Below, one piece after another: positions 1 through 46,920 of a stretch of DNA of 46,920 nt. The stretch covers positions 1-46,920 of IMG/VR virus record IMGVR_UViG_3300037840_000099. One strand, 5' to 3'. This DNA comes from a virus. Made by a program: the position numbers and the translations under genes. The notes under the pieces were generated by a model. The model saw only the letters and a program-made list of their open reading frames with translations, was not told the origin of the DNA and searched no databases. Numbering within the stretch: position 1 is the stretch's first letter; every line of letters starts with the position of its first letter.

Positions 1-3000
1 GCCGTTCCATCAGAAATTCCAACGATAGCGAATCCCACCACCGGATGCCACCAATCATTGGGAAGCAATGCGTCATAAAAACTTGAGCCTATCGTAGAAA
101 ACGTGGCTGCTGATCCAGTGAATGAGTAATGAGTACTGCTGTTGTTATCGATCGCAAAAGCTGATCCGGTCCCCGATAAAGATGCCGTCTTGCCCGCCGT
201 TGGAGTATAGGCCCATCCTCCGAACAAGACCATATCCCCTACGGCCGGTGTAATCGTCTTAACTCCAATGTTGAATATGTTGGTATTGAACCCACCGAGA
301 GAGCCTGCCGTAGTAGTGCCATCTGGAGCTAGAACCCCTGTCGTGATCGTGCACGATCCGCTCCAACTCCCAGGGTTGGTGGTTACGTTGGCTGTCGCAT
401 ATGGAATAACGGCAGGTGCCATATCGGCTTGCGCGCCACGGACTTCCCCTTCCCTTAATTTTCCATTATCAAAGTTTCCCACTGGGCCTATGAATGAGGA
501 GACCCCATATGCAAGGGGTTGATCATTGCTTATGGCGCCGTTGTATTCTTCGTTGACAATACATTTTGCAAAGCCGGAATTCTGAGATAGCACGGTAAAT
601 GGCTGACCGCCGCCAACGGCGGGCAAGAGAGAATTAACCCAGCACGTGCTATATCCCTGCGCGTTGTCCTGTGTTGCTGTAGTGCTTATTTTTATGGCCT
701 GCGGGTTGCCGCTCCAATAACTGATGGAATCATCGAACGATACAACCGCCCGTGGGCACTGCTCACAGAATGAATTATTCTTCACTTCCACGCTATGGCT
801 GCCATGGTCTAGTTTAATGCCGCTTCCCGCAAACACTGAATTTGTAAAAGTGAATACCCCATTGTCGGCGACCGAGTTGCTCCACTGCCTATAGGCGTGC
901 AGAGAGTATGGCTGGCAGTATGCCGTGGTGGTGATCTGGTCGAACACGGAGTAATTTGTATCCACGATGTCAAACCCCATCACCGTGAGATTTCCAGAGC
1001 ATGCCCCCGTTCCTCCGGCGCTCACTCTTTGCAGAACTGCCTTATATCCATTCAGCCTTAGCCCCACTCCATCACTTGTGATGGCTATATCTTTGATAGT
1101 CGGCCCTCCATTGACTTGTGTCCAGATAGCCGCCGCTCCGAATTGAGCAGTAGATACATGCGGGCGAAAAAAGAGAGCCGTAAAAGTTGTGCTGGTGGTT
1201 TGATTCACAAGAATCGCCTCTGGCACGTCCTCGTTATAGCCGGTTATTGTTCCTCCGCTGCTGCTTCCTATGGACCCGATATTTCCCCACATCAAAGTGT
1301 TTGTAAGATAGTCTGAGGTCACTGTCAGAAACGGCCCCGTTGTCGATCCATTTGAATGTGCCCCGTTATAGCTCGAATCCGATACTCCTGCGACAGTAAC
1401 GGGGACCCCTGCTGGTATGTGGCATGAAGATGAGAATGTGCCCGTGGCTACATTGACAACCGTGCGGGAAATGGTAGAAAACGTACATGTTTCCGTCTCT
1501 GCAATCTCAAGCCCAGTGTTGGGGAATATCCCAGCCATACTGGAGGGCGTAATAGTAGCAACAGCTCCAGGGCGCCAGTTGTGCGTAACTCCTGCCACCG
1601 TAATAGTTACGGAGGCGCCTGACACAGCCGTAGAGGCAGCCACGGAGAGAGTCAGAGTAGTTCCAGAAATAGCCGTTATTCCCGCAGATAGATTTCCTCC
1701 TGAAACACCAGCCCCGGCTACTAGAACTGTATCTCCTACTATGAATCCTCCCACGCTAGCGACTGTCAGGCTGGCGGAGGAAAGCCCTATTGTCCCAGTC
1801 GTAATGGCGCACGTCCACATATCCGCTGACACGCCAGTTGTGTCCTGATATGTATCTCCATTCACTCCTGCAGAGCATACTTCAGGAGTTGACGCGCCGG
1901 GGCTTCCAGCGCCGCTGTAAGTTGCCGCCACAGCAGTATTGATCGTACCCGTGATTGGTACGTTCGATGCGGGACGAGCAAAGACTGCCCCTATCTCACC
2001 AAGAGGAGTGAATTGCGCTGCTCCACTAGCACTTCTTCCCTCGATTACTACATTTGTTCCCAAGGGTATATACCATGTTGTACCTACGCGCAGAACGCCC
2101 TGAATCAGAATTGTAACGGGAGCAACCTTGCCGCTATAGTTAAATGTGGTCGGATTAGCCCAATAACAGGCCGTAGGCGAACCGGGAATAATTATTTGCC
2201 CTCCCAAGGAAGGAAGAGCATTCCACGCAGCCTGCAGTGCCGGTCCTATATCTGTGGCTCCGTCACATACCGCACCACCAGCAAAAGAAGGATGGCGAAT
2301 ATCAAGAATCGGCTGCGCGCTGGCGATGGAGGAAGTGAGATTAACATTCTCTGAAGATGTAAGCGTACCCGTCTTCGTCACACCATCATCGAGATGTGAT
2401 TGTGCTGTAATCGCAGTGGCTGTTCCGGCTAGAGGAACCACGCCCGCCGCCTGTCCTGAGATCGTCCCCGATCCTGGAGACCCTGCCGGTATTCCTAAAG
2501 TAAGAGTTTGCGCTGGAGGAGTGCCCGTTATCGTCGCCGTAGCGGGGCTTCCAGGAGCGAGTGTTGTTACGGGTCCAGCCGTAAGCGCACTGCCTGGACC
2601 GGGTGGTCCAGTAGTTCCTCCCGTGGTGACAAATGGCCCTTGCGTGCCGTACGGACTCTGCACGAAGTAATCCACTTGCCCTCCCGCATACCAGAAGCCC
2701 AGATTGCCAGTAGGACCGGTGGTAGCCACGCAAGCGCTTCCAGGCAACTGCACGATGGGCGTATTGGTCGGGCAGGGCGTAGCCATCGTAGCGTCGGTAT
2801 AGGTTGTCACTGGCGTGCAGGACGTTGGAGTGGCTGGATGGGCGCAGATGCTTACGTGGGCATTGGCGAGGATCAGTGATTGCGGAAGAGGGCCTCCAGA
2901 TACAGGCACATTAGGCCCCGATGCACGCAGAGGCAAATCGATCCGCACCCCTTGTCCGAGGGCCATCGTCGGCAACAGCATTGCCAAATATAGTGCGAAT

Positions 3001-3008
3001 CTCTTCAT
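1..3008 (-). CDS. Large fibre protein with signal peptide and beta-helix domain; 5' part, gene crosses the window junction
   Basis: This minus-strand frame starts at 3008 behind a good ribosome site (GAGGAGCAG) and stays open to base 1. It continues in frame at 46920 and stops at 46878, giving about 1016 residues in all. The N-terminus is a Sec-type signal peptide: MKR, a hydrophobic core, then ALG before Gln19. Residues about 20-135 match the start of the 727-residue fibre protein encoded at 4146-6329 (GPNVP, GGPLPQ, TYTDAT, LPGS, NLGFWY). From about residue 240 a segment with D-A-LQAAW spacing followed by GGQIIIP looks like a pectate-lyase-type right-handed beta-helix, usual in tailspikes. 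It is most likely a receptor-binding fibre or spike with depolymerase potential. An exported virion fibre is unusual. Confidence is high for the gene and moderate for the role. Confidence 0.85.
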   Translation of the reverse strand, partial: MKRFALYLAMLLPTMALGQGVRIDLPLRASGPNVPVSGGPLPQSLILANAHVSICAHPATPTSCTPVTTYTDATMATPCPTNTPIVQLPGSACVATTGPTGNLGFWYAGGQVDYFVQSPYGTQGPFVTTGGTTGPPGPGSALTAGPVTTLAPGSPATATITGTPPAQTLTLGIPAGSPGSGTISGQAAGVVPLAGTATAITAQSHLDDGVTKTGTLTSSENVNLTSSIASAQPILDIRHPSFAGGAVCDGATDIGPALQAAWNALPSLGGQIIIPGSPTACYWANPTTFNYSGKVAPVTILIQGVLRVGTTWYIPLGTNVVIEGRSASGAAQFTPLGEIGAVFARPASNVPITGTINTAVAATYSGAGSPGASTPEVCSAGVNGDTYQDTTGVSADMWTCAITTGTIGLSSASLTVASVGGFIVGDTVLVAGAGVSGGNLSAGITAISGTTLTLSVAASTAVSGASVTITVAGVTHNWRPGAVATITPSSMAGIFPNTGLEIAETETCTFSTISRTVVNVATGTFSSSCHIPAGVPVTVAGVSDSSYNGAHSNGSTTGPFLTVTSDYLTNTLMWGNIGSIGSSSGGTITGYNEDVPEAILVNQTTSTTFTALFFRPHVSTAQFGAAAIWTQVNGGPTIKDIAITSDGVGLRLNGYKAVLQRVSAGGTGACSGNLTVMGFDIVDTNYSVFDQITTTAYCQPYSLHAYRQWSNSVADNGVFTFTNSVFAGSGIKLDHGSHSVEVKNNSFCEQCPRAVVSFDDSISYWSGNPQAIKISTTATQDNAQGYSTCWVNSLLPAVGGGQPFTVLSQNSGFAKCIVNEEYNGAISNDQPLAYGVSSFIGPVGNFDNGKLREGEVRGAQADMAPAVIPYATANVTTNPGSWSGSCTITTGVLAPDGTTTAGSLGGFNTNIFNIGVKTITPAVGDMVLFGGWAYTPTAGKTASLSGTGSAFAIDNNSSTHYSFTGSAATFSTIGSSFYDALLPNDWWHPVVGFAIVGISDGT

Positions 3009-3015
3009 CTGCTCC

Positions 3016-4167
3016 TCATTGAATCGCGAACAAAGTCATCGTGTGCGAAATCCACCTGATCTGCATAGTCGCGCTCGCTGTCGTCATGTCGAGTTGCATG
3101 TGATCGTAAACGCCGCTCGAAAATGTGCTGTTATTTACCGGTATGAAGCCAATCGGAAGCCCAGAAGTCGCATCTACCACGGAGTATGTTATCGGGAGCG
3201 CCCCCGCGGTCACGTCATAAATCGTGAAATAGTCATAGAAAGCGCATGCGGTTACGCTAGAGAATGAGCATCCCGGCATCCGATGATCGTAGTTGCGCGT
3301 GCGGTAACAATGACCTTGTGTCAGTGGATACGTGGTCAGCGTGGGATTCACACCGTCAATGTCTATCAGCTTCACGGTCTGCCATGAACTGCAATTCTGC
3401 GGGCAGCGCTGGAACATCTGAACGGTGGAGTTCCAATGCCAGCCCCAGCCGAAGAACGCACCCGTCCCCGCTCCGTAAGCCGTAGGGCTAGAGTTGATGT
3501 TGGGTTCAAACTCTATATCGTGGGTATTGCTCAGGTTGTCCACGCAGAAGTACTGGTCAAAGTAGACATTCGTCACTGCATCGAGCGCCGTCGAATTCGA
3601 TACGAAGACCGAAGTAGCCAGCACATCCGAATTGCCGTGGCTGGAAGCAGTAGTCTCAGCAAACGTGAATGTGCCGTTGGAGACGCATGCGGCCGGAGAG
3701 AGTCCAGAGTATAGGGTCGCCATGGCGTTAAACGTATCTCCGGTGCATACAGAGTCACTCCCGCTGCCCCCGTAGGTGGCCGTCACGGCGCTGGGAGAGT
3801 CGGTGCCTCCTGAACCATTGCCATTGTCCATCGCGGCCGTCCCGGTGCCCGTAATCGTCGCTGATACTGATCCTTGAGTCGCGCATCCAGCCGCAATAGC
3901 GGCCGTCGCAATTGCAGAGGTTGCATAGAGTTGCCCGACTGGGAAGCCTACCGGCGTGATGGTTGTTCCACCTGTGCAACCGGTTCCGACATTGCCCAAG
4001 GTCTTCTTAACCGCAGTATTGCCAAGAGAATCATTGGCGTTAGAAGTGGCCGTCTCGGTATAGATAACGTTCACGACTCCATTGGGGCTTGCGTGCACGT
4101 AGTTGGAGTACTGCCCGTAGGCAGGAAGGCCAGCGATAAGGAGAATCAGTGCCCCGCGATGTTCCAT
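3016..4167 (-). CDS. Exported fibre-associated protein, 383 residues
   Basis: The start at 4167 is chosen because GGGAGGG lies upstream; it overlaps the end of the preceding fibre gene by 22 bases. A frame open further upstream is only a shadow of that gene. The N-terminus looks like a short signal peptide (MEHRG, ALILLIAGL core, AYG before Gln19). The mature part is rich in Ser, Thr, Gly and Asn, with many Cys residues that could pair as disulfides (for example in CVDN, RCPQNC and MPGCSF contexts), which fits an oxidising compartment. It lies between two large fibre genes and is probably a fibre, spike or chaperone-like partner. No family was recognised. Confidence 0.75.
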   Translation of the reverse strand: MEHRGALILLIAGLPAYGQYSNYVHASPNGVVNVIYTETATSNANDSLGNTAVKKTLGNVGTGCTGGTTITPVGFPVGQLYATSAIATAAIAAGCATQGSVSATITGTGTAAMDNGNGSGGTDSPSAVTATYGGSGSDSVCTGDTFNAMATLYSGLSPAACVSNGTFTFAETTASSHGNSDVLATSVFVSNSTALDAVTNVYFDQYFCVDNLSNTHDIEFEPNINSSPTAYGAGTGAFFGWGWHWNSTVQMFQRCPQNCSSWQTVKLIDIDGVNPTLTTYPLTQGHCYRTRNYDHRMPGCSFSSVTACAFYDYFTIYDVTAGALPITYSVVDATSGLPIGFIPVNNSTFSSGVYDHMQLDMTTASATMQIRWISHTMTLFAIQ

Positions 4168-6329
4168 GTTACCGACCCTCCCGGAGTGATTGGCGATGCC
4201 GTGGTATTGCATACTCTCCAATTGAATGTGTTGGACGTGGGAAAGAATGTGAAGCTCAACCCTCCAGTTGATCCCCACCCAGTGACTGCCGAAGTGTCGG
4301 TAGTGGGCGTGACTGAGAATGATGACGTAGTGGCGACCCCGGTCATCGTAGTGCCGGTGCTCGACGTGCAGGTATTGGCCGCTATCAGGGTCGTTCCCGT
4401 GGTGATCTGGATGTTGGCTATACCGCTGCTGCCGCAACCAGTGCATCCTCCTGTGACCGTCAGCGCTCCCGTGATCCCTACAGTACTGCCAAAAGAAGCG
4501 GCACCCGCTACGCCAAGCGTTCCTCCCATTGTCTCGTTGCCCGTGATAGCCAAATCGCCTGAGCAATCGAGCAGCATCAGATTGATCGAACCTGCCGAGT
4601 TCTGCACGTTGAATGCATTCGAGGCAGAAGGGCCGCAATGAGTCGCTAGAAACAATCCGTTCGGGTAGGACAGTTGCCCTACATCCAAGCCTGCGAAGTT
4701 CCCCCCAACCTGCTGGAATACCGTGCCCGTAACGCTCTGGTAGGTATTGTTGTCTGCTGTAAGAGTCCCAGCCTCGTTATAGAAGACGTGATCTCCGATG
4801 CCATCAAACGTGCTGTTGGACACTTGCCAGCGCCCCTGCGTGACCATCGCCTCGTGAATGATGTTGGTGAACTGGCTATTGGTGACGGAAACATCATTGC
4901 CGCTCGATGAAGATGCGCCGAAGCCCTGATAGTAGTTGTTGCAGATCAGATTGCCCACTACGATGTGGTTGGTCTGATTCTGCAACCCTACGCACGAGCC
5001 CGTGGAGCCCGTCGTTCCGTAGTCGATGGTCACATTGGAGATGCCCACGTTATTCATACTCGTGGACCCACCGTCGATCTGGATGCCGTTATTTGACATC
5101 GCACCGATGTTCCCATCCGAGATTTCGATATATGAACTGATCTGATCCTGCGCGGAGAGGATGATGCCGTTCGTGTCTCCTGCCGTCGCCAATGGCTGAA
5201 TGGAGAAGTGTGAATAGACGTTCATGGCTGATGGAGCATAGGGATCAGATTTGTCGATGAACGAATCTATGGAATGTCCTCTCTCGTAGTCTCCATACCA
5301 CGCTGAATTAGTGCCCTTGAGAATTGATCCGTGCTGATTGAACACGCCGTAAGTGTTGCGGATGCGAGCGTTGTCCACGTTCTCTACCAGAAAATCATGA
5401 TTCGGCGCGCTCAAGCTATATCCAAGGGCAACGATGTTTTCAATGAGGGGAGATTGAACTTGTGCGGCACCAATCACCTGTCCACTGTTGGAAATGCTCA
5501 AAGCATCTTCCGCCGTGCCACCGTGCCCTGCAATGTATGTTGGCCCGACATCAATACCAAGATTGCGGATGGTAAAGAAGTTCGCTCCCTGTATCGCAGA
5601 TACGGTGCCCTGAATGATCGTTCCGCCTGTCAGCGCGGTAGGCGCGGTCGCCGAATTGAACCATGGCATTCCCGAGCCTTCGATGTCGATGCTGGGAGTA
5701 GACAATGGCGTGACAATGCCACTTTGATAGGTTCCGACAGACAGCTTCACCACTCCTCCGCCAGTTGGCAGAAGCGCGATGCATGCCGCTACCGTGCTGG
5801 TAGTGGGGCAGTTCACGATGGGCAGCGAGGACTCTAGACTATTGAGCGTGGCAATCTGATTCGCTGTGCCTGACCAGAGCAGAGGTCCGTTCATGGTCTG
5901 CGTTCCAGTCGTCACGGTAGAGACGTAATTCCCGCCTCCATTCAGGCCTGTAACGGTATAAGGCCCATACGTTCCATAGCTGCTGGTGACGATGTAATCG
6001 ACCGTGCCGCCTCCATACCAGAAGCCGATGTTTCCCAGAGTCCCAGCAAGGGCTGAGCATGTACTCCCCGGCAGGTTGACGATCTGCTGCGTTCCCGGGC
6101 AGGGAGTGGTTGCAGTGGCGTCTGTATAGGTGGTCGTATATGTGCATGACGACAGTGTGGCGGGATGATTGCAGATTTGGATGGTCGCGTTCGAGAGCCA
6201 CAATGCCTGCGGTAATGGACCTCCCTGCATGGGCACATTGGGGCCAGCGGTGAATAGGGGAATATCCACGCGCACGGCCTGCGAGAATGCCAGTGGAGCG
6301 AATAGAAACAGGAAAAGTATGCGCTTCAT
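4146..6329 (-). CDS. Tail fibre/spike with signal peptide and pectate-lyase-like fold, 727 residues
   Basis: The ATG at 6329 overlaps the upstream stop as ATGA, with GAGG upstream. A Sec-type signal peptide (MKR, LFLFLFAPL core) ends AFS before Gln17. The N-terminal region of about 115 residues is shared with the 1016-residue fibre. At about residues 190-205 the pattern GGGVVKLSVGTYQSG is typical of the first turn of a pectate-lyase-type beta-helix. Repetitive strand segments with many Asn/Gly turns follow to about 560. The last 140 residues (ITGNETMGGTLGVAGAASFG and a Thr/Ser-rich end) look like a phage fibre C-terminal region. The likely role is host-surface polysaccharide recognition or cleavage. 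Secretion of a fibre is unexpected. Confidence 0.8.
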   Translation of the reverse strand: MKRILFLFLFAPLAFSQAVRVDIPLFTAGPNVPMQGGPLPQALWLSNATIQICNHPATLSSCTYTTTYTDATATTPCPGTQQIVNLPGSTCSALAGTLGNIGFWYGGGTVDYIVTSSYGTYGPYTVTGLNGGGNYVSTVTTGTQTMNGPLLWSGTANQIATLNSLESSLPIVNCPTTSTVAACIALLPTGGGVVKLSVGTYQSGIVTPLSTPSIDIEGSGMPWFNSATAPTALTGGTIIQGTVSAIQGANFFTIRNLGIDVGPTYIAGHGGTAEDALSISNSGQVIGAAQVQSPLIENIVALGYSLSAPNHDFLVENVDNARIRNTYGVFNQHGSILKGTNSAWYGDYERGHSIDSFIDKSDPYAPSAMNVYSHFSIQPLATAGDTNGIILSAQDQISSYIEISDGNIGAMSNNGIQIDGGSTSMNNVGISNVTIDYGTTGSTGSCVGLQNQTNHIVVGNLICNNYYQGFGASSSSGNDVSVTNSQFTNIIHEAMVTQGRWQVSNSTFDGIGDHVFYNEAGTLTADNNTYQSVTGTVFQQVGGNFAGLDVGQLSYPNGLFLATHCGPSASNAFNVQNSAGSINLMLLDCSGDLAITGNETMGGTLGVAGAASFGSTVGITGALTVTGGCTGCGSSGIANIQITTGTTLIAANTCTSSTGTTMTGVATTSSFSVTPTTDTSAVTGWGSTGGLSFTFFPTSNTFNWRVCNTTASPITPGGSVTWNIAGH

Positions 6330-8122
6330 TGCTGGCCTCTCAAGTATGCATCTATGTCGAATGGGGCAATCTTCTGACGGAATGCGCTCCCGGGAGGATA
6401 GACAGGAGTCTCCATAGGCTGACCTCTGAATGCGCTTCCGGCAGGATAGATGTGTGCCGTAGTCGGCTCAGGCGACGGTGCGGGAACATCGGGAGCCGGA
6501 AGCAGACCACGAATACTGCCAGAACTCGGTAATGGCTGTCCCTGCATTTCAAGCCTCTGCGGCCGAGTGGGAATGATGCGTGTCGTTTCTCCCGGAGCAG
6601 GTGCTGGACGGTAAGCGATGTAGGGGCGTGTCTCACCTCGAGAGGCCATAGCAGGGAGTTGGAGGTGTGGCTGCGGAGGCATGGTGCGAATCGAGGTAGA
6701 TTCTGGCGGTTCCACATAGGGACGCCCGTACCGAATCATTGGCTGCGTTTCCCCGCCTCCGGCTGTTGCTGGCAGCGCGGCCTGTGCTGGTGGGGCTTGC
6801 CCGGTGCGGATGGTACGCTCGAAGTGAGGGATTCCATTCTGCCCTTCGGTAGCTTCAAGTGTTGTCGGTCCTCCGCCCATCCTGAATTGAGCGTTGGTGG
6901 ATGTGGATGCAGGAAGTTGGCGAGGAGGAGTCACGTTGGGCATTGCCGATGCAGGAGCCCTGAAATCCGGCTTAGGACCAGCAGTGCGGAATGCCTCACG
7001 AATCGCCACATCGGTAGGATTGGCGCTCAGATAACGACCGGCTGCCACATCTCGAGCGATTGACCCAGCGAGTGGAATATTGCTCAGGGGTTTAGTAAGG
7101 CTTACATCTTTGAGTTTCGAGAATCCAAATGCTTCCTTGGGTTCGGCAGCAGTGGTGCGCCCCGCCACAGTATCGCCAATGCGCGCTACTTGACCGAATG
7201 TCTTGCGGATTAGCTTCGGATCAACGCCCGCCTCTTCCAGATGTGGGTCCAATGCTTGCTGTACTTGCTTTTCGCGTTGAATCACTTCAGCCTGAGTCTT
7301 ACCTTTCTGCTTGGCAAGTTGCTCCGCTTCTGGTCCCCCCTTGCGAAGCGTTCGTAGATCGGCAGAAAGTTGGCCGCGCTCATCCTCCAGTGCCTGAACT
7401 GTAGTGGGACCATCCGGCCCTTGAACTTGCTTGTTCCCAATCGCATCAATTGTCTTCTTGTATGGCCCCCATACTTCATTACGTGCACTGCCGCCGATGC
7501 CTGCTTTCGCTTGAAGTTCTGCCTGAGTTCTAACTCCCTGGAGAAAGGGACGGGCGCCTTCACCGGCTTGAACTGTGGGAATACCCCTTTTAGACCCGGG
7601 CGTTACACGCAAGCCCCTCAATAGAGCGGCGTCTGGGTCGCCTATGGCCGCGCTTCTGATGGCCTCTCCTGCTACTGGAGCCACTCGCCCTATACCTTTG
7701 AGTGCCCCTGCGGCAGCTAATTGGCTGGCAATGCCTCCTGCCGCGTATGCAGGATTCTCCTTAATGGCATTTGTCGTTTCTTTCTGTCCTTGCTGCGCCT
7801 CAAGCTGGATGGGAAGATTTTGCCTCAATTGTCCACCAGCAGGTGCAGTCGTAGGGTACATCCCCCCCGGAGCCATACCAGTTGAAACAAAGGGCTCGCC
7901 CATCTTCGCAGCGGTGTCAATTGGATGCCGCATCATGTCTGGAATTGTATGGATGAAGCCGTTGCCGAACTCACCGGGAGCCATAACTTTGTTCAATGTC
8001 GGCTTAGGCTGTGTGATCTGCGGACGGGATGACGTGCGGATAGCATTAGACACTTCCGCATCGCTCATATTGTCGGGAAACTCGACAATCTTTCCATCCG
8101 GCATCTGCACGTTTTTGGGCAT
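6326..8122 (-). CDS. Putative internal virion/ejection protein, 598 residues
   Basis: The start at 8122 overlaps the upstream stop (TAATG). The first 32 residues contain a short module seen at the start of many podovirus internal proteins: PDGKIVEFPDNMSDAEVSNAI. The middle is Ala/Gly-rich with a hydrophobic stretch at about residues 130-150 (AYAAGGIASQLAAAGAL) that could insert in membrane. A charged, helix-prone segment at about 255-310 (ERGQLSADLRTLRKGG, VIQREKQVQQALD) follows. The C-terminal third is a Pro-rich, low-complexity region with repeats of the type YPPGSAFR and YPAGSAFR. Its place between ejection-type proteins and fibres supports a virion role. No enzymatic domain was recognised. 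Confidence 0.7.
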   Translation of the reverse strand: MPKNVQMPDGKIVEFPDNMSDAEVSNAIRTSSRPQITQPKPTLNKVMAPGEFGNGFIHTIPDMMRHPIDTAAKMGEPFVSTGMAPGGMYPTTAPAGGQLRQNLPIQLEAQQGQKETTNAIKENPAYAAGGIASQLAAAGALKGIGRVAPVAGEAIRSAAIGDPDAALLRGLRVTPGSKRGIPTVQAGEGARPFLQGVRTQAELQAKAGIGGSARNEVWGPYKKTIDAIGNKQVQGPDGPTTVQALEDERGQLSADLRTLRKGGPEAEQLAKQKGKTQAEVIQREKQVQQALDPHLEEAGVDPKLIRKTFGQVARIGDTVAGRTTAAEPKEAFGFSKLKDVSLTKPLSNIPLAGSIARDVAAGRYLSANPTDVAIREAFRTAGPKPDFRAPASAMPNVTPPRQLPASTSTNAQFRMGGGPTTLEATEGQNGIPHFERTIRTGQAPPAQAALPATAGGGETQPMIRYGRPYVEPPESTSIRTMPPQPHLQLPAMASRGETRPYIAYRPAPAPGETTRIIPTRPQRLEMQGQPLPSSGSIRGLLPAPDVPAPSPEPTTAHIYPAGSAFRGQPMETPVYPPGSAFRQKIAPFDIDAYLRGQQ

Positions 8123-9537
8123 TATTTCTTGATCTCCTCAATCTCGCCGGTTTCTGGATTCCAGCGATGCGTTGCCGCTGGGGCTGCGGATGGCGCGGAC
8201 GATCCTTGACGTTGCTCGCCACGCTTCGCCGCTCCCGCGATCATAGTCATAGTGGTGACCATATCGTTGCGCTGCTGCGGCGTGAGAGATTGACCATTTG
8301 CAACCTTGGTAAAGAGTGCTTCGACATCTCCAAGAGAACTGCGCGTCCCCCCGAATAGCTTCAATTCGCGATCATTGAGGCGAATCTTACCCATAGATTC
8401 CGGCTTCGTTGCGCCGATATAGTGCATGAGCATGGCTGCATCATTGGTTGGGCTCGGACTGGCCGCGAATTGCTTCATGAGGTTTAATTCACTATCGAGA
8501 TTTTCGCTCTGCTTCTGTTCTGCCTTCTGCTCTTTAACTCCTGCCGCATTCTGTGCTCCAAGTTGAGTAGCGCTCATTGAGCCCGGAGTGATTGTTTGGC
8601 CGGGATGCAGCGTTTCAACTTGACCACCGGGCGTGACCACCGTGATCTGTGCAGGACGCTGCGGAGCTTGATTTGCAGCAGAGTATTCCTTGCGTGCCAT
8701 GAGGCGATTGTGGGCGCTATCGGGAAGATTGTTGTCCTTGATGTAATCCTTGTAGAACTGCTCAAAATCATTGCCTTCTTTCTCTGGTGGCTGAACGCGC
8801 TTGAATGCCGTGGCGGTCTGGCCAGCGAGGCGCATTTGACCGGAGTTCTTCTCGACCTCGACAGGCTCTCCATTTGGACCCGTATAGTCCTTGGCAATTT
8901 CCCAGCTTTCCTCTTTAGGCTTTGGCTGTGGATTCTTGAGTTCTTCTGTCGCCGCTTGCTCATGCGCGGTCTGCGCTTGTGTGAACGGAATGCGGGCCTG
9001 CGTCTCTGCCGTTTGCGCCTGTTCGTGACCGGCCTGCGCTTCCTTAACCCCCTCAGTCTCCTCATTGCCGATCTGCTTATTAACGCCACGCAATTCCTCC
9101 GCATGGTGGTAAGCCGTCCCGGGGATAGCCGCTGCGATACCAGGAGCTACTGCGGATATGCCGATGTCGCCGAGAGTCGCGCCAACCTGACCAAGTCCGC
9201 CCAGAATCTTGCCAAGGAGAGGATGATTCTGCCCAAACTGCGACCCTGTCACTTTGCCATAAATCTGCGATTCGCCGGGGCCGGTGGTCATCAGTCGCGT
9301 GCGCTCTGCTTTATCTGCATCCAATGTTCCGCGTGGTCCCTTTACCGTTGGAGGCGTGATGGCAAGGTTAGGCGCATTTGTCGGTTGCGGCATGTTGATG
9401 GGACCGGGAGCAGCCATTTGTGGGCCAGCGGGCAAGCCAAGATGCTCAGACATGGGATTTTGCGCCTGATTGCCGAGCGTGATCGCTAAGTTGCGGCGAA
9501 CTTCTTCAGGGTCGAGTTGGAGTCCAGTGGTTGCCAT
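8122..9537 (-). CDS. Putative internal virion protein, 471 residues
   Basis: The start at 9537 follows an AGGA ribosome site, and the stop shares one base with the next start. The N-terminal 90 residues are Pro-rich. A glycine/alanine-rich hydrophobic segment (LGGLGQVGATLGDIGISAVAPGIAAAIPG, about residues 112-140) is followed by a long charged coiled-coil-prone region with repeated Gln, Ala and Thr (EAQAGHEQAQ, ETQARIPF, AQTAHEQAA). The end is charged. The architecture of disordered, amphipathic and coiled-coil parts resembles podovirus ejection proteins, and so does its location after the tail-hub genes. Assignment rests on context only. Confidence 0.65.
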   Translation of the reverse strand: MATTGLQLDPEEVRRNLAITLGNQAQNPMSEHLGLPAGPQMAAPGPINMPQPTNAPNLAITPPTVKGPRGTLDADKAERTRLMTTGPGESQIYGKVTGSQFGQNHPLLGKILGGLGQVGATLGDIGISAVAPGIAAAIPGTAYHHAEELRGVNKQIGNEETEGVKEAQAGHEQAQTAETQARIPFTQAQTAHEQAATEELKNPQPKPKEESWEIAKDYTGPNGEPVEVEKNSGQMRLAGQTATAFKRVQPPEKEGNDFEQFYKDYIKDNNLPDSAHNRLMARKEYSAANQAPQRPAQITVVTPGGQVETLHPGQTITPGSMSATQLGAQNAAGVKEQKAEQKQSENLDSELNLMKQFAASPSPTNDAAMLMHYIGATKPESMGKIRLNDRELKLFGGTRSSLGDVEALFTKVANGQSLTPQQRNDMVTTMTMIAGAAKRGEQRQGSSAPSAAPAATHRWNPETGEIEEIKK

Positions 9538-10071
9538 CTATCCTCCCGCCGCCGCACCCGTCTTCAATCCCTGCATCAGGAGATTCTGCCAGAAGTTCTG
9601 GAGACTGCCGGCATCCTTGATTGCGCCTGTCGAAAGCCCAAGAGCATTCTCACCGGCCCCTACGTTCTCACCGTAGAGGCCCTCAAGTCCCGAGATTCCC
9701 TGCTGACGCTGCTTCTGCTGAAGGTCTGCGTCCTTGGTCTGGATTCCGGCGTTGATTCCGCTCAATTCCTGCTCAGCCGCCCGGTTGCTTGCCCCGATCG
9801 CCGCAGGGGCCGCGCCCGCATTCCTAGTCCGTGCAGCCCTCAGAAGCGCGCCTCCAGTCGCCCCGGCGTTCGACCCTCCCGCAGTCTGTTCCGCTGCCGT
9901 CGTCTGCGCTGCCATCTGGGTGGGCGAATAGCCGGGAGGGTTGACCGCTTCTGCCGTAAGCATGCCAACAGGATTAGCCTGCGCGGCGTTAGAGCCGTAT
10001 AGCTGCTCAAGGCCATTGGCCGTAGTCGAATTCTGGAGTAAATCTGTTCCCAAGCCTTTATGGCCACTCAC
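9538..10071 (-). CDS. Small Ala/Gly-rich putative internal virion protein, 177 residues
   Basis: The start is a GTG at 10071 with GGGGGAG seven bases upstream; no ATG alternative fits. The protein is low in hydrophobic residues and rich in Ala, Gly and Gln (TAAEQTAGGSNAGATGGALL, IQTKDADLQQKQRQQ). Helix-prone segments and conserved-looking GLEGLYGENVGAGENALGLS and LQNFWQNLLMQG motifs occur near the end. Its size and position just before two larger ejection-type genes match the small ejection proteins of P22- and T7-type phages. No sequence family was recognised, so the role is inferred. Confidence 0.6.
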   Translation of the reverse strand: MSGHKGLGTDLLQNSTTANGLEQLYGSNAAQANPVGMLTAEAVNPPGYSPTQMAAQTTAAEQTAGGSNAGATGGALLRAARTRNAGAAPAAIGASNRAAEQELSGINAGIQTKDADLQQKQRQQGISGLEGLYGENVGAGENALGLSTGAIKDAGSLQNFWQNLLMQGLKTGAAAGG

Positions 10072-10080
10072 ATGCTCCCC

Positions 10081-10464
10081 CTATCCGACCACGTAACGGA
10101 CACAGCGATCAATCATGCGCGTCCATCCCAATGGTATCAACCGCCGAATATACCCATTCGGAACCCCATCTGCGAAGAAGCTATACCCTACACGGTAACC
10201 CTTAACCTTCAGCCTTCCAAGCATCTCCTTGTGTGCCTGCTCTATCATGGCCCAGCGCATAGCTGGAGTTTGCCATTCATGATCGAGAACCATGTAAAGC
10301 TCTGCCACCCGCTCTGCTGAAATCACGATCCGCGCAACACCGGCATCATCCACGCCAACAATCGATTCTTCCGCAACTTTTGGACCTTCGAGCTTGTCAT
10401 AGAGCATCTTTGACCGCTCTTTGATCGCTTCAATGTCACCCGCGCGCATGGTGATAAATCTCAT
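10081..10464 (-). CDS. Small protein resembling a GNAT-type acyltransferase, 127 residues
   Basis: The frame is open to 10497, but the ATG at 10464 is preferred: it has GAGGAA upstream and overlaps the previous stop as TGATG. The pattern is N-terminal RxGDIEAIKE, a central helix with H-E-W, AMIEQAHKEMLGRLKVKGYRV, then NGYIRRLIPLGWTRM near the end. This resembles the overall layout of a GNAT domain, including the final Gly-Trp/Phe loop. T7-like phages carry a similarly placed predicted acyltransferase-like gene near the tail and internal proteins. The acetyl-CoA loop is not clear, so this is a weak structural guess. It may be an assembly factor rather than a virion component. Confidence 0.5.
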   Translation of the reverse strand: MRFITMRAGDIEAIKERSKMLYDKLEGPKVAEESIVGVDDAGVARIVISAERVAELYMVLDHEWQTPAMRWAMIEQAHKEMLGRLKVKGYRVGYSFFADGVPNGYIRRLIPLGWTRMIDRCVRYVVG

Positions 10465-11015
10465 CAATTCCTCTTCGGCGGATTTGCGCCACGCCACGGT
10501 ATCGGCCCAAACCCTGAAATCTGGCTTGCCGTCCCTGTCCCTGACCCCATGCCCTGCGGAATCGGCGGCTGCTCTGTTCCGATTGCCGCTATAGGCACGC
10601 CTGTGGCTCCGCCGTGGTACTGTGGCGCGCTCGCTGGGCTGGTGGGGTAGTCAGAGTATGCCCGGTAGTACAGCGGCTGCGTACCGACCGGAATCCGTGC
10701 ATCCCGCGACGGTCCCATGTGGTGCGTGATCGGTGCCGAGAATCCTGGATCCGTTGCGTATTGGACGTGATACTGAACGCCGCGGTAGAGATTCTGATTG
10801 TTGTCCACGATCTGCACATGCGCCACGCCTGCGCCTGCCGTCACGGAGACGGAGTTAATCTGCGGTGGAGGGGAATTCTGCGACGCCGTTAGGCTACTGT
10901 TTGCCTGCGTGCTCAAATTGCCTAACTGCTTCTGGATGTTGCGAAAAGCATCAAAGATGTACTTGCCCCACTCCGGCATGTTGCGCACGGCCTGTACGTT
11001 CGGATCGCTAGGCAT
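10464..11015 (-). CDS. Tail-associated protein with fibronectin-III/Ig-like region, 183 residues
   Basis: The start at 11015 is chosen because it overlaps the stop of the hub gene as TGATG; an in-frame start 39 bases earlier would lie inside that gene. Residues about 10-40 (MPEWGKYIFDAFRNIQKQLG) form a predicted amphipathic helix. Residues about 55-135 alternate beta strands with a fibronectin-III-like cadence (INSVSVTAGAGVAHVQI, YHVQYATDPGFS, PLYYRAYSDYP). The C-terminus is Gly/Pro-rich and disordered. It is probably a tail or hub accessory protein mediating contact with another component. Confidence 0.6.
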   Translation of the reverse strand: MPSDPNVQAVRNMPEWGKYIFDAFRNIQKQLGNLSTQANSSLTASQNSPPPQINSVSVTAGAGVAHVQIVDNNQNLYRGVQYHVQYATDPGFSAPITHHMGPSRDARIPVGTQPLYYRAYSDYPTSPASAPQYHGGATGVPIAAIGTEQPPIPQGMGSGTGTASQISGFGPIPWRGANPPKRN

Positions 11016-14000
11016 CAGAATCCTCCCGTAGAAGAGCCGCGCACGCCAGACCAAGGAGCCTTGGCCATGTTGATTACCAGCTTCTGCAACTTAAAGTTGC
11101 TGTCCTGACTGCCAGCAAGCGGCTGCGCCTGAATGGTGAACGCGCAGCGGGTCGTCTCCACATTGATCCCAAAGTCCATATCAAACTGCGGGTCGGAAGA
11201 GAGCGGGTACTGCGCGCTTTGAGGGAACATGTTGGACAGCGATGCCGCAAGAGGAATAATCGACCACGTTCCGGTCCCTGAGATGTACGCCTGCGCCATG
11301 GTGTAGACATGCCGGTGACTCATTACTTGAAGAGCCTGCTCCATCTCGTGGGAAACAAAGAAGTAAGTTGTGTAGCTGGCCGGAATCACGCCGAAATCAT
11401 CGTCGTGGAACTGGAGCGGATTGAGGATATAGCTCTGCGCTGCCCCTGAAAGATTAGCGGCACCGAACACGATCTGAGGCTGCGACACGCCAGCCCGATA
11501 CATAAGTTCCCCACAGTAGGCCGCCAGCGTCCACATCGTCCATTTGCGCGTGAGGTCGGAAACGATCATCTTCCCAGTAAAGGAGATGTGGATAGGGGGA
11601 TTCTCCGCAATCGCTGCTCCATCGATATTGCGGTAGTCGAGCACGAGGGTCGTCATCGTGGACCCAATAGGAATCCCGAAATAGCAGCGCTTGGATGACT
11701 CGTAATTCTTGACCCAGCACTTGTACTGGCTGGTTGCCGGAATGGCGTCCCATACGGATTGAATCTCCTGCGAGACTTTGAGCGGCTTCGATCCGGTGAA
11801 GATTTGCGCCCCATCCGGTCCGCTCCACATCATCCAATCCTTGCCGGCGCTGCCGATTCCCTGCGCATTACGCCCCACCGCTGCAATCGAGAAGGCCCCG
11901 CAATTGTCGGCTACGGACGATACGGTCCATCCGCTAGGCTCCGTCTGGCCATTGTCCTGCGTTTCGTGCAGACCGGTTCCGGTGACAAGATAGAGCGCTT
12001 CCCTGATGGTCCCGAAGTTGCGCAGCGGGCTCTGATCGTCTACCGCTCCGATTACGCCGGTATTCTCATCGAATGCCGTCAGGTTGTCCGCATAGCTGAT
12101 CTTGGCTTCAGTGTCGAGATAAGGCTCATCCGTATAGAAGACCTCTATGTCGTCAATCGTGACTACGAGCGCCGGAGAGGCTACCGCAGCGGAAGAGTCT
12201 ACAAATACGGCTAGAATGAGATCGTTCGGGATCGTGGCCGGAGTTTCATTATTGAACGCGACGGTGAAAAAACTTCCCGCAGTGGTCAGGCTTGTCATTG
12301 GGATGCTGGCGGTAGAAGTGAATCCAGTATTCACGCTGGATAGCTGAACCGTAACGCCGATTCCTCCAGTAGCAGCTATGCCGTTCGTTCTGACCCACAA
12401 CCGCACGCTATAGAACTGATTGGGAAGGATAATCGGCGCGTTGAATGCATCCACATAGGCCGATTGGCTGACGTAGCCATATTCAGCCACGGAGCCAAAG
12501 GGCACCGTTACCTGCCATGCCTGCGCGAGCCGAGCAGTCGCCAGCATCCCCGTTCCATAGAGATTGTTGAATGGCTTCCAGCCTAGAGGATTGAGCAGGT
12601 TTCCAGAAAGATAGCCTCCGTCGAATCCCATGTTGAGGAAGTTCGTCACTTTGTTGCGGAATCCCCACCCAAGCAAGCGGGTGGCGTAAGTGAAAAATCC
12701 TGAGCATGGGCCGAGAACAACCTGCGCCGCAAGATCGTTTCCCGGGATGCTGTCGGCCGAGGCCGCATAGAGCGTGTTGTCGGAGAAGTCCATCGTCACG
12801 CTGCTGGTCGTGTTGTCATTTACCTGCGTAGCAGTAGAGACGATCAAGCCATTGATTTGCGCCGGGACGGGGATGTCGAAGAAATATGCCCCGCCTGCCC
12901 CGGTGAACTGCACCAGCCGGGCAACCCAGTTTGGAGCTATAGGAAGCCCTGCGACTGATAGAAACTGGCCGCCATTAGCCACGAATGTAGTAGGCGGAGA
13001 GGGAGCAGTCACAGCACCGTTGGATAGAACACCGCTCACCCTGCATTGATGGATTCCCGGACTAGCCTGTCCATATGGCTTCACGGTCCCGACTGTGGCC
13101 GTACTGGCGTTCGGTCCATACTGCTGATATTGGTAGGTCGTAGTCGAGGGAACCGACGTAACATAGAAGATCCCATCCCACCCGAAACTGACTGTTCCTC
13201 CCGTCCATGTGCCATCGGTATAGGCCAGCGCAATGGTGAAGGTGGTAGGGCTGGGAGCCGTCTGCACGGTGAAATAGTTGAATGCAGGACTTCCGTTGGC
13301 TACAGACGCCAGGGGCCAGATGTACGTCACAGAGCCCGTATCCGCAGCGCTATAGCCCGTGACCACGTTGGTGCCTGTGGGAGCCGTCACGGTGCCAACA
13401 AAGGCATATGTAAATGTAGTGGTCGAAGGAACTGTGGCCACTACCCATTGGCCATTCACTGCTGTAGCCGTCACCGCTGCTACTATGACAATCGATCCGA
13501 TGGAGAGCCCGTGCGCGGCCGATGTGGTGATAGTGACGGCCGTATCGGCAAACGCCACATTCGTAATTGCCGTCCCGACTACGGCGCCATTCACGCCGAG
13601 GATTGTCACCTGATTGTTGGGCAACAGACCATGTGCTGCCGCTGTCGTCACCGTGGCGATTCCGGGCGTATCCTCATTGTTCAGCACTATGGTTGAGATC
13701 GTCGCTACGGTAGTGGTCCCTGCGCCCGCGATCTGCACCTGATAGCCGACCTGAAGACCGTGGGCGGTCGCTGCAGCCCCGGAGACCGTATTACCAGCCC
13801 TCACCAGCGTATTGCCGGAGCTGAGCGCAATCGACCCTCCCGTACCGGTCTGAAGCGTCACTGAATAGAAGTTGCAGGTCAGGATAGTGAAAGTCGGGTC
13901 GATCTGCGCAATGGTGAACGAAGTGTTGAAATTCCCATTCGTATTGCCGGAAACGGTGATGTACTGCCCGACCATAAGGGAGATGTCGGCAGCCGCAAGA

Positions 14001-14611
14001 GTGATGGCAACCGATTGATAATAGACCGTTCCCGAGCCGAATCGCACGATTCCGTTGGTACTAGTGATGGATGAGATCGTGTCTACGTGTGCCCCAAAGA
14101 GCGCCATAGCTACCGCAGGAAGGGCAAAGCTGGTTACAGTCGGCGGTGCTCCGGGACCATCCTGCGTGACGCGAAGGAGATTCGTGCCGTCATACTGGAG
14201 CGGAATGTCCACCCCATGCACGCCATCGGAAAGCGCAATATATTCCCTTCCCTGAGCCGTGCAGGAATTGGCATACGTGGCCCCTGCGGATGCGAAGAGA
14301 AGGGTTGCGACTCCCGGAGAATTGGTCACGTCCTCAACCCACAGCTTGCCGTCGCCAGAGGTCAGGTAGAGATTCTTGATCGTACCAACTGGGGTGACGA
14401 AACTCTTTTCGTAGGTGGTCGGTCCTAGGGATGAGAGTGGAGTTGAGAATAGATGGTTGAAGCCGGGGCGGGTGGATACCGAGCCGGGTGAGAAGACGAC
14501 ATCATTGTTAGCCGGTGATGCCCCCTCAGGCTGATCAGGAGGAGACAGTTCCGTATTCCAGCCTGAAAACAGACTAAGAGGGACATCTACGGAACTGACG
14601 GCATTTGCCAA
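11015..14611 (-). CDS. Tail hub/nozzle-like protein with FCCH-like repeats, 1198 residues
   Basis: The start is a TTG at 14611 with AAGGTGA upstream; the nearest in-frame ATG would delete the conserved-looking start. Residues 15-60 (LFSGWNTELSPPD, then NNDVVFSPGSVSTRPGF) resemble the opening of podovirus tail-nozzle and P22 gp10-type proteins. Residues about 240-480 contain at least three copies of a motif like AAHGLxxGxxVxIxG followed by VNGxxxVxxVPSTTTFxY. This is the FCCH-like repeat often found in phage hub proteins. The middle holds a jelly-roll-like stretch (VRLWVRTNGIA, VTVQLSS), and the end is typical of nozzle proteins (VSHEMEQALQVM). It lies between connector and ejection genes, so a tail-tube extension/nozzle is likely. 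Confidence 0.7.
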   Translation of the reverse strand: MANAVSSVDVPLSLFSGWNTELSPPDQPEGASPANNDVVFSPGSVSTRPGFNHLFSTPLSSLGPTTYEKSFVTPVGTIKNLYLTSGDGKLWVEDVTNSPGVATLLFASAGATYANSCTAQGREYIALSDGVHGVDIPLQYDGTNLLRVTQDGPGAPPTVTSFALPAVAMALFGAHVDTISSITSTNGIVRFGSGTVYYQSVAITLAAADISLMVGQYITVSGNTNGNFNTSFTIAQIDPTFTILTCNFYSVTLQTGTGGSIALSSGNTLVRAGNTVSGAAATAHGLQVGYQVQIAGAGTTTVATISTIVLNNEDTPGIATVTTAAAHGLLPNNQVTILGVNGAVVGTAITNVAFADTAVTITTSAAHGLSIGSIVIVAAVTATAVNGQWVVATVPSTTTFTYAFVGTVTAPTGTNVVTGYSAADTGSVTYIWPLASVANGSPAFNYFTVQTAPSPTTFTIALAYTDGTWTGGTVSFGWDGIFYVTSVPSTTTYQYQQYGPNASTATVGTVKPYGQASPGIHQCRVSGVLSNGAVTAPSPPTTFVANGGQFLSVAGLPIAPNWVARLVQFTGAGGAYFFDIPVPAQINGLIVSTATQVNDNTTSSVTMDFSDNTLYAASADSIPGNDLAAQVVLGPCSGFFTYATRLLGWGFRNKVTNFLNMGFDGGYLSGNLLNPLGWKPFNNLYGTGMLATARLAQAWQVTVPFGSVAEYGYVSQSAYVDAFNAPIILPNQFYSVRLWVRTNGIAATGGIGVTVQLSSVNTGFTSTASIPMTSLTTAGSFFTVAFNNETPATIPNDLILAVFVDSSAAVASPALVVTIDDIEVFYTDEPYLDTEAKISYADNLTAFDENTGVIGAVDDQSPLRNFGTIREALYLVTGTGLHETQDNGQTEPSGWTVSSVADNCGAFSIAAVGRNAQGIGSAGKDWMMWSGPDGAQIFTGSKPLKVSQEIQSVWDAIPATSQYKCWVKNYESSKRCYFGIPIGSTMTTLVLDYRNIDGAAIAENPPIHISFTGKMIVSDLTRKWTMWTLAAYCGELMYRAGVSQPQIVFGAANLSGAAQSYILNPLQFHDDDFGVIPASYTTYFFVSHEMEQALQVMSHRHVYTMAQAYISGTGTWSIIPLAASLSNMFPQSAQYPLSSDPQFDMDFGINVETTRCAFTIQAQPLAGSQDSNFKLQKLVINMAKAPWSGVRGSSTGGF

Positions 14612-14623
14612 GGATCAGTCACC

Positions 14624-14974
14624 TTACATGAACTTGACGAACTGAGCCTTGTAATACAGGTTGGCGATGTTCAGGCTGGCAAATGTCGCCACTGCCGCCT
14701 GCGTTCCGCCAGATGCGAAAGCAATGATCTTTCCATTGGCAATCGTGGTTCCGAGCTGATAAACGAATCCATACCCGGACGGAACTACGCCGGATGCCGC
14801 CACCTCGAAGATCTCGACATAATCAGGCAGCGAGTTCGACAACGCTCCCAGTGGCGTCAGGTCGAAAGTCACCCCGTTAGTGGCGTAGCTTCCGGTGACG
14901 GTGATCGGTCCGAAAATCTCGAAAATGTTGAAGTTGTTGGTTACGCGCGTTGGTGCCGCTGCTACGAGTGCCAT
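14624..14974 (-). CDS. Small beta-rich putative virion protein, 116 residues
   Basis: An ATG with GGAGGAATC upstream starts this gene 10 bases after the 280-residue connector candidate. The sequence is beta-rich and uncharged (FGPITVTGSYATNGVTFDLT, YVEIFEVAASGVVPSGYGF, YYKAQFVKFM), with no signal peptide. Small proteins with this composition next to connectors are often capsid decoration or tail-completion proteins. No family was recognised. Confidence 0.65.
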   Translation of the reverse strand: MALVAAAPTRVTNNFNIFEIFGPITVTGSYATNGVTFDLTPLGALSNSLPDYVEIFEVAASGVVPSGYGFVYQLGTTIANGKIIAFASGGTQAAVATFASLNIANLYYKAQFVKFM

Positions 14975-14984
14975 GATTCCTCCC

Positions 14985-15827
14985 TTACCACCATGCCCAG
15001 CCTTGATGCCGATAGGCCGAGTATGGCCTGCGGCGATGATTGATGCGCTGACGGATCTTCATCGTTGTCGAATTCACATAGGACCGCATTTTGCTCTTGC
15101 CGTCAGACCAGAAACTGTTTGCGACCGCCTTCGCCTGCTCAGAGCCTCGCGAGAATGCGTACTCTGCTGTCACATAATCAGCCAGAATGTCTGAACAATG
15201 CAGCATCGGAAGAGGCTGTTGATACCACGGCGTATCCGCCAGAGGAGAATTGGCTACCGCGTCAGGAAGATAGCTCGCATAGCGTATCCAGACATCCCGG
15301 GGAACCGTGGCTCCCGGCATGAAGATCGCATTTCCATTCCCGATTCCAGCGCTTCTCCATTCCCAGTAGCGCAGGTAAGTAGTCTTAGGAACAATAGGTA
15401 AACCGTTGTCGCAAGGCCACATCGGCGTGAATAACTGCTGCGATGACCCCAGCCGTTCCTTGAGATGCAGCGGGCAAATCAAGTCCTGCGGAAGTAGCGG
15501 AACATAAGGCGTTGTCTGGAAATTCTGCCCATCGAAGACCCATTGCTGGCTGATGTAGTACTGCGTGGCCGGGTCGATATTGGCCACGACCGGCAGAAGA
15601 GTTAGAATCATCTCCTGCGTGTTCGCCGGGTCTCCGAAGTCAGCAAGATCGCGCTGGAAGTTTCTCCAAGCGCCGTTATAGATCGTCTGCGCATAAGGCT
15701 GCGTACTGGCTAACAGGTTTCCAGACAGATTCAGCGGACAGTCGTTCAGGCGCACCCGTGCGAAGTTCATCGCGGAATCAACGATGTCGAACGGAACTGT
15801 CGGCGCTGAAGGGGGCGGTATCGGCAT
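14985..15827 (-). CDS. Putative head-tail adaptor protein, 280 residues
   Basis: The start at 15827 has GAGGATAG upstream and abuts the stop of the Zn-ribbon gene. The protein starts with a Pro-rich stretch, then a helix (DIVDSAMNFARVRLND), a mixed alpha/beta centre containing WVFDGQNFQTTPYVPLLPQD and YWEWRSAGIGNGNAI, and a basic C-terminal helix (MRSYVNSTTMKIRQRINHRR). It lies between capsid and hub genes, at the position of the gp4/gp11-type adaptor of podoviruses. Two motifs, IRYASYLPD and CSDILADYVTAEYAF, look structurally constrained. Assignment is by position and size. Confidence 0.55.
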   Translation of the reverse strand: MPIPPPSAPTVPFDIVDSAMNFARVRLNDCPLNLSGNLLASTQPYAQTIYNGAWRNFQRDLADFGDPANTQEMILTLLPVVANIDPATQYYISQQWVFDGQNFQTTPYVPLLPQDLICPLHLKERLGSSQQLFTPMWPCDNGLPIVPKTTYLRYWEWRSAGIGNGNAIFMPGATVPRDVWIRYASYLPDAVANSPLADTPWYQQPLPMLHCSDILADYVTAEYAFSRGSEQAKAVANSFWSDGKSKMRSYVNSTTMKIRQRINHRRRPYSAYRHQGWAWW

Positions 15828-16541
15828 CTATCCTCTGACTGGGCGTTCCTGCGGGCGATACTCTTCAGGGAAGAACTTGCGCGCCAGTTCTACATTCAAC
15901 GTCGCGCGGCAATGCGGGCACTTGGCAATGTTCGGCATGACCGACATTCCGCAGGCGCCGCAGGGAACAAGGTCGGGATTCTCGTTGAGCCATGCCTTGT
16001 TCAGCCCGCGAGACCTGGCAGCCAGACGATGAAACTCCCCAATGTCCTCGTGCTTGCGCTGCTCCTGATAGCGGTCGGCCTCGGCAATCAATTCGTCGTA
16101 TTTGAAGCTGAGATTCTTCCTCGCCTTCTGAATCTCCTCTTTTGTCGGAGGCCAGTGATCGATGGCTAACACGCCCCAGTTCTCAAGGGATTGCTCCGGC
16201 CTGAATCCATAGCCGCGCATCATGAAAGCGTCCACAACCTCGATGCCATCTTCCTGCCGATTCTCCATCTTGTTCATGTCCGAAGCAACCGTCTCATTGT
16301 CGAGTTTGGGCATCGGCAGAGGATCGCTGTATTCCTTGCCGTCAGCGCACTTCTGCACCGTGCGAGTTCCCCGCCCGCCAAGCTGGCGCCTCCACTGCCA
16401 CGGACCCACATTGAAGATGTAGTAGTAGGGATCATGGCAGAGCTTGTGCAGCATGCCGGGAAGAGCAGGCACGATCTTGCCGTTGCGCCTTGTGGCCTCG
16501 CGGCTCACGTAATCATTGACTTCACTGAGAGTTACGGGCAT
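15828..16541 (-). CDS. Virion-region protein with C-terminal zinc ribbon, 237 residues
   Basis: The ATG at 16541 has AGGAG upstream; the gene begins inside the end of the preceding one (20-base overlap). The first 130 residues are globular and aromatic-rich (CHDPYYYIFNVGPWQWRRQ). Residues about 130-185 form a charged helical segment. A compact zinc ribbon follows near residues 193-211: CGACGMSVMPNIAKCPHC. A short basic tail ends the protein. The gene lies between capsid and adaptor genes, and a structural, assembly or regulatory role is possible. No enzyme motif was seen. Confidence 0.65.
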   Translation of the reverse strand: MPVTLSEVNDYVSREATRRNGKIVPALPGMLHKLCHDPYYYIFNVGPWQWRRQLGGRGTRTVQKCADGKEYSDPLPMPKLDNETVASDMNKMENRQEDGIEVVDAFMMRGYGFRPEQSLENWGVLAIDHWPPTKEEIQKARKNLSFKYDELIAEADRYQEQRKHEDIGEFHRLAARSRGLNKAWLNENPDLVPCGACGMSVMPNIAKCPHCRATLNVELARKFFPEEYRPQERPVRG

Positions 16542-17211
16542 CTGCGTCTCCTGTCAGTTTCTCTATCGTTTGCTCGCTTCGGATTTGTCCAAAGAAATTG
16601 TCTCGCGTGGGCAGCGGCGCTGCCTGATCGAAGCGCTCCATCGGCATATCGCCGCCACGCTTGAAGCCTTGACGCCCATGATTGGGGCCGAAGGATACAA
16701 CCGCGTCCGCCTTCTGGAATGGCCCCATTGCGTTATCCCAGATGTCTGAGAAGCGAGCATCCTGCGCGCGTTGCTGCTTCTCAAGCGGCTCGGTGATCCC
16801 CTGACGCCGCGCACCGGGAGTAAGGTCTCGACTCAGCTTGAGATTGCACACCGCCCACCCAACCTGAGATTCCGTAGGCTGGCCTATAAACGTGTGGCAG
16901 TAGACATACTCACCGCGATGTGGGTAAGGGCCGCAGGTATAGAGATTCGAGTCAGCGTCGAACTGGGCGCGCTCATACTGTTCTCTGGTTCCTGCATATT
17001 CCTCGGCAGAGAGCCATTTCTCCATGATCCACTGACCGCGCAAGGCGGGATAGCGCGGAGACTCACGATATTCGCAGTTACCATCGGGCCACTTGCCACC
17101 GATAAGGTCCGTGCGCGAATCAGAGAACACGATACGAAACAACGGCTGTCCGAACAGATTCTCACCGTATCGGGCGGTCGGGATAGTTGGGTAAATCTGA
17201 ACCAGTTTCAT
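16522..17211 (-). CDS. Unrecognised capsid-region protein, 229 residues
   Basis: The start at 17211 has GGAG four bases upstream and lies inside the 3' end of the HNH gene (50-base overlap). The N-terminal part (QPLFRIVFSDSRTDLIGGKW) is followed by an aromatic- and Cys-containing middle (YTCGPYPHRGEYVYCHTF) and a charged C-terminal half with AVVSFGPNHGRQGFKRGGDM. It could be a head completion or minor capsid protein given the position directly after capsid in the ancestral order. No family was recognised. Confidence 0.6.
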   Translation of the reverse strand: MKLVQIYPTIPTARYGENLFGQPLFRIVFSDSRTDLIGGKWPDGNCEYRESPRYPALRGQWIMEKWLSAEEYAGTREQYERAQFDADSNLYTCGPYPHRGEYVYCHTFIGQPTESQVGWAVCNLKLSRDLTPGARRQGITEPLEKQQRAQDARFSDIWDNAMGPFQKADAVVSFGPNHGRQGFKRGGDMPMERFDQAAPLPTRDNFFGQIRSEQTIEKLTGDADARNSQ

Positions 17212-17749
17212 CGAACTCCAGCAGGTAGGCTTCTGCCTTCCTGATCCATCCTATGTCGCGCTCCATTTTGTGAAGCGCCGTGTTACATCCATTGCATAAC
17301 AGCGCCCGAACAGTGCCCGTGTCGTGGCAGTGATCAATGCATAATCCTTTGGCATCGGGAGGACCGTCGCAGATCTTGCATTTACCGCCTTGAAGTTCGC
17401 ATTGCCTTGCATACCATTCTGGGCTGACCTTGTACATACGCTTGAGGCGGCATTTTCTTTCATATGCCCGGAACTGTTCTGGCCGCTCTTGGAATCGGCG
17501 CTTTTTGTATTCCTTGTTCCAATGCCTGATCTTTTCTCGGTTGTTAAGCTGCCATCTTTTTGTCGCCGCATCTTGATTGGCTCTTCCTGCCGGGTTAGAT
17601 TCAGCCCACTTCTGCTTATACTTTCGTTCACATTCAAAGCATCGTGATCTAACGCCAAACTTCAGTTGTTGTTTCGTTGGTCCAAATTGATCCAACATCT
17701 TCTCGATTTTGCAATCTGCGCATCGCTTAACAATGGTTTCCATGCTCAT
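17162..17749 (-). CDS. HNH homing endonuclease, Endonuclease VII type, 195 residues
   Basis: Residues 10-13 and 37-40 form two CxxC pairs (RCADCK, RCFECER) as an N-terminal zinc module. A strongly basic linker of about 70 residues follows. The nuclease core holds C124xxC127, D139-H140-C141-H142 and C152xxC155. This CxxC...DHCH...CxxC layout is the Recombination Endonuclease VII class of His-Me finger nucleases, commonly free-standing homing endonucleases in phages. It sits between the capsid gene and a capsid-region gene, overlapping the latter by 50 bases, as expected for a mobile gene that invaded a conserved operon. No strong ribosome site is seen; an ATG at 17743 is an alternative start. 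Confidence 0.85.
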   Translation of the reverse strand: MSMETIVKRCADCKIEKMLDQFGPTKQQLKFGVRSRCFECERKYKQKWAESNPAGRANQDAATKRWQLNNREKIRHWNKEYKKRRFQERPEQFRAYERKCRLKRMYKVSPEWYARQCELQGGKCKICDGPPDAKGLCIDHCHDTGTVRALLCNGCNTALHKMERDIGWIRKAEAYLLEFDETGSDLPNYPDRPIR

Positions 17750-17800
17750 ATTCTAGCATGTATGGACAATGTTTCCTATGCGATGCGCAGGCTGCTAAGT

Positions 17801-19075
17801 CTAATAGCCAGTAGGGATTGCTAGAGAATCGCAAAAAAACCCGGCCCTCGGATTATCCATGAACGAATTACAACCCGTCCAGAGATAGAAGAAGGTTGAC
17901 GCACTCAACCCGCCGCTTGCCCCGTACTGCGGGAATACTGTCTGCCCGCCGTACTCGAGGAAGTCAATCGGCTGATTCTCTACCCTGCCCCAGCACTTCA
18001 GGCAGACTCCATCGATCCGCCCCTGTGCGGAATGGATGTTGCCCATGCCTTTGTTGATGATGGGGTAGCCCATGAACGTTCGCGGAGTGTACTTTTTGAT
18101 CATGTCCTGCGAAGAATCTCCGGTGATCTGGTTCTGGATGATGCTTGAAACCTGAATCGCTGTGTTCTCCCATGCCGCCATCTGATCAGGACCGATATTG
18201 ATTTGTAGGTCCAGTTCAAAGGCAGCCGTGGCGCCCATAGCTATCTGCATCTGCGCGGTCAGCTTGCGGGCTGTGGAAGGGGTTATGGGCTGGCTGGAGC
18301 CACTGACGTGCGGCATGACGAGCTTACCTGGATAGCTCGCGCGCGACAGACCGAATGCAGTGCCCGTATTGGCGCTGAATGCAGCCTGAAACAGACCAAA
18401 CAGACCGGAATTAGCCACGCCGGCTGAACCCTTGACATACAGACCATAGCCGGAAGTGACCTGAAATCCCAAAGGACCGCTGAGCCACAGAGTCTTGTTG
18501 GCTGCGTCAACAGACTGCACAACGAAGGTGCCGACGAAGGTGCCCCCGGTAGCAGTCCATACATCCACGGGCTGCTGATCCTGAAACTGGTTGGCATTGT
18601 GGACCAGAACGGAAGTGGCACCGACGAGTGCGGTAGCCGAGGCGGTATCAAGCTGGTTGTCGCCTGCGCCCTGCGTGAAGATCGCTTCCATATAGGTGCG
18701 GAAGTTCTTCATCGCGCGCTTCATCACCAGCTTGGAGTAATCCTCGATTGCCTTCTCATTGGCATTGGTCGAGATTTCCGCCTGCTTGGTCCACTGGCTG
18801 CACTGGAAAAAATACGTTGGGACCAAGGTCATAAAGTCGGTGATAGGCGCAGAACCGAGGCCGAGGTCGCCGCCGTCAGGAGTGTTGGTGGTGAAGGTGC
18901 CGCCAGCCAGAAGCTCAAGCGGGATGCGGGTGGGACGCGAGGACACGACTTCCACGTCGCTGCGCGCTTCGATCTCCGACCAGAGGGTATCGTCCAACTG
19001 GTACAGGAGCGTAAGTTGTGGGCGGACTTTTTCTTTCTGGAGGGCAAATGTCTGGGCTACTGTTCCCTGTGCCAT
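17801..19075 (-). CDS. Major capsid protein, 424 residues
   Basis: The ATG at 19075 has GAGGT six bases upstream; a GTG six bases earlier is less likely. The size, position after a scaffold gene, and composition fit an HK97-fold coat protein. N-terminal strands carry many charged residues (IEARSDVEVVSSRPTRIPLE), and a helix (NEKAIEDYSKLVMKRAMKNFRTY) corresponds to a spine-like helix. Residues about 155-215 look like an inserted beta domain (VDVWTATGGTFVGTFVVQSV). The C-terminal region has a hydrophobic IQVSSIIQNQITG-type segment and an axial-domain-like end. The HK97 fold is inferred, not demonstrated. Confidence 0.8.
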   Translation of the reverse strand: MAQGTVAQTFALQKEKVRPQLTLLYQLDDTLWSEIEARSDVEVVSSRPTRIPLELLAGGTFTTNTPDGGDLGLGSAPITDFMTLVPTYFFQCSQWTKQAEISTNANEKAIEDYSKLVMKRAMKNFRTYMEAIFTQGAGDNQLDTASATALVGATSVLVHNANQFQDQQPVDVWTATGGTFVGTFVVQSVDAANKTLWLSGPLGFQVTSGYGLYVKGSAGVANSGLFGLFQAAFSANTGTAFGLSRASYPGKLVMPHVSGSSQPITPSTARKLTAQMQIAMGATAAFELDLQINIGPDQMAAWENTAIQVSSIIQNQITGDSSQDMIKKYTPRTFMGYPIINKGMGNIHSAQGRIDGVCLKCWGRVENQPIDFLEYGGQTVFPQYGASGGLSASTFFYLWTGCNSFMDNPRAGFFCDSLAIPTGY

Positions 19076-19283
19076 AAACACACCTCAAGTGAGTTCATGC
19101 CACATGCGGCTTGTGCAGCAGCCAATAGAGAGGCGCTGAGTTCCTCTCCATGCGCAATCTTTGGTCATCTTCTGAGTTGATCACTGCGATTGAGCATGCG
19201 TTTTACCGTCTTGACGGAAGGGCAGGCCCCTGGACTCAACTGCAGTCACCTCTTCAGGTAACGACGTGTTCATATTACCACTA
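19076..19283. other. Intergenic region between scaffold and capsid genes
   Basis: About 200 bases without a supportable gene lie between scaffold stop and capsid start, the largest gap inside the late region. On the minus strand it contains a small hairpin (GAGAGG, nine-base loop, CCTCTC at 19128-19148) about 55 bases before the capsid start, and the capsid ribosome site. No T-run follows the hairpin. It could be a transcript-processing or stabilising element that raises capsid expression over scaffold, but no promoter is convincing. Confidence 0.4.
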
Positions 19284-20543
19284 CTACCAGTTAACCCTTC
19301 GACCGTCCTTCAAAACAGCCTTCTTCGCGAAGATCATATCTTCGTTCGTTTTGCCGTAGTCAATCTCGCGCGCGGACGGTTGCTGAGATATGCGCGTCCA
19401 GTTAGCTTCCTGCTTTACGCCATTTCCATTGGTTGCGACTGGCTTCTTGACCACTGCAATCCCAGCACCTTTAGGCTTCACGGCGAATAGCTTGGCAACA
19501 CGCTGCACGACAGAGGGCGTGACGCGATCCTGAAAGTTCTTGACGTGGCGGGAGAGGCCCTGCGCGTCGCCGCGGTCCTTCAGCCGGTCGAATTCCCTCA
19601 TGAAGATGGAATCCTTCTGAGATGCCTTCACCACTTCCTGTCGTACGCGCTCGGAGACGGCTTCTTTGACGCTTGGGTCAGTCTCGGCCCATTTATAGCT
19701 TGCCGTCATCTCCCGGTCGGTGATGGACTGAATCTGCTGGCGGCCCTCGTTGGCAATCGGAGAAAGCAGAGCACGCTGCTCGCGTTGCGCCAACTCCTGC
19801 TCACGCCTGGTCAGCGCTTCGTCCTGGGGGTTCGTCTTGCGCTCCGGGGCCTTCTCGCCCACCTTACGCAGTCCGTCGATCTGGTTCCAGATGTATTCGA
19901 GCGCCTGCTTGATCTCCGGCTTCTCAACCTGCTGCCAAATCTGTGCCAAGGTATCTGAAACCTTGAATTGGTCAAGCGTTTGGACAAAAACCTTAGCTTG
20001 ATGATGGTTATAACTTTCAGGATCGACCGCCTTCCACTTTGCGAGCCCCGATGGCATGATCTTCGAGAAAGACGCTGGCAGGGACTCCGCAAGCCTCTCC
20101 ATAAACGCGCCATCGCCCTTTTCAAACATCCCCTCTAGGGCCGTGTAGTCGGAAATGGCTTCCTGCGTCTCTTTCAGGCCCTCAGCGCCGCCATATTCGC
20201 TCAGAATCTGCTTTTGCGCGACCGCTTCCTTCAATCCGCCCGGAAATTCGCGGTAAAGGGATCCAAGCTCGAATGCTGCCGTGCGCATCGCCGCTGGAAG
20301 CGCTGGATTGATGGCTTTGAGCGCATCGGATGACTTTTTGACGACATCGGCCAGATTCAGCTTGCCTTTTCCTGCCGAAGGGCCTGTCAACCCGTCTTTT
20401 TCGACGGAGGAATCACCTTCGTTACCTGTTTCGGTTACCGCGCCTCCGGATTCCGCGCCTTCAACCGGAGTTTCGACTGATTCATCTACGCCGACATTCT
20501 CAATTGGCTCGGCAATCGCTACTGAACCCATTTCTTCAACCAT
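19284..20543 (-). CDS. Capsid scaffolding protein, 419 residues
   Basis: The start at 20543 overlaps the previous gene by 8 bases, with GGAAG upstream. The first 55 residues are acidic and disordered (ENVGVDESVETPVEG). The rest is highly helical and charged, with a long central coiled-coil-type region (DEALTRREQELAQREQRALL) and a basic C-terminus (LKDGRRVNW). An acidic N-terminus, helical core and basic end directly before the capsid gene is the classic scaffold profile; the basic end typically binds coat protein. No protease motif was seen. Confidence 0.75.
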   Translation of the reverse strand: MVEEMGSVAIAEPIENVGVDESVETPVEGAESGGAVTETGNEGDSSVEKDGLTGPSAGKGKLNLADVVKKSSDALKAINPALPAAMRTAAFELGSLYREFPGGLKEAVAQKQILSEYGGAEGLKETQEAISDYTALEGMFEKGDGAFMERLAESLPASFSKIMPSGLAKWKAVDPESYNHHQAKVFVQTLDQFKVSDTLAQIWQQVEKPEIKQALEYIWNQIDGLRKVGEKAPERKTNPQDEALTRREQELAQREQRALLSPIANEGRQQIQSITDREMTASYKWAETDPSVKEAVSERVRQEVVKASQKDSIFMREFDRLKDRGDAQGLSRHVKNFQDRVTPSVVQRVAKLFAVKPKGAGIAVVKKPVATNGNGVKQEANWTRISQQPSAREIDYGKTNEDMIFAKKAVLKDGRRVNW

Positions 20544-20883
20544 TTACTTCCTCCACGTCCCACTTATGCAAAGCAAGGCGACCGATTTCCGCAACGATTT
20601 CGCGATTCTTTCTAATAAGCACCACCGAGGGCGATAGATGGGGATTTGATTCCAGCGGTAGCCCCATGAATTTCCTATGCAGCATCCCCTTTTCATCAAA
20701 TCGAACTGGGTCGATAACCGAAACACGGATTCCGCAATTTTCCCACTCGATAATCTGAGATGGGTGCATCTCCGCCCATAGATCCAAGTCCTCCCAAGGT
20801 CCAAACTTCAATGCTAACTTCGCCATTAATTCTCGCGCCAAACGTGGCGAGATAAGCGATTCTTTCGCATCAAGCATTAGCAT
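20536..20883 (-). CDS. Unrecognised 115-residue protein between portal and scaffold
   Basis: The ATG at 20883 has AGGAG six bases upstream and overlaps the portal stop by 14 bases. The protein is globular and mixed charge (LARELMAKLALKFGPWEDLD, IIEWENCGIRVSVIDPVRFD, LSPSVVLIRKNREIVAEIG). It has neither membrane segment nor signal peptide. It is probably co-translated with portal and scaffold and may assist head assembly. No homologous family was recognised. Confidence 0.6.
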   Translation of the reverse strand: MLMLDAKESLISPRLARELMAKLALKFGPWEDLDLWAEMHPSQIIEWENCGIRVSVIDPVRFDEKGMLHRKFMGLPLESNPHLSPSVVLIRKNREIVAEIGRLALHKWDVEEVNG

Positions 20884-23239
20884 TCGGTGCTCCTGTCGGC
20901 GGTTTCGCCCCGCCTGCGGCTTTTGCTACATGCTGTGCAACCTGTTGGGCCGCCATAATGGTGGGATTGAGCTTGATTCCTGCTTCCTGCGCGGCCTGCA
21001 GCTGGCCGTCGGGAGGTAGATCGGCGAAGTTAATGCTCACGGAGGGAGGCTTACCTTGCGGCGGGGCCGTATTGGCCGCCAGAGCCTGCTTGTGCGCCAT
21101 TCCGTGGAGTTTCACGTTCTCGATGCCCTCAAAATTACCCTTAGCCTCTTCATCAAATCGATCTTGCGAGGCCAGCCAATCCTGAATAGCCTGAATGTGC
21201 AGTTGATGGAAATCCCAGACTGGATCAATCGGTACAGTGGGCTTCATGAGCGATTGCGTCACCTGCTGCAAGTCGGGCGGAGGAGGCGGCGGTGCGCCTG
21301 GATTCTGCTGCATGCCCTCAATAGCCTTCTGCGCCATACCCTGCACTGCCTGCGCCACTTCCTGCGGGGCTGGCATGCTCGGTCCAGACTTGAGCAGTTC
21401 CTCAATTTCCCTGCGCTGCTGCAAATCCGCCGCGGCGCCGGGAACCTCGAAGTCTTCAATGCCAACAAATTCCTTGAATAGTTCCTGATTCTCAGGCAGC
21501 GCCAGCATTGCTGCAATGGCCGGCGCTTTATCCGCCATCTGTACGAGCGAAGTAAAGATGGCGCGCTTCATGCTGCGCGTATCGGGGTAGCTGGTATCCA
21601 CGTCGGCGTACCAGTTGCCCTTCTGAATATTCGCAATCTCGACTTCGGTGGTCTGATCCTGACCGGGACTCTTTACTGGAATCCTCTGATTGGAATCGCG
21701 GGTTGATGCCGCCAGCCGGATACACTGCTCAACGGCTCCTGCAATCAACTGCTGCTGAGCGCCCCATGCAATGCCCACTTGACCGAGTGAAGATTCCTTG
21801 AGAATGGTCAGCCCCTTGGCCGTCTCCTGATGCTCGTCGCCAGAGCCCTGCGCGGGCGCGTACATGCCGGTAATCATCTGGCCCAATGGACCTGATAGCG
21901 TCTCAAGCGCATGGATCAGCGTCTGGGGAACTTCGACATTCGATCCAAACAGGACTTTCGCCTGGATTGTTTCTCCCGGCGCCAGAACAATAGGAATCTC
22001 TGCCCCAGGTTCGGCTTTACGTTCCTCGCGCGCCATGGCGTCCAGAGATGCCGCGTCCATGTAGACTTCCGGGATGCAGTAATCGAAAATCTCCTTCTGC
22101 TGATTCCAGAGATCATTGAACGTATCCTGCGGGCCAACCATATCGCGCAGCAGGCTGGAGCGATTCTGGCCGTCACCGGGCGTCGAGTGCCGCACTTTTA
22201 TGAACGCATCCATCGATCTCGGCCGCGCAGCGCAGTAGGCATCTCCACAAACGATCAGTTCCACGCCATCAGGGAAGATTTCTGCTAGTGCTTCGCGCTT
22301 ATCCTTGGGAGCAGCGCGGAAGAACGCTGGCCGGAAGTAAGCAATGTGCTTTGTGATCAGATTCGACCATGTTTCCCCGCTGGCTGTAAGGAGACGCGTA
22401 CCCTGCAGAACACCAATGCGTGCCATGCGCTCATAGCTTGATTCGCCCTGCGCATCGCCTGAATCTGTGATCTTCGACTCGCCAGTCTTCTCATCTACCG
22501 CATCAGGAAATTCTTCTTGCAGAGTCTCTTTCTCGTATTCGCGGCTAATCACGCAATAAGGCCACTTCTTGGGATCATTCTGCGTGATTGGAACCTTGGA
22601 TTCTAGTACGCCATTGATCTCAATGCACTCGGCTTCCAATGGATTTCCGTCTCCATCGACGCCGTACTGAACGTCGGGATCGCCCTTGTAGACGCGCGTC
22701 ACTACTCGACCGTCGGTGCCCATCAGACGCGCAATATCCGTCTGGATGCGCTTGATGTCGTTGGCTTGTTCTACAAATTCCCGATAGAGGTCGGCAGCCT
22801 CAGAACCGATAGTATCCGCAGTCTTGTTGGTGCGCGCCACGATATGCGCTCCGGGAGGATTGGCCGTCATGGCCGCAATCAGCGCACGCAAAAAGGGATG
22901 GTAGATGTTGTAGACATCCTCATACCCGCCATTGTCGCCGGGGGATGATCCTGTACCACCAGCAGCGCCAAATCCGGTCAGGGGTGCGAATCCCCACGAG
23001 CCGTAATCCCAATAGATGTATTGAATTCCTCTATCGTAGAAGCGCTGCTTGCGTGCTTCCATCACCTCTTGACGCCGCGCATACATCTCACGCTGCAATG
23101 CCTTGCGTAGCAGGCCCTTGAGAGCTTTTTGCAGGTCTTCAGGAAGATCGGGAAAGCCATCGCCGCCGAACCGCTCCTCAGGCGCTTCCTGTTCAGGAGT
23201 CGCTAGTTGCCCAAGTGCTGGCGGGGCGCTAGTGGACAA
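20870..23239 (-). CDS. Portal protein, 789 residues
   Basis: The start is a TTG at 23239 behind GGGGAGAG; the first ATG is more than 50 codons further in. Portal features include an acidic N-terminus, a basic helix with MYARRQEVMEARKQRFYDRG, and YWDYGSWGFAPLTGFG. A wing-type domain carries RLMGTDGRVVTRVYKG and a stem/crown region carries SLGQVGIAWGAQQQL. The helical C-terminus is Gln/Ala- and Pro-rich (GAPPPPPPDLQQV) as in large podovirus portals. The length is at the upper end of P22-type portals (about 700-790). It forms the dodecameric DNA gate at the packaging vertex. Confidence 0.8.
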   Translation of the reverse strand: MSTSAPPALGQLATPEQEAPEERFGGDGFPDLPEDLQKALKGLLRKALQREMYARRQEVMEARKQRFYDRGIQYIYWDYGSWGFAPLTGFGAAGGTGSSPGDNGGYEDVYNIYHPFLRALIAAMTANPPGAHIVARTNKTADTIGSEAADLYREFVEQANDIKRIQTDIARLMGTDGRVVTRVYKGDPDVQYGVDGDGNPLEAECIEINGVLESKVPITQNDPKKWPYCVISREYEKETLQEEFPDAVDEKTGESKITDSGDAQGESSYERMARIGVLQGTRLLTASGETWSNLITKHIAYFRPAFFRAAPKDKREALAEIFPDGVELIVCGDAYCAARPRSMDAFIKVRHSTPGDGQNRSSLLRDMVGPQDTFNDLWNQQKEIFDYCIPEVYMDAASLDAMAREERKAEPGAEIPIVLAPGETIQAKVLFGSNVEVPQTLIHALETLSGPLGQMITGMYAPAQGSGDEHQETAKGLTILKESSLGQVGIAWGAQQQLIAGAVEQCIRLAASTRDSNQRIPVKSPGQDQTTEVEIANIQKGNWYADVDTSYPDTRSMKRAIFTSLVQMADKAPAIAAMLALPENQELFKEFVGIEDFEVPGAAADLQQRREIEELLKSGPSMPAPQEVAQAVQGMAQKAIEGMQQNPGAPPPPPPDLQQVTQSLMKPTVPIDPVWDFHQLHIQAIQDWLASQDRFDEEAKGNFEGIENVKLHGMAHKQALAANTAPPQGKPPSVSINFADLPPDGQLQAAQEAGIKLNPTIMAAQQVAQHVAKAAGGAKPPTGAPNANA

Positions 23240-23489
23240 TCGATCTCTCCCCGGCTTCAGCCGCTTTCAGTGCCCTGTCGCTGACCAGTACGGTCACCAC
23301 TGCCATGCGCAATGTATCGCAGCAGAATAGGCCGCCCGGCTCGTGATAGTTGAGCGCTCCGCAATATGGGCAGATGATTGACCTACGCAGCCCCGCTGGA
23401 AGTTTGCGGTGAATCTGGCGCTCGACTGACCGCATACGCTCGGCTGCTAACTGCGCTTCGGACTTCGGGAACTCGATCACTTCATCCAT
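23229..23489 (-). CDS. Small zinc-ribbon protein, 86 residues
   Basis: The frame is open upstream to 23633, but that part overlaps another gene, so the ATG at 23489 (8-base overlap with the previous stop) is preferred; an ATG at 23588 is possible. A helix with SEAQLAAERMRSVERQIHRK is followed by CPYCGALNYHEPGGLFCC, a zinc-ribbon-like CxxC...CC cluster. It may bind metal and act as a small adaptor or regulator. The stop overlaps the portal start by 11 bases, so translation of the two is probably coupled. Confidence 0.55.
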   Translation of the reverse strand: MDEVIEFPKSEAQLAAERMRSVERQIHRKLPAGLRRSIICPYCGALNYHEPGGLFCCDTLRMAVVTVLVSDRALKAAEAGERSIVH

Positions 23490-23712
23490 TGGAACCGGCT
23501 CGGCGCAAGGCGCCTTTCTTCTTCCCGATGCCGGGATATTTGGTGTGGACGGCAGAACGGACTTCTGCTTTTTCTTCGGAACTTCCATGCTGCGATACGC
23601 GAGCGAGAGCGTTCCTAGCATGGTTGGGATCATTGATCGGATACCGGCGCCCCGGAAGTGCGAACGTGCTACCCGGCAATGAATTGCGCTTCTTAGTTGT
23701 CAGAACGCCCAT
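23482..23712 (-). CDS. DUF6582-like small protein, 76 residues
   Basis: An ATG with GGAGG nine bases upstream starts this gene. The core YPINDPNHARNALARVSQHG followed by SSEEKAEVRSAVHTKYPGI is a familiar short module found in many phage and prophage proteins, often near portal or head genes (DUF6582-like by memory). The end is Lys/Arg-rich (GIGKKKGALRRAGSNG). A similar end, KKGALRRAAGGK, occurs in the 62-residue protein at 25090-25278. Function is unknown; DNA or capsid association is plausible. Confidence 0.65.
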   Translation of the reverse strand: MGVLTTKKRNSLPGSTFALPGRRYPINDPNHARNALARVSQHGSSEEKAEVRSAVHTKYPGIGKKKGALRRAGSNG

Positions 23713-23869
23713 ATGGATGAGCCTCCTTCCAGAAGATGTCGCGCCGTTCCTGAAGAATGGCTATCGCGGCTGGGTCACTGCCCCCGAGATGCCGTATCGC
23801 ATGATCGCAGCAGGTATAGAGCGTCACTGCCAAGCATCTGCGCTGGTATCGCTTGTAGCCTTCGGACAT
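23693..23869 (-). CDS. Unrecognised 58-residue protein
   Basis: The start at 23869 is chosen for its excellent ribosome site (AGGAGGGAAA directly before ATG); upstream in-frame codons lie within the preceding gene. The protein is basic at the start and contains VTLYTCCDHAIRHL plus a charged helix (AIAILQERRDIFWKEAHP). It overlaps the next gene by 20 bases. No family was recognised. Confidence 0.55.
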   Translation of the reverse strand: MSEGYKRYQRRCLAVTLYTCCDHAIRHLGGSDPAAIAILQERRDIFWKEAHPYGRSDN

Positions 23870-23877
23870 TTTCCCTC

Positions 23878-25089
23878 CTACGCGGCAGTTGTCCAGATTG
23901 TGTTCACGGTGCGAAAGTTGGGGATCACTTCGGTTACTGCGCGCTTCACGTCTGGCCATCCAGTACTGAAGTCGTGCCCGCAGATGACACCCCCAGGAGA
24001 AAGCAGAGGCTTCCATGCAAGAATGTCGGCCTTCACGGATTCATAATCATGGCTGGAATCAATGAAGATCATGTCTGCCTGAATCCCATCAGCTTTGCAT
24101 CTTTCCGCAGCATCCAAAGACCTAGCCCTGATCGGCGTGATCGGAAGCCCCTTTGTATTGCGCACGAATTCATTGTAAAGCCAGTCTTTTTCTTTCCCGG
24201 AAAGCATGTCCTTATGCTCATCTGAACCATCCCATGTATCGACAGCCATCACAGTTCCAGATGTATTCGCAGCCAGAGCACAGGTGCTTCTCCCAAGGAA
24301 ACTGCCCACTTCAATGATGGTGCGGCGTTTGCTCGCCTCTGCGGCAAGATAGGAAAGCTCGTCTGCCGCCATCCATCCTTCTATTCCAAGAGCCCTTGCG
24401 ATGGCTTCATTGCGAAATGGATAGCTATCTTCCGGCAGCGTGTAGATGATTCCGTTCTGTCCTATGTGGGGACACAGAACACCGCCATGCGCAACAATAC
24501 GAAACCCGGCACCAATCACCTTGCGGCAGAAGTAAAGATCATCGGTCCCGCCACGGCGAACAACCGGTATATCGCTATTCCCCACGCGAATTGCTTCGTT
24601 TTCCGTCGCCTCGTCCGGTTCGAAGAACCACGGCTTGGGAAGATTCTTGAAGACTTCTGTTTTGATCAGGATGCAGCCGGTCCCAATTCCCTCAACGTCG
24701 AAAACATCGCCCATCTTCCAGTGCCAGAAACTTCCATCGCCAAGGCGCTTGAATACGAGCGGCCGTGACGGGTATTCCTTAGTCCCGTAGATACCGCCCG
24801 CCACCATAATATTCGGGTCTTTCTCAATTTCATATGTCAGATAGCGCAGAGTGAAGTTTGGGCAAACCGTGTCGTCATCGACCATAAACAAGTAGCGCGC
24901 ACCGGCCTCAATCGCTCTTTCTGCAAGAAACTCCCTGTTGGCCGCGCGATCCTTTCCAATCTCAATCTGCCACGTGGTGAAAGACCCGACCGGGGCATTC
25001 GATCCTAGAGATTGAAGAGAAAGTGCCCACCTGACATCTACCATGCGACCGCTTGAAGGTATGCCTATAAACAATCCCGGAATGCTCAA
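23878..25089 (-). CDS. Glycosyltransferase-methyltransferase fusion, 403 residues
   Basis: The start is a TTG at 25089 with GAGGAAAG upstream; the very first strand (GLFIGIPSSGR) belongs to the fold, so a later ATG would damage it. Residues 1-215 form a GT-A glycosyltransferase-like domain: D71-D72-D73 in LFMVDDDTV as the metal and nucleotide-sugar site, GTGCILIKTEVF at 136-147, and DDLYFCRK at about 183. Residues 236-403 form a class I SAM-dependent methyltransferase: motif I IIEVGSFLGRSTCALA (258-273), FIDSSHDYESVKADI (342-356) and GGVICGHDF (366-374). It probably transfers and methylates a sugar on a virion protein, DNA or envelope target; which one cannot be told. Confidence 0.8.
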   Translation of the reverse strand: MSIPGLFIGIPSSGRMVDVRWALSLQSLGSNAPVGSFTTWQIEIGKDRAANREFLAERAIEAGARYLFMVDDDTVCPNFTLRYLTYEIEKDPNIMVAGGIYGTKEYPSRPLVFKRLGDGSFWHWKMGDVFDVEGIGTGCILIKTEVFKNLPKPWFFEPDEATENEAIRVGNSDIPVVRRGGTDDLYFCRKVIGAGFRIVAHGGVLCPHIGQNGIIYTLPEDSYPFRNEAIARALGIEGWMAADELSYLAAEASKRRTIIEVGSFLGRSTCALAANTSGTVMAVDTWDGSDEHKDMLSGKEKDWLYNEFVRNTKGLPITPIRARSLDAAERCKADGIQADMIFIDSSHDYESVKADILAWKPLLSPGGVICGHDFSTGWPDVKRAVTEVIPNFRTVNTIWTTAA

Positions 25090-25278
25090 TCACTTTCCTC
25101 CCGCTGCCCGACGCAATGCGCCCTTCTTGCTTTGATACTCCGTCTTTCCGCCTTCAGCCTGCCGCTTCTCTGAAAGCATTATTGCGATGGCTTGCTTCTG
25201 AGACTTGACAGGCTTGCCGGTTCCCCCTGATTTGAGAGAACCGGCCTTCCACTTCCCCATCACGGCATCCCACGGCAT
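25090..25278 (-). CDS. DUF6496-like basic protein, 62 residues
   Basis: The ATG at 25278 abuts the previous stop. The core KSQKQAIAIMLSEKRQAEGG is a common small phage module (DUF6496-like by memory), followed by a basic end KKGALRRAAGGK. It is strongly basic and may bind DNA or packaged proteins. It lies directly before the glycosyltransferase-methyltransferase fusion, with the stop and next TTG start adjacent, so the two are probably co-translated. Confidence 0.6.
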   Translation of the reverse strand: MPWDAVMGKWKAGSLKSGGTGKPVKSQKQAIAIMLSEKRQAEGGKTEYQSKKGALRRAAGGK

Positions 25279-26187
25279 CTATTTGCTCTCTAATGTATAG
25301 GTTAGGCTGACTTTCATTGTGCCGGTTCCGGTTGTGTAATTGCCGGTAGCATTGTTGATGAAGATGGGCTGATTGTCGTAGAGCGCTTCTGTCGTATTGG
25401 CCAGATTCGCGCCCGCCAGCTGGATCAGGTTCACCGTGGTTGCGCCGGTAAGGAATGTGGTCGCAATCGTTCCGGAAAGTGCCTGCGTTGTCACAGCAGT
25501 CCCATAGCCAATCGTGATCGCTCCTCCCGATGCATAAGCCGTGCCCGCGCACTCATTGACCAGCGTGGCCTTGAGCACATTGTAGAAATAGCCCACGCCG
25601 GGTGCAGGAAGAATCTGAACAGGCGTCGAAGACAGCGCAAGGATTTGAGCATTGCTGAGTACGACATAGGTCTTGTTGGGCTGGCCTCCGACACGGTTGT
25701 CGAGAACATCCACGCCCGCAGGCAAAGTCGCAGCAGCCAGCATGGCAGCCGTTCCGCCCTCCACAACCCACTCGTTATCAACAATGACCGTTCCGCCACC
25801 CTTGGCATTGGCGTAGTTGATCGCTTCCTGCAGACCCACCGTGCCCGAGCTGATTCTGTCTCCAGCATAGTGCGCGTAAGTGAATGTGCCCGTTACGGTT
25901 GCAGTCATGCCATAGATGTTCGACTGAACGTTGGTGCTCACTGCCGACGGAGTCACGGTATCCACGCCCGCAGCGTTGGCGATGTTGATCGGAGCGGTGG
26001 TCGCCAGAACGCTTACGATGGTTCCATCAGACAGCGGGATGTTCCCGCTATAAACCGTAAGCGTCTCAGAACCAGTCGTCCCCGGACCGGAAGCGACCAC
26101 GAGAGCGGGAGGCCCGCCGACGCCGATCCCACCATAGTTGAAATCTACTGCTCTGTACTGACCTGCGAAGCGTGTGCGGTTTGCCAT
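25279..26187 (-). CDS. Putative virion protein, beta-rich, 302 residues
   Basis: GGAGGAAGCT precedes the ATG at 26187. The protein is uncharged and beta-rich, with typical phage surface-protein composition (VSVLATTAPINIANAAGVDT, TATVTGTFTYAHYAGDRIS). Residues about 115-150 (LQEAINYANAKGGGTVIVDN) resemble one turn of a beta-helix start. The C-terminus resembles a jelly-roll or fibre-like region (NTTEALYDNQPIFIN). Its position between terminase and portal suggests a head decoration or head-fibre protein. No membrane segment is present. Confidence 0.6.
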   Translation of the reverse strand: MANRTRFAGQYRAVDFNYGGIGVGGPPALVVASGPGTTGSETLTVYSGNIPLSDGTIVSVLATTAPINIANAAGVDTVTPSAVSTNVQSNIYGMTATVTGTFTYAHYAGDRISSGTVGLQEAINYANAKGGGTVIVDNEWVVEGGTAAMLAAATLPAGVDVLDNRVGGQPNKTYVVLSNAQILALSSTPVQILPAPGVGYFYNVLKATLVNECAGTAYASGGAITIGYGTAVTTQALSGTIATTFLTGATTVNLIQLAGANLANTTEALYDNQPIFINNATGNYTTGTGTMKVSLTYTLESK

Positions 26188-26237
26188 AGCTTCCTCCTGC
26201 TGGAAGGTTGTTCATTCTCGGTTAACGTTGCGCAGAA

Positions 26238-26705
26238 TCAGTACCCCAATCCCGCCAGTCCCTTGCCTTGCATTGCTGGTTCTTCTGCCGCATTCTCGCC
26301 CGGCTCTTCTTCGCCACCAGCCATCGCTTCATGCAGATGCTCATGCACGCCGTCAAGATCGTCATGCTCACGATGCTCCGGCTCCTCGCCGTTCTTGGCT
26401 GAATGGCTGGTATGCATCATGCCGTCATGGTGCGCATGGAAATGGCTGTGGCCGTCCTCGCCATGAATCTTAGAGAGATGCGCATGCATGTGGCCGATGG
26501 ACTCGTGCTCCGTCTTCTCGCCATCATGCACGGTGTGAAATGTTCCATCGCCATGGTTATGGACTTCGGTCGCGCCATCCTTGGCACCATCGTCCTCCAT
26601 CGGCTCTTTGGCTTTGGGCGTGTAGGACTTGCCGGCAGCCTTCGAGTGCATGTCTGCGGACTCGTGGTTGTGGCGGAATTGACCTTGTGAATCGAGTGGG
26701 CTCAT
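26238..26705 (-). CDS. Histidine-rich acidic protein, 155 residues
   Basis: The ATG at 26705 overlaps the previous stop as ATGA. Residues about 48-125 are packed with His, Asp, Glu and Gly (HMHAHLSKIHGEDGHSHFHA is one stretch), with many H-x-H pairs. The repeat-like HNHGDGTFHTVHDGEKTEHE suggests a domain able to bind Zn, Ni or Cu. The start is polar (FRHNHESADMHSKAAGKSY), the end acidic. It lies between a coiled-coil protein and a virion protein in the head operon. It may be a metal-buffering or pH-sensitive virion or assembly protein; no catalytic family was recognised. Confidence 0.7.
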   Translation of the reverse strand: MSPLDSQGQFRHNHESADMHSKAAGKSYTPKAKEPMEDDGAKDGATEVHNHGDGTFHTVHDGEKTEHESIGHMHAHLSKIHGEDGHSHFHAHHDGMMHTSHSAKNGEEPEHREHDDLDGVHEHLHEAMAGGEEEPGENAAEEPAMQGKGLAGLGY

Positions 26706-27046
26706 AGAGTCTCCATTGCTCTGGCGTTATTGTCCAGCACTTCTGCCTTGTGAGTTGCCGGACCTGCGCTGGCAGCCTCGGCCGCGGCACGCCGTCTGGC
26801 CACCGGAACATAGCGATTCCCCGATGGCGCAATCTTATCATCAGGCTTTTTGTCGAACGCAGACTGCGCTACCTTCGCCTTCAGCGCTGTCCTGAATTCA
26901 TACAACTCGCCCTCAAGATCATGGATGCGCTTCGATTGTTCCTCAATCATGCCGTGAAGGATCGTGAACTTGGCATCGATTATGTCGAATCCCAGCCAGC
27001 ACTTAATTCTGCCGCGCATATTCATTGAAGGCTTCTGCGTTTCCAT
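26702..27046 (-). CDS. Coiled-coil protein, 114 residues
   Basis: The ATG at 27046 lies inside the end of the terminase gene (25-base overlap). Residues about 22-60 form a heptad-like helix (IIDAKFTILHGMIEEQSKRI, HDLEGELYEFRTALKAKV) consistent with a coiled coil. The C-terminal half is basic and Ala-rich (VPVARRRAAAEAAS). No signal peptide. It might be a terminase or portal accessory protein; context is the only support. Confidence 0.55.
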   Translation of the reverse strand: METQKPSMNMRGRIKCWLGFDIIDAKFTILHGMIEEQSKRIHDLEGELYEFRTALKAKVAQSAFDKKPDDKIAPSGNRYVPVARRRAAAEAASAGPATHKAEVLDNNARAMETL

Positions 27047-28593
27047 CTGACAGGATTCCTCCCTCGACTAGGATGAGACTGCCCCCACTGCTTCTCGAAC
27101 CGCATCGCTCTCAGCGCCAGCGCCGTATTGTCAGGCGCATCTGCTAGCACTCGCTGCAATTGTACGCTTTTGGGTACTTCGGCCGGCTTGCCGAAGATGG
27201 CGTAGAGACCATATCCTGCGCCCTGGAGCGGATCATCACCCAGGAACTCGGCAATCTTCTCTACATCAAGCTCATCGCGCGGCGCCCGCGGTATCACCTC
27301 GATCAGGTGCCCGCACTTGGCTGAGATGCGCCATGCCGGAAGCTCGATCGGTCCGTGCTCATCCTCGCCCACCAGGATCCGCTTCACCATCAGCTGATAC
27401 ATCAATTGCTCTCTGCCCAGCTTGTCGCGAGTAGATGCATGTGGCATGGGCAGGCCCGACGCACGAAGGACAGGTGACATTCTCACGGCAACTGAGTTGG
27501 GATTTGACCCGTAACTCTTCGTTGCATTGGAAGAGAACGCATCGTGGGAGAAAGCAAAATTCTCGAATTGCTGCCTCGCTTCCATCTCCGGCCTGCACCA
27601 TTCAATAATCTCCTCTGCCAAGTCCTCTGGCGGTTTGTGCTTCAGGCACAACTCATCATACGTCCACAGGATCTCATCATCATCCATCGCATGCTTGTAG
27701 AGTGCCGTCCAGTGCTCAAATCCCCAGTCGCCGGACAACCAGCGCCTATGCCAGTGTTCTAATCGATCTTCTCCGGGCTGATAGACGTGCACTGCCTCAT
27801 CCCACGCAGAAGCGAAGTATCCGCCCGCTACACCCCACTTGCCATATTTAAGAGCATCTCTGATCTCTGCCGGGTAAGAATCTAGTTGAGCTATGAACCG
27901 TGGATCGTTGGCATATATAGGGTTATCTAAATATGTGGCTGGGAAATAAGGATAATCGCTAGCCTTAAACTGCGCTTTCTGCTGCTCATCCATTTCATCG
28001 CAAGGTCTATGCTTGACGAACACCTGATGCACCCAATGAGCGCCTATGCCGATAGGGTTGCCGGACCCATACTTCCGAGTCTGACGGCTGACTGCGCATC
28101 GGTTCCAAGCTGATGTCGCAGCCCACTGCTGGTAGGTGAACTCGCACAGTTCGTCATAGTAGATTTGCAGCCATTGACCTTGGAAGTCCCATGCATCGGA
28201 GTCGTACTGCATGGCACCAAACTGAAGACGGCTGCCATTAGTCCACTCTATGAACGCTTTGCCCGGCGTCTCCGGGAAACGCTTGTAGAGGGAAGATGGG
28301 AACAGTTCGCGCGCCCTTGTGAGTACCGTTTTCTCCAGCTTTGGGTATGTACGCCGTAAAGCGAGACACTGCACCTGCGGGCCGTCTTTAGCGGTAAACT
28401 CATTACCTGCGACAAACAGTTCCATAAGGGCGGCCGTCGTCTTACCCGGACCAGCAGCGCCGCCCATGAACCCATAAGGGGACGGCGAACCATGAAAGTT
28501 GCTTTGGAAATGGTAAGGCTCATAACAGATTCCCCCATATTTAGACAGATCGACCATGAACCGGCCGGCACCAGATGCTGGATCAATCGGCAT
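27022..28593 (-). CDS. terL: Terminase large subunit, 523 residues
   Basis: The start at 28593 overlaps the preceding stop as TGATG; upstream in-frame codons lie in the previous gene. The ATPase domain shows Walker A GGAAGPGKT (44-52) and Walker B LQIYYDE (142-148) with the catalytic Glu. An arginine-containing LRRTYPKLEKTV helix follows Walker A, as in terminases. The nuclease half contains SGDWGFEHW (about 287-295) and FSHDAFSS, acidic motifs expected of an RNase H-like nuclease. Together with the small subunit at 29326 it cuts and pumps DNA into proheads. The length is normal for the family. Confidence 0.93.
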   Translation of the reverse strand: MPIDPASGAGRFMVDLSKYGGICYEPYHFQSNFHGSPSPYGFMGGAAGPGKTTAALMELFVAGNEFTAKDGPQVQCLALRRTYPKLEKTVLTRARELFPSSLYKRFPETPGKAFIEWTNGSRLQFGAMQYDSDAWDFQGQWLQIYYDELCEFTYQQWAATSAWNRCAVSRQTRKYGSGNPIGIGAHWVHQVFVKHRPCDEMDEQQKAQFKASDYPYFPATYLDNPIYANDPRFIAQLDSYPAEIRDALKYGKWGVAGGYFASAWDEAVHVYQPGEDRLEHWHRRWLSGDWGFEHWTALYKHAMDDDEILWTYDELCLKHKPPEDLAEEIIEWCRPEMEARQQFENFAFSHDAFSSNATKSYGSNPNSVAVRMSPVLRASGLPMPHASTRDKLGREQLMYQLMVKRILVGEDEHGPIELPAWRISAKCGHLIEVIPRAPRDELDVEKIAEFLGDDPLQGAGYGLYAIFGKPAEVPKSVQLQRVLADAPDNTALALRAMRFEKQWGQSHPSRGRNPVRWKRRSLQ

Positions 28594-28928
28594 CAGATCA
28601 CCGGTCCACGCTGATGCTTGATCTTGGGACCATGCTGGAGAAGTCGGCAGCCATACCACTCGCCAGATTCAGTGTCGTATTCCTTATAGGTGCACTGCGG
28701 TCGAGTCGAGGGCTCCGGTGGATCTTCTGCAGGCATGCCCAGGAATACTCCCGGAATATTCAGAGATCTGATGGGATTGGATGGCTTGATTGGTTCAGGT
28801 GCTCCGCTGTTCCATTTGCGACTATGGCAAGCCTTCGATGCGCAATGGGTTGGCATCCGTCCCTCTACATGGATCCAAACCCATCCACAAACATCACACT
28901 TCCAAGCTCGGCAGGTGATTTGACTCAT
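28593..28928 (-). CDS. Zinc-ribbon protein upstream of terL, 111 residues
   Basis: The start at 28928 gives a protein that opens directly with a zinc module: WKCDVCGWVWIHVEG then THCASKACHSRKWN, a CxxC...CxxxxC arrangement like small phage transcriptional regulators and ribbon proteins. The rest is Pro-rich and polar, with a Cys pair near the end. No ribosome site precedes the ATG; instead two near-identical 18-base repeats (28929-28969) fill that space. The stop overlaps the terL start. It could regulate its own or terminase expression, but this is inference. Confidence 0.6.
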   Translation of the reverse strand: MSQITCRAWKCDVCGWVWIHVEGRMPTHCASKACHSRKWNSGAPEPIKPSNPIRSLNIPGVFLGMPAEDPPEPSTRPQCTYKEYDTESGEWYGCRLLQHGPKIKHQRGPVI

Positions 28929-28969
28929 GTGTGCATTGTACACAAATGCCAGTGTGCGCTGTTCACAAA
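28929..28969 (-). repeat. Two direct 18-base repeats just upstream of the zinc-ribbon gene
   Basis: On the plus strand the copies read GTGTGCATTGTACACAAA (28929-28946) and GTGTGCGCTGTTCACAAA (28952-28969), with 14 of 18 positions the same and 23 bases between starts. Each has a dyad with outer GTGT/ACA-type halves, similar in plan to the TTGTG...CACAA sites at 30316 and 40040. They lie exactly where a ribosome site or operator for the 28928 start would be. Confidence 0.5.
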
Positions 28970-28987
28970 CCATGTGAGCTATGTGCA

Positions 28988-29329
28988 CTATCGGCAGAAG
29001 CTGATCTCGCCTGAACCTGGATCCGATGCCGGCAGGACCGCCACAAATGGAGCTGTAGTCGAGAAACTCACAGCCTGCGTAGCGGGGCATACAACGCCCT
29101 GCAAAGGCTCAAAGTCAGCAGCCACGAAGTCGCGCGCCACCTTAACTGTAAGGCTCACAGCAGACTTGTTGATCACCGTCATATTGATAGGAGCGCCAGC
29201 AAGCGAGGCGGCAGGAGCCACAGCCTGGCTCAGGTTGGCGCCTGTTAAGTTGGTGGAGCTATTGATGATAACCACATCGCCTGGATACATGCTGGTACAT
29301 GGCTGCGTTGTCGAGAATTGCCCCATCAT
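28988..29329 (-). CDS. Small beta-rich putative head protein, 113 residues
   Basis: The start at 29329 (ATGATG, with GGAGGA before it) overlaps the terminase small-subunit stop. The sequence is uncharged and beta-rich (YPGDVVIINSSTNLTGANL, INMTVINKSAVSLTVKVARD, FSTTAPFVAVLPASDPG). This composition fits a capsid decoration or head-completion protein. It has no signal peptide or membrane segment. No family was recognised. Confidence 0.55.
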   Translation of the reverse strand: MMGQFSTTQPCTSMYPGDVVIINSSTNLTGANLSQAVAPAASLAGAPINMTVINKSAVSLTVKVARDFVAADFEPLQGVVCPATQAVSFSTTAPFVAVLPASDPGSGEISFCR

Positions 29330-29721
29330 TCCTCCTCTTTCGGCGGCCGCGGTATTGTGCTGACGATCTGGATCGCTCCGCCGCCATCGCCAGTATGCTG
29401 CATCTTGTCGCCATATGTCTTAGGTGCCAGCTTGCATGCTGCCCACTTCAGCCAATCAAGCTGAACTCGTGCAATTTGAGCACCTTCGCCGTCTGTGATG
29501 GTCATGGCAATATCGTTCCCGCGCTCGAAAAACACCTCGGCCCGCTCGGTTATCGCGCGCGCGTATTGGGCATCAAATTCGGGGTGTAAAGAACGCCACG
29601 ACCTGATGGTTGACTGCACAAGTCCATGTTTTCTAGCGGCTTCGCTCATAGAATCGCCTGCACATATCAGTTCACAAATGGCTTCCCCGATTGCTGGCGT
29701 ATATGTGGAGGTGCGTCCCAT
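29326..29721 (-). CDS. terS: Terminase small subunit, 131 residues
   Basis: Residues 6-50 (YTPAIGEAICELICAGDSMS then EAARKHGLVQSTIRSWRSLH) are a helix-turn-helix typical of terminase small subunits that bind the packaging site. The rest is an oligomerisation helix (DAQYARAITERAEVFFERGN) and a region ARVQLDWLKWAACKLAPKTYG that is a hallmark of this family (usually followed by GDK, as here). It is the first gene of the late operon. No ribosome site precedes the ATG, and a sigma70-like -10 lies 9 bases away, suggesting a leaderless message. Confidence 0.85.
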   Translation of the reverse strand: MGRTSTYTPAIGEAICELICAGDSMSEAARKHGLVQSTIRSWRSLHPEFDAQYARAITERAEVFFERGNDIAMTITDGEGAQIARVQLDWLKWAACKLAPKTYGDKMQHTGDGGGAIQIVSTIPRPPKEEE

Positions 29722-29723
29722 GT

Positions 29724-29759
29724 TGTAAGCAGTTTAGCACTTGCGTATATTCAGGTCAT
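29724..29759 (-). promoter_or_regulatory. Candidate late-operon promoter before terS
   Basis: On the minus strand ATGACC (29759-29754) and TAAACT (29736-29731) are separated by 17 bases, each matching 4 of 6 sigma70 consensus bases. Transcription would start a few bases before the terS ATG at 29721. It overlaps the plus-strand promoter candidate of the 43-residue gene, so the two may be coregulated. Confidence 0.4.
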
Positions 29760-29770
29760 TGCGTTATGCT
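29741..29770 (+). promoter_or_regulatory. Candidate promoter before the 43-residue gene
   Basis: TTGCGT (29741-29746) and TATGCT (29765-29770) are 18 bases apart. The -10 lies 8 bases before the ATG at 29779, which has no ribosome site, again suggesting a leaderless message. The half-site TGCGTTA is shared with the promoter at 29912. Confidence 0.4.
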
Positions 29771-29778
29771 TATGCATT

Positions 29779-29910
29779 ATGAGAACACGCCACACTCATT
29801 GCGTACATGGGCATAAGCTGACTGATGTCGGGCGGCGTCAAGTATGCTCTACCTGCAATAAGCTTGCACAGCAACGGTTTAGAGACGCTCGAAAAAAGGT
29901 TAATAAATAG
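29779..29910 (+). CDS. Small Cys/His zinc-knuckle protein, 43 residues
   Basis: The ATG at 29779 is the first in a stretch reading CVHGHKLTDVGRRQVCSTC then a basic helix (NKLAQQRFRDARKKVNK). The C-x-x-G-H...CxxC pattern plus basic helix is the small zinc module that often forms the N-terminus of phage HNH proteins, here standing alone without a nuclease domain. It could be a remnant of a homing endonuclease or a small DNA-binding regulator. It lies between divergent operons. Confidence 0.5.
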   Translation: MRTRHTHCVHGHKLTDVGRRQVCSTCNKLAQQRFRDARKKVNK

Positions 29911-29911
29911 C

Positions 29912-29940
29912 TTGACAGCGTAATGCACATGCGTTACTCT
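29912..29940 (+). promoter_or_regulatory. Sigma70-type early promoter with internal dyad
   Basis: A perfect -35 TTGACA (29912-29917) and a -10-like TACTCT (29935-29940) are separated by 17 bases. The spacer contains the imperfect inverted repeat GTAATGCACATGCGTTAC (29920-29937), which could be an operator. It is the best promoter in the window and drives the plus-strand early operon starting at 29966. Confidence 0.65.
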
Positions 29941-29965
29941 GTATTTGCAAGTGAGGAGAAACCAA

Positions 29966-30148
29966 ATGGCTAAGACCTACGAGCAGAAGATGGCAGCCTA
30001 CAAGAACCAGATGCGCAACATGGCTGCTCTCGAAGTCTTGAACGTCAAATTCCAGATCAACTCTGAAAATGCTGATGCCGCTGGCCACTTCGCTCAACGT
30101 GCTGCCCGCTGGATCTTCACAGCTTACCCGGAACTTCGTGAGGCATGA
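29966..30148 (+). CDS. Small early protein, 60 residues
   Basis: GAGGAGA lies 7 bases before the ATG at 29966. The protein is a charged helical protein (KTYEQKMAAYKNQMRNMAAL) followed by VKFQINSENADAAGHFAQRA. It is the first gene behind the strong promoter, so it is likely expressed very early and could act on host functions. It has no signal peptide or metal motif. No family was recognised. Confidence 0.6.
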   Translation: MAKTYEQKMAAYKNQMRNMAALEVLNVKFQINSENADAAGHFAQRAARWIFTAYPELREA

Positions 30149-30149
30149 A

Positions 30150-30314
30150 ATGGAACGTCTTTTACGCGCTGCAATCAAGTTAGCAATGGACGCGCAATAT
30201 TCCGACGAGGCGATAGTCAAACTTCTTCACAAGCTGGAGATCGAGGTTCGACGCAAGATATTCATCTTCGAATCCCTTAAGAGGGATTCACTTTTTCAGG
30301 GGAAAGAATGGTAG
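30150..30314 (+). CDS. Small early protein, 54 residues
   Basis: The ATG at 30150 comes one base after the preceding stop, with GTGAGG upstream. It is helical and charged (LLRAAIKLAMDAQYSDEAIV then KLLHKLEIEVRRKIFIF). Second gene of the early operon. No family was recognised. Confidence 0.5.
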   Translation: MERLLRAAIKLAMDAQYSDEAIVKLLHKLEIEVRRKIFIFESLKRDSLFQGKEW

Positions 30315-30315
30315 G

Positions 30316-30333
30316 TTGTGCAATATCACACTA
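30316..30333. promoter_or_regulatory. Operator-like palindrome, copy 1
   Basis: TTGTGCAATATCACACTA lies between the 54- and 171-residue early genes. It matches the palindrome at 40040-40057 in 13 of 18 bases and has the same TGTG...CACA dyad around an ATAT centre. It lies 23 bases before a start codon. It may be a repressor or activator site. Confidence 0.45.
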
Positions 30334-30355
30334 ACCAGAAATAGGAGAGCACAGC

Positions 30356-30871
30356 ATGAAAAACGTTACATTCTCCAACGGACTCCGCATGCTCCTGACC
30401 ATTGCTCTTCTCGCCTCCATCGCGCCTCTGCCCGAAGCGCCAGTCGACCAGATCGCCGATTTTAGCTCAAGTTTAGCACCTATGTCTATTGAATTCATCA
30501 ATATGCGGCAGTCGACCACTCATCGCAGTTTCATAGTGCGCGCATTTGGAGACAAGACTGGACTAGAACTCTTCTCTGATGACGTCACTCTGCGCATGTT
30601 AGATTCCGCCTCCACCCTCCGCGCTGATGCCTGCACGTGCAATCACGAGAACGTTCTGCCTGCTTATCTCTCATACCATGCGCCCGCCATGTATAGCTAC
30701 TCGGCCGGCATAGTCGGCTTCGACTGGCTTCTGGCGCATGAACTGAAGCAGCATGGCCACAGCAAGCTCGCCCGGCTGCCATACATGATTGACATTGGCA
30801 TCGAGGCTCCTAGCCTGCACAACTTTGCGCTGCCTGCACACACTGTCACCATGCGGAGGATGCCCAAATGA
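30356..30871 (+). CDS. Early protein with N-terminal hydrophobic signal, 171 residues
   Basis: GGAGAGCACAGC precedes the ATG. The first 29 residues look like a signal peptide or membrane anchor (MKNVTFSNGLRMLLTIALLA core, APLPEAP following). The remaining protein has a mixed fold with RSFIVRAFGDKTGLEL and a C-terminal half with several His (ELKQHGHSKLARLPYMIDIG). An exported or anchored early protein could alter the host envelope, for example superinfection exclusion, but no family was recognised. Confidence 0.6.
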   Translation: MKNVTFSNGLRMLLTIALLASIAPLPEAPVDQIADFSSSLAPMSIEFINMRQSTTHRSFIVRAFGDKTGLELFSDDVTLRMLDSASTLRADACTCNHENVLPAYLSYHAPAMYSYSAGIVGFDWLLAHELKQHGHSKLARLPYMIDIGIEAPSLHNFALPAHTVTMRRMPK

Positions 30872-31161
30872 CAGAAACGCAACGCATTACCAATGAAGTC
30901 TTCGACCGGTACAGGTTCTTCGACCAGTCGCATCAGCAACCCCATGGCCAGAAATGCGGATGCGATCTCTGTCAGCTTTACCGACGCTCCTACGCTGATT
31001 CCAATGGCAATATCACCAGTGGAATCGACATACCAGGACAGCCGCTCTCCATCGAAGAATCCGGCCTAGGATGCGCACGCGCAACCATCATCACTCTCGG
31101 CATTGAAGCACTGCTGGGAATCATCTTGCTGATCGGTCTCTACCTGTGGAGGGCCTTATGA
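30868..31161 (+). CDS. Early membrane protein, 97 residues
   Basis: The start overlaps the previous stop as ATGA. A Cys-containing motif KCGCDLCQLY (about residues 29-38) precedes a polar loop and a single C-terminal transmembrane segment (TIITLGIEALLGIILLIGLY). Tail-anchored topology with a cytoplasmic metal-binding motif is possible. Function unknown. Confidence 0.6.
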   Translation: MTETQRITNEVFDRYRFFDQSHQQPHGQKCGCDLCQLYRRSYADSNGNITSGIDIPGQPLSIEESGLGCARATIITLGIEALLGIILLIGLYLWRAL

Positions 31162-31415
31162 GTAATGTGTCCCAAAGTACTCTTGCAGTCCTCAGCGCAG
31201 AGATGGACCATCTTCGCAAGGAGCTAGCTGCCATGGCTTCAAGCGAGTTCGAGAAGTATATGTATGCCATCTACCACAGCGTTGAAGCGGCCGACTATAA
31301 CGCTAAGTCTCATGGACGCACCAACTGGAACACGTTTGACCGCGTCATCGCTGAGAATGAAATGATTGTCCTCTGGCCTAGAAAAGATCAACCTGCCCCA
31401 CTTCAACTCCGCTAG
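31158..31415 (+). CDS. Early protein, 85 residues
   Basis: The start overlaps the previous stop as ATGA. The N-terminus is a helix with coiled-coil character (TLAVLSAEMDHLRKELAAMA), then a polar region (YHSVEAADYNAKSHGRTNWN) and FDRVIAENEMIVLWPRKDQP. It is the last gene of the first plus-strand operon. No family was recognised. Confidence 0.55.
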   Translation: MSNVSQSTLAVLSAEMDHLRKELAAMASSEFEKYMYAIYHSVEAADYNAKSHGRTNWNTFDRVIAENEMIVLWPRKDQPAPLQLR

Positions 31416-31430
31416 CGACCTCGCCTCACC

Positions 31431-31460
31431 GCCGGCTCATTTTGGGAAGAATGGGCCGGT
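31431..31460. terminator. Hairpin between convergent operons
   Basis: CCGGCTCATT (31432-31441) pairs with AATGGGCCGG (31450-31459) as a 10-base stem with one G-T pair and an 8-base loop. It lies 16 bases after the plus-strand operon and 130 bases after the converging minus-strand operon. There is no T-run on either side, so Rho-independent termination is uncertain. A second smaller dyad, GCATAC-AACC-GTATGC, lies at 31513-31528. Confidence 0.4.
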
Positions 31461-31591
31461 CCCGCCTTAATAAATACCCTGTCAGAACGCAAAACAGACC
31501 CTGCCTTATCGCATACAACCGTATGCAATACCAGCACCACATTCGCCTTGGACTGGACCGCCATGACACATTGGATGTAATTTTAGCGTAT

Positions 31592-31861
31592 TTATCGCTT
31601 TGAAGGAACAGGCTTACCGCCTGCATGGGCGAGCATGTGACACTCCGCCGTCATGGTCCGGACGTTATCGAGCGTATCCGAACCACCTGCTCCGCGGCTC
31701 TGGATATGCGCCATGTGCCCTGTATCCCACGACACGCCCCGTTCGCAGCCGCAGGTACACTTCCACCCGTCCCGGATAAAACAATCGCGCCTCAGGCGTT
31801 CTAGGGCCTTTCCCTTGAGCCTGATTCTGCCTAGCTTGCCCGGTATGCCAGAACGGATCAT
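31592..31861 (-). CDS. HNH nuclease, 89 residues
   Basis: The ATG at 31861 overlaps the previous stop as ATGA; upstream in-frame codons belong to the previous gene. A basic helix (LKGKALERLRRDCFIRDGW) precedes the nuclease: C35-T-C37, GHMAHIQSRGAGG (H49, H52), DTLDNVRTMTAECHMLAH (N66, C74, H75, H79). This is the classic HNH layout with zinc-binding Cys. It could be a homing endonuclease or a packaging-associated HNH; its position at the end of an early operon, far from terL, favours the former. Confidence 0.8.
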   Translation of the reverse strand: MIRSGIPGKLGRIRLKGKALERLRRDCFIRDGWKCTCGCERGVSWDTGHMAHIQSRGAGGSDTLDNVRTMTAECHMLAHAGGKPVPSKR

Positions 31862-32037
31862 AGTTCGCAGTCTGGACAAGGCATCTCGCCGTTGTTGAGG
31901 CAGGCGCAGAGATCGCCGCCGCACTCGCAAGGGATGTTGCAGGTGAAACAGTATTCGCGCTCATCCCCATCATCATCGCACTGGCAGGGATAGCATTCGC
32001 ATTCGTCGCAAATTTCCAGTATGAAATCGTCCATCAT
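31858..32037 (-). CDS. Cysteine-rich acidic small protein, 59 residues
   Basis: The ATG at 32037 overlaps the previous stop as ATGA. It holds 13 Cys in 59 residues, in clusters CDECECYPCQC, CFTCNIPCEC, LCAC and CPDCEL, with an acidic linker (DDDGDERE). Such density suggests binding of one or more metal ions or an iron-sulfur cluster rather than disulfides, since there is no signal peptide. It lies downstream of a radical SAM gene and a cytosine methyltransferase gene, so a role in the same process is conceivable but unproven. Confidence 0.65.
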   Translation of the reverse strand: MMDDFILEICDECECYPCQCDDDGDEREYCFTCNIPCECGGDLCACLNNGEMPCPDCEL

Positions 32038-32204
32038 CTGCTCACTCCCAAGATCAATCTCCGTGCTGCATCCGACTGGCAGGCCCCCAATTGCTTCAGT
32101 ATCGCTACCGTAAGCTTGTTCGACCGCGCTGTGGCCCACGTCAGGCCGAATCTAAGACGGTATGCCTCCCGTAAGGGATCTTCCATATGACGGCCAGCTT
32201 TCAT
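32034..32204 (-). CDS. Unrecognised basic protein, 56 residues
   Basis: The ATG at 32204 overlaps the methyltransferase stop as ATGA, with GGGG six bases upstream; a longer in-frame start at 32270 would lie inside that gene. The protein is basic and helical (MEDPLREAYRLRFGLTWATA then AILKQLGACQSDAARRLILG). It is perhaps a small DNA-binding protein. No family was recognised. Confidence 0.5.
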   Translation of the reverse strand: MKAGRHMEDPLREAYRLRFGLTWATARSNKLTVAILKQLGACQSDAARRLILGVSR

Positions 32205-32818
32205 GCTGTACCCCATTGCTCGGCCATTGCGTCTGCGATTACCTGGTATGTAATGCTTCTTCTTTTCCATCGTTCAGGAAAAGGAGATTCCTTCCACACT
32301 CGGCCATCACGTCCTTCTACAATATCCGTTGCAAGAAGCGGCGGAAGGTTTTTAAGCCATAGCAGGGTCGTCTTTACTTCTCCATGGCCAAACTCCCACG
32401 GCTGGATGACCTGCTGGGCCGGTGGGAGATTAACGTGGCTTATAGGGCGAGGATTCTCTATTGCGATTCTAGGAACAGATGCACTCAATAATTGCAGAAA
32501 GAATTCCGCCGCCTCTATGGCAGCTCTACGCCTCGGCGCCCCCTTCAAAGGCAACTCTGCGGAATCAGCCTTGTTTACCCAATGCCAGCCGGAGCGGGCC
32601 ATATACGTGCAGGGGGGATGTGCAATCATCAAATCCCAAGCCGGCTTTTGCCCTGCCCCTATATAGCTATTGCTGAGAAGTGTCAATACATCGCCTTGGA
32701 AGTGATGCCGAGAGCCATCAAGAGCAGGGAGAAGATCGCAACTCCAAGCATCGTGCCCGCGGCGACGGAATGCTTCACGAACCACGCCAGAGAATTCGCA
32801 TGCAATCAGGACTTTCAT
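32201..32818 (-). CDS. DNA cytosine-5 methyltransferase-like protein, 205 residues
   Basis: The start overlaps the previous stop as ATGA. The SAM-binding part is ACEFSGVVREAFRRRGHDAW then SCDLLP (residues 6-31). The catalytic loop is HPPCTYMARSG (67-77) with nucleophile Cys70, and the ENP motif (121-123) replaces the common ENV. This compact form is typical of phage-encoded C5 methyltransferases. It lacks an obvious large target-recognition domain. It may protect phage DNA from host restriction, or prepare cytosine for further change, given the adjacent radical SAM gene. Confidence 0.85.
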   Translation of the reverse strand: MKVLIACEFSGVVREAFRRRGHDAWSCDLLPALDGSRHHFQGDVLTLLSNSYIGAGQKPAWDLMIAHPPCTYMARSGWHWVNKADSAELPLKGAPRRRAAIEAAEFFLQLLSASVPRIAIENPRPISHVNLPPAQQVIQPWEFGHGEVKTTLLWLKNLPPLLATDIVEGRDGRVWKESPFPERWKRRSITYQVIADAMAEQWGTA

Positions 32819-33408
32819 TGATTCTCCTGCAAGAAATCTATTGCCCAGCCCAGCAACTGCCCAGCCATGTCCTGTACATCAAGACGCTCTCCTACTATCC
32901 CCAATGCCTTCATAATGATAGCCGCATCGCCAGATGGATACTTCAACCGGAACGTCACCGTCGCCTCGATATGCTGGTGGTAATCATTGCTCACCTTGGC
33001 AGCGAATTCTGTCTCGCTCATCGTTTTGGCAGCTTCGATCACTTCCGGCTGGTTCCGCACTCCGGTCGATAGCTGCTTCATGGTCTGGAGATTCACCCGC
33101 GGTATCTGGAGCAAGTCCGCCAGTGGCATCTCCCGTAGCTCCTTCACCGTCCGCATGGCATCCCGGCAGTATCCCCAAGACTTGGGGCAGATCGCTTTCA
33201 GACACACATCGAAGGACGGATATCCGAGGGGCTGCCAGAGAATACGCTCCTCGATCAGCAGGCATGCCACGCCGCGGGCCGCGAAGACTTGCTCTTCGAT
33301 GCCGTCTAGCGATGCCAGCAGGGATCGCAGGGACTCCGCATTCATCTCAGACCATCGAATGGCCTTCAGGTCGATCAGCGGTTCATGCGATATTGCACAA
33401 TCCCTCAT
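32815..33408 (-). CDS. Protein with HTH-like region, 197 residues
   Basis: The ATG at 33408 overlaps the radical SAM stop as ATGA; upstream codons belong to that gene. Residues about 55-80 (GYPSFDVCLKAICPKSWGYC then RDAMRTVKEL) follow the pattern of a small DNA-binding module found in phage and plasmid proteins. The C-terminal half carries HQHIEATVTFRLKYPSGDAA and a hydrophobic helix (MAGQLLGWAIDFLQENQ). It could be a DNA-binding or regulatory partner of the neighbouring enzymes. An operator-like sequence lies in its first ten codons (33386-33400). Confidence 0.6.
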   Translation of the reverse strand: MRDCAISHEPLIDLKAIRWSEMNAESLRSLLASLDGIEEQVFAARGVACLLIEERILWQPLGYPSFDVCLKAICPKSWGYCRDAMRTVKELREMPLADLLQIPRVNLQTMKQLSTGVRNQPEVIEAAKTMSETEFAAKVSNDYHQHIEATVTFRLKYPSGDAAIIMKALGIVGERLDVQDMAGQLLGWAIDFLQENQ

Positions 33409-34283
33409 TGCCCTGCCCCATAACGCGATGCGTGGATAATCGCCGGTCGAGCCCATCGCCTCTGGAATGTGCGCCAATCTTCCGTTGGTTTCCACTTCTG
33501 GGCGCTTTCCGTTTCTGGCTGCCAAAGCATGGCGTGTGGAGTGAACCCTATCTCCAGCATTTTTTCAAGGCGCTGCTGTGCGAGGTCAAAAGTATCCTTG
33601 GGATAACCTATAAGCACATAGACTCGCAAGCGGTGAGAGCAACGCGTAAATCCAGCTTCTATCATTCTTGTTGCTGCGGAGCGCAGAGTTTCAAAAGCAT
33701 CGCCGGGATCATAGGCAAAGAAGCAACTCGGGCGAGGCTTGAGAGTGGCCAGAAGATCAACCTGATAATCCTGCAGCGCCAGAGCCTCAAGACCTCCGGT
33801 AAATTCTATGCGTCTCTTCTGACGAGATAACATTGCAAACACCGCACGCACGTGAGGCTCTGGGCACGCTAGAAGGTTGTCATCGAGGATGTTCCAGCCA
33901 TCTTGAATCGGAAGCATTCTGGGAGTTGGATCACGCTTCCAAACAGAGCAGAACCAGCAGCGTCGAGGGCACCCGCGAGAGGTGAAGACGTACCCGGACT
34001 TAATATATCGGCCGGGAACAAATTCACCGCCCGGATTTCCATAGGCAACGCCATCCAGTTTAACTGGTGCGATGGATTGCCATTGATCGGCTAACCACTC
34101 GGCCTTAGGTTTGTCAGCAGTAAATGTGCAATCGACATGGACCTCATCTACTTCAAGAGGGAACATGCGCGGTGGCGGGCCAAAGTAACATCCTTCATCT
34201 TGCGGAGTAGCCTTCGTGATTCTGGGGAACACGCGCAAGATGCGGGGATCGGCGATCGCTGGAGAAATAGAAATAAGACTCAT
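33405..34283 (-). CDS. Radical SAM enzyme, 292 residues
   Basis: The ATG at 34283 has GAGG eight bases upstream and overlaps the previous stop as ATGA. C105xxxC109xxC112 (TSRGCPRRCWFCSVW) binds the 4Fe-4S cluster and SAM. Further conserved-looking blocks are GWNILDDNLLACPEPH, RRIEFTGGLEALALQDYQVD and RLRVYVLIGYPKDTFD, in the order expected for strands of a radical SAM barrel. It is not QueE-like in length or in the region around the cluster. The substrate is unknown; possibilities are a modified base, a tRNA or a protein. It is in one overlapping operon with a C5 methyltransferase and a Cys-rich protein. Confidence 0.85.
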   Translation of the reverse strand: MSLISISPAIADPRILRVFPRITKATPQDEGCYFGPPPRMFPLEVDEVHVDCTFTADKPKAEWLADQWQSIAPVKLDGVAYGNPGGEFVPGRYIKSGYVFTSRGCPRRCWFCSVWKRDPTPRMLPIQDGWNILDDNLLACPEPHVRAVFAMLSRQKRRIEFTGGLEALALQDYQVDLLATLKPRPSCFFAYDPGDAFETLRSAATRMIEAGFTRCSHRLRVYVLIGYPKDTFDLAQQRLEKMLEIGFTPHAMLWQPETESAQKWKPTEDWRTFQRRWARPAIIHASRYGAGQ

Positions 34284-34525
34284 TCCCATGGCCTCGCATC
34301 AGAATTATTCAGCATATAAGCCTCAATCCGCTCAAAGCATTGCATCATCAGCAGTTGCCGGTGAGGTATCCCATGCACGTTCGATCCTTCTCCATCGATG
34401 GCCATGATCTGCGCCAAGGCGAGAACAGTCTCGCAGTCATCCTTGAACTGCTGCTCCCCGTACTTCATCATCAGCCGCATCTTGGAGATAGCTACTGAGC
34501 GGCGATAGTTCTCGATGTCAATCAT
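34280..34525 (-). CDS. Unrecognised 81-residue protein
   Basis: The ATG follows GGAACTGGA and overlaps the previous stop as ATGA. The protein is helical (RRSVAISKMRLMMKYGEQQF, TVLALAQIMAIDGEGSNV) with Met/Gln-rich segments. It lies directly before the radical SAM gene. No family was recognised. Confidence 0.55.
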   Translation of the reverse strand: MIDIENYRRSVAISKMRLMMKYGEQQFKDDCETVLALAQIMAIDGEGSNVHGIPHRQLLMMQCFERIEAYMLNNSDARPWE

Positions 34526-34743
34526 TCCAGTTCCTCATCTAGCCACGCCATGAATTCTAGGAAACCTTTACGTGCTTCCGGGCTTGGCTCCCAATTCCGC
34601 ACACGGGTTGCCCAAATAAGTCCAGAGTCATCGGCTTCGACGCGGTAACTGCTCCCATCCTCTCTCTGGCCTGTGCAGCGGACTTTCTTGCGGGGCCGTC
34701 TTCGGATGGCTTGTAGGGCGGAGGATTTTGAGCGAAGGGACAT
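34522..34743 (-). CDS. Overlapping small basic protein, 73 residues
   Basis: The stop overlaps the next ATG as ATGA. The start of the protein is very basic (ALQAIRRRPRKKVRCTGQRE), the end acidic (ARKGFLEFMAWLDEELE). There is no ribosome site, and 187 bases overlap the 131-residue gene in another frame. Its end looks like genuine protein, so either both genes are real or one of them is shorter than given here. Confidence 0.45.
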   Translation of the reverse strand: MSLRSKSSALQAIRRRPRKKVRCTGQREDGSSYRVEADDSGLIWATRVRNWEPSPEARKGFLEFMAWLDEELE

Positions 34744-34952
34744 GGATACTTGCTCCTGATGTGGGTACGGTAATAGGTTCCCGCATATGGGGAAGTGAGC
34801 AGAATCTGATACTTGCGCTCTGGTACGCCGACATGTATCAACGGCTCTCCAGTGTTGAACTTGCAGGCTAGAGATGCATCTACGGGCTCATAGCTCACGG
34901 CTACGAGAATATGGAGATGGTCTTGGACGCCATGCCAGCCGCGATAGGACAT
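34557..34952 (-). CDS. Unrecognised 131-residue protein
   Basis: The start overlaps the previous stop as TGATG. The first 70 residues look globular (DHLHILVAVSYEPVDASLAC, HVGVPERKYQILLTSPYAGT). The last 60 residues overlap the 73-residue gene and are basic, with MTLDLFGQPVCGIGSQARKH. No family was recognised. Confidence 0.5.
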   Translation of the reverse strand: MSYRGWHGVQDHLHILVAVSYEPVDASLACKFNTGEPLIHVGVPERKYQILLTSPYAGTYYRTHIRSKYPCPFAQNPPPYKPSEDGPARKSAAQARERMGAVTASKPMTLDLFGQPVCGIGSQARKHVKVS

Positions 34953-35392
34953 CAGTACCGACCCCTGTAGCCTTCGAGCGTGGACTTGAGGTCGCGTACT
35001 TCTTTTTCGAGGTCGGCTATTCTGTTACTTGCAATCTCGTCAGGAATTAGCTTAGCGACCGTTTCACGGATATGCTCACAGTTGATCCGATCAGGCAGGA
35101 CATAACGCTGGAGAGGCCATTGAACGCCGCCGAGGATAGCTTCAATGATCGCATCCACATCCCGCCAGATATGACTCTGTATATTCAGGGTCGTATCCAT
35201 GATTAAGAACTGGTTGAACTTTTCCCACATCTCATCCGTGAAAGCCGTGGTGAACTTCTTGAGTAAGGGCCTGAATTGCTCAGACTCGAATCCTTCCATG
35301 AACTTCTCTGCCGCTTCTCTGGCAGAGAAATAGGTCGGCCCCAAGGCGGCATAGCCACCCCTCTCCGCTTCGTCAACGTGTTTCTGTTCCAT
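34952..35392 (-). CDS. Helical protein with C-terminal coiled coil, 146 residues
   Basis: TAATG coupling gives the start at 35392. The protein is helical throughout (YFSAREAAEKFMEGFESEQF, DEMWEKFNQFLIMDTTLNI), ending in a coiled coil (RIADLEKEVRDLKSTLEGYR). It probably oligomerises. Position within the recombination/modification operon; function unknown. Confidence 0.55.
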   Translation of the reverse strand: MEQKHVDEAERGGYAALGPTYFSAREAAEKFMEGFESEQFRPLLKKFTTAFTDEMWEKFNQFLIMDTTLNIQSHIWRDVDAIIEAILGGVQWPLQRYVLPDRINCEHIRETVAKLIPDEIASNRIADLEKEVRDLKSTLEGYRGRY

Positions 35393-35595
35393 TACGGTGT
35401 TACCTCACTCACTACTTTCTTCCCCGCGTTCAGGAAATTGAACCACGGTCCATTTATATCTACCGGCTCTGATGGGGCATCCAATATTGGACTCCGTGGA
35501 GCGCCCTTGGTCCAGCAATCCCCGCCGCCATGGTCAGCACACATGAGCCGCTGGCCTCCGCCCTGTTCGAGAATGATACGGCAGCGGCAGGTCAT
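35392..35595 (-). CDS. Small Cys-containing protein, 67 residues
   Basis: The ATG at 35595 overlaps the previous stop as ATGA. The N-terminus holds CRCRIILEQGGGQRLMCADH and CWTK, a possible metal site, followed by a Pro-rich region and FNFLNAGKKVVSEV. No family was recognised. Confidence 0.5.
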   Translation of the reverse strand: MTCRCRIILEQGGGQRLMCADHGGGDCWTKGAPRSPILDAPSEPVDINGPWFNFLNAGKKVVSEVTP

Positions 35596-35903
35596 GGCTT
35601 CACGGTGAGGTTGGCGACGACCTCTTCGCGGTGCTTGATGGCAATCGTCAGGCGATCCTGCGCGGCGCCAAAGTTCTCCCGGGCTATCCACTCATCCCTG
35701 AATGCGTCTGATATTTGCTGCGCCTGCGCTAGCGAGAGCTTGCCCTCCTGCGGGTGAGGCTTGGCTACTGCTTCTCGGTTGCGGCGCCGTGTCTCTGCTG
35801 CCTTTCTTCCTCCTTCACTGCGCTTGCTTGGCTTGAATAGCTCTGGCGATACCATAACGCTCATATCGACAGGCGAATCGGGCGAGTATTCTTCCAGTGT
35901 CAT
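35592..35903 (-). CDS. Basic helical protein, 103 residues
   Basis: The start overlaps the Erf stop as ATGA. The middle is Lys/Arg-rich (KPSKRSEGGRKAAETRRRNR), followed by a helix (KLSLAQAQQISDAFRDEWIA) and NFGAAQDRLTIAIKHREEVV. It might bind DNA alongside the annealing protein. No family was recognised. Confidence 0.55.
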   Translation of the reverse strand: MTLEEYSPDSPVDMSVMVSPELFKPSKRSEGGRKAAETRRRNREAVAKPHPQEGKLSLAQAQQISDAFRDEWIARENFGAAQDRLTIAIKHREEVVANLTVKP

Positions 35904-36808
35904 ACCGTCCTCTCCTGAATCGGAACGCCATAAGCATACTCAGTTCCTTCCACCTTCAACAGGTCTTCAATGTTGATGTAGTGGATGCCTTCCTTATCCT
36001 TCTCATCCACAGCGAGTTGCACCTCTTTGCCGACGGAATCCTTCAAGGCTGGCCACAGCTTCTTGTCCCAGCAGCTTGCGAAGTTGCAGGTCTTGCGGAA
36101 CCCATTGAACTTCACGATGGCGAACTTCTTTCCTTCCGCTGGAGGGGTAAAGCTATGAATCGTGCAGATCAGCATATTGGGCTCAATGAACTCAAACCGA
36201 TGAGCGGGTTTAGGAACCGCCTGCGGGCCAGTACTCGCCAAGGATGCCTTTAACTCCTGCTTGAGCTTGGACACCGGCGCGGACTCAGCGGACGGGTCCA
36301 GCTTGTTCCACTTTTCCATCGCTGCCTTGTGGACAACCCGCCTCTCAGCCTCTGCGGGGCTGATGCGCTCTCGTCCTTCATTCTCAGGATCAGATTCGTC
36401 TGGGATAATGAAGTTCATCCGCAGGACATACTTTAGAGCGCCTGTCATGGCCTTATAGATGGCCTTCTCGCCCACGTCCTGCCCCCAGCCACGCCCCTTG
36501 CGGACTTTGATCTGCCCTGTAGCGGCGTCCTCGAACTCGCAGTTGGCCACGATTCGGACGTAATTCATATGCCCAATCCGAGTCCCCTGCCCGTCGAAGC
36601 GGTCGGTCTGCCAGCGCTCCTCCTCAACCACATCGAATCCGAAGCAGACGCCATGCTTGACCAGAATCTTGCGAACCTCGTTGGCCACATCGGCAGCCCG
36701 GACATATTTGTAACCCTGCTTCTGATTTGTTCCTTCCTTGGTAACGGCGTCAATCTCACTCATGCAGGCAATCAGGCTTGCGGCAATTCCTTTCACTTCG
36801 TCAGCCAT
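35900..36808 (-). CDS. erf: Erf-type single-strand annealing protein, 302 residues
   Basis: The ATG at 36808 has GAGGGGAGC upstream; a longer frame (36838) is not preferred. The ERF core is recognised by GYKYVRAADVANEVRKILVK, a central region with GHMNYVRIVANCEFED, and RGWGQDVGEKAIYKAMTGAL then KYVLRMNFIIPDESD. The C-terminal 110 residues add KKFAIVKFNGFRKTC, which may be an OB-like or zinc-containing appendage. It anneals single strands for recombination-dependent replication or concatemer formation. It partners logically with RusA (38272-38691). Confidence 0.85.
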   Translation of the reverse strand: MADEVKGIAASLIACMSEIDAVTKEGTNQKQGYKYVRAADVANEVRKILVKHGVCFGFDVVEEERWQTDRFDGQGTRIGHMNYVRIVANCEFEDAATGQIKVRKGRGWGQDVGEKAIYKAMTGALKYVLRMNFIIPDESDPENEGRERISPAEAERRVVHKAAMEKWNKLDPSAESAPVSKLKQELKASLASTGPQAVPKPAHRFEFIEPNMLICTIHSFTPPAEGKKFAIVKFNGFRKTCNFASCWDKKLWPALKDSVGKEVQLAVDEKDKEGIHYINIEDLLKVEGTEYAYGVPIQERTV

Positions 36809-36990
36809 TTTGCTCCCCTCTTCTCTTCTTCGGGCCACAACGGACCATGGACATCATCCAGTCGAAAATACAATCCCGGATCACTAAAGAACTTAGTTCC
36901 ACGTCCGTCCTCCACTACAATCACGGTCGCCCCATCTTCCGACTCCATGCGAACGATCTTTTGCCCAATCCAAGCTTCCCATTTAATCAT
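36793..36990 (-). CDS. Small acidic protein, 65 residues
   Basis: AGGCGGGAG precedes the ATG at 36990, which overlaps the previous stop by 8 bases. The protein is beta-rich at the start (WIGQKIVRMESEDGATVIVV) and ends LWPEEEKRGAKWL. It overlaps the Erf start by 16 bases. No family was recognised. Confidence 0.55.
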   Translation of the reverse strand: MIKWEAWIGQKIVRMESEDGATVIVVEDGRGTKFFSDPGLYFRLDDVHGPLWPEEEKRGAKWLTK

Positions 36991-37237
36991 TCTCCCGCCT
37001 CCAATCTTCGTGGCACGCTTTGTGCATGCTGCCGTCGTTAAACTGGATACCATCTTCCTGCTCCATCCAGTCATTGCACCACAAGCACTTGCGGGAGCAG
37101 GATGAGCAGATAGTGCCGCGCCAAGTGTCCAGCATGTCGTACTCTTCGTCGCCGCAAATGGCGCACTTGTCAGGACTTATGCGGTCATTCCATCCGGGGG
37201 GGTTGCCCAGGACCATTCCATTCTCAAGGTCACGCAT
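36983..37237 (-). CDS. Zinc-finger protein (LIM/treble-clef-like), 84 residues
   Basis: TGATG coupling sets the start. The motif series is CAICGDEEYD, CSSCSRKCLWCND and HKACHEDW, a double zinc-site pattern like a LIM or treble-clef finger covering residues about 25-80. Such proteins usually bind nucleic acid or partner proteins. It lies just upstream of the annealing protein. Confidence 0.65.
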   Translation of the reverse strand: MRDLENGMVLGNPPGWNDRISPDKCAICGDEEYDMLDTWRGTICSSCSRKCLWCNDWMEQEDGIQFNDGSMHKACHEDWRREND

Positions 37238-37560
37238 CAGAATGTCGGCGGAAGTGATTCCTGCGCCTCCGTATCGAACTCAGGCTTGAGAACCCAGACC
37301 ACTTCTCCATTCTGGATCGATGGCTGCATGAGCACCTCGCGCCGTACCACGAACTCCAGCTTGAGAGGCAGGAACTCATTCAGGCGAACATAAGCGATTT
37401 CGTAGGACGCACCCGGGTCTTCGATCACCGCTCCCTCGCGGATCAATTCGGGGACGATGCTGTCATTGTTGTAAAGCGTTATGGTGCCCTTCTCGATGTG
37501 CAGTTCAGCGTGCGCTTCCATCCAGTCCGCATAGGCTCTGAGAGCTTCAGGGTAGGTCAT
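37237..37560 (-). CDS. First gene of the minus-strand early operon, 107 residues
   Basis: GGAGGAAAC before the ATG at 37560 decides the start; the frame extends upstream without support. A short helix (YPEALRAYADWMEAHAELHI) is followed by beta strands (TITLYNNDSIVPELIREGAV, LKLEFVVRREVLMQP). No signal peptide. Function unknown. Confidence 0.6.
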   Translation of the reverse strand: MTYPEALRAYADWMEAHAELHIEKGTITLYNNDSIVPELIREGAVIEDPGASYEIAYVRLNEFLPLKLEFVVRREVLMQPSIQNGEVVWVLKPEFDTEAQESLPPTF

Positions 37561-37653
37561 GTTTCCTCCACTTTCAATACGGTACTCCTGTCTTACGAGT
37601 AAATCAAGAACTTTCTTGTGGAATTTTTGTCTCACTCATGCTACAGTTTTCCT
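37561..37653. promoter_or_regulatory. Divergent promoter region between early operons
   Basis: On the minus strand TTGATT (37607-37602) and TACCGT (37584-37579) are 17 bases apart and lie about 19 bases before the 37560 start. On the plus strand a -10-like TACAGT (37642-37647), preceded by TGC as an extended -10, lies 6 bases before the ATG at 37654. The two starts diverge over 93 bases, so the encoded XRE regulator probably controls both directions. Confidence 0.5.
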
Positions 37654-37833
37654 ATGAGATTAGGAACTGTACTACGACACTGGCGGAGGATGGAGGATCG
37701 GTCCATCCGCGAAGTGGCTAGGGAGATGGGCACATCTTCAGCTACTCTGCTTCGAATCGAACAAGGTAAGCCCTGCGATTCCGGCACTTTGGCCACCGTC
37801 TTGCTTTGGCTTATCGGAAAGGCAAAGGCATGA
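37654..37833 (+). CDS. Small XRE-family regulator, 59 residues
   Basis: The start at 37654 is chosen because the protein then begins MRLGTVLRHWRRMEDRSIRE, the first helix of a Cro/CI-type fold. The helix-turn-helix is residues 17-38 (IREVAREMGTSSATLLRIEQ), with the end LLWLIGK. There is no ribosome site, and the promoter -10 is 6 bases away, so a leaderless mRNA is likely, as for lambda cI. It has no C-terminal oligomerisation or autoproteolysis domain, so it is Cro-like in size. Confidence 0.75.
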   Translation: MRLGTVLRHWRRMEDRSIREVAREMGTSSATLLRIEQGKPCDSGTLATVLLWLIGKAKA

Positions 37834-38018
37834 CCGCGCACGAGAGCAGCAGCGCCCAAAGCAGCCAAGTGATTGCGCTGAACCAGGAAGTGTTGCGCAT
37901 GGCGATAGCGCTCGATCTTATACGGCGCATATGCGTGCAGGAATGCCATGCTGACCTGTACTGGTGGAGCGAAGTGGATAAGATCGCGATTGCGGCGCTT
38001 GAAAGGAAGGGAGCATGA
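37830..38018 (+). CDS. Unrecognised 62-residue protein
   Basis: The start overlaps the regulator stop as ATGA. It is helical (IALNQEVLRMAIALDLIRRI) with CVQECHADLYWWSEVDKIAI, where Cys/His could bind a metal. No family was recognised. Confidence 0.5.
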   Translation: MTAHESSSAQSSQVIALNQEVLRMAIALDLIRRICVQECHADLYWWSEVDKIAIAALERKGA

Positions 38019-38275
38019 TGGCTGATTATCCGATACCGGAAGATTTGGCGCAGGAGTGGTATCACTCCAAACACGCCTCGCTGGAGCATTCGTTTTCAAA
38101 CCTGTTCGTACAGAAACTCATAGAGCGCATCGCCGTACTGTCGAAGCCGGTTAGTGATGAGGAACTTGCCTACTATAGCGCCTCTGGATCGCGGGGCCTC
38201 ATGCTTGTGGGTAGTCGCGATGTTACCGAACTGATTCGCAAGCGTTTCCCCGTGAAGCTCGAAAGGAATTCATGA
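38015..38275 (+). CDS. Unrecognised 86-residue protein
   Basis: GGGAG precedes the ATGATG start, which overlaps the previous stop as ATGA. The protein is mixed (DLAQEWYHSKHASLEHSFSN, LIERIAVLSKPVSDEELAYY) and overlaps the RusA start by 4 bases, so the two are translationally coupled. No family was recognised. Confidence 0.55.
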   Translation: MMADYPIPEDLAQEWYHSKHASLEHSFSNLFVQKLIERIAVLSKPVSDEELAYYSASGSRGLMLVGSRDVTELIRKRFPVKLERNS

Positions 38276-38691
38276 GCCAGCGCATCGAGTTCACGGTTCT
38301 CGGCACACCGCGGCCGCAGGGCAGTATGAAGGCATTTGTGATTGATGGACAGGCGCGGCTCACCAGCGACAACGCCAAAATGAAGCCATGGCGCCAGCAG
38401 GTTGGACAGACAGCATTGGCGGAGCGCGCTGGGATAGGCTGCTTTGAGGTCTGGGCTGGCCGCCACATTGCCGTGGGGATCAGGATGGATTACTACTTCG
38501 CCCGACCCAAGAGCGCCCGCAAGCGGATTCTGCATGTCGTTAAGCCTGACCGGGATAAGCTCGACCGGGCGATAGGCGATGCGCTCAAGGGCATTCTGTA
38601 TGCAGATGATGGGCAGATCGTAGAAGGTAGTAGCCAAAAGCATTATGGACTGCCAGAGCGGGCTGTGATCACCGTATGGAAAGTAGAGTAG
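38272..38691 (+). CDS. rusA: RusA-type Holliday junction resolvase, 139 residues
   Basis: GGAATTC-type spacing and ATGA overlap set the start. The N-terminus FTVLGTPRPQGSMKAFVIDG and the acidic core KPDRDKLDRAIGDALKGILY then ADDGQIV (D93, D95, D98, D112, D113) with K123 in the final strand match the RusA dimer active site. The length is normal (about 120-140). It resolves recombination junctions made during Erf-mediated strand annealing or replication. Confidence 0.88.
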   Translation: MSQRIEFTVLGTPRPQGSMKAFVIDGQARLTSDNAKMKPWRQQVGQTALAERAGIGCFEVWAGRHIAVGIRMDYYFARPKSARKRILHVVKPDRDKLDRAIGDALKGILYADDGQIVEGSSQKHYGLPERAVITVWKVE

Positions 38692-38710
38692 CGTCTAATC
38701 AGGAGGCGGA

Positions 38711-39382
38711 ATGCTAATTACCGATACAATCCCCAATACCGTCTGGATCGTCCAGAGCGGCCCGTCAGTCAATCCGGTGCCCCCGGATGCCTATATCCCC
38801 ACCCCGCTGCCAACTGGGGCGCTTAAAGTCACCAATGTGAGCAGCAAGCCATTTGGCGGCGCGCTCGTGACGGCGAAGCGGATCGTGCCCATTATCCCCG
38901 GGGTGTCTCTGCCCTATTTTGGCCTAGACATGCTGCTCTACATCTCATCTTTCGACCTGCCCACTCTTGGCCGGCTGGAGATTGATGTCAAGGTGGCCAC
39001 GCCAGCAGCACCGAGTTCGACCACGCCGATTGCCAACATTGCGAACGGGTCCAGCCAGTTAAACATGTCCACCGGTCAGTGGCAGATCGATACCTCGCCT
39101 CCGGGATGGATCAATACCGGGTTCGCACCAATTCTCACCCCTGATGTATGGATGCCGCTCAGCTTCCGCTACATGTATGGAAACGGGAAGTATAGCGTCC
39201 TGTCATGCGCCTTTGGGGAGCAGAGGTTTACCGTCCCGTCTTCACTACAGGGACTGCCGATGCAGATGTCCAACTGGGCGCAGGTGGCAGCGGTTCAGCT
39301 TCAGACTGAAGTCATGCAGCCGGGCGGACTGAGCACGATCTACAACCAGATCGAACTGAGTTGGAGCGATCAGCCATTCTGA
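38711..39382 (+). CDS. Lectin-like jelly-roll protein in the early operon, 223 residues
   Basis: AGGAGGCGG precedes the ATG. The sequence is nearly all beta (LYISSFDLPTLGRLEIDVKV, QWQIDTSPPGWINTG) with WMPLSFRYMYGNGKYSVLSC and a closing IYNQIELSWSDQPF. This layout resembles concanavalin-A-like lectin or glucanase folds. No signal peptide. A carbohydrate-binding-type protein among recombination genes is odd; it may be a late-acting virion protein expressed early, or a cytoplasmic binder. The fold call is inference. Confidence 0.6.
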   Translation: MLITDTIPNTVWIVQSGPSVNPVPPDAYIPTPLPTGALKVTNVSSKPFGGALVTAKRIVPIIPGVSLPYFGLDMLLYISSFDLPTLGRLEIDVKVATPAAPSSTTPIANIANGSSQLNMSTGQWQIDTSPPGWINTGFAPILTPDVWMPLSFRYMYGNGKYSVLSCAFGEQRFTVPSSLQGLPMQMSNWAQVAAVQLQTEVMQPGGLSTIYNQIELSWSDQPF

Positions 39383-39394
39383 GAGAGGAGCAGC

Positions 39395-39577
39395 ATGGGG
39401 AGTGAGTTACGAGAGCAATTCATGGCCGCCGTCGAACAGGAACGGATTCTGCTTCGCTGGGCCGCAACACTGGATGTTCAGGCTTGTGCGGCTGGACAGG
39501 AAGCTAGCCGCTTGGCGCGCCTGCTGACTGAAACCGAAGGACCAGGGCGCGTGCAGTGCCCGCTGGAGCCGCGATGA
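39395..39577 (+). CDS. Small helical protein, 60 residues
   Basis: GAGGAGCAGC before the ATG decides the start. It is helical and charged (LREQFMAAVEQERILLRWAA, GQEASRLARLLTETEG). The stop overlaps the next ATG as ATGA. No family was recognised. Confidence 0.55.
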   Translation: MGSELREQFMAAVEQERILLRWAATLDVQACAAGQEASRLARLLTETEGPGRVQCPLEPR

Positions 39578-39792
39578 AACCGATTGCTGGTAAGCGGTAT
39601 GGAGTCGGCCTTCTCTCATACGGAGAGCCTGAGTTGGATTGGCCTAAGCATCCGCGCAGTTGTGTTTGTAGAGGTATGGGCTACGTCCACGTACCAGATG
39701 GGAGCGCTTGTAACTGTGGGAGCGGAGAAGGATGCGGCCAGCACAACGAAGCATGGATGCCCGTTATCCTCTGCGAGAAAGAGCCCGCATGA
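39574..39792 (+). CDS. Small Cys-rich putative zinc protein, 72 residues
   Basis: ATGA overlap sets the start. CVCRGMGYVHVPDGSACNCG followed by SGEGCGQH contains six Cys-like ligands spaced as a small metal-binding loop, similar in style to DnaJ-type Cys-rich ribbons. Ends VILCEKEPA. Role unknown. Confidence 0.55.
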   Translation: MKPIAGKRYGVGLLSYGEPELDWPKHPRSCVCRGMGYVHVPDGSACNCGSGEGCGQHNEAWMPVILCEKEPA

Positions 39793-39983
39793 CATTCGAC
39801 AAGCTCATCGCCACCGTCTGCGCCATGCCTGAATTTGAGGGCTATGACTCTCTGGAGCAGGTAGCGCTCATCAAAGCTAGTACGCTGTGGAGTCGGCAGG
39901 GCTGGTTTGGGAGAGGTCATGTTTGCAGGCTGGCTCAGATGGTACGCGAGCAGTATGAATCCAAGGAAGACGACTTAACATAG
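39789..39983 (+). CDS. Unrecognised 64-residue protein, last gene of its operon
   Basis: ATGA overlap sets the start. It is compact and helical (DKLIATVCAMPEFEGYDSLE, VALIKASTLWSRQGWFGRGH). A stem-loop follows at 40007-40032. No family was recognised. Confidence 0.5.
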   Translation: MTFDKLIATVCAMPEFEGYDSLEQVALIKASTLWSRQGWFGRGHVCRLAQMVREQYESKEDDLT

Positions 39984-40006
39984 AAAGGAGATTGCGGGCC
40001 AGAGCA

Positions 40007-40032
40007 GGGCATCATCCTAACGGGTGGTGCCC
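40007..40032 (+). terminator. Stem-loop after the plus-strand operon
   Basis: GGGCATCATCC (40007-40017) pairs with GGGTGGTGCCC (40022-40032) as an 11-base stem with two G-T pairs and a TAAC loop. It lies 23 bases after the last gene. The following TAACTATTTG is only weakly T-rich, so termination is plausible rather than certain. Confidence 0.5.
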
Positions 40033-40039
40033 TAACTAT

Positions 40040-40057
40040 TTGTGCGATATTACACAA
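40040..40057. promoter_or_regulatory. Operator-like palindrome, copy 2
   Basis: TTGTGCGATATTACACAA is a near-perfect 18-base palindrome (outer TTGTG/CACAA halves around ATAT). It shares its design with 30316-30333 and with 33386-33400. Dyads of this size are typical of dimeric helix-turn-helix regulators. Confidence 0.5.
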
Positions 40058-40200
40058 GCTCGCTACGAGCAGCCATGCATAGCTTACCGTCTACGAGAAC
40101 AGGGACCCAGAACGAATCTCCCGCCCAGTGCTTCGCGTCTACCTGAACCATTCGACCGCTGTAGTTGCTGAACTTATTCGTCACTTCGATTCTGATCATC
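40050..40200 (-). pseudogene. Small ORF apparently interrupted by a one-base insertion
   Basis: From an ATG at 40200 (upstream GGGGAATAGG) the frame reads MIRIEVTNKFSNYSGRMVQV. It then shifts by one base near 40140-40141 to a frame reading DAKHWAGDSFWVPVLVDGKL then CMAARSELV and stop. Removing one base from the AA pair there joins them into a 49-residue protein of plausible composition. As given, the first frame ends after about 37 codons. It could be a natural frameshift or a sequence error. Confidence 0.4.
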
Positions 40201-40246
40201 CTATTCCCCTTTCAACTTTATCAAAATCCCTAAGTACTTTATACCT

Positions 40247-40486
40247 ATGCGGAACTGGTGGAGGGTGGGGGGAAGGAAGTGGTTAACCCGCTCTCGCAGA
40301 TTAAGCCTTCCCCCGGCAGTTGGCTATTGCCAAGCACCTTTTCCCATGCGTGACCGGAGCCAGAGCGAGGGGCAGTGTCTCCACTGCGGGCGGGTGTTTG
40401 CCGGGGATTGGTTTGACGCCTTAACCACCACAGCGGGCATCCAACAGACTGAACCCGCCGCACTCAGCTTATCCTCACGGATTTAG
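40247..40486 (+). CDS. Doubtful small protein, 79 residues
   Basis: An ATG without ribosome site starts a frame with a basic N-terminus and one CLHCGRVFAGDWF motif, which resembles half of a zinc site. Composition is otherwise poor and Arg/Ser-rich. It may be noise; the terminator at 40761-40796 on the same strand is the only contextual support. Confidence 0.25.
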   Translation: MRNWWRVGGRKWLTRSRRLSLPPAVGYCQAPFPMRDRSQSEGQCLHCGRVFAGDWFDALTTTAGIQQTEPAALSLSSRI

Positions 40487-40586
40487 GCGACCGGTCCAGA
40501 TTGCTATCGAGGCTCCCCTAAGCGCACCACTTTTCCCGCCCCGCCATACTTTCGCATGGAATGCCCAGACGAACGAATGAGGGAAC

Positions 40587-40739
40587 CTAGCAGTCCGAAT
40601 TTTCGGGGTAGATTCTGTCATCGTTATTCCAGACAGTTGCATCGTATACCCAGAGGCGGTAGAATGCAAGTGCGGGGTGAGCCAGACACTCCTTCTCATC
40701 GTTAGTCCAGACAACTTCCTTGAGAGCAGCCCCGCTCAT
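40587..40739 (-). CDS. Small acidic protein, 50 residues
   Basis: The ATG at 40739 starts a frame with plausible protein composition: LKEVVWTNDEKECLAHPALA then FYRLWVYDATVWNNDDRIYP. The segments VVWTNDE and TVWNNDD look like an internal repeat, also visible at DNA level as a shared TCATCGTTA-TCCAGACA on the plus strand. No ribosome site was seen. No family was recognised. Confidence 0.4.
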   Translation of the reverse strand: MSGAALKEVVWTNDEKECLAHPALAFYRLWVYDATVWNNDDRIYPENSDC

Positions 40740-40760
40740 TCAACCGGCTACGAGACACAG

Positions 40761-40796
40761 CGCCTCCGACTCCACTCGGGGGCGTTCGTGTTTCTT
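40761..40796 (+). terminator. Rho-independent terminator, plus strand
   Basis: CGCCTCCGA (40761-40769) pairs with TCGGGGGCG (40776-40784) over 9 bases with a 6-base loop, followed by TTCGTGTTTCTT. It would stop plus-strand transcription before it meets the minus-strand HNH gene. Confidence 0.65.
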
Positions 40797-40825
40797 GGCT
40801 GTACAGGGAAGTGCGGTACAAACAG

Positions 40826-40837
40826 AAAGGGCGGAAG
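40826..40837. repeat. Direct repeat flanking the HNH gene, copy 1
   Basis: AAAGGGCGGAAG occurs here and at 41316-41327, on both sides of the HNH gene (40853-41296). The second copy is the right arm and T-tract of a terminator; this copy has only a weak partner arm (GCGG/CCGC). Confidence 0.5.
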
Positions 40838-40852
40838 CCGCTGCGCGATGTT

Positions 40853-41296
40853 CTAAATTGTTGGGGATCCCAAACTCCTAGAGAGGTATTCTATAGCCGC
40901 GTTTAATAACGAAATGTCATCTCTAAATTTTTGTAAGCCATTGTTGCACCTATGGCACAATATCCCACGCACGGTGCCGTATTTATGGCAATGGTCTATG
41001 CATCTAAATTTACCACTCACGGGAATATGGCAAATGTCACATGATGTCTGGGGAAGATTAAAGATTCCCAGGCTTACTGCCTGTTTTACGGTGATTCCTA
41101 ATTTTTCGCATGCTCTACGTTTAGTCCTTCCGCTGCCATGATTCACGTATACGCGCTCATTATCAAGAGTTTTGCAGCGCACGCGCACTTTAGGGTTTCT
41201 TTGTTTTATTCTAATTTTGGTGGAACCGCAGACCGCGCAATTGGCAGTCATATTAGTCATATCTATTGAGCTAAGTCTATGACGCCATGTACCCAT
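40853..41296 (-). CDS. HNH homing endonuclease, Endonuclease VII type, 147 residues
   Basis: C20xxC23 (NCAVCGS) begins a zinc module. The nuclease core has C86xxC89 (SCDICHIP), D101-H102-C103-H104 (CIDHCHKYGTVRGILC) and C114xxC117 (CHRCNNGL), the Endonuclease VII type also found at 17162-17749. A region TKRRACEKLGITVKQAVSLG lies between and may bind DNA. No ribosome site was found; later starts at 41260 or 41251 remain possible. It lies between direct repeats of a terminator arm, as if inserted after the minus-strand operon. Confidence 0.8.
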   Translation of the reverse strand: MGTWRHRLSSIDMTNMTANCAVCGSTKIRIKQRNPKVRVRCKTLDNERVYVNHGSGRTKRRACEKLGITVKQAVSLGIFNLPQTSCDICHIPVSGKFRCIDHCHKYGTVRGILCHRCNNGLQKFRDDISLLNAAIEYLSRSLGSPTI

Positions 41297-41302
41297 ATGG
41301 GT
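41291..41302. promoter_or_regulatory. Perfect 12-base palindrome at the HNH start
   Basis: ACCCATATGGGT spans the candidate ATG at 41296. A perfect dyad over a start codon could repress translation or transcription, but a chance match cannot be excluded. Confidence 0.3.
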
Positions 41303-41310
41303 TCATTTTA

Positions 41311-41351
41311 ACATAAAAGGGCGGAAGTTTTACTCCTGCTGACCTCCGCCC
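41311..41351 (-). terminator. Rho-independent terminator, minus strand
   Basis: On the minus strand GGGCGGAGGT (41351-41342) pairs with ACTTCCGCCC (41328-41319), a 10-base stem with one G-T pair, followed by TTTTATGT. It ends the operon whose last gene is 41372-41551. Confidence 0.7.
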
Positions 41352-41371
41352 CACTGCCGCAAACTATTGAT

Positions 41372-41551
41372 CTATTTCCATGTTAGCTTGGATTTATATA
41401 TCTGTACTTGGGCGTCATATTCCATCATCATCGTCTGGTAGATCATCTCCGCCGTCTTGTCGCCCCTCTGGATGGCCTTGCTGCGCTCATCAGAGGCGTA
41501 CTGGTAACGGGTCGTAGCGACTTCGAGGAGCAAGTTCAGAAGGTCGTTCAT
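41372..41551 (-). CDS. Small helical protein, 59 residues
   Basis: The ATG overlaps the previous stop as ATGA. The protein is an amphipathic helix-rich chain (LLNLLLEVATTRYQYASDER, DKTAEMIYQTMMMEYDAQVQ) with a basic end (IYKSKLTWK). It has no membrane segment. It is the last gene of the exported/membrane protein cluster. Confidence 0.6.
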   Translation of the reverse strand: MNDLLNLLLEVATTRYQYASDERSKAIQRGDKTAEMIYQTMMMEYDAQVQIYKSKLTWK

Positions 41552-42087
41552 GCGACGTGCAGCGTCTGAGGCAGCTTGGCCCCTGTCACAGTGTCATTCC
41601 AGGTCTTCTTGTACTGGTAGGCCGCCGAATCCCAGATGGAGCGCTTGAAGGTGGGCACCAGCTGCTTGATCTTGGCGCTCGTGGCTATGAGAACTTGGTC
41701 CTGATGCGCACGCTGCACATCCTCGGGGCTGGCGTCCCCCGCCACGCTCGCGACGACCGGAGCAGGAGAGTTTGCCTGCAGAACGCCTATGACGGCCTCT
41801 ATACCGCCTGCAATGACGTTTACGAGCAGCAGGACGGCCGGCGGAAGGTTGAGAGGCCCAGAGACGGCTGCAAAGGCTGAGGTGAAGGCTGAGATGACTT
41901 CCAGCACTTCTGTGGCCGGCGTACCGGTCTGCCAGTTCTGCACGGCAGTCAGGGCCGAATCGAAGGCTGCAATAGCGGCTTGGCCTTCGGGCGTGTTCAG
42001 GACGTTCTCATAGGACAGGAACGCCTTCAGGGTCGGCTCGATCGCGGCCATGAGGTCTGCGGCTGTCTTGGTTGCATTAGTGCACAT
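41548..42087 (-). CDS. Putative membrane protein, 179 residues
   Basis: AAAGGAGCCTAA precedes the ATG. The N-terminal half is helical and Ala-rich (PTLKAFLSYENVLNTPEGQA, AAIAAFDSALTAVQNWQTG). A hydrophobic segment follows (LPPAVLLLVNVIAGGIEAVI) at about residues 85-105. The C-terminal half is polar and basic. Neighbours are holin-like, so a lysis or membrane role is possible; no endolysin motif is present. Confidence 0.55.
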   Translation of the reverse strand: MCTNATKTAADLMAAIEPTLKAFLSYENVLNTPEGQAAIAAFDSALTAVQNWQTGTPATEVLEVISAFTSAFAAVSGPLNLPPAVLLLVNVIAGGIEAVIGVLQANSPAPVVASVAGDASPEDVQRAHQDQVLIATSAKIKQLVPTFKRSIWDSAAYQYKKTWNDTVTGAKLPQTLHVA

Positions 42088-42411
42088 TTAGGCTCCTTTG
42101 GGTGGGGTGGCAGCGTCAACAGCTTTAGCCGTGGGCGCGTCGGGTGAGTCGAGCACGGACTTGGCGCGGGCGACTGCGCCGGCTGGAGAGGTCGAGTGCG
42201 AATAGTTTCGCCAGACGGTCACGCCCATAACGATATTGGCGCAGACCTTGCCCAGTGTGGTAACAACTGCCTCATGCCCAACGAAGATGCTGGAGATGTA
42301 GTTTTGCAGGCTTTTGTCGGAATCGTAAGCAACCGCAAAAGCGATAATTGCCAGCCCGACCGTATGCGTTGTGACATTCTTGCTTTTCAGCCAAGCGAGT
42401 AAACTATTCAT
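42088..42411 (-). CDS. Putative holin-like membrane protein, 107 residues
   Basis: The ATG at 42411 overlaps the previous stop as ATGA. After a short basic start (MNSLLAWLKSKNVTTHTV) come a hydrophobic segment (GLAIIAFAVAYDS) and a second weak one (VTTLGKVCANIVMGVTV), then a polar tail. Small size and two hydrophobic segments suit a class II-like holin, but there is no neighbouring endolysin to support it. Confidence 0.5.
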   Translation of the reverse strand: MNSLLAWLKSKNVTTHTVGLAIIAFAVAYDSDKSLQNYISSIFVGHEAVVTTLGKVCANIVMGVTVWRNYSHSTSPAGAVARAKSVLDSPDAPTAKAVDAATPPKGA

Positions 42412-42581
42412 AAGCCCGTCCGTTCCCAAATGTCTCGATCAGCATAGGCTCGCAATTCCGCCCTAGTCACGAATCCAAACCGCCGATGACAAGTAATGCA
42501 TTCGCCCCAGCACCCGGTATCGTCGCACACGGCATGGCATCTGTGGATATGCCACTTCCAGAATTTCCACCATGCGCTCAT
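42408..42581 (-). CDS. Small zinc-finger-like protein, 57 residues
   Basis: The start overlaps the 44-residue gene's stop as ATGA and the stop overlaps the next start the same way. It is rich in Trp, His and Cys: WWKFWKWHIHRCHAVCDDTG then CWGECITCHRRFG. The CxxxC...CxxxCxxC pattern suggests a zinc site. Role unknown. Confidence 0.6.
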   Translation of the reverse strand: MSAWWKFWKWHIHRCHAVCDDTGCWGECITCHRRFGFVTRAELRAYADRDIWERTGL

Positions 42582-42712
42582 TTCTTAATCCTATACCTGC
42601 CATGGTTTGCGATCATGAACAAAAGTAATGGCAGACTCACGGCGCACACAGCAGTGATGCCCATGACAAAGACCTGTTCGAGGACCAGTATCAGATCAAT
42701 CTCCGTCGTCAT
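42578..42712 (-). CDS. Single-span membrane protein, 44 residues
   Basis: The sequence reads MTTEIDLILVLEQVFVMGIT then AVCAVSLPLLLFMIANHG and a basic tail RYRIKK. It has one hydrophobic span and fits a small holin, antiholin or regulatory peptide. The ATG lies inside the end of the previous gene. Confidence 0.55.
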   Translation of the reverse strand: MTTEIDLILVLEQVFVMGITAVCAVSLPLLLFMIANHGRYRIKK

Positions 42713-42926
42713 GATAGAACCATGCACTGTCCACCTCATATTCCCACCAGCTTACACGCTCCCACTGGTTCCAACCGTTGCCTACATTGCAGCTTTCCCA
42801 GTAGGTTACGGTTGTTCCCTGTACCGCGGTGTCGCCAGCCAGTTCACCAGTGCAGCTAATAGCATGCGCTTTCGGGGCAACCGCCAGCGCGAGGACAAAT
42901 GCGAGACCAAACAGAATCCTTTTCAT
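42696..42926 (-). CDS. Secreted small protein with signal peptide, 76 residues
   Basis: TGATG coupling gives the ATG at 42926. The signal peptide is MKRILFGLAFVLALAV core with AHA at the cleavage site (before Ile23). The mature part of about 54 residues holds two Cys that could pair, many aromatic residues (WNQWERVSWWEYEVDSAWFY) and acidic groups. It is probably exported to the periplasm or beyond. Confidence 0.65.
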   Translation of the reverse strand: MKRILFGLAFVLALAVAPKAHAISCTGELAGDTAVQGTTVTYWESCNVGNGWNQWERVSWWEYEVDSAWFYHDDGD

Positions 42927-43495
42927 CAATTCCCCCAGTCTTTCGGTGGGCACCCCGGCGGCAAGCAAGTCGGCGTGGGCGCGATTGGGCTTTGGCTATG
43001 GACCGAAGCCGAGGCGATGGTGATCGAGACCGTTCCCCCGGTGACCATCCAGTAATAACCGCGGGTCCGGCCGTATCCGCCCAGGTAGGTGACGTAGTTG
43101 AGCAGGAGAGTTCCGGTATAGGGCTGCCCCGCTCCGGTCGTGCCCGCGAAGGCGAAAGGCAGCGTCTGCGTGCCTGGAGCGGTGCTGAGGGTGGGCGGAA
43201 AGCTCGGGCTGGTGAACTTGGCGAAGCCGGTGGAGTTGTCCAGTCCAAGCGGGTCCATCGGGAACACGAGGAAGTTGGATGCAGTGTAGGTCGGCGTCCC
43301 ATAGTAGCTGATCCAGACGGATTCATTGACCACCGTCGAGCCATCATTGATCAGCATGGGGATTCCCCAGCAGTTGATGTTGGACACGTGCCCGCAAGAC
43401 CATGGGCTGACCGTGCCAGTGTAGGTCTGAGCGAACAGCATAGGCGCGGCCACGAGAGCAGCGCAGATCAGAAGGCGAATGCTTGCTTTGATCAT
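42926..43495 (-). CDS. Secreted protein with signal peptide, 189 residues
   Basis: GAGGGAAG before the ATG at 43495 decides the start. The signal peptide (MIKASIRLLICAALVAAP core) ends LFA before Gln23. The mature part is beta-rich, with a Cys pair (SCGHVSNINCWG) and a repeated strand pattern (YYGTPTYTASNFLVFPMDPL, YTGTLLLNYVTYLGGYG), ending in a Pro/Cys-rich tail (PTCLPPGCPPKDWGN). It is an exported beta-sandwich-type protein, first gene of its operon. No enzyme family was recognised. Confidence 0.65.
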   Translation of the reverse strand: MIKASIRLLICAALVAAPMLFAQTYTGTVSPWSCGHVSNINCWGIPMLINDGSTVVNESVWISYYGTPTYTASNFLVFPMDPLGLDNSTGFAKFTSPSFPPTLSTAPGTQTLPFAFAGTTGAGQPYTGTLLLNYVTYLGGYGRTRGYYWMVTGGTVSITIASASVHSQSPIAPTPTCLPPGCPPKDWGN

Positions 43496-43507
43496 CTTCC
43501 CTCGCAT

Positions 43508-43544
43508 GAAAATCGAGCCACTCCCGGGTCACGGAGAATGGCTC
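43508..43544 (-). terminator. Leader hairpin with T-run before the secreted-protein operon
   Basis: On the minus strand GAGCCA-TT-CTCC (43544-43533) pairs with GGAG-TGGCTC (43524-43515), followed two bases later by TTTT (43512-43509) and then the ribosome site for 43495. A terminator-like structure in the leader suggests attenuation, or termination of read-through from the late operon. Confidence 0.45.
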
Positions 43545-43680
43545 AATGCCTTGGTGGAGCACCGCATATATTTATGCGACGCCTATAGTGTGCGCTTATC
43601 GGTAATCGTTGCAAAGTAAAATATCGTGTCGAGGATCACGAAGGTCTATGGACTAAAGTTATATGGGGTAACCTGTAGGC
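43545..43680. other. Intergenic region upstream of the secreted-protein operon
   Basis: Lies between the late-operon terminator and the leader hairpin. It contains an AT-rich dyad CGCATA-TATT-TATGCG (43563-43578) and a minus-strand TATAGG that could serve as a -10, but no good -35 at normal spacing. No gene was seen. Confidence 0.4.
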
Positions 43681-43717
43681 AAAAAGAGAGCCTCGGTGAT
43701 AGCGTCTACCGAGGCTC
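43681..43717 (-). terminator. Strong Rho-independent terminator of the late operon
   Basis: A perfect 10-base stem (GAGCCTCGGT 43688-43697 with ACCGAGGCTC 43708-43717, 10-base loop) is followed on the minus strand by TCTTTTT (43687-43681). It lies 21 bases after the last late gene (43739-44308). Confidence 0.85.
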
Positions 43718-43738
43718 GTGCGACGAAGGCAGAATAGG

Positions 43739-44308
43739 CTAGGCTGCGACGCCCACCACGATGGGCGCCGACTGGGTAAGTTGCTGCGGGGGAACCACGA
43801 CCGCGGCCACGCTGACGGTAATCGCATCGGTCCACTGGCTAACCACGCCATCCGTATCTGTCACCGTGAAGGCCACAGAGCCGCTTGCGGGAGCTGTGTT
43901 GGCCGCCATACCAGTGAAGGTGATGGTGACGTTGTCCGCAGCCAGAACGAACGTGGCAGAGGGGTCTGTGAAGGTTACGACGGTGCCGGATACGACACCG
44001 CCAGAGCCGGTAACGCCGTCAGCCAGGAGGGGCGTGATGACACCCGCCTGACTCTGCCCGACGTTCATTGAGTACGTGTTGTTTGCCATTCCATCTCCTG
44101 TGATGATTGGTGCTGAAGCGGTTAGAGTCGGTGCGGGGGCGAGGTCGGTAGCGATCTGCTGGAGAAGGACCGTCTGTTCGTCCAATTCGTCGAGAATGTT
44201 CGTAGCGTCCTTGTGTGCCTGCTTGTTGCCTTCCTTGATAGCGTCGAGGATGCATTCAAGGAGGCGATCTGTTTGTTCATTGCTAGACTGGGGGCGGTTC
44301 ATCAACAT
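43739..44308 (-). CDS. Ig-like putative virion protein with internal start, 189 residues
   Basis: GAGG six bases before the ATG at 44308 decides the full-length start. A helical N-terminus (DRLLECILDAIKEGNKQAHK) of about 60 residues is followed by a domain with Ig-like strand rhythm (TVVTFTDPSATFVLAADNVT then ITFTGMAANTAPASGSVAFT). An internal ATG at 44089 is preceded by AGGAGATGGA, so a 116-residue product lacking the helical part may also be made. It is the last gene of the late operon. Confidence 0.6.
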   Translation of the reverse strand: MLMNRPQSSNEQTDRLLECILDAIKEGNKQAHKDATNILDELDEQTVLLQQIATDLAPAPTLTASAPIITGDGMANNTYSMNVGQSQAGVITPLLADGVTGSGGVVSGTVVTFTDPSATFVLAADNVTITFTGMAANTAPASGSVAFTVTDTDGVVSQWTDAITVSVAAVVVPPQQLTQSAPIVVGVAA

Positions 44309-44322
44309 TGGTAGCCTCGTGA

Positions 44323-44499
44323 TTAGCGTAGCAGAAGGTGATTACCGCCAAATAAGCCCAGAGCCCAGCAGATGAGCAGGATCACCAGAATGGTACCTAG
44401 ACCGATTCCTAACCCTCCCTGCGAGCCCCAGCGGGAATTGCCGTAGTAGCCTCCGCCGAAGCCAAACACCAGAACCAGAATGATGATCAGAATAAGCAC
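44323..44499 (-). CDS. Small hydrophobic membrane protein (DUF3309-like), 58 residues
   Basis: The start is a GTG at 44499 with GAGG seven bases upstream. Two hydrophobic spans (LILIIILVLVFGFGGG and LGTILVILLICWALGL) flank a Gly/Ser/Trp/Tyr-rich linker. This pattern is that of small hydrophobic proteins found in phages and bacteria (DUF3309-like by memory), sometimes near lysis genes. No catalytic role is expected. Confidence 0.55.
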   Translation of the reverse strand: MLILIIILVLVFGFGGGYYGNSRWGSQGGLGIGLGTILVILLICWALGLFGGNHLLLR

Positions 44500-44517
44500 A
44501 TCACACCTCGCCTTCCC

Positions 44518-44856
44518 TTAATCAGATGCTTCCTCTTTAGGGGGTGTCTGAGCATTATTGCTCTTATCCGCCGCCGCATCTGCTCGGGCTTCCGTCCTGT
44601 CTCGCTCCTTAAGCTGGCCCTTGTACCCGGCACTCTCTGCATTGAGACGCTGCAATTCAGCCAGAATAGCCTGCTGGGTGCTGTTGACGCTGTGGACCAC
44701 CAGATCGACATTCTTCCCCACCCCATCGATCTTGTCAGCGACTCCGGCTATTAGCTCGTTCGACCTGATCTGATGATGGACAGAGAGGTAGGTAAGCAGC
44801 GCCACTATGACGACGGCCGACGCCCCAATCAGGGCTACCACTATGGTAGGGTTCAA
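44518..44856 (-). CDS. Membrane-anchored coiled-coil protein, spanin-like layout, 112 residues
   Basis: The start is a TTG whose TTGA overlaps the previous stop, with GAGG upstream; no ATG alternative exists. One N-terminal span (TIVVALIGASAVVIVALLTY) precedes a helical, charged region with heptads (NVDLVVHSVNSTQQAILAEL, NAESAGYKGQLKERDRTEAR). This matches the layout of inner-membrane spanins, but a partner outer-membrane lipoprotein is not evident. Confidence 0.55.
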   Translation of the reverse strand: MNPTIVVALIGASAVVIVALLTYLSVHHQIRSNELIAGVADKIDGVGKNVDLVVHSVNSTQQAILAELQRLNAESAGYKGQLKERDRTEARADAAADKSNNAQTPPKEEASD

Positions 44857-45059
44857 GGCTTCGGCCTCGGATTCTGCCCACGGATGTACTCCTCGATCAT
44901 GTCATCGGACACGTCGGAGAGCGCTGGAGGCTGCTTCGGACCTTTATCGCCCTTGGGCGGAGGGGTGGGCTTACGCTTCTTGGTCGGCCGGATCACGGCT
45001 GGCTCAGGCTCAGGTGGTTTGGGATAAGGTCTTCCGGGTCCAATAGGAGGTTCAGGCAT
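44853..45059 (-). CDS. Proline-rich protein, 68 residues
   Basis: GAGGTATTAGCC precedes the ATG. The sequence is almost entirely Pro/Lys/Arg-rich (IGPGRPYPKPPEPEPAVIRP, TKKRKPTPPPKGDKG) with an acidic helix near the end (LSDVSDDMIEEYIRGQ). It probably spans a compartment as an extended linker. Similar Pro-rich chains occur in outer-membrane spanin subunits, but no lipobox is present. Confidence 0.5.
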   Translation of the reverse strand: MPEPPIGPGRPYPKPPEPEPAVIRPTKKRKPTPPPKGDKGPKQPPALSDVSDDMIEEYIRGQNPRPKP

Positions 45060-45061
45060 GG

Positions 45062-45430
45062 CTAATACCTCGACATGACGGATTTAGCGACCGTCGGCGC
45101 AGTGGTGGTGAAGATGTGGATTACGTCGGATAGAGAATGGTTTGCCAGCTTGATCATTACCCAAATGCCGAGAACGGCAACAATAAACGACGCTACTCCG
45201 ACGGTGAACGCCGCAATAGAAATCTTGACATTCATTGCGTCAAGGCGGTCTTTGTTCTCCTTATGCCGCTCAGACTGCACCTTTTCAAGCACTTCCTCTT
45301 TCTCCTCATGCTTATCGAAAAAGGTGTTTGCCTTGTTGATGTGCGCCATGATCTGGGGAAGAAACTGTTCGAGGAATCTCACGCGTGCCTCCACGTCGGC
45401 CACTTTCTCGGCCAATGTCTGTGGTGTCAT
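45062..45430 (-). CDS. Coiled-coil membrane protein, 122 residues
   Basis: GGGGAG lies 10 bases before the ATG at 45430; upstream in-frame codons use a TTG and are not preferred. A long helix (TLAEKVADVEARVRFLEQFL then PQIMAHINKANTFFDKHEEK) leads to a C-terminal hydrophobic span (KISIAAFTVGVASFIVAVLG). It resembles XhlA-type phage membrane proteins associated with lysis. Function is inferred from layout. Confidence 0.55.
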   Translation of the reverse strand: MTPQTLAEKVADVEARVRFLEQFLPQIMAHINKANTFFDKHEEKEEVLEKVQSERHKENKDRLDAMNVKISIAAFTVGVASFIVAVLGIWVMIKLANHSLSDVIHIFTTTAPTVAKSVMSRY

Positions 45431-45567
45431 TCGATGCCGACTCCCCAACAAAAGATCGGTCGCCCTCGCGGGTTGCAGCCTGTTCCGCTGCGCCTATGTA
45501 CTGGCTGTAGACCGTTCGTGCGACTTGCCAACAACACAGGGGAGAAATGCGCTCTATGGGCGCTCAA

Positions 45568-46524
45568 TTACGGTCCAAGGTATTCGACTTTTATGTGCAG
45601 TGCATAGGTCAATGCCTGAGCGCCAGATGTTGCATACCCTGTAGTTCCGTATGAAATGTTTGTCGATTGCGCGGCATGGGCAATGATTGAATTGTTAGAA
45701 GTCCCCGATACGCCCGTGACATTCGTTACCCCAACCGCATTGCTTGCGGATGTGGGGGTGAATGAAAACGTTGATCCTGCACTTGAGGTCTTCGCTCCGG
45801 CCCCAGTATCCACATCCGTCCATGCCAAAAAACAAGCAGGAAGAGTACTACTGACCGTGGCTGCAATTGTCTCGATCTCATAGCAGGATACCCGATACAA
45901 TCCTCCTGCTCCGGCTGGAATAGCATAGAGCGTAGCGGTACTCACGTTCGCTACAAGGCCAGTCGTATCAATTACCGCTACGATTCCATCCACGGTCGCG
46001 CTCACTGGTGGAAATGTCATTGTGGTGGAATCTGTCCCGCCCAGGGTGAGCGAATTACTTGCCGTCAAAGTTTTCCCATTGGCAATGGTGAGAGTGCTAC
46101 CTGTAGCCGGCGCCGTCAGTGTAACCTTGTTCACGGTCGTCGCCGTAGCAACCCCCAAGACTGGCGTTACAAGGGTCGGAGTATTGGCGAGCACAACGCC
46201 TCCGGTGCCGGTGGGGGTGTTCGCGAGCGTTGCAGTCACAGTCCCGGATGTGGTCACGGCAGAACTGGGAGTTGATGAAAGGACCGTTCCGTCCCCAGTG
46301 AAGGTGACGCTGGTCACGGTGCCGCTGCCAGAGGCCGTAGCGTCTGCCCATGTGCCGTTATCACAGGTCCAAACATGGCCATTCGATCCGAGCACCTGAA
46401 TCTGTGGACCGGCGCAGGAGCCACTGGGAGCCACGGTGAGCGGATTGAGGATATAGGGAAACTGAATCTGCGCCCCGCACTCTCCAGCGAGCATCAACAG
46501 CGCGATAAATGCGATCCTCTTCAT
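45568..46524 (-). CDS. Tail-fibre-type protein with signal peptide, 318 residues
   Basis: GAGGACTTT precedes the ATG. A signal peptide (MKRIAFIALLMLAGE) ends CGA before Gln19. Residues about 65-95 (SGSGTVTSVTFTGDGTVLSS) start a repeat series common in phage fibres. The rest is Thr/Ser/Gly-rich and beta. The last 110 residues contain SCYEIETIAATVSSTLPACF and end in TYALHIKVEYLG. It is the last large fibre-type gene before the membrane protein group. Confidence 0.7.
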   Translation of the reverse strand: MKRIAFIALLMLAGECGAQIQFPYILNPLTVAPSGSCAGPQIQVLGSNGHVWTCDNGTWADATASGSGTVTSVTFTGDGTVLSSTPSSAVTTSGTVTATLANTPTGTGGVVLANTPTLVTPVLGVATATTVNKVTLTAPATGSTLTIANGKTLTASNSLTLGGTDSTTMTFPPVSATVDGIVAVIDTTGLVANVSTATLYAIPAGAGGLYRVSCYEIETIAATVSSTLPACFLAWTDVDTGAGAKTSSAGSTFSFTPTSASNAVGVTNVTGVSGTSNNSIIAHAAQSTNISYGTTGYATSGAQALTYALHIKVEYLGP

Positions 46525-46536
46525 AAAGTCCTCTTT

Positions 46537-46881
46537 TCAGTATGTGACCCATCCGCTTCCGTTGCAAACTACTGGCGAGACTACCGCCCCGCCGCTGGCA
46601 TAGGCTGCTAAATATGTCGGCGTTGTTGCATCGCTGACTATTGCAGTTTGCCCCTTATTGCCCGCCGCGCAGGATGGCAATGCGGTTCCTGCTGCACTAT
46701 ACGTGGTCGTATAGGTGTAATTGGGAACGGCTATGGGATCGACGCTCACAGCCATGCCGGGGTTATTCCAGTTGCTTGGTACGCCTCCATGCAATAGTTG
46801 TGCTCTCCAGCGCAAGACTTCGGATTGCGAGAACCCCGCACTCGCCGGTATATACAACATGAAGGGCTGCCAGTAGCTCAT
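46537..46881 (-). CDS. Small fibre-associated protein, 114 residues
   Basis: The start overlaps the stop of the large junction-spanning fibre as ATGA and has no ribosome site of its own, so translation is probably coupled. The last 50 residues (PSCAAGNKGQTAIVSDATTP then TYLAAYASGGAVVSPVVCNG) match a short domain common at the C-terminus of phage fibre proteins. It also carries YTYTTTY as in the 727-residue fibre. Likely a fibre tip or assembly partner. Confidence 0.6.
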   Translation of the reverse strand: MSYWQPFMLYIPASAGFSQSEVLRWRAQLLHGGVPSNWNNPGMAVSVDPIAVPNYTYTTTYSAAGTALPSCAAGNKGQTAIVSDATTPTYLAAYASGGAVVSPVVCNGSGWVTY

Positions 46882-46920
46882 GGTTTTGGTTGTGTCGCAT
46901 CCAAGATTGAGGCGAACGGA
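46878..46920 (-). CDS. 3' end of the junction-spanning fibre gene
   Basis: These bases encode the last 14 codons, including the final base of an Ala codon shared with bases 1-2, and a TGA stop at 46880-46878. The stop overlaps the ATG of the next gene (46881) as ATGA, the coupling used throughout this genome. The fragment only makes sense if base 46920 is joined to base 1. Confidence 0.75.
   Translation of the reverse strand, partial: PFASILDATQPKP

What the first reader, a model, noticed from the sequence alone, without database searches (positions are those of the whole stretch)
1..6329. Phage fibres carrying Sec signal peptides with Gln at the mature N-terminus
Seen: fibre-type proteins starting at 3008, 4167, 6329 and 46524, plus a secreted protein at 43495, start with a basic residue, a hydrophobic core and a small-residue cleavage site followed by Gln (ALG-Q, AYG-Q, AFS-Q, CGA-Q, LFA-Q). 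A sixth (42926) ends AHA-I. Known: virion fibres normally assemble in the cytoplasm. Inference: these proteins are exported, with N-terminal Gln open to pyroglutamate formation, and may act in the periplasm or on the cell surface, or be assembled onto virions by an unknown route.
Basis: partly seen in the sequence, partly recalled or inferred. Interest (0 to 1): 0.8.

Follow-up and report, generated by a model that had tools for sequence, protein, structure and literature searches.

The report
Phage fibres with cleavable secretion signals
A group of soil phages, sharing this feature with a cultured phage of Acidobacteriota, gives its tail fibres and spikes ordinary secretion signals, which implies that these proteins leave the cell interior before they can join the virus particle; I found no description of such a route for tailed phages.

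Summary
Fibres F3 (6329) and F1 (3008) carry textbook Sec/SPase I signal peptides (SP); F5 (46524) and F2 (4167) are weaker; the small secreted proteins at 43495 and 42926 are strong. F1 and F3 share a ~110-aa mature domain starting at the Gln. Searching with that domain alone gave 10 loci, every one with an SP-like N-terminus before it: mean pairwise identity is 18.6% in SPs, 62.8% in the domain. Sampling relatives through a non-fibre gene gave 46 informative loci: 41 encode SP genes in the fibre region; 32 have one whose mature end reads Q-x(1-4)-R-[VWFYI]-D. SP fibres are cysteine-rich (2.07% against 0.74% for other virion proteins), and in a second family a cysteine pair occurs only in SP-bearing members. 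Cultured Tunturi_1 (host Tunturiibacter, Acidobacteriota) has five such genes. The rule marks no structural protein tested of T7, P22, N4 or crAss001. Gln at +1 is also the commonest choice in Granulicella (19/55), so alone it is not special. Export is well supported by sequence; docking on virions at lysis is the likeliest reading, not shown.

The parts
4146..6329 (-). F3, first fibre/spike gene after the Cys-free virion-region genes (727 aa); residues 218-372 resemble Salmonella phage tailspikes
   Evidence: ATGA overlap with the upstream stop
6282..6329 (-). Signal peptide of F3, MKRILFLFLFAPLAFS|Q
5943..6281 (-). Mature N-terminal domain of F3 (QAVRVD..., 4 Cys invariant in 12 sequences)
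3016..4167 (-). F2, secreted fibre-type protein (383 aa); resembles the C-terminal part of an SP-bearing 1001-aa protein in G001 (37%)
4114..4167 (-). Putative signal peptide of F2, MEHRGALILLIAGLPAYG|Q (net-neutral n-region, plausible RBS upstream)
3..3008 (-). F1, second fibre with the same N-terminal domain as F3 (62% identical there); C-terminus cut by the contig end
2955..3008 (-). Signal peptide of F1, MKRFALYLAMLLPTMALG|Q
2631..2954 (-). Mature N-terminal domain of F1 (QGVRID...)
46537..46920 (-). Fibre-type C-terminus, probably the missing end of F1 (contig ends appear to meet inside F1, with a few bases lost)
   Evidence: joining is inference
45568..46524 (-). F5, fibre-type protein (PHROG virion structural match, 318 aa) with signal peptide MKRIAFIALLMLAGECGA|Q
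42926..43495 (-). Secreted orphan protein (189 aa), SP MIKASIRLLICAALVAAPMLFA|Q
   Evidence: no homologue in the relatives
42696..42926 (-). Small secreted protein (76 aa), SP ...PKAHA|I
6326..8122 (-). Cys-free virion-region protein directly upstream of F3
8122..9537 (-). Cys-free virion-region protein, conserved before the fibres in relatives
11015..14611 (-). Conserved virion structural protein (1198 aa) used as the non-fibre anchor for unbiased sampling
25279..26187 (-). SP-less member of a family whose homologues in G002, G009 and G012 carry an SP plus a cysteine pair
17801..19081 (-). Major head protein
   Evidence: PHROG match
20870..23239 (-). Presumed portal (by size and position; no PHROG match)
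27022..28659 (-). Terminase large subunit

Best explanation
The fibre and spike genes of this soil podophage-like lineage, most likely phages of Acidobacteriota, encode pre-proteins with cleavable Sec signal peptides. Made from the late operon, they are exported, cut by signal peptidase I just before a Gln, and folded with disulfide bonds in the oxidising periplasm (strongly inferred). The conserved mature N-terminal domain, which starts at the new Gln (Q-x-x-R-[VWFYI]-D), is a docking module shared by fibres with different bodies. It most likely joins the tail of virions when lysis opens the inner membrane, so that receptor-binding fibres are added outside the cytoplasm (inferred). Additional SP-bearing spikes would dock by the same route or act as soluble depolymerases.
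For: Relatives found with the SP-less domain: 10 loci from 10 contigs, every one with a Sec-like N-terminus abutting the domain. In the 12-sequence set, mean SP identity is 18.6% against 62.8% for the domain, the -3/-1 residues fit SPase I in 12/12 and the domain starts with Q in 12/12. Unbiased sample by the 1198-aa gene: 41 of 46 informative loci have SP genes in the fibre region; 32 have SP + Q-x(1-4)-R-[VWFYI]-D at about +4.1 to 7 kb; SP genes are 61/290 downstream against 14/352 upstream. Cys 2.07% in 27 SP fibres against 0.74% in 45 other virion proteins. In the 25279 family all three SP members have a Cys pair at the same loop and no SP-less member has the pair, p=0.003. Tunturi_1, a cultured podovirus of Tunturiibacter, has five SP-positive genes at 10371-23028, including the annotated tail spike and a virion structural protein. 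In the window every recognisable fibre/spike carries an SP-like start, so the receptor-binding proteins are probably among them. F3 overlaps the upstream virion-region gene by ATGA.
Against: I know of no virion proteomics for any member, so virion attachment is untested. The domain fold is low confidence (pLDDT 64.6) and has no significant structural match. 5 of 46 loci show no SP gene by my criteria. Tunturi_3 and Tunturi_4, which infect the same host genus, lack SP fibres in the stretches tested, so export is not required for fibres in this host. The host of the window phage is inferred, not shown.
Confidence: 0.6

Rival explanations
1. The proteins are exported but are not virion parts: secreted spikes/depolymerases and adhesins that act on the host envelope or surrounding polysaccharide during infection, block superinfection, or clear a path for progeny.
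For: Same export evidence. F3 has a tailspike-like stretch and one Tunturi_1 protein has beta-helix and chitobiase C-terminal-type domains. Orphan secreted proteins 43495 and 42926 show that this phage also makes small exported proteins.
Against: Genes sit in the late structural cluster at a fixed place and F3 overlaps a virion-region gene. A conserved N-terminal module with variable bodies is the architecture of virion-anchored fibres. No SP-less alternative fibre was recognised in the window.
Confidence: 0.3
2. The hydrophobic N-terminus is not cleaved: it is a membrane or virion anchor (signal-anchor-like), or a hydrophobic plug that fixes the fibre to the tail.
For: Seven loci have a conserved charged stretch like ERDWPRSTWRGL before the SP, in two of them after an additional hydrophobic segment, so some forms may be membrane proteins.
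Against: Length, -3/-1 rule and conserved mature start in 12/12. SP letters diverge freely while the domain is kept, unlike a binding anchor. The SP-less members of the 25279 family begin at about the mature position.
Confidence: 0.07
3. Chance or artefact: fortuitous hydrophobic N-termini or host genes on a misassembled contig.
For: Single N-termini of this composition pass the rule 1-24% of the time when shuffled.
Against: Repeated at the same place in dozens of contigs and in an isolate genome; no structural protein positive in four control phages.
Confidence: 0.03

Closest known systems
Tail fibres/tailspikes of podophages (P22 gp9, T7 gp17, Salmonella phage tailspikes)
   Same: Conserved N-terminal module plus variable body; late cluster; body of F3 aligns with Salmonella phage tailspikes.
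   Different: Known fibres fold in the cytoplasm (own knowledge) and have no signal peptide (T7 and P22 negative here); here there is a cleavable-type SP and Cys enrichment.
Filamentous phage adsorption protein pIII (Ff phages)
   Same: A phage receptor-binding protein made with a Sec signal peptide and matured in the envelope (own knowledge; not tested here).
   Different: Ff phages assemble at the inner membrane by extrusion; this is a terminase-packaging tailed-type dsDNA phage.
Sec-exported endolysins / SAR endolysins and spanins of tailed phages
   Same: Tailed phages are known to use the host Sec system for lysis proteins (PMC6116005); my scorer detects several of them.
   Different: Those are lysis proteins, not fibres or spikes.
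Tunturiibacter phages Tunturi_1 and Tunturi_2 (PP887698, PP885685)
   Same: Cultured podoviruses with the same feature: a run of Cys-rich SP-positive tail spike/virion genes. The words 'signal peptide', 'fiber' and 'spike' do not occur in the describing paper.
   Different: 63-kb genomes, only scattered gene similarity to the window; no relative of the F1/F3 domain detected.

Membership tests
Sec/SPase I secreted proteins | Positive n-region, hydrophobic core, small residues at -3 and -1 | tested here: met
   12/12 domain fibres fit -3/-1; F2 has a net-neutral n-region
Sec/SPase I secreted proteins | SP sequence diverges while the mature protein is conserved | tested here: met
   18.6% against 62.8% mean pairwise identity
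Sec/SPase I secreted proteins | Cleavage and export in cells | not testable with these tools
   Needs N-terminal mass spectrometry or a PhoA fusion
Phage tail fibre/tailspike proteins | Conserved N-terminal anchor with variable C-terminal body | tested here: met
   Domain conserved, bodies differ
Phage tail fibre/tailspike proteins | Beta-helix or other fibre body | tested here: met
   F3 residues 218-372 match Salmonella tailspikes, 30-32% identity, E 4e-5 to 8e-4; no PDB sequence match
Phage tail fibre/tailspike proteins | Present on the virion | not testable with these tools
   No proteomics held
Phage tail fibre/tailspike proteins | No signal peptide (cytoplasmic folding) | tested here: not met
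   SP present in F1, F3 and relatives; absent in control phages
Caudoviricetes | Terminase and major head protein genes | tested here: met
   TerL and major head protein PHROG matches
Acidobacteriota phage | Host link | tested here: inconclusive
   +1 Gln habit matches Granulicella and the isolate Tunturi_1 shares the feature; no prophage link: the genome-contig scan found no relative; CRISPR not tested

The most novel reading that the evidence does not exclude
Tailed phages with a two-compartment assembly: heads and tails are built in the cytoplasm, while receptor-binding fibres are exported by Sec, trimmed to a pyroglutamate-capable N-terminus, disulfide-bonded in the periplasm and attached to virions only when lysis mixes the compartments. 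SP-bearing members of the 25279 family (possible capsid cement, weak fold evidence) would extend this to the head.
Probability: 0.5. Interest if true: 0.92.

Novelty: new variant of a known kind. Interest (0 to 1): 0.82.

Why it matters
Tailed-phage fibres are taken to fold and assemble in the cytoplasm. A whole lineage that exports them would mean a different assembly order, disulfide-stabilised receptor-binding proteins, and fibres that reach the periplasm before lysis. A cultured phage with the feature (Tunturi_1) makes it directly testable, and the mature-N-terminus motif gives a handle for finding the receptor-binding proteins of these poorly annotated phages.

Tried and rejected
Pfam and PHROGs on F1-F3: no family. 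PDB sequence search for F1, F2, F3: none. Genome-contig scan with the domain: no relative, so no prophage host link. Structure of the domain: low confidence, fold hits not significant; phage fibre and pectate-lyase entries are frequent in the viral list but E is 0.04 or more. Presumed portal and the 1198-aa protein have no match among cultured phages. Literature searches for SP-bearing tail fibres in tailed phages returned none in the titles, abstracts and passages looked at (101-103); one paper states that phage DGR target proteins lack signal peptides (PMC6199706). Considered and rejected: that +1 Gln is itself a phage invention (commonest in Granulicella too); lipoprotein reading of 46524 (L-A-G-E-C is not a lipobox).

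Full report
WHAT IS THERE. The window is a linear IMG/VR virus record of 46,920 bases. Its main genes lie on the minus strand and include a terminase and a major head protein. The presumed portal is named only by size and position. F3 and F1 are strong signal-peptide (SP) cases. F5 is weaker, F2 has a net-neutral n-region, and the small proteins at 43495 and 42926 are strong.

CHANCE. My rule combines the von Heijne 1986 cleavage matrix, a hydrophobic core and a positive n-region. It fires on 1 of 70 opposite-strand ORFs. In T7, P22, N4 and crAss001 it marks 5 of 62 proteins, all lysis-type: two Rz-type spanins, Rz1, the N4 endolysin and a crAss001 lysis regulator. No structural protein was marked. 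Shuffling residues 2-40 of the fibres passes in 1-24% of trials, so one protein alone proves little.

CONSERVATION. F1 and F3 share a ~110-aa domain (62%) that begins at the Gln. I searched with that domain without the SP. In the broader of two viral scans 10 loci were confirmed, and each has a Sec-like N-terminus directly before the domain. Over 12 proteins the SP segments average 18.6% identity and the domain 62.8%; -3 is A or V and -1 is A, G, S or T in 12/12, and the domain starts with Gln in 12/12. In two of the twelve the best cut could be a few residues away from that Gln (L026, G008). Four cysteines are invariant. This is how real signal peptides evolve, and not how a binding anchor does.

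UNBIASED SAMPLE. To avoid choosing relatives by the fibre, I used an alignment of the 1198-aa structural protein (11015-14611) and obtained 77 loci. Of 60 analysed, 46 have at least 5.5 kb downstream: 41 of these have an SP gene in that region, and 32 have one with SP plus Q-x(1-4)-R-[VWFYI]-D at the mature end, mostly 4.1 to 6 kb downstream. Long genes are SP-positive in 61/290 cases downstream and 14/352 upstream. Of 35 downstream N-terminal motif hits, 34 follow a hydrophobic segment; elsewhere the motif follows one in 3 of 34. When the Gln is not required in the pattern, all 31 SP-preceded R-[VWFYI]-D hits have a Gln in the six residues before the Arg.

OXIDISING COMPARTMENT. Twenty-seven SP fibres average 2.07% Cys (lowest 1.34%), against 0.74% for 45 SP-less virion proteins. 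The family of window 25279-26187 is a natural experiment. Its members in G002, G009 and G012 carry an SP and a cysteine pair at the same loop. The SP-less members, the window's included, begin at about the mature position and lack the pair (Fisher p=0.003 on distinct sequences). Two SP-less members have cysteines elsewhere, and two keep one of the two positions. Exported Granulicella proteins are not themselves rich in Cys (0.56%), so the enrichment is a feature of these phage proteins and not of every exported protein.

CULTURED PHAGE. Tunturi_1, a podovirus of Tunturiibacter (PMC11924767), has SP-positive genes at 10371, 13940, 15931, 19025 and 19474, including the annotated tail spike and a virion structural protein; Tunturi_2 matches. 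Tunturi_3 and Tunturi_4 show none in the stretches tested, so this is a property of some phage lineages, not of every phage of that host.

GLN. In Granulicella tundricola plasmid pACIX901, 19 of 55 predicted SPs have Gln at +1, the commonest residue. So a phage of such a host is expected to show it often. The phage fibres show it more (37/61, p=0.006), and nearly always in the motif-bearing first fibre.

MECHANISM. Shown: SP-like N-termini, their conservation, cysteine enrichment, gene order and the ATGA overlap of F3 with the preceding virion-region gene. Inferred: Sec export, SPase I cleavage, disulfides. Further inferred: docking of the exported fibre on virions at lysis. The argument for docking is that every fibre or spike recognised in the window carries an SP-like start and that a constant N-terminal module heads variable bodies. 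The main rival is that they are secreted enzymes or adhesins. No search of the literature found SP-bearing tail fibres in tailed phages; known Sec use by tailed phages concerns lysis proteins (PMC6116005).

LIMITS. No SignalP, no proteomics, no host link by prophage; CRISPR links were not tested. The domain fold is unresolved. Contigs may include near-duplicates, so the locus counts are not fully independent.

Noticed in passing
window 1-3008 and 46537-46920: The contig ends probably meet inside the F1 gene: F1 lacks its end at the left edge, and the right edge carries a fibre-type C-terminus just before F5; the frames differ, so a few bases are missing.
   Followed up: partly
window 25279-26187; G002, G009, G012 homologues: Family with SP-bearing and SP-less members; model pLDDT 76.6 gives weak Foldseek matches to capsid chains of phages GP4 (8h89_J, prob 0.95, E 0.047) and Pam1 (7eel_H, prob 0.80), possibly capsid cement.
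   Followed up: partly
L066, L078, L079, L083, L091, L112, L132, about 4-5 kb after the anchor gene: Fibre ORFs with a conserved charged stretch like ERDWPRSTWRGL before the signal peptide; in two of them (contigs of L025/L066 and L034/L083) an extra hydrophobic N-terminal segment was seen in frame.
   Followed up: no
window 17162-17749 and 40853-41296: Two endonuclease VII-type genes.
   Followed up: no
window 33405-34289: Radical SAM protein (phrog_9298, E 4e-19).
   Followed up: no
window 42088-42411, 44323-44499, 44518-44856, 45062-45436: Cluster of small membrane-type ORFs, possibly holin/spanin-like lysis genes; no PHROG match for the three tested.
   Followed up: partly
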